The translations under genes and the position numbers were made by a program. From Escallonia rubra (Eukaryota > Streptophyta > Magnoliopsida > Escalloniales > Escalloniaceae), in NCBI GenBank assembly GCA_033065855.1, contig JAVXUO010002149.1, positions 26,153 to 90,152 of the forward strand: DNA of 64,000 nucleotides. The letters run 5' to 3'. The notes beneath the pieces were generated by a model that was not told the DNA's origin, did no database searches, and worked only from the letters and a program-made list of their open reading frames with translations. This document shows positions 1 to 64,000 of the stretch, piece after piece. Positions within the stretch are counted from its first letter, which is position 1. The number at the start of each line of letters is the position of its first letter.

Positions 1-370
1 AAGACCGAGTGTTTTGTGTTTCTTATTGATGAAACTTAAAGGACTTGATCTTGAAAATTACAAATCCTAACCATTAACCAATTTAATAATTTACAAAAAT
101 AAAGACGTAGATTCATTCTTTTAAGTTCTCTATTTGCTTTTATTTTCAACAGTACCATCAAACATTTCTTCAATCCAAAGCTTACAAAGAATATTTTCAA
201 ACATTGAATTGATTACAATTGCGATCATCAAATAACATTTTTTCTAAAAAATTCACAAAAAGTTGAGAACATAATTGAATTATATTATTTTTTATCTCAA
301 GTAAGATAATAATATCACCTCAAATATTTCTCTCGACTATATTCTCGTGCAACGCACGTGCTCTATACTA

Positions 371-413
<43 letters not shown>

Positions 414-860
414 TACACACACATACACCTGCTACACAACACTCTTTGTACACAGTTATCTCCACACGGCAGAGCCCATGGCTATATACAATCACCCCTT
501 CACTACCACACATATAAACGATAACCCGCAAACCCACAGATTCGCACGAACCCACTTCTGTTTATTCTCTTTCTCTGTATCTATGTTGTCTCTTATAGCC
601 ATAAAAGAGAGAGCAAATCAGGCGTGAGGAAGGGACTATAACAGGGGGGTCATTCTTTTAAGGGCAGGGGTAATTTGGAAAGAGCAAATTAAAGGATTTA
701 AGAAAACCCATTTTTTCCTAATCTCTCCCCTTGTTCAAAAATTTTAAAAAGCTGCCCCACTTTTTCACAATTTTTCAAAACAAACCCACCTTTTATAAAG
801 TTTTTACCCCAAAACCCCTCATTTCCTAATTTTCCCTTTATTTTATTGTAATTCAACTGG
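1..860. other. AT-rich intergenic DNA with (TA)n microsatellite
   Basis: I see no gene in this stretch. A run of alternating TA lies at about 370-405, followed by a short CA-rich tract. Short open frames on both strands only reflect these simple repeats. LINE-like coding sequence begins at about 861. Confidence 0.7.
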
Positions 861-2478
861 ATATCTTCATCTGGAATTGTGCTGGTGCCGGTGCCGGTAA
901 TGATAGATTCAAGAACAAATTCTAGGAAATTTCCAGAAAATTTAGACCCAATGTAATAGCTATACTGGAGCCGATTGTCCAGTATTCAAAAGTAGGGAAT
1001 ATTTTTTTCATAAATGTGGTTACAACGCTTCATGTATCATAAATCCAAAAGGAAGAACGGGAGGAATATGGCTTATGTGAGACTCCACCCAAGTGAGTAT
1101 ATCCATCCTGCAAGCCACTGATCAAGTGGTTCATGTGGTGATTTACAGAAGGAATTATAAATATTGGGTCTTCTCTGCAGTTTATGCAAGTTCAAACCAC
1201 AAGAAGAAAGAAATATTACGGGAAAATTTGGTCAAATTTACGAATAGTAACAACATGCTCTGGTTTATTAGTGGCAATTTTAATGACATAATAGATATCA
1301 TAGAGCGAAAAGGACGTGGGGATAGCACAAGGACAATACGGATACAAAAGTTTAGAGATAACATAAACCGTTGTGGACTTGTTGATCTTGGATACACCAG
1401 CCCTAGATTAACCTAGACTGGCAAGAGACAAAGGTGGGCTAATGTCCAAAAAAGACTAGACCGAGCGATGGCAAATCATGATTGGTGCCTCATCTTTCCA
1501 GAAGAAGCCCAGGTTTGCACTCTACCTCGAACTTCTTCTAACCATTGCGCTATAATAGTCAACTGCTTAAGTACGCTGTTTAATCACTCAAAACTCTTTA
1601 TCAATAAACCGTTTAGAATAGAATCAGCTTGGCTATCTCATGACCAATTCAAAGATGCAATCACTGAAACCTGGAAGAATCAACAAAATATTAACGCAAC
1701 AGATTATTTCCAAACTAAAGCGAGAGAGTGGAATCATAATGTCTTTGGGAACATTTTTAGGGCTAAATCTAGTCAGTGCTAGCTAGTTCTAACTCTCATG
1801 ATCTCAAATGTCTGGAAAGAGAGTTCTGTAGGCAGTAGGTAGAGATTTTAGCTCAATAGGATATGGTTCCAAAAATCTAGAGTTAAATGAATTGGTCAGG
1901 GAGATAGAAACACTAAGAGTGCGTTTGGATGAGGTAATTGAAGTGGAGATTTCATTTTTATAGTGGATTTGAAAATACATCACACAAAATTCCTTGTTCA
2001 AGCATTTCCATATTTCCACTTGAGCTATAAGGAAAAGGAATCAAATTCTTACCTTATAATTATTAGATTCCAACAACAAATGAATCACTCATACTCAGAA
2101 ATTAGAACAACACATAAATAACCATTTCTGTAACATGTTCTCCGGTCAATCCCAAAGCCTACCCAAAATCAACAGGTAAGGCATATGAAAATCGGCTCTC
2201 CCACCATCAGTGACATTGATGCTAAAATGCTTGATTTACCCATAAATGACACTGAGATAAGATAAGATAAGAGAAGCCCTTTTTAGTATAAAAGCTTTAA
2301 AAGCCCTTGGGGCTGATGGCCTCAATGACCAATTCTACCATAATTATTGGGACATTGTTGGCCCTACTTGTTGTCATTTCATAAAGCAATGTTTTGATCT
2401 TGAAAAAATGCCTTCCAAAAACAATAAGGCTTTGGTTACCTTGATACCCAAAGTGGACAATCCCCAATATATATATAT

Positions 2479-3883
2479 GGAGTTGATCCGTTGATAGCGC
2501 TAGTAAAATAGAACAAGTTGCAAATGCGATCTGGCCGTCCATGGGCGATCTGTGGACGGTCCATATCTTTTTTTTTTTTTGCATTTTTTTAAGTCCGTCC
2601 GCTACATTATGTAGCGGACACTTTTTTTGACAAAAATACCCTATAGTTTGAGGCAGTGCCCATCCGCTACATAATGTAGCGGACTATTGAAGCACTAATT
2701 TTCTGACTTTTTTTTTCTCTTTTTCTCTGTCCTTTCCTTCTTCTTTCTTTAATGTTCTGACACACACTCTCTCTCTCTCCCATCAATTTTCTGACTCTTT
2801 CTCTCTCCCATGAATTCGAGATGCCATCAATCCAAGTATCCAATAAGAACTCGAGAAGCAGTACCTAAAAGCCTACAAACTTGTAGCATACAGGAAGGGT
2901 CCATGAAGCCGAACCAAAGAAAAGTGCATCCTTAAGTCAATCTTTTGGTTGGGTCTCTCTCTCATCCACCAGTGCCGTTCTGTCTCTTATCACAATCTCT
3001 TTTTGTTCTCGGATGAGTGGTAGGTGTCCGGCGCGAGTTCTGGACAGGATGCGCTTCAGGATCATAATTCTGCGAAGCTAGGTAAGTCAAAGTCGTGACG
3101 ACATCAGCTATCACAGGACGCAAGTTAGGCTGGTCTTGAACGCACATCGCTGCAATAATGAGTGCTTGGTACAAGTCTCTCACAGGATACTGACCTTGGA
3201 ACGTTGGATCAACTATCTGTGAGAACTTCCTCCGATCTTTGAACAAAGGTCTTGCCTGGATCAAAATATTCCACATCAGCAAACGTCACTTAGAAGAAAT
3301 CATTAAAGGGGGAAAACTCATTTTCTTCTCAAAGCTCGGGAATTCAATGTTTTGCATCTCCTTGTCTCAAATCAGCTAGCCGGACACGCCGAAGTCTCGC
3401 CGGAGAACGTTAATCTCCGGTTCAGATCCGTACTTGTTCTTGCCCAAAGCACCACGGTGTTCTAGCAGGTGGAAGGAGCTTTTAGGCCTTAAGAAACTTT
3501 GCCATGGTAGCAATCTCAAACAAGACAACAACATAAAGGGGAGAGAGAGAGAGAGAGAGATAGAATCAGAGAGATAATCAGAAAATTGATGGGAGAGAGA
3601 GTGTGTGTCAGAACATTAAAGAAAGAAGAAAGAAAGGACAGAGAAAAAGAGAAAAAAAGTCAAAAAAGTAGTGCTTCAATAGTCCGCTACATTATGTAGC
3701 GGATGGCACTGCCTTAAGCTAGAGGCTATTTTTGTGAAAAAATTGTCCGCTTCATAATGTAACGAACGGACTTAAAAAATGCAAAAAAAAAAAGAACTGG
3801 ACCGTCCACAGATCGCCCATGGACGGCCAGATCGCGTTTGCAACTTATCCTATTTTGCTAGCGCTATCAACGGATTACCTCCC
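2479..3883. mobile_element. Mutator-like element with ~340 bp TIRs carrying host gene DNA (Pack-MULE)
   Basis: Two long inverted arms face each other: 2479 to about 2810 and about 3540 to 3883. Both contain ATCCGTTGATAGCGCTAG at the outer end, then GGCCGTCCATGGGCGATC, a poly-T/poly-A tract, a CCGCTACAT(A/T)ATGTAGCGG palindrome and a pyrimidine- or purine-rich inner part. The arms match well over nearly their whole length. The flanks are (TA)n, so a 9-bp target duplication cannot be defined. The roughly 730 bp between the arms has no transposase and holds part of a protein kinase gene. Long TIRs with captured gene DNA are the hallmark of Pack-MULEs. It inserted into the reverse transcriptase part of the surrounding LINE, so it is younger than that LINE. 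Confidence 0.8.
2971..3259 (-). pseudogene. Captured 3' exon of a PBS1-like receptor-like cytoplasmic kinase (RLCK VII)
   Basis: Read on the minus strand, this encodes the C-terminal end of a PBL-type Ser/Thr kinase. It starts ARPLFKDRRKFSQIVDP and continues with GQYPVRDLYQAL, AAMCVQDQPNLRPVIADVV and TYLASQNYDPEAHPV, followed by a basic Ser/Arg-rich tail and a stop. A splice-acceptor-like CAG lies just before the first Ala codon and non-coding sequence precedes it. The fragment therefore seems to have been taken from genomic DNA, not from mRNA. The kinase active site (HRD, DFG) is absent, so no kinase activity is possible. In intact PBL proteins this region is the end of the kinase C-lobe plus the tail. 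A second possible piece of foreign coding DNA lies at about 3360-3500 (minus frame with KNKYGSEPEINVLRRDFGVSG), which I do not recognise. Confidence 0.75.
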
Positions 3884-3919
<36 letters not shown>

Positions 3920-4105
3920 CTATATAAGTCTATTGAATGTCAACTATAAGGCTTTATCTAAAATCATTATCAAAAGAATTAGATTCTTTTTGAATAATCT
4001 GATCAGCCCTGCCCAGGGTAGTTTTATCCTTGTGAGATCCAATATAGATAATGCCATTGTTACTAAAGAATTAATCCATACCTTGAAGAATAAAAAATAG
4101 TAACA

Positions 4106-6180
4106 AAAGTTTGGTGCCACCTAGGGATCAAGGCCGGTAATAATGGCAAGCCATGCTCTTTTTAGCAGCCACGGTCTCGTCAAACCACCATATTGTGGTC
4201 TCGAGAATATACCTGTTCGCATTTAATTGAATGATTTTCTAGTTTTGAAGACACCCTTCTGATTAACATCACATCTCTCAGTCATAGTTCAGACAAGCGA
4301 CACCCCTATGAAATTCGTGCGGCTACTCCTTGCTTCCGGAGCGAAGACCTTCGTCATTAAACTAATTACTGCTAATTTCACACCTTACATCCAGATTTGT
4401 TTTCTTGCATTGGCGATTTGTAGTAATAGTTACCTACATCTTTAAGGCTGCAACATGAAGTGAGGGCCAAGTACGTGTGTAGCTTCAGTAGATTGTTCAC
4501 TGCGGCTGTGCTTTGAGAGTTTTTTTCTATAGTAGTTTGTGTCGAGGGTGCATACTTGCCCACGCACACAGACGCTTATAAATTTAGGTAATATGCATAT
4601 AGAGTTCCTAGAAAGTGATCGCGCAAGTAATTGTGCATTTTTTTCAGAAAGGTCCATATCTGGGTGTATCTCTAGCGCTTAGGACGGTAATACTTGATTA
4701 CATGGTTTGATTAGTAGGTAAATATGCTATGCATGATACTGAGCAGTTAGTTCCTTGAACATAACTTATTTCAGCTTTTTTGATGTTTAGATGCAAGCAA
4801 TTACTGCCATTCATAGTAAGCAGTAGATGTCGCCTGTTTTTAAATTAGAATACTCGATTGAGTCACTCTGCACTGGCCATTAATATGCAAAATACACAGA
4901 GCTATTGCATTGTGATACGAGAAGATGTTCGATCATAGCAACAAAATTCATAAAGCATGTATTGCCTTATAGTCTCAGCTTTACATAAACGCAGTATCTA
5001 TAATTAATGAATTAAGTGATTGGGGAGTAATGAAAAGAAGGGTTAAAGCTCAGCTTCCTGGAATCTGCATCCTCTGCAGTTCGAAGGGATTTGAGGGGTG
5101 AAGTTTGCCACTAAAGGGGAAAATGGTCACTAATGACAAAATTCATTGCGAATAGTGGAGCTCTCTTTAGCAACAAATGCTCCTTTTTAGAGGCGATCTC
5201 CTCCTAAACCGTAAAGGATCCGATTCATGTTCTTGATCTTTTCGCCTGCGCTAGTAAGGTAGAGAGTTTACTGACAGGCTAGGTATAGGTGCCCCTACAA
5301 GTCAAGCTTCCATTTTCTTAGTTTGTTACCCTATTTGTGAGTCAATGCTAGTGGTTGTTGAAGAGCAAATAGCAGGTTTATGTTTTCTTCACGTTTTGAG
5401 AAGATTATCTATCATGGCAATCTGAAACAATATACGTGACTCCAATTATTTCGAGCTTGTAATAATTGTACACTCTTATCTGATGTCACAGCTGTGGAAA
5501 TGGAAATTAAGTGCAATCGAGAGTTTAACTATTTTGAGACCACCCATGCTTCTATCTCCCCTGTCCATCTTGATTTTCATTCGTAGTACTACTCACCCGT
5601 CTGGGTTTTCCCAAGCATAGCCTGCTTCATATGTAGGAAACCTACACCAACTGCTAAACCTGGACACTTGTGTGCATCCCTTGGGATAATATTGACCTAT
5701 ATCCTTGAAATTGTTGTTCAGAACCTGTATCCCATATTAACCAAGTAGTTTTATTGTATACCCCTTTTTTTTTTTTTTAAAAACAGGCAGCCTGCAATTT
5801 GCCACCAGGCACCCTAAATCTGTTTCCCCATTTGTTATCGTGTTAGCCATCTGAAAGCGATTAACAAAGGAAATATTCTGGTAGTGGTGGTACCATCCTT
5901 GTTCTCAAACTCAGTGGATGGAACGCCACTATTGTGTAGCTTGTTTGATCCCAGCTGCAGCTATGCCACACTTCCACGTCGATGCTGAAATTACCTCCAG
6001 ACGTATGGGTTGTGACATGCTACAACTATTTATCACTATAATTTTTAGTGCAGCTATCCTTGTTTTGATAAGCCGAAGAAGTGAACAATACCCAGGTGGC
6101 AAATCTGACTACCGAATTTTCGATTGCTGGATTTTGGTATTAGGCTTGTAATTTGTTAATCCTACTGGTGGGAACAGAAA
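4106..6180. other. Intergenic DNA, no gene recognised
   Basis: No convincing coding region, RNA gene or terminal inverted repeat was seen. A poly-T tract lies at about 5766-5778. The longest open frame (5918-6151, +) has no recognisable domain and no splice context. Confidence 0.5.
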
Positions 6181-6189
6181 TGCTAAATT

Positions 6190-6590
6190 AAAGATTGTAC
6201 GCACCAAATTGCTAGTCCCACGAGCCATATAAGCCCAGGCTTTGATGAAAGACAGATGGCACATGCATCAGCTATCCAGTGAGAGAGGTAGATACCAATT
6301 CTTATACCACCACCGTTGTCAAATAAGTTAACCTGAATGGCTATTTTTTCCTCCGCACTAAACCCGATGCCATTTAATTGTGTGATACAATTAGGTTTAA
6401 TACCTAGACTTGTACATGTTCGATGATGTTCAAACTCGGGCTTAATAAGTTCTCTCGTCGCTGCAATTAACCTGAAATTTGGTCTTCCAGATATATGAAA
6501 TATAAGTTGATACGCAGTTGTATTTATACTGCTTGAATAGCAGATTAATCTATTCAATTGGTGTAATAGTAAGATTACATAATTTTTCAC
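6190..6590 (-). pseudogene. BAHD acyltransferase fragment
   Basis: The minus-strand translation contains the centre of a BAHD acyl-CoA-dependent acyltransferase: ELIKPEFEHHRTCTSLG, a QLNGIGF block, IAIQVNLFDNGGGIRIG and SHWIADA. The last is the HxxxD catalytic motif (H-W-I-A-D). In this family His and Asp sit between the two domains and the protein is about 430-450 residues, with a C-terminal DFGWG motif. Here only about 100 family-like residues remain and DFGWG is not found. It is a gene scrap, probably from a vinorine-synthase-like branch, which I infer from the style of the HxxxD region only. Confidence 0.6.
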
Positions 6591-8985
6591 GCACGTGTTG
6601 ACCCAGACAGCTTTGTTTGTGCTCTATCCAAACATTAAAACCTTAATGGTTTTTCACTTGGAACAAAATCAGATTTTGGACAAAGATCCTGTTCTTGAAG
6701 GAAAGAAAGAAAGAAACCCAGGCAAAAGTATGACTATGTACATTTAATCGACAGTTATCAGTTCAAGAACTAGATTGTGTCAATTGATAATTAAAGCTTG
6801 GACTCTGCACACTAAACATAGTGTAGGCCAAGCCTGACCTCCGAAAACGACAACTCCATTACGTTGTCTGGCAGTGATACTTGTTAAAACAATCCCCCTT
6901 CTGCATTAAGGGTGGAAGCTTGATCATTGTACATAGGCAGTCCCACTTGGGGCGGTTGAAGCAGGAATTAAAGTGCTGCCCAACTGCCATTCCTACGTAA
7001 AATGAGAAATAAAGAACCCTGTCGCCATAAGTTTATATGCGTGGGCCATTTTGCTTCTCTGACTTAGACCGTGAAGGCTCCATGCAACCCAAACATAAAA
7101 TCATTTTGTCTGGTGTTTGGCTTCCTAGAGTTTGGAATGCGTATTTGCTTCACATGCTTTCTCTTATAAACCATTAACGTACTTCACATTTCACATTCAA
7201 GGTTAGATGCTGAGCATGTCGAAGGTTGTAATATCAGTTTCAATTATGTGCAGATGTTGCTTGTAATTAGCTGGCTTGTTTTCCTATTTCTGCGAGGAAA
7301 CATGTGTATGATGTGTTCTTTGTCCATGGGCATGTGATTGAGGTTGTTCAGACTTTAGTACCTTTTCTGCAGCAGAGTGGAGATGGTAAAGTTGATAGTA
7401 GTCCAGTTTGCTCAAATGCTGAGAGGTAGTGCTATATAACCTGTGCCTCTTCATCATTGGTTTAACTCGTAAAATTTGCATCTTCCATTTATGTTCATGC
7501 TGCACCAAAAGGCAGAAAATTTTGCTGTATTTTATCTTTGAGAACAAAAGTATACACAGTCTATTAATATGTTTCCGAGAGAATTGGCGCATTATACAAT
7601 CAGCTGTTGAAGCTTAATTTTGGAGTGATTGGTAAGTTACTACTGGGTTATGTTTACGTTTAGGCGGAAAATGCACTACTGGGGTTAAGTTTTTTTTTCT
7701 TCAATATCTGAATCCGCTGTTTCAGATACACCAACCAAAGAGATGCTCAACATCCCTAAAATACACTCATTTTTTTCTTCCTTCTTTCCTTTGTACTTCT
7801 TCTATAACATTACAAATGATTGTCCGTATGTAACATTTTCCTTAAATGCTGATGACAGATTGGTTGCATTTTGCTTGCTTGAAAACAATGGCGTGCTCCA
7901 GATGACTAGAGAATTTGCTGTTTGCCAGTCTGAAAATCTTTGCACCGGACAGCTCAAGCTCGCTACCTCTAGGGTTGCACAGCTTGTTACTTCTATTCCT
8001 GACAAAGCACGACCTGGAGCCCCTTCTTCACTTCTAGCACAGTATCCTATTGCTTTGTTCTTTCCCTTATGATAGCTTTTAGTTAGGTTCTTCATAATTA
8101 GTTATGGTTGCACGGTGGATCTTTTATTGCCACAGGTGTCGAAGTCTAACCTTCCTAATACTTGAACTGGGATATAGAATATAAACATGTCCGCACTCCA
8201 TACTATATTGCACAAATGCCACATTCTTTCTATGATATGTGAAAGGGATAAGGCTACTTGAACAAAGTCAATGGCTGATGGAGGAAGCCATTGTACGGGT
8301 TGAAACCAGTATTGTGACTGGAAGTGGCATTAGCATCGTAATCCAATATTCTGTGTCATTTCAACTTCTTCAAGGTTAGTCTTCACCAGAATATCTTAGT
8401 CTGTTCTTCAAGCAGATATCCATTCAACTTCTCACTGGAGCAGAAGAATGGGACAGGAGTTTATGTGATGGAGCAGCTGTCTCCAAGATAATTGATGTAG
8501 ATGGCCCCCTCCTGTTTGTTGGGGAAACACTTGCTCGCATATGTCGGCGTGGTTCTGCAGGTAACGTTTAATAATACAAAACAGTAGTCATATAATTGTC
8601 AGGCATCTTGTTATGAAGTGATGTTTGTTTTAGGAGTTAATATTCTAAAATGAATATTTTTTAGGATAACGTAGTATCATGAGTAAGTTTCTACTCTGTG
8701 GTTTGCAGATGTGCTGTTAAGTGAAGTGATCCCCCAGATTCTTAATCATGTTTGTAGCCTCTTATCGCCAAAGACTGATATGGTTGTCAGTGAGTCGTTT
8801 GAGTCACAAGCTGGTTTCCGGTTTTGGTTGAAGATGATGGAGGCAATTAAAGATTCATATGCTGTGGAAAGATTGTCTGAACAGCTCTTGCATAATCTAG
8901 TGGCCCAAAATGCAAGTGATCTTGAAGCTTATTGGGTTTTGTGGATTTTATTTCATCGGCTATTTGACCATCAAACTTCAATCAG

Positions 8986-10262
8986 GTCTGTAATTCGAGT
9001 GTTTCTCCCTCCCCCCTTCTCTCTAAAGTTCTGAATTTTTAAAACTCAGGTCTGACTAATTGAATGCGCCCCCTGGAGCCAACCCTTAATACAAAGTAAT
9101 GGATCTAATGATTAAGCCAAGAACGACAGGAAATGGGAATTGGCTCGGCAACTGCCTTGTTAGAAAAAGTCTGGGAAATGGGAGCAAAAATCGGTGACAG
9201 TGCCTCAGAGAATTTACAGGCTACTCTACTGCTAATAATGCTACTAGCAGCATGATATAGTCCACTGCAGTCCAAGAGGCTTTGTCAGAAACATCTGGTG
9301 GCTGCAACATGGGCCCTATTGTCAATGGTTTGCATGTAAAAACCAACAAATTTGTAAAAACATGGACGCAGGAGATCAAAAACTTAATTATCATGCTATT
9401 CGTCAAATAAGGGAACTTCAATAGTTGTAACCTCTTGGAAAGAGAATTATGCATGGGGTTGAGAGGGGGTGAAATAATGGCAACTGTTGACTTCTTAGGG
9501 GTAGAGCTGCCAACTACTAATGGTCATAAGTCTAGTTTCGGGAAGAAAAGAAGCTACGATGGGCAAAATTTAATGGGGTTAGCGAAGAGAACAAATGCGC
9601 AGCAGAATCTACATTGCATGCATACTGAGTGGTTGAATCATCCTATGACGTTAATTGCCCTATTAATCTGCATTTTAGTTGGTCTAGCCGTATGATCCTT
9701 CAGTTGGCTACGTCTATCTAATTCTTAAGAAAGGGCGACCTTTTTTTCTCTTCCTGTATTGAGTTTCTTGTGAACAAAAAGAGAAGGACTTGCTATTCTA
9801 AATGTGTTTTAAGTATCAAGATTAAAGTAAAATTACGAAATGCAATATTGTGAACTTGCTACTTCTGATAGTGGCATTGTTTTGTCGGATTTATATTGCA
9901 TACACTGACCAATTTTTTCTTTTTTCGTTGAAGAAGAACATTGATGATTTGCTAGTGCTAGGTACTGATCAGTGGTGAGGATAGAATGAATTGGCAAGGG
10001 GGTCAAAGTTACTATTAGTGTAAAAGTTTAAAAGAAAACAAGGTGATCAAAATTTAGTTAAAGCCCCTATCTTGCGAAAAATATAGCCTTAAATAAAGTA
10101 AAGAAACCATTCTTTTCAGAATCAAGGTGTGCACTGTCCACCTTGAGATGATACTGTATTGCTTTCTTTTCAGTTTTCACTTGCGAGGATTTTGGTGGGT
10201 ATGTTCTTCCTGCAAACATGATAATATTATTGCCTAATAAATATGTTTGTTATCCTTTTCAG
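8986..10262 (+). other. 1.28 kb intron of the TELO2 copy
   Basis: This lies between the exon ending at Ser-Ile-Arg and the exon starting Cys-Met-Phe-Leu-Glu. I see no coding domain in it. The longest open frame (9435-9695) has no recognisable family. Confidence 0.6.
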
Positions 10263-11492
10263 GTGCATGTTTTTGGAAAAATTTCTAGTTCGTAAAGTGT
10301 TTCCCATCTGTTGCCTGCGATGGATCCTTCAATTTGCTGTTCTGGAATGCCCTCCTCATACAGGTTCCCCACATCGTGGTTTTTTGGAGACAGTGCAACG
10401 TCTTGTAGTGATATGGTCCAAAAGAGAGTTTGTGCAGTCCGCCCCCTTGGAGCAGCAAGCTTGTATCCTTTTCTAAATTTACCTTTCTCTAGCGAAAGCC
10501 CGGATAGCTTTTGGACGATTAGAAGCAGTGGTATTGATTTTACTGTACTTATCGCGGCTTAACAATTATTCAGACATCACTGCAGCCGTTGGCCTTACCC
10601 TTGAGAAGATGTCAAAAGAAGACTTAGATGCAACGCAGGATGTGATGAATTCCATTCTTCAAGGAGTTAGCTGTAAAGTCTCGGTCCTTTCCTACTTGTA
10701 GGTTATCTTTATGGTGACTGATTCGTGTAGCTTTTGATACATCTTATCTAATATTATTTTTGGTAGGTAGACTAGAGGGCCCTTCTCACGCAGTTCGCAA
10801 AATGGCCAGTAGCATTGCTTTTGTATTTTCCAAAATAATTGACCCTAATAATCCTCTGCGTCTTGACGATAACTGTACTGAGTATACTACTGACTGGAAA
10901 TTTGGGTTAGCAGATCAGCAAATATAAATGAAAATGTGCTAGAATTGTCCCAGAATAAATATCCTCAGTATGCCGCGGTATTTATGCTTCCAACCATGCA
11001 GGGATTTGATAAGAAACGACATGGCTTTGATTTGCTTGGTAGGGATTTTATTGTCCTGGGGAAACTCATCTACATGCTTGGTGTTTGTATGAAATGTGCA
11101 GCCATGCATCCCGAAGCATCTGCTCTTGCGATACCTGTCATTGACATGTTAAGCTCCAGGTACGCAAAATCACTTTGCAGATGCGTTGCACGAGTTTTCC
11201 CATATGTGGAATTCACTTGTTTGTTATTGAAGCCCTCTTTGATTGTAATATGTGGGACAGGATAGTAAGCCTCTTGCTCTTAATATCTTGCAGGGAGATA
11301 TGCAATCATGTGGAAGCATATGTAAGAAGATCTGTCCTATTTGCAGCTTCATGCTTGTTGGTGGCCCTTCATCCATCTTATATAGCGTCTGCCTTGGTGG
11401 AAGGAAATGCTGAGCTGTCAAAAGGGCTTGAATGGGTTCGTACATGGGCCCTCCATGTAGCGGAATCAGACTCAGACAGGGAGTGTTACACG

Positions 11493-12997
11493 GTAAGCTT
11501 TAATCATCAAGTGGAGTTGAAATCAATCATTACCAAGTCTTTCTAGCTTCCAGTTGCTTTCCTGCTTGAAGGTTCTAGTGTATAGTCCATATTCGTGAAC
11601 TAGTGAACGATGTAACTATTTAAGTCCCATTTCCAGAGGTGTTTGAACAGTTAGGGCCTATGGATTTCCAACAAACCAAATTTTGGCCCAAAATCAGCCC
11701 TATCGGCCCTATTTTGGCCTGCCCCACCTTTTTCAAAAGATTTCCACTCCCAATTGCCGTGACGCAATGATTTAAACCATGAACCAAGCATACCCGACAT
11801 GACTTGACTTGATGGTCTAATTTGCCAATAAAAGCAGTTCAAAGATCCCAGCAAGTTTAGCCTTATATAGCGTGTATTCTCATCAAACTTGAGTTGTTCC
11901 TATTTCCTGTTAACCCTGCCGACTGGAACAAATTTTCAGGTACAAATTAGTACTGAAAAAACTAATTAAAACTAGAAACCTGCCTTAGCCTCCGTTCACC
12001 ATGCGCATCTTTATCCAGGTCTTCCAGTAAGCTGGTTGGAGGTTTGTCAAGCATCCAAAGTTCGATCAAAACACAAGCCTTCGCTAATTTGTTTGCATAT
12101 TGGTCTAAATAGAAAATAAATTTCCTTTGTTGAATGCAATTTGTATCCAACAAGGAAAGATTGGCTTCAACTGTATGATTATTGTTATATCCGTCTACAC
12201 TTATGCCAATTAAGTAACAACAAATTATTTATGGACCTACATGTCACTAACAATAAACAAAATTTTCTTCTACTGCCGTAATTGGAGCAAAATGTTTCTT
12301 CTAGGTGTAATTAACGCAATGGTGAATATTTGTTGTTACTTTACTTGCTGAATTTGTGTACATAATAACAAGATATCGCAATTAAAGTTTTTATTTTGAA
12401 TAACTTGGTAGATATTGGGCCTAGGGCCAGGGCCTGGACTGGGCCTAGGTTATTTTGGGCTTAAGTCATCTCTACCATTTCCAATGTAGTTAAGACCTTA
12501 TATAACACCAAAAATGCATCAATCGAGTTGGTGGTTGGTGAAAATATAATTAGAAGATTGAAGAATCAAGTAGCGTGGTCAGAAAGAAGATACATGTATA
12601 GTGTAGCCTTGAGGAAGAAAAAACTATCCCACTTTCTCAGGATTGACCATATAATACTTTGATTATATATGTTACAACTGATTTTCTGATTAAATTCTTA
12701 GAGAAGTTTCTATTATTTTACTGGCTTGTGGGTAGTTAGCTATATATTTAGATTCTTAATTTTCACCAAAACAAAAACCTGTCAAGTAACTTTTTGGGGT
12801 GAAACTTGTCGTAGCTACACACATGACCAACTAGGCCTATTCACCACTTTTCAGAGCCATGTCAAACTATGCCCCATTCATTTGAAAGCCAACTGGCAAT
12901 AGGTGGATAGACCCTAAATCTGCGAATTGTTGTTCTTGTTGCCTGTATTCACACGACATATCAAACTACTAATTTGTTCTCTCTCCCCTGTCCTCAG
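11493..12997 (+). other. 1.5 kb last intron of the TELO2 copy
   Basis: The intron joins ...ECYT to MAMTCIQLHAEMALQ in phase 0. It is AT-rich with pieces of low-complexity GGCCC-rich sequence near 11660-11740 and 12415-12460. No gene or clear transposon end was found. Confidence 0.6.
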
Positions 12998-13159
12998 ATG
13001 GCTATGACATGCATCCAACTCCATGCTGAAATGGCCCTCCAAGCTTCCCGAGCACTAGAGTCGACAGAAAATACGTTCCAGGCAAAGACCGCGGGCTTGA
13101 ATTCAAATATCTCAAAGGGAGCAATTAAAATTCCGTACTCGAGTGCAATAGAATTTTGA

Positions 13160-13949
13160 ACCTGTAGGACAGGTACTCAAGTGCGGCATTCCAAAAAGGA
13201 AAAATGAATATATGAAACCTTCTTAGATAGCTTATCTATGAAGGCCTCGATAAGATAACCTTCGGTTGATGTTAATTAGGTCTTTTTATTACGAAACACG
13301 AGTCCTTCTATTACATGCGCTACTTGGTCTGTTTCAACGAAAATAAAAAAGGTGAATTCTATTATGCCTAGTTCTATTGCTCATTGACGCCTTGAAGCAA
13401 CTGAAGGTTGTCCTTTGCCGTCATCAATGTTCACGGACTAGATTAAAGGAGATTGGATATTGCATCTGATCAGATTGACATCCTCATCTAGAATTACTTT
13501 CAGATGTCGCAAATTGGCGCTGAATCGTGTTAATACAAGTTTGGGTGATCTATGGTAATATTGATGCTAGTGGTTGATGTCTATTCTGGTGGTGATTGTA
13601 CAGGTTCTGGGTTGAGGATTGTGGCGTAGGTAGTAGTGGTTGGGGCGGTAGGGACCAGGCGTACCTTTTTCTGAAGGCTGGTTAATTTGAAATTGTGGTG
13701 GTTGACACCAAAAGGATGGTTGTCGGTGGTGCCAGTGGTGGTCATCGCAGTTGATGCTGGTGTCCTAGTGGTCCTTCTAGGCACAGAGTTGAGTGTCTAC
13801 CTGTGACCGAGGGGAACTTGGCTTTATTTAGTATGCTGTATCGAACCATCTTGGTTAACAGATCCATCTTGTGTACCGATCCAGAATAATCATCGAGTCG
13901 TTGAGAATTGATATGGATATAGAAAGGCCCTTTTCTTCGGCAGTCGATT
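13160..13949. other. Intergenic DNA downstream of the TELO2 copy
   Basis: No gene seen. A GT/TG-rich stretch at 13560-13780 gives a Thr/Pro-rich open frame on the minus strand that looks like low-complexity sequence, not protein. Confidence 0.5.
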
Positions 13950-14045
13950 CAAGGGATTAGGGGTGAGCATTTAAACCGTTGAAACCGATCCAACCGTGTA
14001 AACCGAACCAACCAATCCGACTAACTCCAAACCGATCGTAAAAAC

Positions 14046-14586
14046 TAGGGGTGAGCATTTAAACCGTTCAAACCAATCCAACCGGTCAAACCGAACCGAC
14101 CAAACCGACTGATCACAAACCGATTTAAAGAAACAATTGGTTTGGTTTTTTTTTTACCAAACCGATGTTCGGTTCGGTTTGGTTTTTTCGAAACCGTTCT
14201 AAACCGAACCGAACCTATATATATCTAATTAAAAATTTATAAATCTTTATCTAGTCCTAGTCATTATTTAATTTTTACTATACTTATGTTCTAACCACCA
14301 CATATATGTGTAAACTCTACCTAATTTCAATAGGTAGGCTCTAAAAAACTAGTTATTATGTGTATAAATAATGCTAAATAATCAATATTTAAGCCCAAAA
14401 AAATCCAAAAATTAATTACTAACCCAAACCGGTCAATCCGTCCAAACCAATCCGTTCGATCCGTCCAAACCGTTGAAACCGAACCGTTTAACTACGGTTT
14501 GATTTTTTTTCTTCCAAACCGATGGTGGTCGGTTCGGTTTGGTATTTAGCCTTCAAACCGAACCAACCGAACCGTGCTCACCCCTA
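14046..14586. mobile_element. 541 bp nonautonomous hAT element nested in the outer hAT
   Basis: It has the same TAGGGGTGAGCA terminal inverted repeat as its host element and the same AACCGAACC-rich subterminal repeats. Perfect 8-bp target duplications GTAAAAAC lie at 14038-14045 and 14587-14594. It is a member of the same family inserted close to the left end of an older copy. The perfect duplication supports a later insertion than the outer element. Confidence 0.9.
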
Positions 14587-15981
14587 GTAAAAACTGTCGG
14601 TTTGGTTTTTTTTTTTTCCAAACCGCATATTCGGTTCGGTTTGGATTTTTTGAAACCGATATAAACCGAACCGACCGTAAGTAATATAATATATAATTTT
14701 TGTAACCTAACCCCAGTTAATTTTGTAACTGACTTAGTTAACCCATTCATATAAAAGGCAAGTAACCCTAAATTCTTTAACCCTAACCCATACTTTCACT
14801 CGCAGCCCAGATATGCCAATTGCTCCATGCCTCGCGATCTGGCGATTTCTCCACGCCTCCATGGCAACCCCTCTACCTCCACCGCAGCTGCGCCTCCATC
14901 ATCCACGTCTCTCTTCTAGCCACCGTCTCCACCTCCCGCAGCTGTGCCTCCATCTCTGAGGTCTCCTATCGCGCCGCCTCCATATCTCCTCTAGTTTTCA
15001 AAAGTACGAAGTAATGTCTCCCACTCTCCCTTTTTCTCTCTTCTTCTATTTCTTCTCTTATCTTCTCTATTGTTTCTACTTTCTTGACTCCTTTCTCTTC
15101 AGTTTCGTGTCTTCTCCACATGATCTCACCAAATCTCACCAAATACATAATAGAATAAAGTCAATTGATGACTTTATGAAACACACAAGAATCCCGAATT
15201 TTTTGGGTTTGAGTGAAATGAAAAAAATAAAATAGGCTCTATAATGAAATTTTTTCTTGTCTATCAAAATTATAGATGTACTTATGTATTATGAGTTTGA
15301 TTCATTTTCATTGCATTTTTTTCAGAAATATGGATTATATGATGGTTGAAGGTTGATTGCAATGAAGGTTTTGAAGATGCCAAAGTCCTTGTTGTGATCT
15401 TTTTGGTTTTAAAGATTACTTTTTTTTTTAATTTAAGTTACTCTAATGGTTGTATCAGCCTTGGACTAAAATTGATATTAGCAATTGATATTAGCATTAT
15501 GCCATTTGCATCAAGTTGGTGTCTTCTTATATAATAACTTTATAAGCATGTATATTAATTCTCCCTTCGCCGGACAGCATTCTGCCATTTGCATCATGTA
15601 TGTTAATTCCCCCTTCAAAGTCTTCTATCAGTTCCCATGATAATTTTATCACTTTCAATGATGATCAGCTGATGTTGGTACGTAATGAGAATGTTTCAGG
15701 TGATTAGGCTCTTTTTTAAGGCGAGTAAAACTAGGCCCCCAGATGATGGATATCTAAAGCTGAAAACTGGTGCGATGAACACCATATCCCTGTTGACAAT
15801 GCCATTGAGATGCTCATGTTACAGATAGGGCTAGCAAGATTTGATGCTATGGAATAATGTGTAATTTTATTAGAACTTTAACGGATACTGTGTAATTACC
15901 TGGTCAGAATTTTAACAGATGCTGTGTAATGATGTTGAAGAGTTATTCTCTTTTGAATGTTACGTGATCTAATTAGAATTT

Positions 15982-17098
15982 GGGTTAATTACACTTATGT
16001 CCCTGAGGTTTAGGTGTAATTACAGTTAAGGACACAAAGTTTCAAAAGGTAACAAACCGTGTCCACAAACGTTAAAAAGATAACACTTATGTCCAGCCGT
16101 TAGGGATCCATCCAAAAAGTGTATTTTTTTGGTGATGTCATCAATACGTATTTTTAAAATGGCAATACTGCCCTTGTAGAAAAATATACTGAATAATTTT
16201 TAAAATTTTGTCAAGCCTCTTCCTCTCCCTACACCCCCCCCCCCCCCCCCACCCCGTCTGCCTCCCCCTTCCCCGTCACCCGCCCACCCTGTCATGCCCA
16301 CAACCCCCTTCCCCGGCGGCAACCGAGTCAATGTCGTCACCAAACCCGAGGCAATCCATCTGCGCCTGTCGAGGCACCGGCGGCAACCGAGTCAGCGCAG
16401 TAGCAGGCCCTCCGGCGAGGCACCGGCGCCGCAAGATCGCAGTCTCACTCTCGATTGGCCTGTCGCCATACCGGTCACCACCATCACCGCCGCGACCTAC
16501 CTCCGTACCCCATGCCGTCCGAGATCGCAAGCATCACCGAGCTACGTCGCGACACCGGCCTCCTCCTTCGAGATGCGCGCCACCGTGACCACCAGCAAGG
16601 CAGCGCCATCACCACCACGATGGGTTTGCACCATCGCGCCCACCGGTGCGATCGCCGTCGTTGCAATGGTCAGATCTGTCTCATTCCCATCCAGTCTTCC
16701 TCCCTCCCTCGCCAAGGGCTTGCCGGCGTGGTGGGGCAAGTCTGCCGGATGGTGGGGCGAGGGGGGGAAGAGAGAAGACGAATCTAAGAGGCATTTAGTG
16801 GAGATGAATCTGTGAGAATTTTTGTGATTGAGATTTTAGAAGTTTTAGAGGCATTTGGTGGGTGGGTCAATGGTGGCTACGTGATGGCGGCGCGGTGGAG
16901 GTGGTGCCGACGCCGTGCGGTGGTGCTGTGGTGGAAGATTTTGAAGAGGAAGAAGAAAGGGGCAATCTGGTCTTTTCATGTAAAACGTTAAGTATTTGAG
17001 TATTCCGTTAGGTCAAAGGACATAACTGCCTATTTTCCAAACTTATGGACACGCGTGTAATTACACCCAAACCTCAGGGACATGAGTGTAATTAACCC
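15982..17098. mobile_element. 1.1 kb Mutator-like element with perfect 9-bp target duplication, nested in the outer hAT
   Basis: The left end starts GGGTTAATTACACTTATGTC and the right end is its near-perfect inverse ending in GTAATTAACCC. The terminal repeats extend over about 90 bp. The flanking 9-mers TTAGAATTT (15973-15981) and TTAGAATTT (17099-17107) are identical. Nine bases is the Mutator-type duplication length. The interior at about 16230-16960 is strikingly GC- and CCG-rich compared with the AT-rich surroundings and begins with a poly-C run. It has overlapping open frames on both strands (up to 173 codons) but no domain I recognise. It could be a captured GC-rich host segment. Confidence 0.85.
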
Positions 17099-17620
17099 TT
17101 AGAATTTTAAACTTATGCTTGCTTAGTTACTTTTTGAATTTTGTTACAAATATCAGTTTTTTCGGGCCTAGAGTGGAGTCTATCCTAAACCGGTTGATCC
17201 GTTCAAACCGAACCGTTCAATCCGTCTAACCCGCTGAAACCGAACCGTTCAATCCGTCTAACCCGCTCAAACCGAACCGTTCAACTACAGTTTGGTTTAT
17301 TTTTTTCCAAACCGATGTTGGTCGGTTCGGTTTAGTATTCAGCCTCCAAACCGAACCGACCGAACCGTGCTCACCCCTAGAAGGGATGTGCGTTTACTCC
17401 TCCATGCTTTCAGCACATCTGACAAAATAAAGGTGAATAGGTAATATCGGTATCGTTATTCCAATCGTGAACTACCTCGTCTTTAAAGATTAGCGATTAT
17501 ACGTAAAAGTGTCACTAAGAATTGTTTTGAATTAGACTAGCTTAGTTAGACAGTGAGACTGTCATCTCCCGAATTTATTGACATTTTCTTCCGCATTTCT
17601 GGCTAAGGCAGAGGGTAATC

Positions 17621-18838
17621 AGGAAAAAACAGGTAAAACAAGTTTATTATAAAAGCAAAGTTTGATGCTCAACTACACAACGTAATAGAACATGACCTAA
17701 CTGCACTTACAACGGATTATTAATGCTCAACTACACAGCGTAATCGAACATTTCAAACAACTAAGAACATGTAATAAGCCCTAATCTGGCTGAACGAACG
17801 ATTTCAAACAACTAAAATCTCTCAGGATTTCAAACAACTAAAATCTCAGGATTTCAAACAACTAAAATCTCTCAGGCGGGAAGAAGAACATTTCAACATG
17901 TATAAGCGCCCTAAAATGGCTGAACGATCAACCCCTTCCGCACTGCAAAATCTCTCAGGCTGTTCCTCTCGGACACATTTAAACCGCGGCCAATGCGGAC
18001 GTCGCCAACGAATTCGTGGTATAGGCTGAGGATTGCGACGCCGTTGACCACGGATTTCCTATCGATCACTATCGTCTGATTCTGTGCCGCCGTGGCGCCA
18101 TAGAAGTTGAGGAGCTCCCTCTGGCGTTCGATTTGAACGAGGAGCTGCGCCGATGCCGCGCCTGTAGCCCGGATATGTAGACGATGCTGGCTTTCTAAGC
18201 GCGTAACCACGTCCTGTTGTTCCATAAACTCTAAGACACATCTCGTTGATCTGCGGATAGCCATCTCGAAACTCGTGTGTTCTTGCAGCGAATCGTTGAG
18301 TCACCGCTGCAATTTTATGAGAATTTTACTAGAGAAGGACCAAGAAAGAAGACACAAGAAGGAAGAAATTGATTTTTCATGCGTACATCATCATTCCTTC
18401 TCTCTGTTATATACTTGTATCTATCCTCTCTGTAACAGACTTTTTAAACAGATTCAATGGAGGGAACACGTGTCTGTCTCCCATTGGTCCACATAACCAA
18501 TGACACCTCACTTTATTTTAAACTGCCTAAGCTGCCACTAAGCGCTTAAACCCGTGACTTGGCATGCCACGTGTGCCTGATCTGTATCCGTCCATATCTT
18601 CGCGCCTTGCTCGTTAAACTGTTGCCGTTGATGCTCCTTCTGATCGGTGACCTTCCCCAGTGACCTCTAAAGCTACCGGACGATGTTTGATCCTGATCTT
18701 TAGCGGGGCTCGAGCCTTGACAGGCATAACATTCCCCCTACCTTGAATTGATCCTTGTCCCCAAGGATCGAAATTAGGGAATCTCTCCTTAATTGTTTCC
18801 CAATCTTCCCAGGTCTCATTACCATCAACTAAGTTTGA
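17621..18838 (-). mobile_element. Ty3/Gypsy-type LTR retrotransposon fragment (end of pol plus LTR-like DNA)
   Basis: On the minus strand the 18838-18740 part reads like the tail of a Gypsy-type polyprotein (GNETWEDWETIKERF, then NFDPWGQG). A polypurine-like tract follows, then TGTTATGCC at 18731, a likely LTR start. The downstream DNA has a TATA-like ATATAA and an AATAAA-like signal. Only this 3' part is present and the element is broken. No matching second LTR was seen in the window. The start of the LTR is inferred and its far end is not defined. Confidence 0.6.
17911..18264 (-). CDS. Small hypothetical open frame (117 aa) within LTR-like DNA
   Basis: An ATG at 18262-18264 opens 117 codons starting MAIRRSTRCVLEFMEQQ. 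The product has an amphipathic, Arg- and Gln-rich N-terminal half and a central SLYHEFVGDVRIGRG stretch. I do not recognise a family. It lies downstream, on the same strand, of a TATA-like box and the LTR-like start at 18731. It may therefore be transcribed from the element, be part of its leader, or be a chance frame. A triplicated ~25-bp motif (TTTCAAACAACTAAAATCTC) follows at 17801-17880. Confidence 0.3.
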   Translation of the reverse strand: MAIRRSTRCVLEFMEQQDVVTRLESQHRLHIRATGAASAQLLVQIERQRELLNFYGATAAQNQTIVIDRKSVVNGVAILSLYHEFVGDVRIGRGLNVSERNSLRDFAVRKGLIVQPF

Positions 18839-19276
18839 TCGTTATTCCAATCGTGAACTACCTCTTGTCTTTAAAGATTAGCAAATTATACGTAAAAGTG
18901 TCACTAAAAATTGTTTTGAATTAGACTAGCTTAGTTAGACAGTGAGACTATCATCTCCTGAATTTACTGACATTTTCTTCCGCATTTCTGGCTAAGGCAG
19001 AGGGTAATCAACATCACCATAGGGAGAGACTAATCAACAACTTCATTGGAAAAAAAGAAAAAAAAAAAAGAAAGGAAGGGAAAAAAAAATTCACCATTAG
19101 CACCAAAAATGGTATCAATATATTGTACTCCAAATAGATTAACAAATGTACTACTTCCAAAACGATGATCTTAGACCATATAGCATCGCATAGCATTACT
19201 AGATCAGAAATGTAAAAGTGAGAGTGCATCATCGTTTGGGAAGCCCTTTTGGCATTCCTCTGTTTGCAATGGCGTT

Positions 19277-19469
19277 TTTTTTTTTTTGTGGTCTGACCAC
19301 CCGGTATCCGAACACCGCATTGGGAGCTGACTAATCCGGGTTCGACCCGGGTGGGACCACATGGGTGGCAAAGTTCTCCCTACCAAGTTTTTAACGCAGC
19401 TGCATTCCCAGGGCTCGAACTCGAGACCTTTGGTTAAGTTAGGACAACCCCCTACCAGTTGACCTACGT
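19277..19469 (-). mobile_element. tRNA-derived SINE with target-site duplication
   Basis: Read on the minus strand, the element starts near ACGTAGGTCAACTGGTAGGG (A-box-like). It continues to TCTCGAGTTCGAGCCC (B-box-like, the RNA polymerase III internal promoter) and ends in a poly(A) run that appears as poly-T at 19277-19287 on the + strand. Near-identical flanks GTTTGCAATGGCGTT (19262-19276) and GTTTGCTAATGGCGTT (19470-19485) are the target duplication, differing by one base insertion. Length (~190 bp) and box spacing fit plant SINEs such as the Au family; the family name is a guess. Confidence 0.85.
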
Positions 19470-19489
19470 GTTTGCTAATGGCGTTGCCA

Positions 19490-20375
19490 ATCATAAGTTA
19501 ATTCCCAGAGTACAATCTCGTCTAAGTTTGGTGAGAATGTCCCATCACAAAAAGTGGCGTTTTACTCCATGGTCGCATGGCTTATGTCCCATTCTTCGCC
19601 TATTTGGGAAAAATTTGAACGGTAAACATTGGAGTTAAACGTGAGTAGTTGGTGCCCAATCTGCTTCTTTGTGGTTTTTGTGGGGTTTGGCCTCGAGGAG
19701 TTGGTGAAGTTTCGGGTTAAGGTTTTCCCGCCCCTTTTCCCCTAGTTGGATTTGTGACGTGCTTCGTGGTTATGTCGGTGCTTCTTACTGTTGGTTTGTG
19801 GCTTCCTGCGGTGGCGTGGTTCGGTGGGGGTGGGAAGTGCGATGACAGGGTTGTGAGTGTTCTTGTGATTTTTTTTGTTACGCTAACAGTAGTTTGTGGT
19901 GATTACACGCCCTTGGTCATGTAGGTTCTGCTGATCGAGACAGTGGGGATATGAACCGGCTCAGGCGAGGAGTTTAGTTTGAAGTTGTATGTTTGTTTAG
20001 GCACGGTGGTTACATTCATTGGAGCCATGTTGATGTTCTTTCAGTTCTATAAATCCAACGGGTGTTGGCTATTTAATTTTGTAGTTTTAAATGTTCGGTT
20101 TGTTGGTTCTATTGATCCTTCGTACTTGTTCCTTTTTTTCTTTGGGGGGGGGGGGGGTACTCAAACTAAATTACGACAGTGTCTTGAATTGAGTACACAT
20201 GCTGCATTATTTTGTAAGATGGATCTTAATCCTATTGGGGGTTTCAACCACTGAATCTCTGTAACCTCTGCTCCAGCGTGTAGGCTGTTCCTTGCCATGA
20301 AGTCGTGTGCTTTGCTTTATTCCCTGCATACATGGACAGTATTGACCTCTGGTTCCGGTTGACATGAATGTTTGA
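19490..20375. other. Upstream region of the bS21c gene
   Basis: This holds no recognised gene. A poly-G tract lies at about 20143-20157. A promoter for the following gene is expected here, but I could not single out a convincing TATA box. Confidence 0.5.
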
Positions 20376-20396
20376 CTGCAAAAACCCTCGTGTAAG

Positions 20397-23300
20397 TTGC
20401 GATCAAAAAACTTCAACGGCAGCTTCTTCATCATCTCTCTTAAAACCTCTCCCCTTCCTCTCTCTATCAAAAGATTCAAAACACCTACCATCCCAACTCA
20501 CCCTTCCTCTCTCTTGTTTCTTTCCTCCCCCTCCTCTTCGTCATCAACAACTCCCTCACAGTCATACTCTGTCGAATCCCCAAAACCCTTGACCCCAGTT
20601 GTCCCAAATAAGGAGTCCCATTTCCCCTCCTCCTCCCCTCTACCTTCTGATTTGCTTTCCGTAATCTGCCCCTGTCTCGAATTCTCAAATACCCTGTGCT
20701 TTAAATCCGGGTACAACGTGCAGCTGATAGTGGGCGAGGGAGAGACTGAGGAGGCTCTGCTTACTCGGTTTCGACGGAAGACGGCGAATATCGTGAAGGA
20801 GTGCAAGCGTCGCAAGTTCTTTGAGACCAACCAGGAGCAGCGCAAGCGCAAGGCGCGTGATGCCGCTAGGCGCAACCGCAAAAGGTCAGTGGTTTTACAT
20901 ACTTGTGTTCTCCGCAGCATCATGGAGATATTGTACATATAGATTCCTAATTGTGCATCCCATTTAGTGCCAGTTTTGTAAATTTGAAAGCTAGTACAAC
21001 TTACGATGCACAATCTACAATGTCTTAATGCACTGATATGGAGAACATTCACGTGGCTAAGTGGTTAGCCACCTACCGAAATGATTTTCCCTTTCTCTAC
21101 ACCTTAGCTTAAAGCTCTTATAGTGACAAAGTTTCAGTAGTACTTAAAAAGGGGGTTTAATTAGTAGTCCCTCCTTAATGTTATTATTGTCTCACTTGAT
21201 TTTTGTAAACTTTTAGGATGTAATTCAAACATCTACATATTCGAATGAATTTAAACAGCAGTTACATATATAATAATTGTTTGACGAGTTAAACTATTGT
21301 AAATCTCATATGTATAAATTAAATCTCTACTTGTTCAAAATTTATTAATGAATATGCAAAACATAACGGTAGAAAACTATGAAAAGAGGGAGTGAAAGAT
21401 GGTGCATCTCTCATGTATTTGTGTCTGTTTGTCCATAATATATGGGTAATAGTGGTTTCGTAGGGCATTAGAAGATTGATTTTGCTAGTCTTGAAGGATT
21501 TCAATGTTGCCACTTGGGTTTTTGCTGGGTTTAGGTATGCGAGCCTCTTTTCCTCTACATTTCACGAGAATAACTTTTCGTGTTTGAAATTGCTTTTGGT
21601 GGATAAAATACTGGTTCAAGTATTTCTGGCTTCGGTGTTTCAGGATTTTGTGTGAATCCTTGTGTTAAATCCTCCATCTGGCTTGAAATGGAGGATCTGG
21701 AGCATCCAACAGCTCAAAGATATACGATCATTGCTATTGCCTTTGTTTGGCATTACCATTATAATTGGTGCATGTACGAGTCTACTAGACTGAAAGGCTG
21801 AAGCTGCATATGCTTAGCAAGCCAAGTACATGCTAACGGAAGCTGCATATGCTTAGCAAGTCAAGTACATGCTAACGGAAGTTTGAAGGTAGCTGCTATC
21901 ACACTACCTATGGAGATTTTTATGGTAGCTCCCAAAGTTTGATTTTTTTTTTTTTTTTTTGGGGGGGAGCGGGGGGGCACAGACACAAAGTCAACGTAGG
22001 ATGGCCTCACTTGCTCAATGTAGAATCAAACCAGTAAATGATCTTTAAACCTTCCGTTTACCGGAAAAACTAGGGCAATAGCAAGTACGGATAGTATAAT
22101 GAAACCTAGGAAGACAACTAATGCGCTGGGGCTTTTCTTTGACTCGGGTTTACCCATATGGAAACTCTCTGATTGGTATAAATGGGTGTCCACTGTTGTT
22201 TATGTTGATAGAAAGGCAAAATCAATTAGCCTATTTCAAGTGATGAGCAGGCGCCTTCTTAGGAGTAAGAGATCGATCTAAGAGCCTGTAACACAAGCAA
22301 AGTGTGGAATCTGCATGTAGTCAATGATAAACATGATTGTCATATGACCCTTTTGGATTTCAGCCTATGAAACATGCTGATGATTTGGGCCGAAATCAAA
22401 AGTTTGTAGGAGGCTAATCTAGTACAAAAAGACATTGTGTCCCAGCCAATATGCATGCTTTTTGGCATCATAGAAACAGTCATAGAACATAAGAAAGAGT
22501 TTTAAGATTTCAAAAATGTATGCAATTTTTATTTAATGAGTGTCCTTTCTTCAGTTGGGGGAGGGGGAGGGCGGTTGGGGGTTGGGATGAGAGGAGGACA
22601 CTGTGGTCCCCTGGCTTTGCGGCTGGTAATTACAAACTTGATGATGTCCGTAATTCTTCGTCCATGGTTAAATTTCTTCTCATTGTCTTCCTGTTATATT
22701 CAGGAAGAGCTGAGTCGAAGGCAATGTGGGCCGTGAGGTTATGATCTTAGAGGCGTAAGATAGTATGAGCAGTAATGTTTATTTCACGCGCAGAAGAGGG
22801 AAGGGAGGGAGGGGGGGGGGGGTGGGTGTTGAGCTGGAATTTCTCAAGCCATAGATAAGTCTAAGATAGTGTCAGACATTAAGTTAGATCCATTCCACAT
22901 GCCTTACTGACTAAAGGAATAGACGAATGAAACCGAGCCCCATTATATTGCATTCGCTAACAAGCTTATAGTCCAAGTCTAATCCTGCCTAGCTTAGAAA
23001 TCTAACATCCAATTCTTCCATTGGGTTTGTAACCTCGTTGAGTTTGACATTGTGAGATACTAACTTTATTCTTCTACAGAAATATATGGCATGGCAGAAG
23101 CCTTCCTCCTAAAACAACAAACCTCAACTTTCTCCTTTCTTTTATCAGCTGACTTGGCCACGTCAAGCACTGAAATATGATATGCCTGGGCATTGACCTT
23201 TGACAATTGGCTTACCATTGAACAATAAAGAAAAAGCAAAGCGAAATCTCTGTCAGTTAGCTTTCTAGCAGTAGCAGATTAGTCCATGCTCAAGGTAAGT

Positions 23301-24594
23301 TTTGTCTTTTGTGGACACAATTGAGCTTAGGCAGCTGTGGATAGTACTATAATTTGCCAGCATTGCTTGCTAATTCTTGAGTGAGTTTAGTTGTCAAATA
23401 CAATAAAATAGAGTTACTGATTAAAGTTACGAACTGTCAAGAGAAGCACATTTTTAATTAGCTTGCACAACTTGGATTGTATCTCCTCACAAAACCTGGA
23501 AGGCAAAGCCAGCCCTCGTTTCCTTGGCTTGTACCCGTCACCCATCTGATCCCCTTTATGGATGAGCAAAACTGGTCATTTTTGGAAGGTTTTTGCGTTG
23601 GAAAATCATTAAGAACCTTTGAGCCTAAGATGGAAATTTTTTCGCAAAAGCTTGTTTAGGCTGCTTTCTAAGGATAGCAGTCCATCTCCTCAGCGTGCTC
23701 CAATAAAGGAAGTGAATGCTAGCTATACGAAGTGGTTTCTTTGGTTGATGTTGTCCTGCGGGAGGGGATGGGGGTGGGGGAGTAGAAATGGATGATTAGA
23801 GGTACAAATTCGGCATCTTTGATTTTGGCTGGCACCATAACTGCAAAGAATGTGTCTTGTTGCTAAATGGAAAAGGATACTTCCCTCTTAGCATAATTTT
23901 TCTCTTCTTTAGAAAACCAGTTCTTGTCCCTCTCTCTCACTGTGCGGCCTCTGGCACAATTTACGAGCTACAAATGCCTGGGCCCCACATCCAAACATGA
24001 TCCAACTTATTCGTATAACTTCACTATATTTTCATTGACTAGAATGAAGAGAATAACAACCCTACAGAAATGATGGAGATACGAACAAGCTGACACCTTA
24101 AAGGAATTACAAAGCTCTCAGAGCTCGCTGAAGCTTCCAATTTGAGCATTTTAAATGTCATCTGTCTACTGTGTTTACTGTATAAAATAATTTGTTCAGA
24201 ATAGAGCAAGGTTTTATAGTGTAATATAAAATTCTCAAGGAGACGTCATTGTGGGAGCTTTTTTGCTTATTTTATTTCATTTAGCTAAAAATGAGTGAAC
24301 AGATTTTTTTGTTTTACATAATAAATACGTGTAGGTTGGGCTAAACCTACACGTATATGTCGTTATAATTTGCTCTAGAAACTTAAACTAAAGATAGGTT
24401 CATGATTGTCAGATGGTGTTGAGCTCTTTGCATTGCCATTCTTTCGTTTCCTAAAAACTAAATGCTCCCCTATGTGTATTAGGCGGCCGAAACCAAAAGC
24501 TGCAAAACAGAGTAAGCAGGAAGCCCCTATGAAGGAGGACAATGATAAGGATGATAACTGGGAGCTTGTTGACGTAGAACTCCCCTACTACTGA
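20397..24594 (+). CDS. Plastid 30S ribosomal protein bS21c, two exons
   Basis: Bacterial-type S21 of the plastid small ribosomal subunit, encoded in the nucleus. Exon 1 (to 20884) has a Ser/Pro-rich, transit-peptide-like N-terminus, then the S21 core: YNVQLIVGEGETEEALLTRF, RRKTANIVKECKRRKFFET and a basic NQEQRKRKARDAARRNRKR helix. The intron 20885-24482 starts GTCAGT and ends TTAG. Exon 2 (24483-24594) adds RPKPKAAKQSKQEAP and an acidic tail with NWELVDVELPYY, the kind of end seen in other plant S21c proteins. The phase is consistent and the two exons total 200 codons. No ATG lies in frame upstream of the core: the frame is open from 20376 and 20397 is TTG. An ATG at 20368 opens a different frame that also looks transit-like. 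The start is therefore unresolved: an upstream exon, a non-AUG start or a frame change. The gene is complete at its 3' end. Confidence 0.75.
20885..24482 (+). other. 3.6 kb intron of bS21c
   Basis: Long for this gene type. It contains a direct duplication near 21798-21880 (GAAGCTGCATATGCTTAGCA repeated 40 bp apart), a poly-T/poly-G run at 21943-21974 and G-rich tracts at 22556-22590, 22797-22823 and 23759-23781. I found no transposon with defined ends in it. Confidence 0.6.
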
Positions 24595-25540
24595 CTTCGT
24601 TCAAGTTAATGCAACTGTGAATTCTGAATAGTTAAGTTCCGGAAAAACAGGAAGCCAACAAGATTGGCTGCTTAGTTGCTGTTGGAATTTTGAAGTTTGA
24701 TGAAGTCATCTAGCATCGTGTATAAAGGGTAAATTGGAAGGGGTGATCTTTTGTAGACCCTCTAAACTACTTCAGGGGAATGAAGGCGACACTGAAGACT
24801 CATATTAACTACTGCTATTTGAGAGTTTGATTGTGTGCTTGTACTGCTTGTGAGAAACGTAGGGGCCGTTTGACACACATTTTTGCACCTCTTTTTTGGC
24901 CCAATTTTAAAATTTGGCCCTTAGCCCAAAAAAGTGGAGTGTTTGGTAGTACCAGCTCTTTTTAAAAAGGCCCACCTCTTTAAAAAGAGCTGGCCGGTTT
25001 TCCAAAAGAGCTTTTAGCTCTTTTTGTTGCCTCTTTTCACGCGGCCCATGAGCTTCATAAGCAAACGTAGTTACTCTTTGGAAGTGCTTTTGCTGGAAAA
25101 GTGAGATGCTCAGCTGCTTCACTGTTCGTGCTAATGTGGTGTTTGGTTGTGTGATTTGATCAAGTTGTTATCACGATGATAATTGAGCTTCAGTTTTGTT
25201 GCTAAAAGGTCTCTCTCAATTGTTGTCTTTTATCATTTTAAAGACACTTGTGAAGCTCAATGTTAAACTGAAGCGCAAATATCGCTTTCCGTGATATATC
25301 GCTGCTTGTAGAGAACTTTTGAGTTTTACTTTTAATGTGCAACATGGAAAAAAGTGACGGCGGACATCATGTAACTGCAAAACCAGCACAAGTAACATTG
25401 ACAATAAAAGCAAGTATTGTGGGATATTTACTTGGATTTCTAGATCATATGATTATATAAACATGCAGCATCACTTACAAGTACAAATACTCGATTTGGT
25501 TGCTTGAATTGTTAAAGGTTTTTTGGTATATAAATCACCT
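24595..25540. other. Intergenic DNA with possible MITE
   Basis: No gene seen. At about 24860-25130 a stretch beginning GGGGCCGTTTGACACACA, with inverted CTCTTTTTAAA/TTTAAAAAGAG motifs, resembles a degenerate MITE. Clean ends and a target duplication could not be set. Confidence 0.35.
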
Positions 25541-26300
25541 TTTTTTTTCTAAGCAAATTGCATTAATAAAAATTACCCATTACATCCTAAAAGCAATACC
25601 TAAATGGGCATTTCTGAAAAAACAGAGACAACGCATCCATACGGATGGTCCCGGGCCAACATGGCCTTAGAGAAAAACACAGTAAAGATAAGAGCTACCC
25701 GTATTTGGGGATACCAAAATAAGGGGTAGCCTGCAAGAAATTGCATCAGATCCCTCGTTCCCACCCCACTGAAACAGAGGTGAGAGCCTTGGGCCGCATA
25801 AAGTATAAAGTGACAGTTTACATTACTGCCGCGGTCAACATCGGAGCTATAGACGGTGGAGGGGGGTCCTCCCAAGGCCGGATCGGAGCGATCCGCAGCT
25901 CGAAAGTGGCAGTTTACATTACTGTCGCGGTCAACATCGGAGCTATAGACGGTGGAGGGGGGTCCTCCCAAGGCTGGATCGGAGTGATCCGCAGCTCGAA
26001 AGTGACAGTTTACATTACTGCCGCGGTCAACATCGGAGCTATAGACGGTGGAGGGGGGTCCTCCCAAGGCCGGATCGGAGTGACCCGCAACTCGAAGGGA
26101 ATGTGCATCCTCCAGATCTATTAGATCTGGCATCTTCAAGCCACAAACCCATCCTTTCGGACCCGCATAGGAGATTTCTAGTCAAATCCGCCGGAACGGC
26201 TATCCGGAGACAACGCTACGTGGGTGTCAGGGTTTTGCACTTTGAAGAAAGAGCTGTCAATGCTACGTGGGTGTCAGGGTTTTGAACGGTCTAGTCACAA
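25541..26300 (-). repeat. Retroposon-like sequence with three 96-bp tandem repeats
   Basis: Three tandem copies of a 96-bp unit start at about 25810, 25906 and 26002. They differ at only a few positions and hold TTTACATTACTG, CGGAGCTATAGACGGTGGAG and CTCCCAAGG. The unit is exactly 32 codons, so a minus-strand frame (26139-25600) contains three 32-residue repeats (DPALGGPPSTVYSSDVDR). Downstream on the minus strand the sequence ends in a poly(A)-like run (poly-T at 25541-25550 on +) after TTTATTAATGCAATTTGCTT, as in 3' ends of plant LINE or SINE copies. I infer a retroposed origin. A short direct repeat CTACGTGGGTGTCAGGGTTT also occurs twice at about 26216 and 26262. Confidence 0.6.
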
Positions 26301-26857
26301 GGGTTGTAGACACAAGGTGATGGTTCACACTGGAATCGTCAGGTAAGGCGGCCTTCACCTGTCTTCAAAGATCTCGCACAGCACTTCAGCAATATTAGTG
26401 TAGCGCCAAACAAGCCCTTATAAAATCTTCATAGGGTTTGGTTGTTGATAAAGGCCTGCAAGAAGGTCCCGCCCATGGGCACCCTAATCATACCAACCCA
26501 AATGAAGGTCTCATTTGTTATTATTTTCATTTTCAGTTGTTACAATAATGGCTAAAAGGTTCTTTTTACCGTGTACAGTTATTATTTTTTATTTTTCTAT
26601 AAAAAGTATAACCCAATCGGTACCGATATGTAAAAATACATGTAATGTGATTTCACTTTTTTTCGCCGCCTTACATCCGTTGTCAGAGAAAAGTAGTAAA
26701 AAATTTCTGTCAAAATAATAAAAGTACACAACTATATTTCTTACCTGGATACGAAAATAATAAAATTGAAAACAAAAAATAAAAATAATAAGCGAACATG
26801 CCTGAAAATTTGTTTGGGTTTAGACTGAGCTTCGACCCAAGGAAAATCTAGGGCATC
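26301..26857. other. Intergenic AT-rich DNA
   Basis: No gene or element with clear ends was recognised between the 96-bp repeat block and the LINE 3' tail. Confidence 0.5.
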
Positions 26858-27985
26858 TTTTTTTTTTTTGGGTCAAAGTCCTTTATATTTCATTCAAAAG
26901 AATATAACTGTTCACTTTTTACAACTCACTGCTATGCTACCTCTATTTTGTACAAGTAGTCTTTCCCTATTTACACACAAAGAGCTACTATTTACACACA
27001 AAAGTCAAGCTATCACTGTGAGTTTCTATGCACAAGTCATAGCCATGTTGTTCCCTTTCAGTGTTGAAAGATTCTATCAGAAATTCCTAATTCTGTGCAT
27101 AGCTTCCTATTTCCAGCAGTTGGTATGATGTTCTCCCAACTGCTTATTCTCCATTTGATCCAGTGTTGGATCACTTGGGTGCAACCCTCTTGACTAGTCT
27201 TCATATGATAAAAAATTCTCACATTTCTTTCCTGCCACACCCCATAGATAACTGCTGTAATAGCTAGTTTGTGGACTCTTGACTTAAAGCTTTTCCCTCT
27301 GATGTGCTTGACTGCATAATCTAGAAATTGCTCCTAATTGGTCAAAGGTATCTGCATCTGAAGTTTAGTTAGGATTGTACCCCATACTGCTCTAGCATAT
27401 GGACATTGAATGAAAAGATGCTCCTTAGTCTCTTGCTGATTGGAACATAGTTCACAATTTCCTTCCTGCACCATGTTCCATTGCTTCAACTTATCTTTGG
27501 TTCTCAATCCATTCTTGCATAGCATCCACATGATCATGGAACACCTAGGGATGTTACCAGGGAACCACATAATCTTCCACCATTTTACTCTGTTGTCCTC
27601 AACTGATTCCAGGCAGATTTGATGGTAAACTTCCCATTAGGCTGTAGATCCCAAGTTATTTCATCTTTACTATCAAAGCTAGGAATTGGTATAGAAGTTA
27701 TGATGTTGTTTGCCTCCCTTAAAGCTGAGGACCTTGTTGCACGCAAAACCCAATTTTGATTCACCAGCACTTGTGCTACTTTTGCATTCACCCCAAGTCC
27801 AGAATCATATGCAATTCTCAGCCCATATTTCGGAATCAATGCCCCACAAGGTAAGCGTTTATCCTTCCATAGCCAGATTTCTTTGCCATTCCCCACTTTA
27901 TATGTACAGAGTTGTTGTACTGGCTTCCTTAGCTTTAATAACTTTCTCCTTTTTAACCCAAACCATATAAAAAGGAGCAAATTTT
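26858..27985 (-). mobile_element. 5'-truncated L1-type LINE, 3' end with poly(A)
   Basis: The minus-strand translation gives the C-terminal end of a plant LINE ORF2. A post-RT region (KVGNGKEIWLWKDKRLPCG) is followed by EITWDLQPNGKFTIKSAW and a zf-RVT zinc-binding domain: FPGNIPRCSMIMWMLCKNGL, CELCSNQQETKEHLFIQCPYARAVW, with Cys-x2-Cys, His and Cys ligands. Then comes WQERNVRIFYH and a final stop. A poly-T run at 26858-26869 on the + strand is the element's poly(A) tail. The endonuclease and RT core are missing, as expected for a 5'-truncated insertion. It has in-frame stops and is dead. No target duplication was found by eye. Confidence 0.85.
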
Positions 27986-28271
27986 ATTTCCTATTTCTAG
28001 CCTAAGACTCCCTTAGAAAATAATGACCATTTAATTTTATTTTAACCAGACAAAAGTCTAACCTTCACTCTGTTTTTCATCTAAAAGATGACCATGTTAT
28101 ACTTTTTTATACCCTTATATGTATGTCGCTAAATACTTATGTAAAAACACTTTTTTAAGCGTTCCCTTTAAAAAAGAATTTCATTTTTGAACGATAAAAT
28201 TAGTAGAGAAAGTGGTGGTTGCCTGGTTGGGCTTATAAATCTTGCCAAGACCAGCCCATTCTTCTGAGTAG

Positions 28272-28297
28272 ACGGGCCCAATCTCATGGGCCCCCAC
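28272..28297 (+). promoter_or_regulatory. Paired GGGCCC/TGGGCC sites upstream of the RPN7-like start
   Basis: GGGCCC occurs at 28274-28279 and again at 28288-28293, about 160 bp before the ATG at 28452. Such sites bind TCP-type factors in many plant housekeeping and proteasome gene promoters. The copied 5' half therefore probably brought its own promoter with it. Binding is inferred from the motif only. Confidence 0.5.
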
Positions 28298-28451
28298 AAA
28301 ATAAAATAAGACCAAAAAGAAAAAAGCGAAAATCGCAAAAGAGGAAGAAGAAGAATTTGTACCGAGTTCAGGTTTCTCCCTTTGCAAGCCAAACTCCGAT
28401 ACAGAAACCGAGCCAACTCACTGAACCCCTCTGCATCCCAGACAAGATCCA

Positions 28452-31400
28452 ATGGAAGGCCAAGAGGGCACACAGCAACCCCAGCTTGCACTAGCCCACA
28501 AGCTATTCCTCCTCAACCACCCCGCCGTCGACGACATCGAGAAGGTCCGCCTCCGCGATGAGGCCCTGTCCTTCGTCGTCGCCGCCGGTAACCGCCCCGC
28601 CACCAACCATCGCGCACTAGCGATTTGGCTTAGTTTCCCTCGTTTGGTTGACTCGTGGACATACGGTTTGACTTGATTGTGTTGTTGATTGTAGATATGG
28701 CTCCGCTTTGCGAAACCCTGGCCGCAAGTTCCGTGTTGAGCGTGGACCAGAAGGTGCTCGACTCGATGCGGGCCAAGATCGACGACGAGCTCAAGAAGCT
28801 CGACGAAAAGTAAGTATTTAGTTAATTTGATGTATTTGTTGAGATGCTGAATCTACAATCATGTTACGTTTAGTAGACTAGAATAGTAAGATATTTGCGA
28901 AACAATGCTTATAAGAAGACTTGAAATGACAATTTGTCTTGAGTAGTATGCTCAATTCTAGTATTATTCCAAAATTAGGGAGACCCACTGCTTTAGGATA
29001 CTGCGGATCATGTGGTTTCTAATTTTTGTGATAAAAATATGGAAGAGTAGCATTATTCTTTCTCACTGATGATTCTTTAGGTTATTCTCATGAGTATATC
29101 CTTCAGAACTTACCTGCTAGCTTAGTGATATTTCTCATTAGTAAACAACAATGCATCGAATGGCATTTAAACAATTAGATGAAGCATCTGCTGAATATTT
29201 GTGTTAGGAGCTTCATTAGTTAGAAGATCACACTATTGCTAAAAAGGTCACTAGACCCAGATCAGGAGCTATTAATATGGCTTCTCAACTCTTCATGTGA
29301 ATTGTGATGTTCTAGTCAGACTCACCTGACCACAATCTACATGCAAAGGCGTCCTATCCATGCATATGCTACCAGGCATTGCACTTATGATCATCTAATA
29401 GCGTGGGAACTCTGTGGTTACTACTGAAGATAGCAAAAACCTTCTATTTTCTTGGTGCGGTTGAGTTGAGATGCCCTGTGGAAGCTACGAGCATTAGTTA
29501 GGCATCTTATATCTTCGACTTCATATCTTGTTGGATAAAGTTAGGAACCTTTTTTCAAGCTGTTTGAGCCTCTTTCCTGCACACTCCGTGCGTGTCTATA
29601 TTCTATTCTTGTTTTGCTGGTTAAATGTGCGCTTAACTTTTGCCCAAGTGTGGCTTTTGTGCTACACCTTAGGTTGAAATTGCCATTGCTTTCAAACTGT
29701 GTTCTTGTTGTTATATTGGCTGTAATTTATTGTTGACGTTTTCAACTCTACACGACATTAATGGTGAAATTCATATCTCGTTGGATAAAGTTAGGAAGTT
29801 GAGCTGTTTGAGCCTCTTTCCTCCACGCTGCCACCCCACCCCCCACCCCTTCGCGTGTTTTTATATTTTATTGAAGTTTTGTTGGTTAAACACGCGCCTA
29901 ACTTTTGCCCCAAGTGCGGCTTTTGTGCTACGCCCAAGGTTGAAATTGCCATAGTTTTGAAATTGTGTTTTTGTTGTTAAATTGGCTGTAAATTGTGTTA
30001 ACGTGTTCTTGGAGAGGTATTTGGCGTGTTCAGGCCCAACCTGGGGTGTTTCTTTTCGGATGGTCAATTGATTGTTGATAATCTCAGCTGGCAGCACAGG
30101 TTAATCCCTAATTGGTGGTTTATGTGTAAGAATGATAGGGACTCTATTGATCAGTAGTGATCTTGTGCCACTTTTGGTGTGGTGCTTTGATACTGAGATC
30201 CGTTGAAGATTTACTAAGGAGTTCAATGGGGTAAAGGTTCCAAGAGTGTTTGTAACGGGTGGCCTATGTGGTGCGTTTTGAGGGAAATGATTTAGTGGAG
30301 ATTCCTTTTCACCTGCTGCTTTCTGCTTTGCCGCGTAGTAGTTTCCAGGATATCTGATGCTTGGTCTCTTTAGAGGATTCCAATAGATTTTCATATTTTT
30401 CATTGTGTACAGGAGACCTTAGCCATAAACCTACCTTGCCTTTGAGTTGGTGTGCTTGAGTATTGTCATGCATGAACACATCACTATTCAACTGTTTCTG
30501 GGACAGTGGTTTGGTCGAGTTGTGGATCAGTTTTGGAAGACATCGAGGTTTATTTGGTTTAGATTGCTCTTAGAGAAACCTTGCTGCTCTCGTGGCATTC
30601 ATCATTCTAATTGAAATTTTTCCGAACTTGTTCGGTTTGGTTTTGGATATTGGGATGATTCTCAGTTGATGCTAACTGCTGTATATGAGGGCAGTGAGTT
30701 AGTTTAATCAGACTCAATTTATTTGTTTTGTCGCTTAGGGACTCACCTTATTTGTTTTGTCGCTTAGGGTGCAATAAGTGGTTATCTCTTTTACACTTAC
30801 TCATGTCTATTTTTCAGGATTGCCGATGCTGAGGAAAACTTGGGTGAAAGTGAAGTGCGAGAAGCTCATCTAGCTAAATCCTTGTTTTACGTCCGAATTG
30901 GTGACAAGATAGATTGCACGTAGACTCATCAAATCTGCTTTTGTTTGCTTCCTTTTTATACTGTATCTGTACAAATTTTCTCCCTTTTCCCCCTTATAAA
31001 CTCAGGAGAAAGCTCTGGCACAACTCAAGATAACAGTAAGTAAAACAGTTGCAGTTGGGTAAAGGATGGACTTGGTGTTTCATACACTTCAGATAGGGTT
31101 TTTCTACATGGATTTCGATCTTATATCAAAAAGCATTGATAAAGCAAAAAAGTAAGTTGAGGCCTAAATTCTTTTTTTTTGTTCGATTATCTTATGTAAT
31201 TTCTGTTGTTTAAGTCCCTTAACTTGTACTCCTGACATGCCAATAATAGCTTGTTTGAGGAGGGAGGTGACTGGGAAAGGAAGAATCGCTTGAAGGTGTA
31301 TGAAGGCTTGTTTTGCATGTCCACTCGTAACTTCAAGAAAGCTGCTGATCTCTTCCTTGATTCTATCTTGACTTTCACCACGTATGAACTTTTTCCTTAT

Positions 31401-31469
31401 GACACCTTCATCTTTTACACTGTCCTAACAAGCATCATATCGTTGGATAGAGTTTCCTTGAAACAGAAG
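28452..31469 (+). pseudogene. 5' half of 26S proteasome subunit RPN7 (PSMD6), five exons, broken
   Basis: RPN7 is a PCI-domain subunit of the 19S lid. Five exons match its N-terminal half: 28452-28587 (MEGQEGTQQPQLALAHKLFLL), 28695-28809 (MAPLCETLAASSVLS), 30818-30908 (IADAEENLGESEVREAHLAK), 31006-31151 (MDFDLISKSIDKAKK region) and 31250-31469 ([19 protein letters not shown], ending RVSLKQK). The exons sum to 236 codons in one frame. The C-terminal half with the PCI domain is absent; kinase exons follow instead. Two defects are visible. A nonsense TAA at 31060-31062 replaces the usual Gln codon in the VAVGQKMD stretch. At 30909 the donor dinucleotide after exon 3 is AT, not GT. The copy looks recent because the protein similarity is otherwise very high. 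Confidence 0.9.
28810..30817 (+). repeat. RPN7 intron 2 with an internal ~230 bp direct duplication
   Basis: Sequence at about 29523-29745 recurs at about 29773-30005 in the same orientation, anchored by TTGGATAAAGTTAGGAA, GTTTGAGCCTCTTTCCT, TTTTGTGCTAC and TTGAAATTGCCAT. The copies have diverged at many positions. No coding function is seen. Confidence 0.75.
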
Positions 31470-31804
31470 GTATATTAGTTTGCCACTACCTTTACCATTG
31501 CTGCCAAAGGTCAGCCTCTTGCGCATACATTGACTTAACATATTAAAGGTTGATTGACGAATTTGGCTGCATGTTTGCTCATGCTTCAGTCTTTTATTGG
31601 TTCCTTTGCTGCTTTGAGATCTCCATTAGTGATAAATGGTCAGATAATAACTTGGAGTTGAAAAGGTCACTAAATATCAATATATTTGTGGTTGCAGTCT
31701 TTCTATAAGTTTCCTCATGTGTTCCAGAGGTCCATGTGTAATGAAGTTTGTGATAACGTGCCCATGAAGACTTAACCTTTACCTATGTTCGATGTTAAAT
31801 TTAG

Positions 31805-34800
31805 GTGCACCGAGCAAGACTGAGAGGTGACAAGAGAGACGTTGTTGTCAAGGTGAGGCTACTTGATAAAATTTTGCGGCCTAAATGTGTTTGTTAGTTC
31901 TAATTCTTCTGTGTACTATAGATACAGCATCCTGGAGTACAGGATTTGATGATGACAGATATCCGGAACTTGCAGGCTTTTGCACTATACATGCAAAAGA
32001 CAGATATCAAATTCGATCTATTCTCCATAACTAAGGAAGTGGAGAAACAGGTGAACATTACTCCTAATTACCAATTTTTCCAATTGTTATTAAGCAACAG
32101 TAACCATTGATGCTTGTAAATATCCGGATTAACCCAGACTAATTTTGCTTTTCTTGTTATGAATTTATATTGTGATACAAAGTCCATCAGATTCCGTGAA
32201 ATGTTGCTTGCATGATGTACATGGTGCTTCATTGGTAGGTTGCATGTCATATTTATCAAATGCCGAATTGTGTTACTTTTTATTGACTAAAGATTGTTAA
32301 ACTTTCCGAGAATATCTGTAAACGTACACTTTGTATTGCTCTGGGACATTTTCGACTATTTATTTGATGATTGTTTTAGCTATTTGATACAGTTTGATCC
32401 TTTGACCGAGCCAACTCAATAAGTTTGAATCATTGAACATGCAATATTTTGGCTATCCTTTTCGTCTATATTTTGTCCTCTAAACTGCAACTGCTTGATC
32501 CTCGAACGAATCTGAGTTGATGTGAAGCTCGTTATATGAATTCTTGCCATTAGCCTGTAGCCAAATAGTAATGGATGTGGTGCTGTAGTAGCTTTATTTC
32601 ATAGTTATTCTGATATTTTTTCACGTTGTCTATTTGATAATTACAGAACTATAACTAAGGCATTAGTATTTGCAGGAATACTTGAATAAGTATCAGCTAA
32701 TCTGCTATTCCGCAGTCTCACCTTTGCATATATTCACTTATGTATATTGAGTGCTGTCCTTTCTGAACAATAGCAACCATTATTTTGCTGGCTTGCATTT
32801 TGAAAGCACAACAAGAGCTGCAACCGAAGCTAATATAGCTTCCAAAGAGTGATGCTAACCAGACAATGCGTGATATTATCTACTGTTTGTATTGGTACTT
32901 TCGATGTTGAACGAAGCTCCTTGGTTTTATTCTGATTGATGCTTAATCAGATCTACATTTTAATGCCTAATTATTTAGATAATGTTCTGGCATGCTAAAT
33001 GGATGCATCTCAAAACCTCTTTGTTGTTGCAATCTATCCATGTCTTTAATTATATGGAATAAAAAGGTTCCTTTTGAACCACCATTTTAGTTTCTGATAA
33101 TTGTTTTTCGCTTATTGCATTCAAGATTGGATATGAGTTCAACTTTTTGAGGGAGGCTGATGCTATGGAACGAATTCGCCGATTTCTCTATGGGAATAAC
33201 AAAAAGTCGCCAGTTTTGGTGCCACGAGTGATGCAGAATATGGTGACAAGGTATGTTATGCTGCACCACATGTTTTTGTTTGGCTGAAATTTATGAACTC
33301 TTACAGTAACAGGAGTTCTTTGAGCTATCTTGAATATTTAGATTGTTGACATCTTAAGCAGCACACCCTAATACAACATTAACCCCATATAATATGATGA
33401 ACTTTGAGGATTTCTTTACATCAAAATTATATATGTTCTCTACTCCAAGATGTGGTTATGGTTATATTGTCAGGCAGTTAATATATTTTGATATCTGTAA
33501 CTGTTCATTTGCATATCGGATAAAAGATGCTTTTGAATGCTCTTTGTGTGTGTGTTTTGATGCTTAAATACGTTGTATGCCATTATGTATATTTGATGAG
33601 TCACTGTGAGAACGAAGTTGTTATGGTAATTGGCATATTTGGCTTTATCTTGGCTCAGGTTCCTGAGCTTTAAGTATTGCAACTAATGTCGTAAATCTCC
33701 TTTTCCAAGCAATTTCCATGTCATTGAAATGGGATTTATGTCCACTATATTCGACAAAGATGAGGACAGAGTTCACAACAGGATTAGCAATTAAAATTAG
33801 AGTAAGGAGGTTGCCTAATGTTGGGAAATTCGATGTAGGTACAAATTTGTAGAGCGTTGAGCACATCTGTGAATTGACTCTCAAGACTTTTCTTATATTA
33901 GACCAGTGCTGAAGAGTATGAAGTTATATACTATTACACTAACAGCCCAACTGAGGGGTTTCAAACTGTTACATTACATAAGTTTCTCACATGCATGACA
34001 GGAAGATGCTGACTATTTTGGTAAAAGAAAACAAGCTATATCAAACACTAGGCGCCTAAGTAGATGGTGGAAAGGATTTCGAAGTAGAAATTTAAAGTAG
34101 TGACTGCCTCCAAATTTGGGAAATTGGGAACACACGATGCGAGCGTTTCATTGCCATTGCCTAAAATTCTTACAATGTTCGTTACCAGTAATCAAGAATT
34201 TGTCTTTACCTGCAGTTTCACAGGGCAACGTAAAGCATGCACCAATTCTTGGTGTTACTCATATCAATTACTTTGGTCTTGACCACTAACACATCTTTAT
34301 GCTGACTTACCTTTCCAGTCAAAGTTCGATATTGAGTGAATTTCTACCACATGCATTCATAACCTAATTTTACCCATGTGCCACTGCTTTGGTCTGTGCA
34401 TTTGTACATCGAGTTGGCACCTGCAGCATGTGTATGAGACCAAATATGTAGAAACCAAACATGTATCTTCCAGCTTAAACACATCACAATCAATTACACA
34501 ATTTTCTTCCTCGACATAATGGAACTAACAGGAGGGAAAACCATATAGTTTCAAGAAGAAAGAAAACTAACTCGGCTGAACGTAAGTGCAAGGCTATACT
34601 TCAGAGAACTGCCAAATATAATGAGTAACCCTTTGGAGTTTGGAATGATAATATGTAGATTGTAAGAAGAGCTAATCATGCTTATCAGTATAAATGGCTA
34701 TTGACAGGATCAAGATTGTAGTTTGTCCTTCGTGAATCACTTGTGTTGCTGGCCGAAAAAGGTTAAAAAAGGCAAAGTACAATTTTGGATTGTCAAACAT

Positions 34801-37800
34801 TCCAAAGGTTTCTTTCTATGATTCTTGCTGAAAGAATGGAAGAGTCAAATCTTGTGTAAAGTTAAGAATCCCTATTGTTGTTATTATGTTGCTTCGTTAA
34901 TTTGATTTGTTTCTTTCGGTAAGTGTGATTTTTGTTTGCTCTGAAAAGTTCTGTCATATGCTTGTGCCGATCTTTTAGTACGAAGAATGGAGTTTATTCC
35001 ATGGCATTTAACATTTCTTTAATGTCGAAGTACAATGGAAACTGTCCAATTCCGTATTAAGATCCGACGTGATCAATTTAATGTTTGAACTCCCTTCCGT
35101 TCTCAAAGAACTTTCGCATAACTAGGTTTTTCATTTGTCTTTCCTTTTCTTTTTCAATGCTGCTTTATTATATCTTCGTCTAAAAACTTCACTTATACCT
35201 TATTCCTCTATTTTTCGATAGGGGAGGGTCTTAGTAATGGAATATGTTGGTGGTAAGATCGCAGCAAAGCGGTAAGCCCCTTGATAATTTGCCAGTATTT
35301 GCATGTTAAATACTTAGGATAGTTTCCTCCCACCCCCCCCCCCACACACACACACACACACACATTTTTTTTCTCCCCTTCTTTGTGTCTTGCGTGAAAT
35401 CACATATCCGAGTTCATATCCTCCTCCTTTCATTTGGCATGTTGGTAAGCCTATTTGGAAAGTAGTTATCTATGGATCTTCAAACGATGTAAAACTACAG
35501 GGTTATCAAGGCCTTGGTTGGAGTTACTGAAATCATTTCTGAAAGCAGGACAATCCAATGGAAAGTTGAGGCAGTTTTGAAGCTAATGTTTGTCATGGCA
35601 AATGCTCTTCAGCTTCGCCCACTTATTGGAATTCCTGGTTCCTGAACTTGAAATCTGCTTGGCTGGATTTCTCATGATTTCTAAAGAAGGAATTTGCTGT
35701 ATTTTGTTTTGAAAATTAGTTTTATAGAAGTTCTTCATCTTTTTGTCCTCCTTTGGCTACTTTTTGACCGCTCATAAAACAAGTAGCATGACTCTTATAA
35801 TAGTTTTTTTAGTGCAGGAACATCCTTAAAAGTTTGATGCTAGCATATGGGCAAATGATACTGAAGAGTGGTTTCTTTCATGCAGATCCTCATCCTGGAA
35901 ATATACTGATCTGTAGAGGTTCAGAGGCAAGTTGGCACTAATGTATCTCTGTATACTGCAGCTAGCTCAACTCCTTGCTGCCTTTACAATGTTACATATC
36001 TCACTTATTTGCATTTCAATCTGCAACTTACGAGTTCAATGTCGTACTTCTGTTTTCGCTTATGCAGGTTGCTTTGCTCGACTATGGACAAGTGAAGGAT
36101 CTCCCAAACTCTTTGAGGCTTGGATATGCTAGTCTTGTTCTTGCTATTGCAGATAACGATCCCATAAGAGCATCAGAGAGCTTCAGGTACATGCTTGCCT
36201 ATGAAGTCCTTCTTTCTCAGTTTCTCTAAAGTACTTTAGCTTGAATTTACAATCATAACTGGAGCCATTTGGAGAAAGGAAATCAAAAGGAAAAAAGCTT
36301 CAAATTCTTGGAGTTCCATATTTCAAGCAAAGAATCAAGCGACTCCCACGTAAAATTACTATAGAAGATATGAGTGGCTCCATTTTCTTCTTGATTACTG
36401 TAGAAAAAGTGTATTTTGGTTTTGGCTCCATTCAAGATAGTGTATTCTGAGCTAGATTACTATAGAAAAAGCGGGTGAGGTATTTGAAGTTTGAGGGACA
36501 AATAAAGTGGCCCTTACTCTATTCACTGTGGTATAGAATGTGAAGGCAAGAGAGAGATGGAAAGTGTTTGGTTGAACAGGAAAAGAAAAGAAAGGAGTAA
36601 AAGGGAGGGGGCATAACCGTCTTATGCTGTTATGCTTGTACTCTCGTACGGAGAGGTTTTTACTTGAAGAGGGAAAGAGCACTTCTCTCTTCCTGGGAAC
36701 CTTATCCATGCCTCCCTTACCCTGCTCCCTCTATCCTCCTACCAAATCGACAAGGCTGGATGAGCTCCAAATAATGAGTTTGTGTTGAACACTGATAATT
36801 TGAAGTAGGAGAGAAACAGGATGCCATCTTCATTATGTAGATTAATTCTATTACTACAAAAGTTTGGGGCAATCTTAAGTTTAACCCTGTGAGAAATTCT
36901 TAATACTCGCTCCTTTATCAACATCAGGGAGCTCGGCATAGATTCCTTAAGCAATTGCGAGGATGAACAGAAAGAAATGCTTAGGTTGGCAGGGACAATG
37001 TTTGAAACAAAACTACCACCTGGTGTAATGATGCTGCAACCTTTTGCAAAAGAATCTTCCATAAAAAAAATTGCTGTTCAGGTATTCAGTGAATTTCTCC
37101 AAGCTTTTGATGATAATCTTCTTCATATCTGCCATTTGTTTATAGTTGGGTGTTACTACAGTAGGGCATGTTATAGTTTCTAGCCTCATAAGCTATTTTG
37201 GTAAATGTGTCTAGATTAATTATTCTAGACAGATTCTTACTGAAATAGGGTCAAACATTCTGTTGAGTTTTCATCATTTAAATGGCCACGTTGGCTACAT
37301 TTGAATTGATCATGTTTAACATGAATTAAAACTTGAAGACATGATATTGTTTCCATTTATCCTATATTATTTCAAGGTGCAGCTCCCCCCCCCCCAACTC
37401 CCAACTTTGCACGTCCGTGCTGTAGATGCCTCGATGCAAACTATGGATGCTTCAGTATTAGTCTGTAGTTAATTGAGAAAACAAGAAAAAGAAATAATAA
37501 TAGCATGGTTCCAGGTTTACCTAGAGATGTCATTTGGGCCGGGCGGCCCGCGGGCCGGCCCGTTTTTGGCCCGGGCTGGCCCGGCCCTGAAAATGAACAG
37601 TAGAAGCCCGAAAAAGGGGGCCTAGGGCCTGGGCTTGGACCAGGCCGCGAAATGGATCAGTTTTGGCCCGGCCCGGCCCGATTTGGCCCGGGTTTGGCCC
37701 GGCCCGGGTGGCCCGGGCTTTCTGGCCCGGTTTTGGCCCCACTTGTTTTTTGAAAATGTAACTTTTCCCCCCCTTTCTTCCATCCCTATTTAGTTTCTGT

Positions 37801-39499
37801 TGCAATTTATTGAGCCAAGATTCTAATGATTTTCACAGGAACTAAATAGGGATCCCAAATTTCTGACCAAGTCCCAACATACCACGTACTGAAATACTCA
37901 AGAAAGATGTGTAGTACTTTTCCTACAAATAGTACTGATGCACTGAAGATAAGCCAACTCCTCACAGTGAAAGAAGGAAGCAAAATGCAAGCGTGCATTT
38001 AAGGATTAGTTGACTGCCAAGGAGACATTTAGCAAAAATTACCCTATTGCAGGGCAATAACAGGCAGATGGACAGTGACTGGACAAGCCCATAGATCATA
38101 TGACCAACTTATACCATCTTTACAAAACTCTCGTACTTAGTCTGTCATCTTGAGAGGAAATAACAAGTTTATACATTCCTCGACATCCATAGATCATATT
38201 CAACCAGACCAAGGTTAATTAAAATGAAAACTTCACTAATTATTAGACCGGGAGACATGAAAATTTTGGCAGTCTTAAGATGAAAGAGGGCCATCAATCT
38301 ATCCTAGGCAAGAAATAGTGAAGTGAAAGCTATTGCGACAAGATATGACAGATGGTGCCTTAAAACAATTTTCTCATGTTAAAATTGAATAACATGAGAA
38401 AAAAAAAAAGGCCTGGGCCCAAGCCCGGCCCAGGCCCGGCCCTAAATATTGGGCTTAGGGCCTGGGCCTGGACCAGGCCTAGGATTCACTGCGCCAGGCC
38501 TGGCCCGGCCCGTTTTTACCCTCCCTCGGCCCGGCCCCGGCCCCGGCCCGTTTGCAGGCCCGATGGGCTTGGGCTGGGCCGGCCCAAGCCCGGCCCTTTG
38601 ACATCTCTAGGTTTACCTTCATGTCTGTTAATATCTTACAAATGTGTTGCTTGTACTCTGTAGTCCTTTAGCGACAAAAGTAGAACTCAAATATCAATTC
38701 CCTAAATTAAGTATTGTAGATTATATCTGTAACTTGTTGTCATATTAAAAACAATATAAATGTGTGCACATACACGTATATATACACTAGTGGGGAATGT
38801 CGGTGAGAGATGAGGGAGGTGGGTATGTGGAGATTGTGGTTGAGAGAAATGAGGGACATGGGTTGTGGGGGCTGTTTCATGTTTTCAATTTGTTTGTTAT
38901 TGTTGACTTTAATACCCTTTAATGAGATGATTTAGAACAATAAACATGGGTAAAATTGGAAGTCTATAAAAGGCTTCACCATAAGGGTCTTATTCCTTAA
39001 CTGTGCCTGGTTAGTAAAGAGAGACTAAATATGTATCCTTTTTTGCAGTCTCTGCCCCCCATCTGCCAGTAAAGTGTGCATTAGCGATGTAGATGTTACC
39101 TTTTTTAGCAATAGGTGGAGGGACAGATCAAGAAAAAAATGGTGTAATTAGGTTTTTTCTTAATATAGCATGGATTTGTTATGATTGCAAAAACGCAGAT
39201 AATGCTTGGACTTGGAACACAGTCTAAAGTCGCTTACAATACTATGGTGAGGATAGGCTTTTCCGGAGGAACTATTTTATGTTCTCCGAACGGTGCATCT
39301 GTTGAGAGGACTTAGCGTTGGTCTTGGAATCAACTACTCTTGTGCAGAGCAGTGGAGACCCATTGCTGAAGAAGCTCTATATCTTGCCGGCAGACTTAAC
39401 TGTGATACTTTGGTGTCCCGTGGTAATGGACTTTTGACCACTGAAGTGTGGGGGATCTCTCTCTCTCAAAGCACTGGTCCTGCATCGATTTTGCAATAG
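31805..39499 (+). CDS. 3' part of an ABC1K (ADCK/UbiB) atypical kinase gene, eight exons, open reading frame
   Basis: ABC1 kinases act in plastids and mitochondria in quinone and lipid metabolism. Exons: 31805-31852 (VHRARLRGDK), 31922-32050 (HPGVQDLMMTDIRNLQAF), 33126-33250 (READAMERIRRFL), 35227-35271, 35818-35926 (FFHADPHPGN catalytic signature), 36068-36186 (LLDYGQVKDLPNSLRLGY), 36928-37081 (MFETKLPPGV) and 39257-39499 (LRGLSVGLGINYSCAEQWR), stop TAG 39497-39499. They sum to 324 codons without a stop. The family N-terminus, including the KxGQ motif and most of the N-lobe, is absent; RPN7 exons lie upstream instead. The 35227 exon gives MEYVGGKIAAKR, so about 20 residues usual after MEYV are missing and its acceptor sits in GGGGAG. 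Intron 35927-36067 starts GC, not GT. No start codon of its own was seen. Whether it is translated is unknown. Confidence 0.85.
35327..35364. repeat. C-run and (CA)n microsatellite in kinase intron
   Basis: A poly-C run at about 35331-35343 is followed by alternating CA to about 35363, inside the intron between the MEYV exon and the HADPHPGN exon. Confidence 0.9.
37522..38609. mobile_element. 1.09 kb nonautonomous hAT element in the last kinase intron
   Basis: The ends are TAGAGATGTCA at 37522 and the inverse TGACATCTCTA ending 38609. Perfect 8-bp target duplications GGTTTACC lie at 37514-37521 and 38610-38617. Both subterminal zones (about 37530-37740 and 38405-38600) are filled with GGCCCGG/CCGGGCC motifs in inverted arrangement, which makes them very GC-rich. 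The AT-rich middle has no transposase. It sits between kinase exons 36928-37081 and 39257-39499, and the target duplication is unmutated, so the insertion is fairly young. Confidence 0.9.
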
Positions 39500-39639
39500 A
39501 CTTTCCTGGCTGATGATTATGTGCTTGAAAATGGATTCAGTTCATTTCCAAGGGAGACACATTGTTCCTTATTCCTTTACATGTTTTTATAGTAGATATA
39601 TGATTAACATCCTCCAGTGTTGACAGTTTCAGATAAGGA

Positions 39640-42080
39640 TCGCAAGTCAAAAGTACACAGACGTGGTTTTCTCAGAAGAATATTTCGTAGAGACTAATTG
39701 AATTTTGAAGCGGGGTAGGCGTGGTTCAAGCAGGAATTATCGACATTCGGTTTTGTAGCGCTTGATTACTGTAAAAACATCATCTATCTTTGATGCCAAG
39801 GAAAGTGGGTTCGCAGTCGACGTGGAGGTGCCACAAGGAATGCAGTCCGAGTCAGATGCCAAGTATGTTGACGTGAGACACAGCAACGGTGGAGCAAGGG
39901 CAGAGACCAAGGGCTTCCTAGACAGAGCCTGAGGGTGGCAGTGCTGCGAGGGCGATGGCGCAGGATGAATATACGACGATAGTCACAGTACGATACTTAG
40001 GTCCAGAGTCAGGGTCCTGTATGTTTCTCTCTCTAGGATTTTAGAGTGAGAAAGTGAAAATGTGAGAGTCCTCGTTCGTGTCGAATGAATTCTCAAGACC
40101 TCTATTTATAGAGATTGAGATGATGATGTCATTAAACGACACATGGCGCTCCCCGGGAGTGACACGTCACCGGGGGGTCCACAGGTGCCAGTGCTCCACG
40201 GACTGTCGGATCGCATATTCATCCGGCCTGCTCCTCGCAGCGTCGCTCTGTCTGGAAAGACTGGCTCCCACAGTGTTAGTGTGGCCAGAGAACCCCCTTG
40301 ATCTAGCCTCCAATCCAAGCCCTTGCAGAGTCCCACAGGCCTGGCAGCGGTGGGAAAGACCCGACGCCCAACTGCCAGGCGAACTAGGCGCGATGCCCTC
40401 CGAAGACCTGCCCTCGTCTCGGAGTGACCCGGGGGTCATAGTCCCTAGGGGTGCCGATGCAAGCCCCCAGTGCCGGAGCACGTAGGCCAGTCACGCAGGC
40501 ACCACGGCAGAGATAGTGTCCCGGAGGAGTCGCCTATTCCGCAGGCCGAGTTAGCATCCCTGAGGAGCCGTCTACCTGGCGGAAGGGGAGTCTTCGTGCC
40601 GGAGCACTTAGAGCTCCCTGGCAGAGATAGTGTCCCGGAGGAGTCGCCTATCCCCGCGGGTGAGTCCTTGTGCCGGAGCACTCGGAGCGCGTCAAGGTAG
40701 CATCCCGGAGGAGCCGTTTACCCGACTGGCCGAGGTAGCATCCCGTCTACCTGGCGGAAGGGGAGTTGAAGAGCTCCCTGACGGAGATAGTGTCCCGGAG
40801 GAGTCGCCTATCCCCGCGGGTGAGTCCTTATGCCGGAGCACTCGGAGCACGTCAAAGTAGCATCCCGGAGGAGCCGTCTACCTGGCGGAAGGGGAGTTGA
40901 AGAGCTCCCTGGCGGAGATAGTGTCCCGGAGGAGTTGCCTATCCCGCGGGTGAGTCCTTGTGCCGGAGCACTCGGTGCGCGTCAAGGTAGCATCCTGGAG
41001 GAGCCGTCTACCCGACTGGCCAAGGTAGCATCCCGGAGGAGCCATCTACCTGGCGGAAGGGGATTTGAAGAGCTCACTGGCGGAGATAGTCTCTCGAAGG
41101 AGTCGCCTATCCCCGCAGGATGATGCACACTCCGGAGAGTGGGTCGAAGCATGTTCCACGAGCAAGGCAAGGTGCACATGGTGTGGTGCCCGGGGGGCAT
41201 GTAACATGATTGTGGCGCATGGGCGCGATGAAGTGAGTAAGGTGCCGGGGTCACGTCTGTGTTAGTGGCGCGGCGCATGGGCGCGACATAGTGCGTATGG
41301 TGCCGGGGGCACGGTAGTGTGACAGAGAGCCTGGGGGCACGGCTGTATCAGCGGTGCAGCGCACGGGAGCGGCGGAGTGTTGGAGTGCGGCGACGGGGTC
41401 GCGGAGTGATGTCCGGGCGACCGGGGTCGCGGAGTGTCGTCCGGGCGACCGGGGTCGCGAAGTGTCGTCCGGGCGACGGGGTCGCGGAGTGATGCCCGGC
41501 GACGGGGTCGCGGAGTGATGTCCCAGGCGACGGGGTCGCGGAGTGATGTCCGTGCGACGGGGTCGCGGAGTGATGTCCGGGCGACGTGGTCGCGGAGTGA
41601 TGTCCGGGCGACGGGGTCGCGGAGTGATGTATGGTCCCTTGAAGAGAAGTGAAAATGCTAAGTATGGAAGCCAAAGGCCAACCCTTGGGGGAAGGCCAAG
41701 GCCAACCCCAGGGGAAGGCCGAGGCCGACCCCAAGGGGGAGGCCAAGGCCGAGGCCGACCCCAAGGGGAAGGCCAAGGCCGACCTCCTTCGACAAGCGCC
41801 AAAGGTGCGCCGACGGGCGATGTGCGACGGTCGGAGCGTGATGAGCAGTCGCGCAAGGATCAGTTTCTTGGTGACGAAGTCACGTAGAAGAAGTAAGAAG
41901 TGCACGTGACTTGAGCGTGCATGCTTTGACCGGTTGTGAGCGTTGAATATTGACTGTTGCTTGTGCGGATGTGTCATGCAAAATGGGACCACAGTGGGCC
42001 TTTGGGTGCGACCAGAATAGGTTGGGAACAATCTTTTTACGTGATTGAAAAGCCCGGTTTGATAACTGTAAGTAGCGAGT
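39640..42080. repeat. GC-rich block with two families of tandem repeats, class unknown
   Basis: A sharp rise in GC marks this region. At 40490-41130 a composite unit recurs about five times at uneven spacing (112-167 bp); its marker GTGTCCCGGAGGAGTCGCC occurs near 40517, 40629, 40791, 40921 and, altered, 41088. At about 41395-41630 a 24-28 bp unit (GGCGACGGGGTCGCGGAGTG) repeats about nine or ten times. At 41680-41780 a GGCCAAGGCCGA-type repeat follows. A TATA-like TATTTATAGAG lies near 40103. The long open frames here on both strands (up to 227 codons) simply follow the repeat period. It may be part of an LTR-type element, but no ends or protein domains were found. Confidence 0.7.
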
Positions 42081-43250
42081 CATTCGTCTAATTCATCTGG
42101 AATTTGCCCCAAGCTCATTTAAGCGTGCTATTTGCATGTAAACAACTACTTATTTTCGGTCAGAAGGATGCCATGAATAAGGTTTAGATGCTTTCATCAT
42201 CTGACCACAAAGGGGCATTGTTACAACATTCATTTCTTTGAGTTGATACCACCAAGACTGACAGCCTGATTCCCCTACTCAAGCCTGTTCATTTTATTTC
42301 ATTGGATGACCAAACAGTTGGACTTTTATTGCCTTTTCTCGACCATTTTCATTTACTTTTTCATGTGCTCCTTAAAACTAAGAAAGCAGCCTATGCCTAT
42401 CTAGGGGAGCAAGGGAATACAGATTTGGGCGACTTGCATGGTCAACTTCGAATCCATCATGAGGGCATTGCTTTTCATTCCTAGCATTAGATTGCTAGGA
42501 GTTATTATTAAATACTGAAATTTACTATTGGATGGTCAAATGCAGTGATTTACAAAACCAGCAGTCATTTGCAAAATCATGGGTGGTTTTGCTAGGCCTA
42601 CCAATATTATAAATTTTTACTCATTTCGTGGTCATTGAATGGTAAATTTCAATCAAGAATAATTCGAAATGCACCATATATTTTCTTTTTGTGTGCTCGA
42701 ACTTGATCCTTTTAAACAGTAGTTACTGACTTGCAGCAATTGGTAAATTTTTCAGCATAATTTATCATTTTCAACTAGAAAAATGCTATTTCTACCTTAC
42801 TCTTTTCCACTCCCTTTTTGTTGCCAAAACCTGTTTTAGTGATAGTTATTAACCTTTTAGGAACCGTAAAAGCATGATATACATTATTGTACTCTCTCTA
42901 TAACATAACTTATTTGGTATTAAAGTTCTGACTTAACGGGGTTTTGGAGGTTCAAATCTTTTTACTTGCAGGTTTTGTCCCTTTTAGTATGAATGTACGA
43001 TCCAAAGTTGCATTTCATTTATTTTGCACTTAGTAGTAGTAGTGCACCTTGATTTGTTTCTTTACGTGCTATTAGGAGCTTGCACGTGAAGGAAAGTATT
43101 AAAGAATGATATATATTATCGGGTCCGTTCTTTTACGGCTTATACTTTTAGAACAGATAATAGCGTAATACGATGAACAGAGGGATGAAAACATACAGAC
43201 CGGTGCCTATCCCTTTCAACGATTAGCAAAAAGTGGACAAAGACCAATCT
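42081..43250. other. Intergenic DNA
   Basis: No gene recognised in this AT-rich stretch between the GC-rich block and the next promoter. Confidence 0.55.
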
Positions 43251-43254
43251 TATT

Positions 43255-43467
43255 ATTGGGGGCCCACATTTTCTGGGCCAAGATAAAGAGGTATTGGACC
43301 AGGCCAAAATGAGGCCCAAATTTATCAGTTCCCGCTTTTCCTAATTTTGGAGTTGGGCCATTTGCCGCGTCAAAGATGAAAGCGAGATAAATTGCACCGG
43401 AAGCTTCTACAGAGAGAGAGAGAGGTTGAATAAGTTCTAGAGAGAGAAAGAGAGAGCGGCGGGCAAA
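43255..43467 (+). promoter_or_regulatory. Promoter with clustered GGCCCA/TGGGCC sites and (GA)n 5' leader
   Basis: GGCCCA or TGGGCC motifs occur near 43260, 43276, 43311 and 43355. A GAGAGAGAG tract (43411-43424 and 43441-43455) lies just before the ATG at 43468. Site II-type (TCP) elements plus a GA-rich leader are common in broadly expressed plant genes. No clear TATA box was seen. Confidence 0.5.
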
Positions 43468-46400
43468 ATGCTGGGGAGGGTGAGGCCGTCGCCTTCGATG
43501 TCGCTCGAGCTGTTGGAGTTGGAGCGCCCACCTTCTAAGTTCATCAAACACGATACTCTCTCCATCTACGGTACTGGTTATACGTCTGCTTCCTAATTCT
43601 TTCTCACGCACGTAGGCACACTCACATCCGTGTGTGATGGATTTGTACGTTTCTGTTAAGTGCTTGTCTGCTTGAGCTGATTCCGTCAATTTTGTGATTA
43701 GGTCAAGTTTTGGATAAATGGCAACGAAACAAGTTTGTCAAACCCCCCTCATGATTTTTGTCCCCTTTGACTTTTGTTGTGACTTGTGACAAACCTAGTT
43801 CAGATTGACTTTAGTCAAGCAATACTTATCTTTTGTTACCATTTGAGTTTGAATGTTTCGGTGTTTGAATTCTGACATAGGAATTAGCAAAAAGTCTTAG
43901 GCCTCAAAAATTGGGAAACGGAGGGGGTAATGTGTAAGAGATAAGGATGCCGTGGTTTCGCTTGATTGTCACTTATATGTGTTGAATTTGTCAATCAGGT
44001 AGGGGAGATTTTTGGGTTTTGTGCGGAACATAAAAACACGTAGGTAGACATAAAAATGAATTAATTGTGTCGAACTAAGAAAATTAACAGATTTTGGTTA
44101 TAAGGGTTGAGGTCCTGAAGTGGGTTTTATTTAGCAGAGTGGTTGCTAGTGTTCTAGCACTAGATGGATCACGATGTATAATGTTTCACCTATTCTGGGA
44201 TTCAATGCTCTGTGTTGGACCTTAGCCTAATTTTAACTTGGTTTATACGAGAAAGTCCTCTTATTGCTAAATTTTTCAAGCATTTGTTTTGAGCCAACTT
44301 ATTTCAAGAAAATATTCTTTCGTGGTGTCTTTCTGTTTATCTGGCAATACTTGCTTTCCTCAGTTGGAGGCGTGGACTGACCTGATTTATCTGGTAACTA
44401 TCATCAGTGGACCATCTTGTTTGCCTTGACACCAGTTTCTGTGTACACCACCGATTTGATAGTACTCCTCACCAAGGTTTTAGGGCATGTAGACTTTGGT
44501 TTATACATTTTCTTGAAAGTTAAGTTTACAACTCCCATCATATAGGTCTCTACGGGCAATGATTGATTGGCAAACTCCAAACAATGTGTATTCAATTTGA
44601 TAACAGTTTTTGTCATTTGAGGACAATGCCTCACGATTAAGAAACATGCTTTCACCAATCAATAATATAATCTGAGAGTTGACCATATTCGATGTTGTCA
44701 TAAAGGGAGCTTTTAGATTTTAGCAAGCAAATGATTGTTTCTTCTTCTTCTCTCTAATTTCCTGCACTGGTAAACTTATCACAGTCTTTTGTAAGTCAGA
44801 TGCTTACTTCAAGTAGGCTGTTGCCTTCCTCCAAAATATTCAGCCATGACAGCGTGAGAACCCCCAGAAAATGAAAAAAAACACAACCCCCGCCCTTTGT
44901 CTTTGTCTTGTAAAGATGAAGTCGATTCCAACTTTCAAAATGTCCAGAGTCGAGACAGTTCCTGCATCTTTTTCTTGAACTGTAATCTTCATTTTCCCAT
45001 TAAAGTAGTCACTCTCTCCCACAAATCTTCTCCAGTTTTCTAAATGGAGTTATTACATATCCTACTCGGAAAACCATGGTAATGCGAGTAGGGCGTTACC
45101 TACGTGGGGAGAACACCAGTTGACTTTCAATGGCAAAGACAGTTACTGCCATCAGAACGCTTTGGCTAAGGAGAAGAGTATTGGCATACCATTTCTGAAC
45201 TTGGTGGAACAGCCCATGATGCTCTGCCTTGTTAGCAAAACCAACTAGCGGAGCCTATTTGAGGGATATTCTTTTTGTATTATGCAAAGTCAGAACCATA
45301 GAAGCTTTTCATGCCCAAAGAACATCACGAGATAAATTTGGAGGGAGCAAATGTTAAGTCTTTGCAGCCTAAATTTTGAGCAGTGTAACTGTGAGAGGTA
45401 ATGTTTCGTTTAGATTCCAAAAACTGGACTTACTACAAACAAAGACTTGCATATAGAGCTTTGGAGTGGTAAAACCTTCTTGGTTCTTCGCCATTCCAAA
45501 TCAATCAAGACCTATATATTTGCCCTGTGATTACATAAATTAAGTTGGAATGCTCCAGATACTCTACAATTGCATACACGAGTCAACGGAAATTTCTTAT
45601 AGACAACTTCCGTCATGCATTATTTTCAATTCAATTGCATCTTGACCAGCTCTGTTGTCTCCACAACTTAAAGGATAAAGAGCTCTGCCTTTTACTTGTG
45701 GAAACGGTGGGGGAGTTCTAATACCTCCATGCATGCTCACAGATATCCACATCACAGAATATGTTTACAGTCATCAATCCATTCTGGGGCTACCTTTCCG
45801 CACATTAGCATATGGTTGAACTTGTAATGTTTGAAGTCAAAGTGGCCGACTACTATACTAGCTTGATGAGGTACTCTATTGAGTTATTATGGTTCATATG
45901 ACTTGTGTAACCAATTAAAAGAGTAATAGTAACTGGAAATATCTTTCGGACTAATAGAGATTGCTGGTAGGTGGGCCTTATTTCAAACTTTCACTTTTTC
46001 GTACTTGTGGAGAATTCATTGTGAGGAAATGACTCCCTATCCTATACAAAATGAGAAGGGCAATATGGAAACAAATGCAGCCTATATAACAGTACGTGCT
46101 AACCATCAACTGGGGGACTTTGCTAACTCGATTTTCCTTGCACAGAAGCAACGCTTATGAAGCTTAAAGAAGGTTCTTTTCGGAGTTCACGCTTGACCCC
46201 TGAGGATTTGGCAAAATCGGATACAAGTGGTGCTAACATTTCCCCCGATGAGGAATCAACGACGCTCAATGCTAATTGCTTTTCCACTGATTCTTGCCTA
46301 AGTTCAAGTGACTGTCAATCTGTGGGCAACTCAAAGGAACCAAGTTACAGGAATGCATCTGTTATTTGCATGTTCTCCAGATACAAGAGTTCTCGACATT

Positions 46401-46588
46401 ATCGAAGCTTGTCTGATGAGAAGGCCATGTCAATGGAGTATACTTGTTCTTCCTCAAGCACTTCTTCAAGTCCTACAGGTTCTTCAGCCAGTACTCAAAT
46501 GAATCCTAGTGATTGCAACTTGATTAGCAGCAGTAGCCAACATTTGCGACAGGATTGTGTTGGTCCTTCACCTTTAACTCGCGGGTAA
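43468..46588 (+). CDS. Small Ser-rich plant protein, tentatively ATI3-like, two exons
   Basis: Exon 1 (43468-43570) encodes MLGRVRPSPSMSLELLELE followed by PPSKFIKHDTLSIY. Intron 43571-46145 (GT...CACAG) splits the codon of a Glu. Exon 2 (46146-46588) begins EATLMKLKEGSFRSSRLTPE and continues as an acidic and Ser-rich, probably disordered, tail to TAA at 46586-46588, giving 181 codons. The N-terminal SIYEATLMKLK block resembles a dicot-specific family that I associate with ATG8-interacting ATI3 proteins; that name is from memory and is uncertain. A GTAAGA at 46585 could act as a donor, but the candidate acceptors near 46667-46680 lead quickly to a stop. No transmembrane segment is visible. 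Exon 2 is duplicated at the window's right end. Confidence 0.65.
43571..46145 (+). other. 2.6 kb intron of the Ser-rich gene
   Basis: No embedded gene or element with clear ends was seen. The final ~280 bp (from 45864) is duplicated together with exon 2 at 62977. Confidence 0.6.
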
Positions 46589-46890
46589 GACTTGAATTCG
46601 GGTATCCCTCCTAGTAATGTATTGCAAGTGATCGGGGTCTTACATTGTTTCTCTGTTGCGTCAATGAGGTCAAGTAGACCGTCATTTGCTTAATCATCTT
46701 CCTCGGGGGTGGATCCTCTGGGCTGCTTGGCCTAGTTCCTCCGTGATATCTTACCGTTTAAGCTGTAAAAGGCCTGAAGGCTGCGAGAACTTGCCCTTCA
46801 CGTTGGAGTTTCCTCGCAACTTTGTTCTTCTCAATTATGATACAATGTCTATTTTTTATGAGAACGACTAAGAAAAGTAGTTGCATTTTT
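45864..46890. repeat. Segmental duplication, copy 1 (partner at 62977-64000)
   Basis: The block from TGATGAGGTACTCTATTGAG through exon 2 and at least 400 bp downstream recurs 17,113 bp to the right with only scattered base changes. In the 143 codons from 46157, about six amino acids differ. Confidence 0.95.
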
Positions 46891-47788
46891 CGATTTTGAC
46901 ATCTAAATGTCTGTATCAGCAAGCCATTAAGCGGCAATTAAGGATACTGGTAGAGGCTTATATATATCATGTTGTTTTATGGTAATTAAGCATAAATTAG
47001 TTGAACTCGTGCAGTATGCACAAGAAGGGAGGTAGTTTGTTACGAAGTGTAGGAAGAGAGGTCATGATTTCTATTGCCTGAAGCCAAAGAAAAAATACAT
47101 TTGCCCAACATTATTGGTTCTTGGTATCATATGTCATTTTTGTTGTACATGATTTCTGTTTGACGAATCTTTCTTTGTAACATCTTGATGATTTATTTCA
47201 AACATGCAAATTCAATTCAAAGCGGGCTTACTCTGCAAAGTAACTTTCGCAGTATAGAAAGGATTTTAGACGACATGCATGTGAAACTATAAATTTTAGA
47301 AGTTCACCGCTTAATGAGTTTGTTTAGACAGTTGTGAGAGCTGTTCGTTTCAAAGAAAATGAATTTCAATGATTGTTGTAGTTCTAGCCTTGATTCATTG
47401 GCCGAATTACGTTTGAGAATCCATGAAGAAAGATGATGATCGAAGTGTTCTGGGGGGCATTATATGATTTTCAACGATTGCGGAAGATGAAGAGCGCTTC
47501 AAGCAACTAGCAACGAATTTAAGCTTTTCGGCTTGTGCTAACCGGCTGAAAATTTTGAATTCAAGCGACTAAATTTATTGTTGGCTATTGGAGTTTCCGG
47601 TTTGTGTCAGCTATATGGAAGCCATCAAAGTTTGAGATTAACTCTAGGGAAAAGAAGAGATTTTAACAATACTTTGAAGAAAATGCTTAAATAAAATATA
47701 GGCCGAAATCACGGCCGAAAAGATAAGAATAGGGACACGGATTCCTGTTGTAAGCAGGGGTGCTGTGTTAAGAGAGGAATTTCAGCTG

Positions 47789-47822
<34 letters not shown>

Positions 47823-48321
47823 TGTAACCCATGAGTTAAGATGTGATAACGTGGCAAAAGGTGGTGCGTTGAATTTGCGTTGGACGGTTAGGATTAGTCA
47901 CAGCATCCTTGCTGTAACCAATTCGGTTTAAAGGTGAGGGATTGGTTATGGGCTTGAAATCAGCCGACGGGCGCAGGTGGAAGGTTTGTTTAGCCCGTTT
48001 CACAATTGGGTCTAAAGGTGCAAGATGGGCCGATGCAGTAGGCCTGCTTTTATAGGGTCCAAGCCGCAATGATTTCTTTTTGGGTTAAATTTGCTGTTTC
48101 CTTTGAAGGGACAAGACAAAATGCATTAATAAATGGGTCAAATGATGGGTAACTGACCCATTTGACCCATTTATTAATGGGTTAATTAGTTGCACTGTTG
48201 TATGATACAATAGTTTCAAATCGAGATGCAAAAGAAGTAAGTGCAGATGCAAGATTTAAAATGCATACTTTTCCTCGGGCAATATGTACAGAATGGAACC
48301 TTCTGCAACTAGCAAACAAAA
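46891..48321. other. Intergenic DNA with (GA)n tract and a perfect inverted repeat
   Basis: No gene recognised. A (GA)n run lies at about 47793-47819. A perfect 20-bp inverted repeat occupies 48124-48143 and 48160-48179. Confidence 0.6.
48124..48179. repeat. Perfect 20-bp inverted repeat with 16-bp spacer
   Basis: CATTAATAAATGGGTCAAAT at 48124-48143 is exactly complementary to 48160-48179. The spacer contains GGGT and ACCC, which can extend the stem. No T-tract follows, so it does not look like a terminator. It may be the core of a tiny MITE. Confidence 0.9.
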
Positions 48322-48693
48322 CTAACAAAAGACCCGGGACAACGGGGGAGAATCTGCTCGTAAAGGCCAACCTGTCATCTGTGATAGAAAATCAGAGTGA
48401 GGCACTAAGAAGATAATATGTAGAAAGGACAAATAATGTAACCAATTAAGCCCAAAGAGGATAGCTTCCAATGGAGCGAGAGCAATGTCATTAACTGAGA
48501 AGCTATCAACACAGGCACAAATTGACTTCCGACAAGAATTAAGCACCACCATTCCAATACTGACTTCAGAAACCCCACTAGCTTGAAGCATGGAAACCGC
48601 ACAAAACACCGGAGATGAAGATATTGGACGAACAGTCACAGTGAATGGGCAGATGAAGAGGGTACAGAGGCAGAAAGAAGTGCACAAACCCAA
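48322..48693 (-). pseudogene. RNase H-like (RVT_3) fragment, probably LINE-derived
   Basis: The minus-strand frame reads VSEVSIGMVVLNSCRKSICA followed by CVDSFSVNDIALAPLEAILFGLNW. This has the layout of the plant RVT_3 RNase H domain found at the end of LINE ORF2 and in related host proteins (G-x-G-x-V strand, then an A-E-A-x-A-like helix). The first catalytic Asp strand is not clear and the frame degenerates after about 60 residues. It is a short remnant. Confidence 0.45.
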
Positions 48694-49235
48694 GTGAGTT
48701 ACCGGTGCAACCTTTCTGGGCGGAGCCGCATTTCAGTGCGTATAAATTGGGTCATACCGTCTCTACATGCCTTTTTGCGCCCTTGGTCTCTTATAACTGT
48801 TTGCCGACCAAGTGAGTTACCGGTGCAACCTTAAAGGGCATACATGGACTTACTCCTTTTTTCCTAATGATGAAAATTTCGGACATTTTAATACGTTGAG
48901 ATATAAACAAAGACTAGCGCACGTACTTGGAAGAAATTTAGGGGACTTTTTTCTAATCTTGAAAAGATTTCGAATAAGATTTCTTCCAAGGACACAAGTT
49001 CGATGACAAAATGGTGTGATTGTGATTACTTCAATGCGTGCGGTAACGAGTGCATGATATCTTAATCGGAATTAAGCACATAAATCCTGTTAGAAAATGG
49101 CATGGATACGATGAGGACAATGTGTAATGCACTCGACAATCTGTTCGGATCACGATCATCAGGAATCACATCGTTTATCTCTCAAACATCAACTTAACGA
49201 AATCTGCTCCACCTCCCTCGAATAAGCGGTAACGA

Positions 49236-52200
49236 TCAAAGGACCACTAGTTCAGCTCCTCGTGGTACGCTGGCTTTGAGCTGCAAGGCACACTCCCTTG
49301 CTGCTTTTGTCCCCTTGAATTCTATAAACTCCAATGGGGTTCCGATAGTCCATGGGAAAGCAGGATTGAGTACGATTCTCTCAAGCTTGCCAGCATGTTC
49401 AAGCAAATACATGACAAGCTCGACATCAATCGTGCGCCCAACAAACCCAACCACTTCCACCACCTGGAGGCATGGATGGGGGCATCCGATAGCCTTCTCT
49501 AGTTCTCGTTCAAATTCATGGTCACTCCACGATAGCTGCAAAACAGAAACATCACAAAATCAATTATGCAGACAGTAAAACTCGTATCCTTTATGACGGA
49601 CAAGATTGAAGAGTGGAACATATCGTTCATGCAACGGTTAATTTACAAAAACCCCACTTTAAGAGAAGTACACTTGCTGCCACCAAGATTTGGGTATCGC
49701 GTTGACACCCCTTACCGTGACATGTCAAGAAATTACTAATCTACCCCCTAAAAACTTAGTAAAACGTTGCAAATTATTCCCAATGAGCTTTTTTTTTGGG
49801 TTTCTTCATTTTTCTTGACTTTTTCCAAATGGAGAATCCTCATAGGGAGGACTGATACCCAAATCGAAATGTGAAGGGGTCAGACTAATTACAATGTCAA
49901 CGTGATCCATTGAGTATTACTCCTTGATCTAGGGGCTATGAATGTAATTTACACTTGAGACTCTAAAACTTGAAAGAAAATCCTCTTTAGAACCATCCTA
50001 ATCTCTCATGGATCTTGGCTTACTGAAGGAAGAGGCTTCTCTTTTTAACCTTTCACCTTCGTTTTCCTCGTGAATGACTCGGGTATTAGTGATTTTCAGA
50101 GGATGATATATTCGTGGAAATCAAGCAAAAGATTATTCTAAAAACTGATTTTCTTACTTACCATCTGTGACAGAAGGCCTCACGCAAATGTAGTTATTTT
50201 CCATGCATGAAAGAGATATGGAAGAGGCTATTTCAATCCCTATCACGCTAATCCACCCCCTCATCAATATCACTAGTGCCTCTTGGATTCTACCCTTACA
50301 AATACACAAAAAGTCGGCAAAGTCCAACACAATAATGAAAGTCGTCGAATAGGAAAAATAATATCTTACGTAAGGCATTATGCGGGTTCAGTTTCAGTAT
50401 GTTTGAGAGAAAAAGTTTGCTTTTGTGATTAGTTTATAATATCTTTTAGGGATTCTGGTTTAGGACAGTATTGTCTTGTTATTAGGTTCCTTCAAAGCTA
50501 GATGTTATCAGGATAATTTGGTTCCTTGGAAGTTCCTTAATGCCGAAGTACTCTTATAAGATGCTTATTTTGGTAAGTTGCAAGGTTCCTTCATTATCAA
50601 GGTTTAGGGGTATTTTGGTTCCTCGGTATATAGGCTTGAAATATCTCTCTGATATGAGTGGACATTTTATATTTTGATTCAGACTTTTGTCTAAACACTC
50701 GTGAATGTTTTAGGTTTTATCCCCCTCCAAATAAAGCAATAGGCTTGAGCGAGTTGACGCAGTCCTCATTTGGAGGTATGATTCACTACACCTCCCTCGA
50801 TTGGAATATTTTCTTGGGATTTTCCCTTCACAAGAGAAATATTCAAATCGAAACTTAATGCAATGACATTCAACGCCAATGAGGCCTGGTGAAAACAAAC
50901 TTTTCCCACGATTTTCATTTCCGTCCATATTTGTGATTAATACGGTTTCCAATTATAGCGTCAAGTAAAAGAGTCACAGGAAGTACTGTTCACACTACTG
51001 TTTTGCAGTACTGTTTGTGGCAGTATAGCGTGTTCGCCTGTTCTTGTTCAAGCTAATGTAGCAATCACTAAAGCAGGTATTTGTTGGTACTAGTTTATAC
51101 TCCCTCAGTCCCAAAAATATTGCTCAGTTTTCCTCTTTTGGCTGTCCTAAAATTATTGCTCTGTTCCCATAAAAGGAATGTTTTTGGTGTTGTTTTTCCA
51201 ATTAAGCTCTTGTCTATTGTTTTTACTTTCCCTCTCTCTCCATCCACTTTTCTCTCTCCACTCATTAACTCTCTCTTCTTTCGCAAACCCAGCACCACCA
51301 TCATTGACCACCACCTCTCTTCCTTCAACCAGTAGCCAAATCTCCTTACAAGTTACAACGACCACCATCATCTCCCATTAACCACTGCCGCTTTCCGCCA
51401 ACGCCACCTCCAACCACCATCACTGCTGGTGTCTCCAACCGACCACCAACATTGAACCATCATCGCGAGACTCCAGTAACCACCACTGCCGCTGCCTAAC
51501 TCAAAATCAAGATGCGATCTCATCAGAAACTTCTTCCAGATCTTGCTTTTTTCTATTGATTTTGTCACCAGATCTATTACACTCTCGTGGTAATACCCCA
51601 AGGTTATTTGGGTGATAATGGTGACGTCTGAGAATGTTGGTGTGGAGGCGGTAATCGAACTGCCTCGCCGTGGCGTTTGAGGAATGAGGCGAAAACGGGT
51701 TTGAAGCGTTCGATAATGCGCCCAATAAGGTGTTTGAGGGGTGAGACTAGGCATTTGAGGCGTTCGATAATGTGACGACTAGGCATTCGAGGCCTGAGGC
51801 ATGAGGCAATGCGGCTGAAGAAGCTGCGTTCATTTTGCTTCTATGATGGTTTTTCTTCTTTGTTTTTCATTATTAGAGCGTCGTGTCAACAGATGGTGGC
51901 GAGTAATCCATGACATGGTGGTTTCTTGTGCAATGGTGATTGTACTGGTTAAGGAGAAGGAAATTGGAAGACCAGTTTTGTCAAAAAAGAAAAAGAACTT
52001 GGTTAATTGATGGTGACCAAGTTCAGAATTTTATAACGTCTCCTAATTTTGGGTTTGGAGGGAGGGAGGGAGGCCGGCCGAGCATTTTTCAAATAAAAGT
52101 GCAAAGACATCTACGGGTAGAAAGGGAAACATAAACCATTTGACCGAGTTTCTTAATAAGGGTGCTAGTCAAACTTGATCAATATTTGTGGGGCGGAGGG

Positions 52201-55200
52201 AGTGCTTTATTAGGAATGGTTCAGATTGGGGTTGATATAACCGCTAAGTTTTACTGTCTTTACGGTTTCAGTCTTCTCTTGTTACAAATGCAATTTATGC
52301 AGCATTGACCTTTTGATAATTAGAATACCCAGGCTTGCATTCTTAGCACCCTTTATTTACGCTTGATTTGAACCTACGAAGGATCTCTCCATATTGTGCT
52401 TCTACCTACGTTAGGAAGAGTATTAGAACTGGTTGGGATGACAGAATAATTGATTCATCAAGTTCTGGTAGTCGAATTAGATGTTTGCTAGATTATTGGT
52501 GCCATAAAACTCCTCTCAAACCGGATTCATTAGATTCCCTAATAGCGCTGTCTTCCAACTCACAGAATTGTGTTTCGTTACGCCCTTTTTCCAGAAGGAA
52601 CTTTCGAGATTGGAACTAGATCTTGTAACACAATTCTTTAGTTTACTTGAGACAGCTAAACCTCAATTCGACTCACGGAACATTTGGAAAAGGAAACTCT
52701 CTACTATAGGTTACCACTAATCGATCCCATTGGGTCAAGTACACGTGTTTTCCATGCAGGAAGCTCTCTTCTAAAGGTTACTCAAAACGATTCACATTCA
52801 ACGGGTAAAGTAGCCGTTTCTCCATGGAAGGATGTTTGTGTGAAAAAAGCGTCCCCTGAGGTGGGCTTCTTTGGTTGGTTTGATACTTCTGAAGAAATTC
52901 TGACTTGTATTAATTTAAACATTTAAAAAAGTGATAAATTTCACATATCTTCCACGTTCCTATAGCAGAGAGACTGATAATCATGATAAATAGTGTAAGG
53001 GCCAAGTATGTGTTTATTTTTTGGAATCTTAGGGTACTATAACTTGAAATAGAACGCGACGTCATTTACATGGCTGACATGGGGGGATTGCAGTGGGTCA
53101 GATAGGACTGGGGAGGGGGAAGTCGATTGTATTTCCTAAAGCAGTGTCTAAAGGCATCAGAGGCTGAAGGCAACAAGCTTGGAGGATGAGTTTTGATGGA
53201 AGTTTAGGGTGAAAGATCAGATCTGAGGGATGACTATGAATATGATGCTGCAACAGTCTGATCTGATAAAGGCAGTCACAATGGATCAAGCTGAAGGACG
53301 AGTGAGCAATGGCAAGTGGTTAACATGTGAGTAAGGTAAAAATTAACTTACTGGATACCTCGTCATGAAAAAGTAATTACAGTCGGTTTGGGAACGGCGA
53401 TGATACGTTTTTTACCATATATGCATGAGCTTGAATTCACTTCACGAGTGTTCCTACTAGATCCCCAGTTATTTCTATACATAGATCGCAGTAGCTTGCT
53501 TTTGATTTTCTAAATTTGGTTTGCACAAGCTAGTAATTATTCCATTGAAGTCTTGTTTAGCCAAAGCCATCATCCTGAATCTGCTTGGAAACTCGAATCA
53601 TATCACTGAACCACGTCACATCGACATTGAAAAGCCTTGCTCGAAAATCCAGTCAAACTGACACTGTCTCTCAATCAATCCTGGGTCGTTGGTTTAATTG
53701 TCGCCTAGTTCATTGGTCTGCCATTAACTACTACGCATACCCCTCCCTCTCTCACATGGACATCTGTGTAGTTCAATGCTACAATTCTTTGATCATAGCT
53801 TAATACCACAAGCCCCAGATTCCAGGCAAATGACGTACATGACACGATGGCAACACGCATTGTATTACATTTAGCGCTCTGGGAAGACATAATTTCAGTA
53901 TTGACCTTCTTATTCTTCCATCTTCTGAGCTGCGTGATGATCACACAATGCATGGGCCTTAACACATTAATGCGGCCCTCTAAACAACACCCTCTAATGC
54001 ATGGGCCTTAACACATTAATGCGGCCCTCTAAACAACACCCTCTATACTAAAATGCAAGCTACCTAAGATTATAACAGCTAATCTCGTTATAAATACAAC
54101 TAGAAAGACTCACTGAAGAACGTATGACTATACAAAGGAGGCACCGGAACACGTTCAGTCCTCAATAAAAGAAGAGTAAAGAGGACAGTAGAACAAATAA
54201 GATGTATTATGAAGCGTTGCCTCTATTGTCATAGAGATTAAAACAGGTGGTTGAAGTAAAAAGGTGAATGCATGACAAGATTGAAAGGCTGGTATCCTCA
54301 AACAGATTCGAGGGAAGGCCAAATAAAGAAATTGTTAAATAGAACTGAATATGCCATAAATCAGAAGAGTACCTCCAAAGTAAATTTCTGCAGGGATGGA
54401 GATGCCTCTATGAGAGATGTCAAACCAAGAAGGCTGACGCTATCATTCGTGTCAACTTTCCATGTCAAGTTCCTAAGTTTGTGTAACTTGGGGAATCGAA
54501 AGAAAGTATATGCTTCCCTGAAAAAATATGAAGGTGAGAGGCATTGAGAGAGGCAGCATTAGCAACAGGAATTAACGGAACTGAAACACAAAACATACGA
54601 GTCACCCATGCTGAAGACGAAGTCCAACGTAAGGGTCTCTAGCTGTAAAAGGTAGCTTGAAACTGGGTTAACAACAGAGCTTATAGGTGCACCAAGTGTC
54701 CAGCCGATGAAGGTATCAACAAGCTTGGGAGCATACTTAATATGCAATCCTGCTCTGTAGTTGGAAAAAACAAGTGATACCAGATCAGGGGCACAAATCT
54801 CGACTTTCTCTACGCGAAAACATTGATATATCTCCAAGTGCTTCAACGAGCCAGTGACTTTCAGATCCACGAGAAGTTCTGAGCCTTGCACGCATAGTTG
54901 TTCCAGAACGGGGCAGTGAGAAAGAAAATGCTCAATAAGCTCCCCGGTTATGTTTACAATCCTAAAGCAGAGGGACCTAAGGTACTTGATGTTGGATAAG
55001 CCCAAAGGGGTTTTGATTCGGTCAAAAAACTTGTCAGAGAAAGTGTAGCGCTTGGAAGCCCGATGACCTCCTAGAAACGATTGGAGGACCAGCTCCAGTT
55101 TCTTAGTTTTCTTCCCAATAGCGAAGTCAACCCATTTGTCAAGATGCTGTGAAAACTCTATGTCCAAATCGTAACGAACTACAAAGCCATCGATTGTTGG

Positions 55201-55512
55201 ACCCTTGTGGGAGTTGCAAACTTGGTTCACCCAACTTATGTAATTAGACCTTAAACCCTCAAGTAGCTTTGGATTCTCCTGGACACCTCCCCACTCCTCC
55301 TCGGGACGATCGAAAGTCAATATACCGGTGAAATACTCCCACAGATGCTGCCATCTGTGGGAAACGAGACTAGTTACTGCCGCATCCCTCATCGTCAGAA
55401 AGGACAAGATGGAAGCAAGCACTTCATCTGGCAACTGGCTAATCCCGTCACCGCCAGTAGTCGTGCACTTGAACCGAAAAGGGGGGAATAAAACGCATAA
55501 GAAGACAGACAT
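49236..55512 (-). CDS. F-box/LRR/FBD protein, three exons
   Basis: Predicted substrate-receptor subunit of an SCF ubiquitin ligase. Exon 1 (55512-54599) holds the F-box near residues 26-65 (QLPDEVLASILSFLTMRDAA, then SHRWQHLWEYF) and LRR-like strands (YLRSLCFRIV, CPVLEQLCVQG, LKHLEIYQC). Intron 54598-54518 (GTATGT...CAG) leads to exon 2 (54517-54373: FPKLHKLRNLTWKVD, LIEASPSLQKFTLE). A 4.84 kb intron (GTACTC...TTTTGCAG) leads to exon 3 (49535-49236), the FBD domain (HPCLQVVEVVGFVGRTIDVE, LLEHAGKLERIVLNP), ending TGA. The exons sum to 453 codons in one frame without a stop, so the gene looks intact. The start at 55512 is the first in-frame ATG. An upstream exon (about 55640-55577, DEEEGADLFSSQSPE then GTGAGC) may exist, but its phase does not fit the acceptor I see, so the N-terminus is uncertain. 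Confidence 0.85.
51100..52202. mobile_element. Nonautonomous Tc1/mariner-like (Stowaway-type) element
   Basis: The left end CTCCCTCAGTCCCAAAAATA follows TA, and the right end read inward is CTCCCTCCGCCCCACAAATA. The CTCCCTCCGTCCC pattern is the known terminal motif of plant Stowaway/mariner elements. The right flank is TG where a TA duplication is expected. The 1.1 kb interior has a CT-rich segment but no transposase that I recognise. It lies in the long F-box gene intron. Confidence 0.6.
52340..52930 (+). other. Unidentified coding-like segment in the F-box intron
   Basis: Two nearby + frames have protein-like composition: 52368-52619 (RRISPYCASTYVRKSIRTGW, DYWCHKTPLKPDSLDSL) and 52684-52926 (PLIDPIGSSTRVFHAGSSLL, GKVAVSPWKDVCVKKASPEV). 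Shifts between frames suggest one decayed gene. I considered organelle DNA and transposon proteins but recognise no family, so no function is proposed. Confidence 0.3.
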
Positions 55513-55679
55513 GAGACAACATTAACAAACCTCAACAAGATGGAAAACTTAGGCTAGGTGAAGAATTAAGCTCACCTTCTGGACTTTGTGAGCTAAAGAG
55601 GTCTGCACCTTCCTCTTCATCAGATACTTGGCTCTCAAGCTGATTAAATAAGTTAAGTTCACAATCTGCAGCAAGAAAA

Positions 55680-56060
55680 TAACTTAAGGAAACAAACATA
55701 GCTCCAAAACAATGAAATCTAAAAAGAACGAAGAAGAAGAAGACTGCAAACAATTTCAAACATTAAAAATCTGATCTTTAAAACCACAGACACCTTCTTT
55801 CTACGGACGAACGATAGAAACAAACATAGCTCCAAAACAATCAAATCTACTAAGAAGAACGAAGAAGAAGAAGACTGCAAGCAAATTCATCCATCAAAAA
55901 TTTTAACTTTGTGACCAAAGACACCTTCTTTCTACCGGAAGATCGACAGAAACAAACATAGCTTCAAATCAATCAAACCTACTAAAAAGAACGAAGAAGA
56001 AGAAGACTGTAAACAAATTCATACATCAGAATGTAATCTTTGAGACCAAAGACACCTTTC
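55680..56060. repeat. ~130 bp tandem repeat, about three copies, upstream of the F-box gene
   Basis: Units start near 55690, 55805 and 55935. They share AGAAACAAACATAGCT, AGAACGAAGAAGAAGAAGAC, AAATTCATACATCA and AGACACCTTCTTTC. They lie in the presumed 5' region of the F-box gene, and the same sequence reappears at 58010-58130 and 61070-61190 in the duplicated units. A shorter direct repeat (GACTGGGACTGGGGTTTTGT, twice) follows at about 56130-56215. Confidence 0.85.
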
Positions 56061-56219
56061 CACCGGACTTCGACAGAGGCGAATGGAACTATAAATTAAT
56101 AATTACACAACCGAATGCAATTCTATACGGACTGGGACTGGGGTTTTGTTTCCAGAAAAATAATTTCACAACCGATTGCAATTCTATACGGACTGGGACT
56201 GGGGTTTTGTTTCCAGATG

Positions 56220-56392
56220 GTAGAGTGACATCATTGACGTAATGGATGGGAGAAATTAGATGGTAGTAATTTCTTTTTCTTTTCCTGATAAATTGTACAC
56301 CTACATTTTTTTTTATGTTTTAATTTAATACGATCTTAATTTTTAAATATATATTAATACACATTGAATTTATGTTTTAATACGTTCTTTAT

Positions 56393-56424
<32 letters not shown>

Positions 56425-57031
56425 ATATATTTGTTATCTTCCCAATTTCCATCTACGTCGATTTTCATGGTAATCCAAAAAATATCTCTAATAACATCAC
56501 ATTAGCAATTCAAGCTAACCCAATAATCAACACCACCATCGCTCAGCATCAAGGCTCCCATCCTACGATCGGTCACTATTAACACTATCTCATTTCTTTT
56601 ACCTCATCACAACTTTTTACAAATTCACACAAATGCCCACGCCCATACATGCACAAACTAGCGCGTAGACACACATCAAAGTTATCTGGTGTGGTGGTTG
56701 TGAATTTGGTTGGTGGGAAGATTGGTTGATGGTGGGTTTGATTAGTGGCGATGGAGGATCAGTGGTGAAGCACTGGGTTCACTAATAATTGTAGACTTGT
56801 GGTGGCTAGATTGATTGGTGTGTGTGTGTGTGTGGGGGGGGGGGGGGGGTGCGGAGATTGATCGATGGTGGAAATCTACGCCGGTGGGACTCGGGTTGTG
56901 GTTTTTGTTGCTAGTGATCATGATGTGACCGAGTAATCGGTGGAGAATGATGGGGATGTTTGTGGGGGCATATTTTGATGTGGGGTAATGGGTATGTGGC
57001 AGTGGATTTGTGGTGGCGATGATGGTGGGTC
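56220..57031. other. Intergenic DNA with (TA)n and (GT)n/G-run
   Basis: A long TA microsatellite at 56394-56432 and a GT run followed by poly-G at about 56818-56850. No gene seen. Confidence 0.7.
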
Positions 57032-57444
57032 TGTGGTGGTGTTTATGGGAAATGCTGTGGTTTATGGTACTAGGATGGAAATTTTTGAATATTCGTTCCC
57101 TGTTATTAAAGATGTTAGTATAATTCTTTAAGGGGGTAGCGAGAGTATTAATTAAGAAATAATCTCAGGGTACTAAGGGTAAGTTACCCTAATTCTCTTA
57201 CCCTCCAATGTCTGGAAATCTCTCCATCTCGTCAGACCTCATTCGTCCGTTACACTATGTGTCATATTTATTTTCGTTAGGCTCAAGATTTTTTGATTCT
57301 GAACAGTACCAGATACTAACCGAAGTACCCTTGATCAGAAAATCAGATGAATATGTATCCAAAACCTTGTTTCGGTTATCTTTTCTAGATGCAGCCATGT
57401 GCAGAGTTTGATTAAAACAGGTTAGACAAGGTTATTCTTCCCAA

Positions 57445-57965
57445 TAGCGAAGTCAACCCATTTTGTCAAGATGCTTCGAAAACTCTATGTCCAAATCGTA
57501 ACGAACTACAAACCCATCAATCGTTGGACCCTTGTGGGAGTTGCAAACTTGGTTCACCCAACTTACGTATTTAGACCTTAAGCCTTCAAGTAGCATTGGA
57601 TTCTTGTTGATACCTCCTCACTTTTCCTTGGCACGATCGAAAGTCAAGATACCAGTGAAATACTCCCACAGATTGAGCCATCTGTGGGAAATGAGGCTAG
57701 TTACTGCCGCATCCATCATTGTCAAAAAAGACAGGACGGAAACAAGCATTTCATCTAGCAACTGGCTAATCCGGTCACCGTCAGTAGTCGTTCACTTGAA
57801 CCAAAAACGGGGAAACAAAACAAAAAGGAAGATAACGTCAACAAACCTCGACAAGAAGAAAAACTTAGGCGAGGTGAAGAATTAAGCTTACATGCTGGAT
57901 TTTGCTAGCTAAAGAGGTCTGCATCTTTCTCTTCATCAGATACTTAGCACTCAAGCTTATTAAAT
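57445..57965 (-). pseudogene. Truncated F-box gene copy in unit 1
   Basis: The minus strand matches the first ~110 residues of the F-box gene at 55.5 kb (F-box region to DLDIEF) plus its upstream DEEE-type segment. It stops at about the codon for residue 135 of the parent and lacks all LRR and FBD sequence. In-frame stops interrupt it. Intact F-box/FBD proteins have about 400-450 residues, so this copy is non-functional. Confidence 0.85.
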
Positions 57966-58149
57966 AAGTTAAATTCACAATCTGCAGCAAGAACAAACTT
58001 AGCGATCGAAGAAACAAACATAGCTCCAAAACAATCAAATAAAAAAATGAAAAAGATGAAGACCGTAAACAAATTCATACATTAAAAGCGTAATCTTTGA
58101 GACCAAAGACACCTTTTTTCAACCAGACGATCGACAGAGACAAATGAAA

Positions 58150-58975
58150 AATAAATAAATAATTACATAACTGGGAGGGAGGGATTACTGCTGCGACAGT
58201 CAATTACAATTTTTATTCGGACTGGGACTAGGGTTTTATTGGATTAAATGCACATAAGACCCCATACTTTGGGGTCATTTACATGGAACACCCCATGGTT
58301 TGATTTTTAACTCCCACCACCCCACACTTCCAATTTTGGTGCTCCACGTACCATTCGACGGTCGAATTTCAAATTGTGAGGACGGTTGTTATAATTTTAA
58401 GGTTAAAATGGGCACTTTCACTAAGATGTCCTAGTTGAGAGCCACGTCATACAAATGTTAGAGAGCCAACACAAGTACCTGAACATTGCTCTCTCTCTCT
58501 CTGAAAAATCAAACAATCACAACATTTAATTATGTCTGCGTTTTCATTACATCCTCATTAAATAAATAAATAATTACACAACCTGGAGGGAGGGATTACT
58601 GCTGCAATAGTCGATTGCAATTTTATTCGGATTGGGACTAGGGTTTTATTGGATTAAATGCACATAAGACCCCATACTTTGGGGTCATTTACATGGAACA
58701 CCCCATGGTTTGATTTTTAACTCCCACCACCCCACACTTCTAATTTTGGTGCTCCACGTACCATTCGGCGGTCGAATTTCAAATTGTGAAGACGATTGTT
58801 ATAATTTTTCTAAGATGTCCTAGTTGAAAGCCACATCATCCAAATGTTAGAGTGCCAACACAAGTACCTGAACATTGCGCTCTCATCTCTCTCTCTGTGT
58901 GTGTGTGTGTGTGTGTGAAAAATCAAACAATCACAACATTTAATTATGTCTGCGTTTTCAATACATCCTCATTTG
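58150..58975. repeat. Two ~410 bp direct repeats within unit 1
   Basis: TTTTATTCGG, then GGGACTAGGGTTTTATTGGA, occurs at 58211 and again at 58621. The repeat continues through AAGACCCCATACTTTGGGGT and CGGTCGAATTTCAAATTGTG to a CT microsatellite and AATCAAACAATCACAACATT. A GT run lies at 58897-58917. Confidence 0.9.
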
Positions 58976-59224
58976 TGGAGATCGATCGAAGATTAGAGGA
59001 AGAGATATGACTAACGACATCGAGATGAGGGATGACGTGTTCAATAAAGACGGCTACACACCACACTACAGAAAGTACTTTATCCAAAGCTTTTGACGTT
59101 GGGGTAGATGCACTTTGGACCCCGGCACTAAAGGGCAGAAGTGATATGGCCCCCTCTTCTATAAAAAGTTGCACTAAACCTACAAGGACTCCTTGAAAGT
59201 AAGCACATTAGACGGACCGTGATA

Positions 59225-59880
59225 GATCATGTTGAAATGTCATAACTGCCCTTTTTATACACTAAATTTTCAAACCCAAACCACTTTTAACCTTTTTTTT
59301 CCAATCCCCCTACACGACCCACCCAAACTCATCAACCGCCCCCCCCCAAAACACGTCCCACACACATCCCCCTTCCCCAGCCACCGCGACACACATACAC
59401 AAAAACGCACATAGTCACACACAACCCATTCTCTCCCCCCCTAATTTCCCAACAATGCCACATGCACCGCACCCTGCCCCGGCCACCGCCACACACACAC
59501 ACACACACACACATACACATGACACCGCCACACACAAACACATATACACATGACACACAAAAACTCACACGCAGAAGAAAATACACAAAACTTAATTACA
59601 CAACCATCCTATTTACCCACCCGTTCGCCCTAACTACCACCCCATTACCTATCACTCACCACCACGCACACACAGAAATACCCCCCCCCCTTCACCCCCC
59701 TCATCCCCACCCTTACCCTATCACTACACACACACACCCCACCCTCTCTGTACCCACAAACACACACCCACATCCACACCTCAGATCACCATCACTGCAC
59801 ACACACACACGTACACCACCTAGTATGCACAGAGACGTACATGCACACATATTTAGTATGCACAGATAAATAAAACCAAA
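59225..59880. repeat. CA/C-rich low-complexity tail of unit 1
   Basis: Long runs of CACACA, CCACC and poly-C give open frames of His/Thr/Pro on one strand and Cys/Val/Gly on the other. These are repeat artefacts. The same block occurs at 62310-62960 in unit 2 with a longer (CA)n at 62597-62634. Confidence 0.85.
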
Positions 59881-60504
59881 TTGCGGCACGTGTGGTGGTG
59901 GTGGGGGGCTTGGTTTTCAAATTATAAAAGAGTTATATACCATGCTTGATTTTTTAACAAATTTTAATTCAACAACTTTATTTTTGCACATGGGCCTATT
60001 TAAAATTCATTAAAATATGTAGCTAGAATGTATTCTAAATGCCAAGCTTGATATTATAAAATTTTTATATTATTAACTTTGTTTTTGCACACGCATCAGG
60101 TGTGGTGGTGTTTATGGGAAATGTTGTGGTTTATAGTACTAGGATGGAAATTTTTGAATATTCGTTCCCCGTTATTAAAGATGTTAGTATAATTCTTTAA
60201 GGGGGTAGCAAGAGTATTAAGAAATAATCTCATGGTACTAAGGGTAAGTTACCCTAATTCTCTTACCCTCCAATGTCTGGAAATCTCTCCATCTCGTTAG
60301 ACCTCATTTGTCCACTACACTATGCAATATTTATTTTCGTTAGGCTTAAGATTTTTCGATTCTGAACAGTACCAGATTACCCGCAATACCCTTGATCAGA
60401 AAATCAGATGAATATGTATCCAAAACCTTGTTTCGATTATCTTTTCTAGATGCAACCATGTGCAGAGTTTGATTAAAACAAGGTCGACAAGGTTATTCTT
60501 CCCA

Positions 60505-61030
60505 ATAGCGAAGTTAATCCGTTTTGTCAAGATGCTTCGAAAACTCTATGTCCAAATCGCAACGAACTACAAACCCATCGATCGTTGGACCCTTGTGGGA
60601 GTTGCAAACTTGGTTCACCCAACTTACGTATTTAGACCTTAAGCCTTCAAGTAGCATTGGATTCTTGTCGACACCTCCCCGCTTCTCCTTGGCACGATCA
60701 AAAGTCAAGATACTAGTGAAATACTCCCACAGATTGCGCCATCTGTGGGAAACGAGGCTAGTAACTGCCGCATCCCTCATTGTCAAAAAGGACAGGACGG
60801 AAACAAGCATTTCATCTGGCAACTAGCTAATCGAGTCACCGTCAGTAGTCGTTCACTTGAACCAAAAAGGGGGAAACAAAACAAAAAGGAAGATAACGTC
60901 AACAAACCTCGACAAGAAGAAAAAGTTAGGCGAGGTGAAGAATTAAGCTTACCTGCTGGATTTTGCTAGCTAAAAAGGTCTGCATCTTTCTTTCTCTTCA
61001 TCAGATACTTAGCACTCAAGCTTATTAAAT
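60505..61030 (-). pseudogene. Truncated F-box gene copy in unit 2
   Basis: A short open frame (60822-60514) retains LPDEM-like MPDEMLVSVLSFLTMRDAAV, SHRWRNLWEYF and CNSHKGPTIDGFVVRCDLDI, then ends at a stop after HLDKTD. It is about 100 residues against about 450 in the parent, with no LRR or FBD part. The position where similarity to the parent ends is the same as in unit 1, so truncation preceded the tandem duplication. Confidence 0.85.
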
Positions 61031-61219
61031 AAGTTAAATTCACAATCTGCAGCAAGAACAAACTTAGCGATCGAAGAAACAAACATAGCTCTAAAACAAT
61101 CAAACCAAAAAAAAAAAAAAAAAGAAGATGAAGACTGCAAACAAATTCATACATTAAAAGCGTAATCTTTGAGACCAAAGACACCTTCTTTCAACCGGAA
61201 GATCGATAGAGACGAATAA

Positions 61220-62060
61220 AAAATAAATAAATAATTACACAATTGGGATGGATGGATTACTGCTGCGACAGTCGACTGCAATTTTATTCGGATTGGGACT
61301 AGGGTTTTATTGGATTAAATGAACATAAGACCCCATACTTTGGGGTCATTTACATGGAACACCCCATGGTTTGATTTTTACCTCCCACCACCCCACACTT
61401 CTAATTTTGGTGCTCCACGTACCATTCGACGGTCGAATTTCAAATTGTGAGGACGGCTGTTATAATTTTAAGGTTAAAATGAGCACTTTCACTAAGATGT
61501 CCTAGTTGAGAGCCACGTCATCCAAATGTTAGAGGGCCAACACAAGTACTAGAACATTGCGCTCTCTCTCTCTTTGTGAAAAATCAAACAATCACAACAT
61601 TTAATTATGTCTGCGTTTTCATTACATCCTCATTAAATAAATAAATAATTACACAACCGGGAGGGAGGGATTACTGTTGCGACAGTCGATTGCAATTTTA
61701 TTCGGACTGGGACTAGGGTTTTATTGGATTAAATGCACATAAGACCCCATACTTTGGGGTCATTTACATGGGACACCCCATGGTTTGATTTTTAACTCCT
61801 TCCACCCCACACTTCCAATTTTGGTGCTCTACGTACCATTCGGCGGTCGAACTTCAAACTGTGAGGACGGATGTTATATTTTTAAGGTTAAAATGGACAC
61901 TTTCACTAAGATGTCCTAGTTGAGAGCCACATCATCCAAATGTTAGAGTGCCAACACAAGTACCTGAACATTGCTCTCTCTCTCTCTCTCTCTCTCTCTT
62001 TGTGAAAAATCAAACAATCACAACTTTTAATTATGTCTGCGTTTTCAATACATCCTCATT
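61220..62060. repeat. Two ~415 bp direct repeats within unit 2
   Basis: Same repeats as at 58150-58975. The marker TTTTATTCGG lies at 61282 and 61697. A (CT)n microsatellite lies at 61976-62000. The doubled arrangement in both units shows it arose before the unit duplication. Confidence 0.9.
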
Positions 62061-62592
62061 TGTGGAGATCGATCGAAGATTAGAGGAAGAGATATGACTA
62101 ACGACTTCGAGAAGAGGGATGACGTGTTCAAAAAAGATTGCTACACACCACACTCCAGAAAGTACTTTATCCAAAGCTTTTGACGTTGGGGTAAATGCAC
62201 TTTGGACCCCGGCACTAAAGGGCAGAAGTGATATGGCCCCCTCTTCTATAAAAAGTTGCACTAAACCTACAAGGACTCCTTGAAAGTATGCACATTAGAA
62301 GGACCGTGATAGATGCTGTTGAAATGTCATAACTGCGCTTTTTATACACTAAATTTTCAAACCCAAACCACTTTTAACCTTTTTTCTAACCCCCCTACAC
62401 CACCCACCCCAACTCATCAACCAACCCCCCCCCCCCCCCCCGGCGCGCCAAAGCACGTTCTACACAGAGCCCCCTTCCCCAGCCACCGCGACACACATAC
62501 ACAAAATGCACATAGTCACACACAACCCATTCTTTCTCCCCCTCCCCAATTTCCCAACGATGCCACATACACTGCACCCTGCCTCGGCCACC

Positions 62593-62643
<51 letters not shown>

Positions 62644-62976
62644 GACACACAAAAACTCACACGCAGAAGAAAATACACAAAACTCAGTTACACAGCCATC
62701 CTATTTACCCACCCGTTCGCCCCAACTACCACCCCATTACCCATCACTCACCACCACACACACACACATTAATACCACCCCCCTCATCCCCCACCCTTAC
62801 CCTATCACCACACACACACACCCTACCCTCTCTGTACCCACAAGCACACACCCACATCCACACCTCCATTCCCCATCACTGCACACACATACACGTACAC
62901 CACCTAGTATGCATATAGACGTACATGCACACATATTTAGTATGCACAAATAAATAAAATCAAATTGCGGCACGTG

Positions 62977-64000
62977 TGATGAGGTACTCTATTGAGTTAT
63001 TATGGTTCATATGACTTGTGTAACCAATTAAAAGAGTAATAGTAACTGGAAATATCTTTCGGACTAATAGAGATTGCTGGTTGGTGGGCCTTATTTCAAA
63101 CTTTCACTTTTTCGTACTTGTGGAGAATTCATTGTGAGGAAATGACTCCCTATCCTATACAAAATGAGAAGGGCAATATGGAAACAAATGCAGCCTATAT
63201 AACAGTACGTGCTAACCATCAACTTGGGGACTTTGCTAACTCGATTTTCCTTGCACAGAAGCAACGCTGATGAAGCTTAAAGAAGGTTCTTTTCGGAGTT
63301 CATGCTTGACCCCTGAGGATTTGGCAAAATCGGATACAAGTGGTGCTAACATTTCCCCCGATGAGGAATCAACGACGCTCAATGCTAATTGCTTTTCCAC
63401 TGATTCTTGCCTAAGTTCAAGTGACTGTCAATCTGTGGGCAACTCAAAGGAACCAAGTTACAGGAATGCATCTGTTATTTGCATGTTCTCCAGATACAAG
63501 AGTTCTCGACATTATCGAAGCTCGTCTGATGAGAAGGCCATGTCAATGGAGTATACTTGTTCTTCCTCAAGCACTTCTTCAAGTACTACAGGTTCTTCAG
63601 CCAGTACTCAAATGAATCCTAGTGATTGCGACTTGATTAGCAGCAGGAGCCAACATTTGCAACAGGATTGTGTTGGTCCTTCACCTTTAACTCGCGGGTA
63701 AGACTTGAATTCGGGTATCCCGCCTAGTAATGTATTGCAAGTGATCGGGGTCTTACATTGTTTCTATGTTGCGTCAATGAGGTCAAGTAGACCGTCATTT
63801 GCTTAATCATCTTCCTCGGGGGTGGATCCTCTGGGCTGCTTGGCCTAGTTCCTCCGTGATATCTTACCGTTTAAGCTGTAAAAGGCCTGAAGGCTACAAG
63901 AACTTGCCCTTCACGTTGGAGTTTCCTCGCAACTTTGTTCTTCTCAATTATGATACAACGTCTATTTTTAACGAGAACGACGAAGAAAAATAGTTGCATT
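62977..64000 (+). repeat. Segmental duplication, copy 2, truncated by window edge
   Basis: From TGATGAGG at 62977 onward the sequence follows 45864 onward. The left edge abuts the end of tandem unit 2. The right edge is beyond the window. Confidence 0.95.
63259..63701 (+). pseudogene. Second copy of exon 2 of the Ser-rich (ATI3-like) gene
   Basis: Matches 46146-46588. It keeps the acceptor (TTGCACAG), the EATLMKLKEGSFRSS start and the same TAA end. Differences are few: for example Arg to Cys early in the exon, Leu to Ser in the SLSDE region, Pro to Thr, Asn to Asp and Ser to Arg near the end. No exon 1 (MLGRVRPSPSM...) occurs upstream, where the tandem F-box units lie instead. As seen here it has no start or promoter of its own. 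Confidence 0.85.

Follow-up and report, generated by a model that had tools for sequence, protein, structure and literature searches.

We analysed a 64,000-bp window of Escallonia rubra DNA, which is part of contig C2330 in an assembly of 566 Mb and 3,222 contigs and contains no N. The results showed that RPN7 exons 1-5 lie in the window upstream of the 3' portion of an ABC1 kinase (ABC1K) gene, both on the same strand. The RPN7-derived half (27951..31491, forward strand, as are all exons given below) comprises the upstream region, exons 1-5 and the first 22 bp of intron 5, and is 95.6% identical to positions 67741-71288 of another contig, C3186. Exon 1, with the ATG, lies at 28452..28587, exon 2 at 28695..28809, exon 3 at 30818..30908, exon 4 at 31006..31151 and exon 5 at 31250..31469, with the same borders as in the intact gene on C3186. 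The exons matched residues 1-236 of the solved plant RPN7 8amz_R without gaps (E 1e-114), and the PF10602 RPN7 domain was recovered in full (E 1.1e-64, profile 1-174 of 174), the internal stop being read as X in both searches. Thus the first-pass annotation, made from the sequence of the window, was correct in reporting five RPN7 exons with 236 codons that end in phase 0 at 31469. Compared with RPN7/PSMD6, a lid subunit of the 26S proteasome, the window keeps residues 1-236 and has lost the PCI domain and the C-terminal helix, both of which are present in the C3186 copy. The two lesions named earlier were likewise upheld by comparison with C3186: the codon at 31060 is TAA (CAA in C3186), and at 30909 the donor of exon 3 reads AT (GT in C3186). 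Substitutions were polarised by an outgroup, 8amz_R, for RPN7 only; at all four positions considered (three missense codons and the stop codon), C3186 retains the 8amz_R residue.

The downstream half consists of ABC1K exons 4-12, numbered after the 12 exons of the parent. Exon 4 (31805..31852) starts in phase 0 and is followed by exons 5 (31922..32050), 6 (33126..33250), 7 (35222..35271), 8 (35818..35926), 9 (36068..36186), 10 (36928..37081), the kept part of 11 (39257..39399) and 12 (39633..39697). The assignment of the exon at 31805 to an ABC1 kinase was supported by the PF03109 ABC1 domain, which matched in the window with E 1.5e-39 over profile positions 46-238 of 244 only. Relative to the ABC1 (UbiB/COQ8-like) atypical kinase, exons 1-3 and the exon 11 donor are gone. 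The HADPHPGN and LLDYGQ stretches are kept among exons 4-12, and the KVAQ and GSASIAQ stretches, which we take to be the N-terminal KxGQ-type and Ala-rich-loop segment, sit in parental exons 2-3 and are deleted. Exon 7 has two extra Gs after the parental acceptor and in-frame deletions of 57 bp and 6 bp, which had likewise escaped the first-pass annotation and remove 21 of its codons; the GG insertion, being part of a run of Gs, may be a base-calling error. The donor of exon 8 is GC, as it is in C3186. A 23-bp deletion between CTTAA repeats has taken the last bases of exon 11 together with its donor, so reading continues to a TAG at 39497-39499 in the former intron. The kinase C-terminal end placed at 39499 was therefore rejected, since this position falls in the former intron; the true last exon, which had been overlooked, is 39633-39697 and ends in KDRKSKVHRRGFLRRIFRRD followed by the stop.

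The first-pass annotation had proposed a comparison with complete RPN7 and ABC1K genes in the same genome, and both were found intact on C3186, on one strand and in the parental order: RPN7, a spacer of about 6 kb, then ABC1K. The RPN7 copy has 386 codons and matched the RPN7, PCI (PF01399) and C-terminal-helix (PF21154) models; the ABC1K copy has 480 codons in 12 exons and matched PF03109 over profile positions 2-238. Both halves of the window locus are collinear with this single contig in the same order and on the same strand, window positions 31488-35253 aligning to C3186 79609-83362, and 8,324 bp of parental sequence is absent between them, namely RPN7 exons 6-8, the spacer and ABC1K exons 1-3. 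The alignments of the two halves overlap by 4 bp, ACCT, at the junction (31488..31491, forward strand). The deletion ends lie 22 bp inside RPN7 intron 5 and 313 bp before ABC1K exon 4. The same-strand layout described earlier holds; the gap from exon to exon (31469 to 31805) measures 335 bp rather than 336 bp. The proposal of a chimera made by recombination was right about a DNA rearrangement, whereas ectopic recombination between distant genes was rejected because the parents adjoin on C3186 and the DNA between them was deleted.

A DNA search across the join returned three places, the window itself and the two halves separately on C3186, and among these only C2330 showed the join. With E values up to 1e-4 allowed, neither RPN7 3' exons nor ABC1K 5' exons were detected anywhere on C2330 (90,152 bp), and a tblastn search of the window for reciprocal pieces gave chance-level matches only (best E 0.38). 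To look for a third copy, we queried with 2,001 bp of the deleted spacer (C3186:72400-74400); among the 124 matches, the only full-length one was C3186 itself, and the others were partial and to dispersed repeats. The flanks also match C3186, at 4.4-13.3 kb and 42-56 kb of the window. Noncoding divergence of the fused part from C3186 is 1.3-2.6%, which supports the youth of the fusion suggested earlier. Divergence between the two contigs is patchy, ranging from 0 to 7.8% per 500 bp, and this unevenness indicates that the duplication history is not simple.

ABC1K intron 10 of the window contains a 1,088-bp hAT-like element (37522..38609, given without strand) with 11-bp inverted ends TAGAGATGTCA and TGACATCTCTA, flanked by an 8-bp target duplication GGTTTACC at 37514-37521 and 38610-38617. 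Short terminal inverted repeats and an 8-bp target duplication are hallmarks of hAT elements. C3186 has an empty site at this position, and we assume the element to be non-autonomous.

We then considered coding potential. Reading frames from the RPN7 start stopped after 92-132 codons in all 13 splicing variants tried (all exons joined, intron 3 retained, exon 3 skipped, and 10 cryptic donors), indicating that no fusion protein is expected if the locus is transcribed from the RPN7 promoter. The kinase part had been described as open over eight exons and 324 codons. Such a frame does exist (323 codons plus the stop), but it is open only with a shifted acceptor at 35227, 5 nt downstream of the parental one, and with reading carried on from the exon at 39257 into the former intron; when the parental exon 7 acceptor is used, a stop is reached after 104 codons. 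Frames beginning with ATG in the kinase part reach 298 codons with the shifted acceptor and 219 codons, further downstream, with the parental one. Under 15 random substitutions, the chance that the kinase frame stays open is about 0.60, and at 1-3% noncoding divergence its openness is unsurprising. Of 18 codon differences listed for the compared kinase exons of the window and C3186, codons 109-112 and 291 were excluded because they stem from nearby deletions; among the 13 usable ones, 7 are missense and 6 silent, and one further missense, at 39662 in the last exon, lies outside this count. Continued expression of the kinase from an internal start, as suggested earlier, is not supported, given the disabling lesions of this half and the chance of an open frame. 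Transcription of the locus, NMD and a regulatory RNA are still conceivable.

Taken together, these comparisons suggest that the locus is a young, decaying fusion pseudogene that arose by deletion in the second copy of a pair of adjacent genes, a reading to which we assign a probability of about 0.88 from sequence evidence. As in a duplicated pseudogene, introns are retained, and there are disabling lesions that an intact copy elsewhere in the genome lacks. On this reading, the segment with RPN7 and then the ABC1 kinase on the same strand exists as a second, diverged copy on C2330, in which a single 8,324-bp deletion, sealed at the 4-bp repeat, took out RPN7 exons 6-8 and ABC1K exons 1-3 along with the spacer and the kinase promoter presumed to lie in it. 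The junction points to end joining or illegitimate recombination as the repair route. The result would be a hybrid intron with an RPN7 donor and an ABC1K acceptor, both in phase 0. The stop codon, the lost donors, the small deletions, the extra GG and the hAT-like insertion would have followed, the second copy decaying because it was redundant.

The alignments tend to favour a C2330 copy that is paralogous to C3186 over an alternative haplotype. It is less likely that C2330 is a haplotig of C3186, in which case the fusion would be a null allele or structural variant present in the heterozygous state at the RPN7-ABC1K locus. The assembly does hold redundant contigs (C604/C2961/C2962, at 99.3-99.9% identity) and PCI matches of equal score (C2910/C2911, C2717/C2718/C2776 and C591/C2456), and patchy divergence is what haplotypes differing in age would give. 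However, the C604/C2961/C2962 set, the sole redundant one measured, is closer than C2330 and C3186 are, and C2330 is not collinear along its whole length with C3186:26001-126000. A flanking block occurs twice on C2330, in copies that are 1.4% apart (98 of 6,895 columns) and differ from C3186 by 1.9% and 1.7%, indicating that copies about as old as the split between the two contigs share one contig. It would also be surprising for one segregating allele of what appears to be the only RPN7 gene to have gathered several independent knock-outs. The end of C2330 within a repeated block, in an assembly of so many contigs, might raise suspicion of a false join or collapse at 31488-31491. We consider such an artefact very unlikely, as the window has no N, both sides keep the order and strand of C3186, and substitutions, a stop, lost donors, small deletions and a clean insertion with a target duplication are peculiar to this copy; these independent lesions flank the join on both sides.

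Further readings would give the locus a function or another origin. A transcribed functional chimera, in which a regulatory RNA or a product resembling the kinase is made under the RPN7 promoter, seems very improbable: the upstream region, the hybrid-intron splice sites and the 298-codon frame are present, but this frame depends on the shifted acceptor, the short frames described above do not favour a product, the kinase lacks exons 1-3 and has lost 21 codons from exon 7, and more than half of the usable codon differences are missense. It is highly unlikely that the locus yields a spliced chimeric RNA, for example a small-RNA source or decoy, acting on the intact RPN7 and ABC1K; in that case a strong constitutive promoter from a proteasome gene would drive the 3' half of ABC1K, and two unrelated genes would be tied together in their dosage. 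Helitron captures carry gene pieces in one orientation with introns retained, and the two gene pieces here look similar. Capture and fusion by a transposable element, whether a Helitron or a Pack-MULE, is nevertheless hardly conceivable, as both pieces, flanks included, line up collinearly with a single native locus far past both genes. Among 18 inverted-repeat pairs at 26.0-42.5 kb of the window, flanking target duplications were seen only at the hAT-like element. One pair spans nearly the whole locus (28258-28273 and 39666-39681; 16 nt, 88%), with its right arm in coding exon 12, and looks like a product of chance.

Our literature search for RPN7 together with ABC1K found no paper. The closest parallels to the fusion pseudogene lie in other systems. 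In the Type I fusion genes that Zhou et al. (2022; PMC9199173) describe from Oryza, both parental genes are still present, as they are here on C3186. The Fig. 6A scenario of that source has parents in the same region, with a segmental duplicate copy becoming fused; 2 of 35 Type I cases have parents in the same region. The 69 classified Oryza fusion genes are expressed, and the 6A fusions come from splice-site change or skipping; in contrast, the window locus was fused by deletion of intergenic DNA and both halves are disabled. In maize fractionation, as described in PMC2893956, redundant copies (homeologues after tetraploidy) are lost via short deletions between short direct repeats. The repeats at the 8,324-bp and 23-bp deletions of the window, of 4 bp and 5 bp respectively, are similar, whereas here one deletion spans and fuses two genes.

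The locus also calls for caution, as a frame seemingly open over many exons can come from choosing alternative splice sites. As a case of redundant gene copies decaying it is ordinary, yet unusually easy to read: a single deletion sealed at a microhomology has fused two genes and disabled both, and since the genome also contains the two genes intact, every lesion can be identified. If C2330 were allelic to C3186, the locus would instead represent a null haplotype for a proteasome gene that seems to be single-copy, and would matter more.

The RPN7 exons placed in the window (C2330:26153-90152, from an assembly of 566 Mb in 3,222 contigs) by the first-pass annotation were all recovered. Their borders were canonical except for the donor at 30909 (AT instead of GT), and when spliced they gave 236 codons in phase 0 with a single TAA at 31060. 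This part matched residues 1-236 of the solved plant RPN7 8amz_R end to end (E 1e-114) and covered the PF10602 profile in full. The exons from 31805 onward were correctly assigned to an ABC1 kinase, matching PF03109 (E 1.5e-39) over profile positions 46-238 of 244 only.

We searched the same genome with both parts. PF10602 gave six matches, two each on C2330, C3186 and C2826, the last of which we infer to carry another member of the PCI family; the kinase query produced 15, namely six on C2330, seven on C3186 and two weaker ones on C2176 and C2087. The comparison with complete genes proposed earlier showed that both are present on contig C3186, on the same strand with RPN7 first: an intact RPN7 at 68247-72234 (eight exons, 386 codons, matching the models for RPN7, PCI and the C-terminal helix), some 6 kb of spacer (72235-78210), and an intact ABC1K at 78211-86770 (twelve exons, 480 codons, PF03109 positions 2-238). 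Splice sites in these models were chosen by a script requiring an open frame, and the shortest passing model was kept (4 passed for RPN7, 12 for ABC1K). In the compared exons, borders and splice dinucleotides were common to both copies, save the RPN7 exon 3 donor and the borders of ABC1K exons 7 and 11. RPN7 intron 2 carries a tandem repeat pair (window 29520-29743 and 29770-30008, 76%) that is also present on C3186. An isolated 50-codon RPN7 fragment (C3186:105321-105470; residues 274-323, 90% protein identity) lies 33 kb downstream of the intact RPN7, and C3186 76403-76937 resembles 105790-106296 (77%); together these may represent an earlier duplication here.

Window 27951-31491 aligned with C3186 67741-71288 at 95.6% identity, and window 31488-35253 with C3186 79609-83362 at 98.2%, the two alignments sharing a 4-base overlap, ACCT, at the join. 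The alignment coordinates imply a loss of 8,324 bp from the parental order, comprising RPN7 exons 6-8, the spacer and ABC1K exons 1-3. A 1,151-bp query spanning the join was found in three genome places, the window itself and two separate halves on C3186, and tblastn with both full proteins (E <=1e-4) over all 90,152 bp of C2330 detected neither a 3' exon of RPN7 nor a 5' exon of ABC1K. The hybrid intron, 31470-31804, consists of 22 bp of RPN7 intron 5 and 313 bp of ABC1K intron 3. The flanking exons are in phase 0; the fusion appears in phase because both introns are phase 0, and selection is not required. The chimera previously ascribed to recombination is a real fusion, explained, from C3186, by one deletion in a second copy of the gene pair. 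That single deletion would have both fused and disabled the copy, which would then have been broken further. Part of the lost spacer (C3186:72400-74400) includes dispersed repeats, with 124 genome matches clustered mostly at query positions 310-690 and 1080-1600.

Compared with C3186, the RPN7 half has an altered exon 3 donor and 8 substitutions in 708 coding bases (four silent, three missense and one CAA->TAA). At all four missense or stop codons C3186 has the 8amz_R residue, indicating that these changes occurred on the window branch. The kinase substitutions may lie on either branch; 18 differing codons were listed, five of them disturbed by deletions, with seven missense and six silent changes among the remaining 13. 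ABC1K exon 7, at 35.2 kb, has lost 57 bp and 6 bp and carries two extra Gs just after the parental acceptor. A 23-bp deletion between CTTAA repeats removed the donor of exon 11 (39257), so the final 30-odd codons of the kinase end as first annotated are former intron; the genuine last exon (39633-39697) has been retained. The kinase half also carries a hAT-like insertion of 1,088 bp with an 8-bp target duplication, which is missing from C3186.

The open kinase frame, earlier taken to suggest either youth or continued expression from an internal start, is not evidence of function. With the parental acceptor of exon 7 the frame stops after 104 codons; it remains open only with a non-parental acceptor, at 35227. 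When 15 random substitutions were introduced into the parental kinase exons (assumed transition weight 1.6), 60% of 20,000 simulations stayed free of stops. In 13/13 splicing variants tried, frames starting at RPN7 ended after 92 to 132 codons; one variant joined every exon, one kept intron 3, one left out exon 3, and ten used cryptic donors. The kinase promoter should have been in the spacer that the deletion took. Against non-function, frames opening at an internal ATG are left, 298 codons long when the acceptor is shifted and 219 codons long when the parental one is used.

We consider the C2330 copy to be a paralogue of the C3186 locus, with a probability of about 0.65. That it is instead an alternative haplotype is less likely but a serious reading, since the assembly includes redundant contigs, a sign of which is a near-identical ABC1-family gene on C604:9851, C2961:29473 and C2962:8633. 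This set, the only redundant one measured, is closer, at 99.3-99.9% identity. Also against a haplotype, C2330 holds the block that follows the kinase twice, and its two copies differ from each other at 98 of 6,895 columns (1.42%) and from C3186 at 128 and 117 columns (1.86% and 1.70%); the divergence between copies on one contig thus comes close to that of either from C3186. With 2.5 kb of this block as query, the genome gave at least 43 matches (40 of 70 candidates scored), of which three places were strong, a pair on C2330 and a single one on C3186, and the others were short and weak. C2330:1-18591 (about 17 kb) and 72736-90152 (window 46584-64000, the last 17 kb) are tandem copies at 97%, and the contig ends within another restart of that unit.

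Outside the listed exons, divergence from C3186 was 1.3%, 1.8% and 2.1% in three kinase blocks and 2.6% in the RPN7 block, the latter inflated by the opening 500 bp (27951-28450, upstream of the ATG), where it was 6.8%. Five blocks at window 4.5-13.3 kb, with coding sequence unmasked, gave 3.9-6.4%. Divergence thus falls to about 1-2% from 28451 on, a step that gene conversion or mosaic ancestry could possibly produce. At a plant rate of about 6.5e-9 substitutions per site per year, 1.8% would correspond to some 1.4 million years, a figure meant only as an order of magnitude. A stretch of roughly 11.8 kb (window 13300-25060), which includes a ribosomal protein S21-like ORF (20376-20939), had no match in C3186:46001-106000 save a 56-bp piece. 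Directly downstream of the kinase part, a 2.2-kb insertion (39791-42031) unmatched in C3186 lies in GC-rich sequence (62% GC at 40-42 kb) with internal repeats. Window 54562-62981 holds an F-box/LRR gene and repeated units of 0.7-2.9 kb, 84-91% alike, in what looks like an F-box array bordering the duplicated block.

Within the literature collection searched, no publication had RPN7 and ABC1K together in its text. In rice, fusion genes with both parents persisting were the largest class (35/69 expressed cases), and duplication preceding fusion was given as the main pattern (PMC9199173). A maize study describes duplicate genes lost through deletions flanked by short direct repeats (PMC2893956). 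The window locus combines the rice-type fusion with the maize-type deletion, here already decayed, and clearly illustrates a known process.
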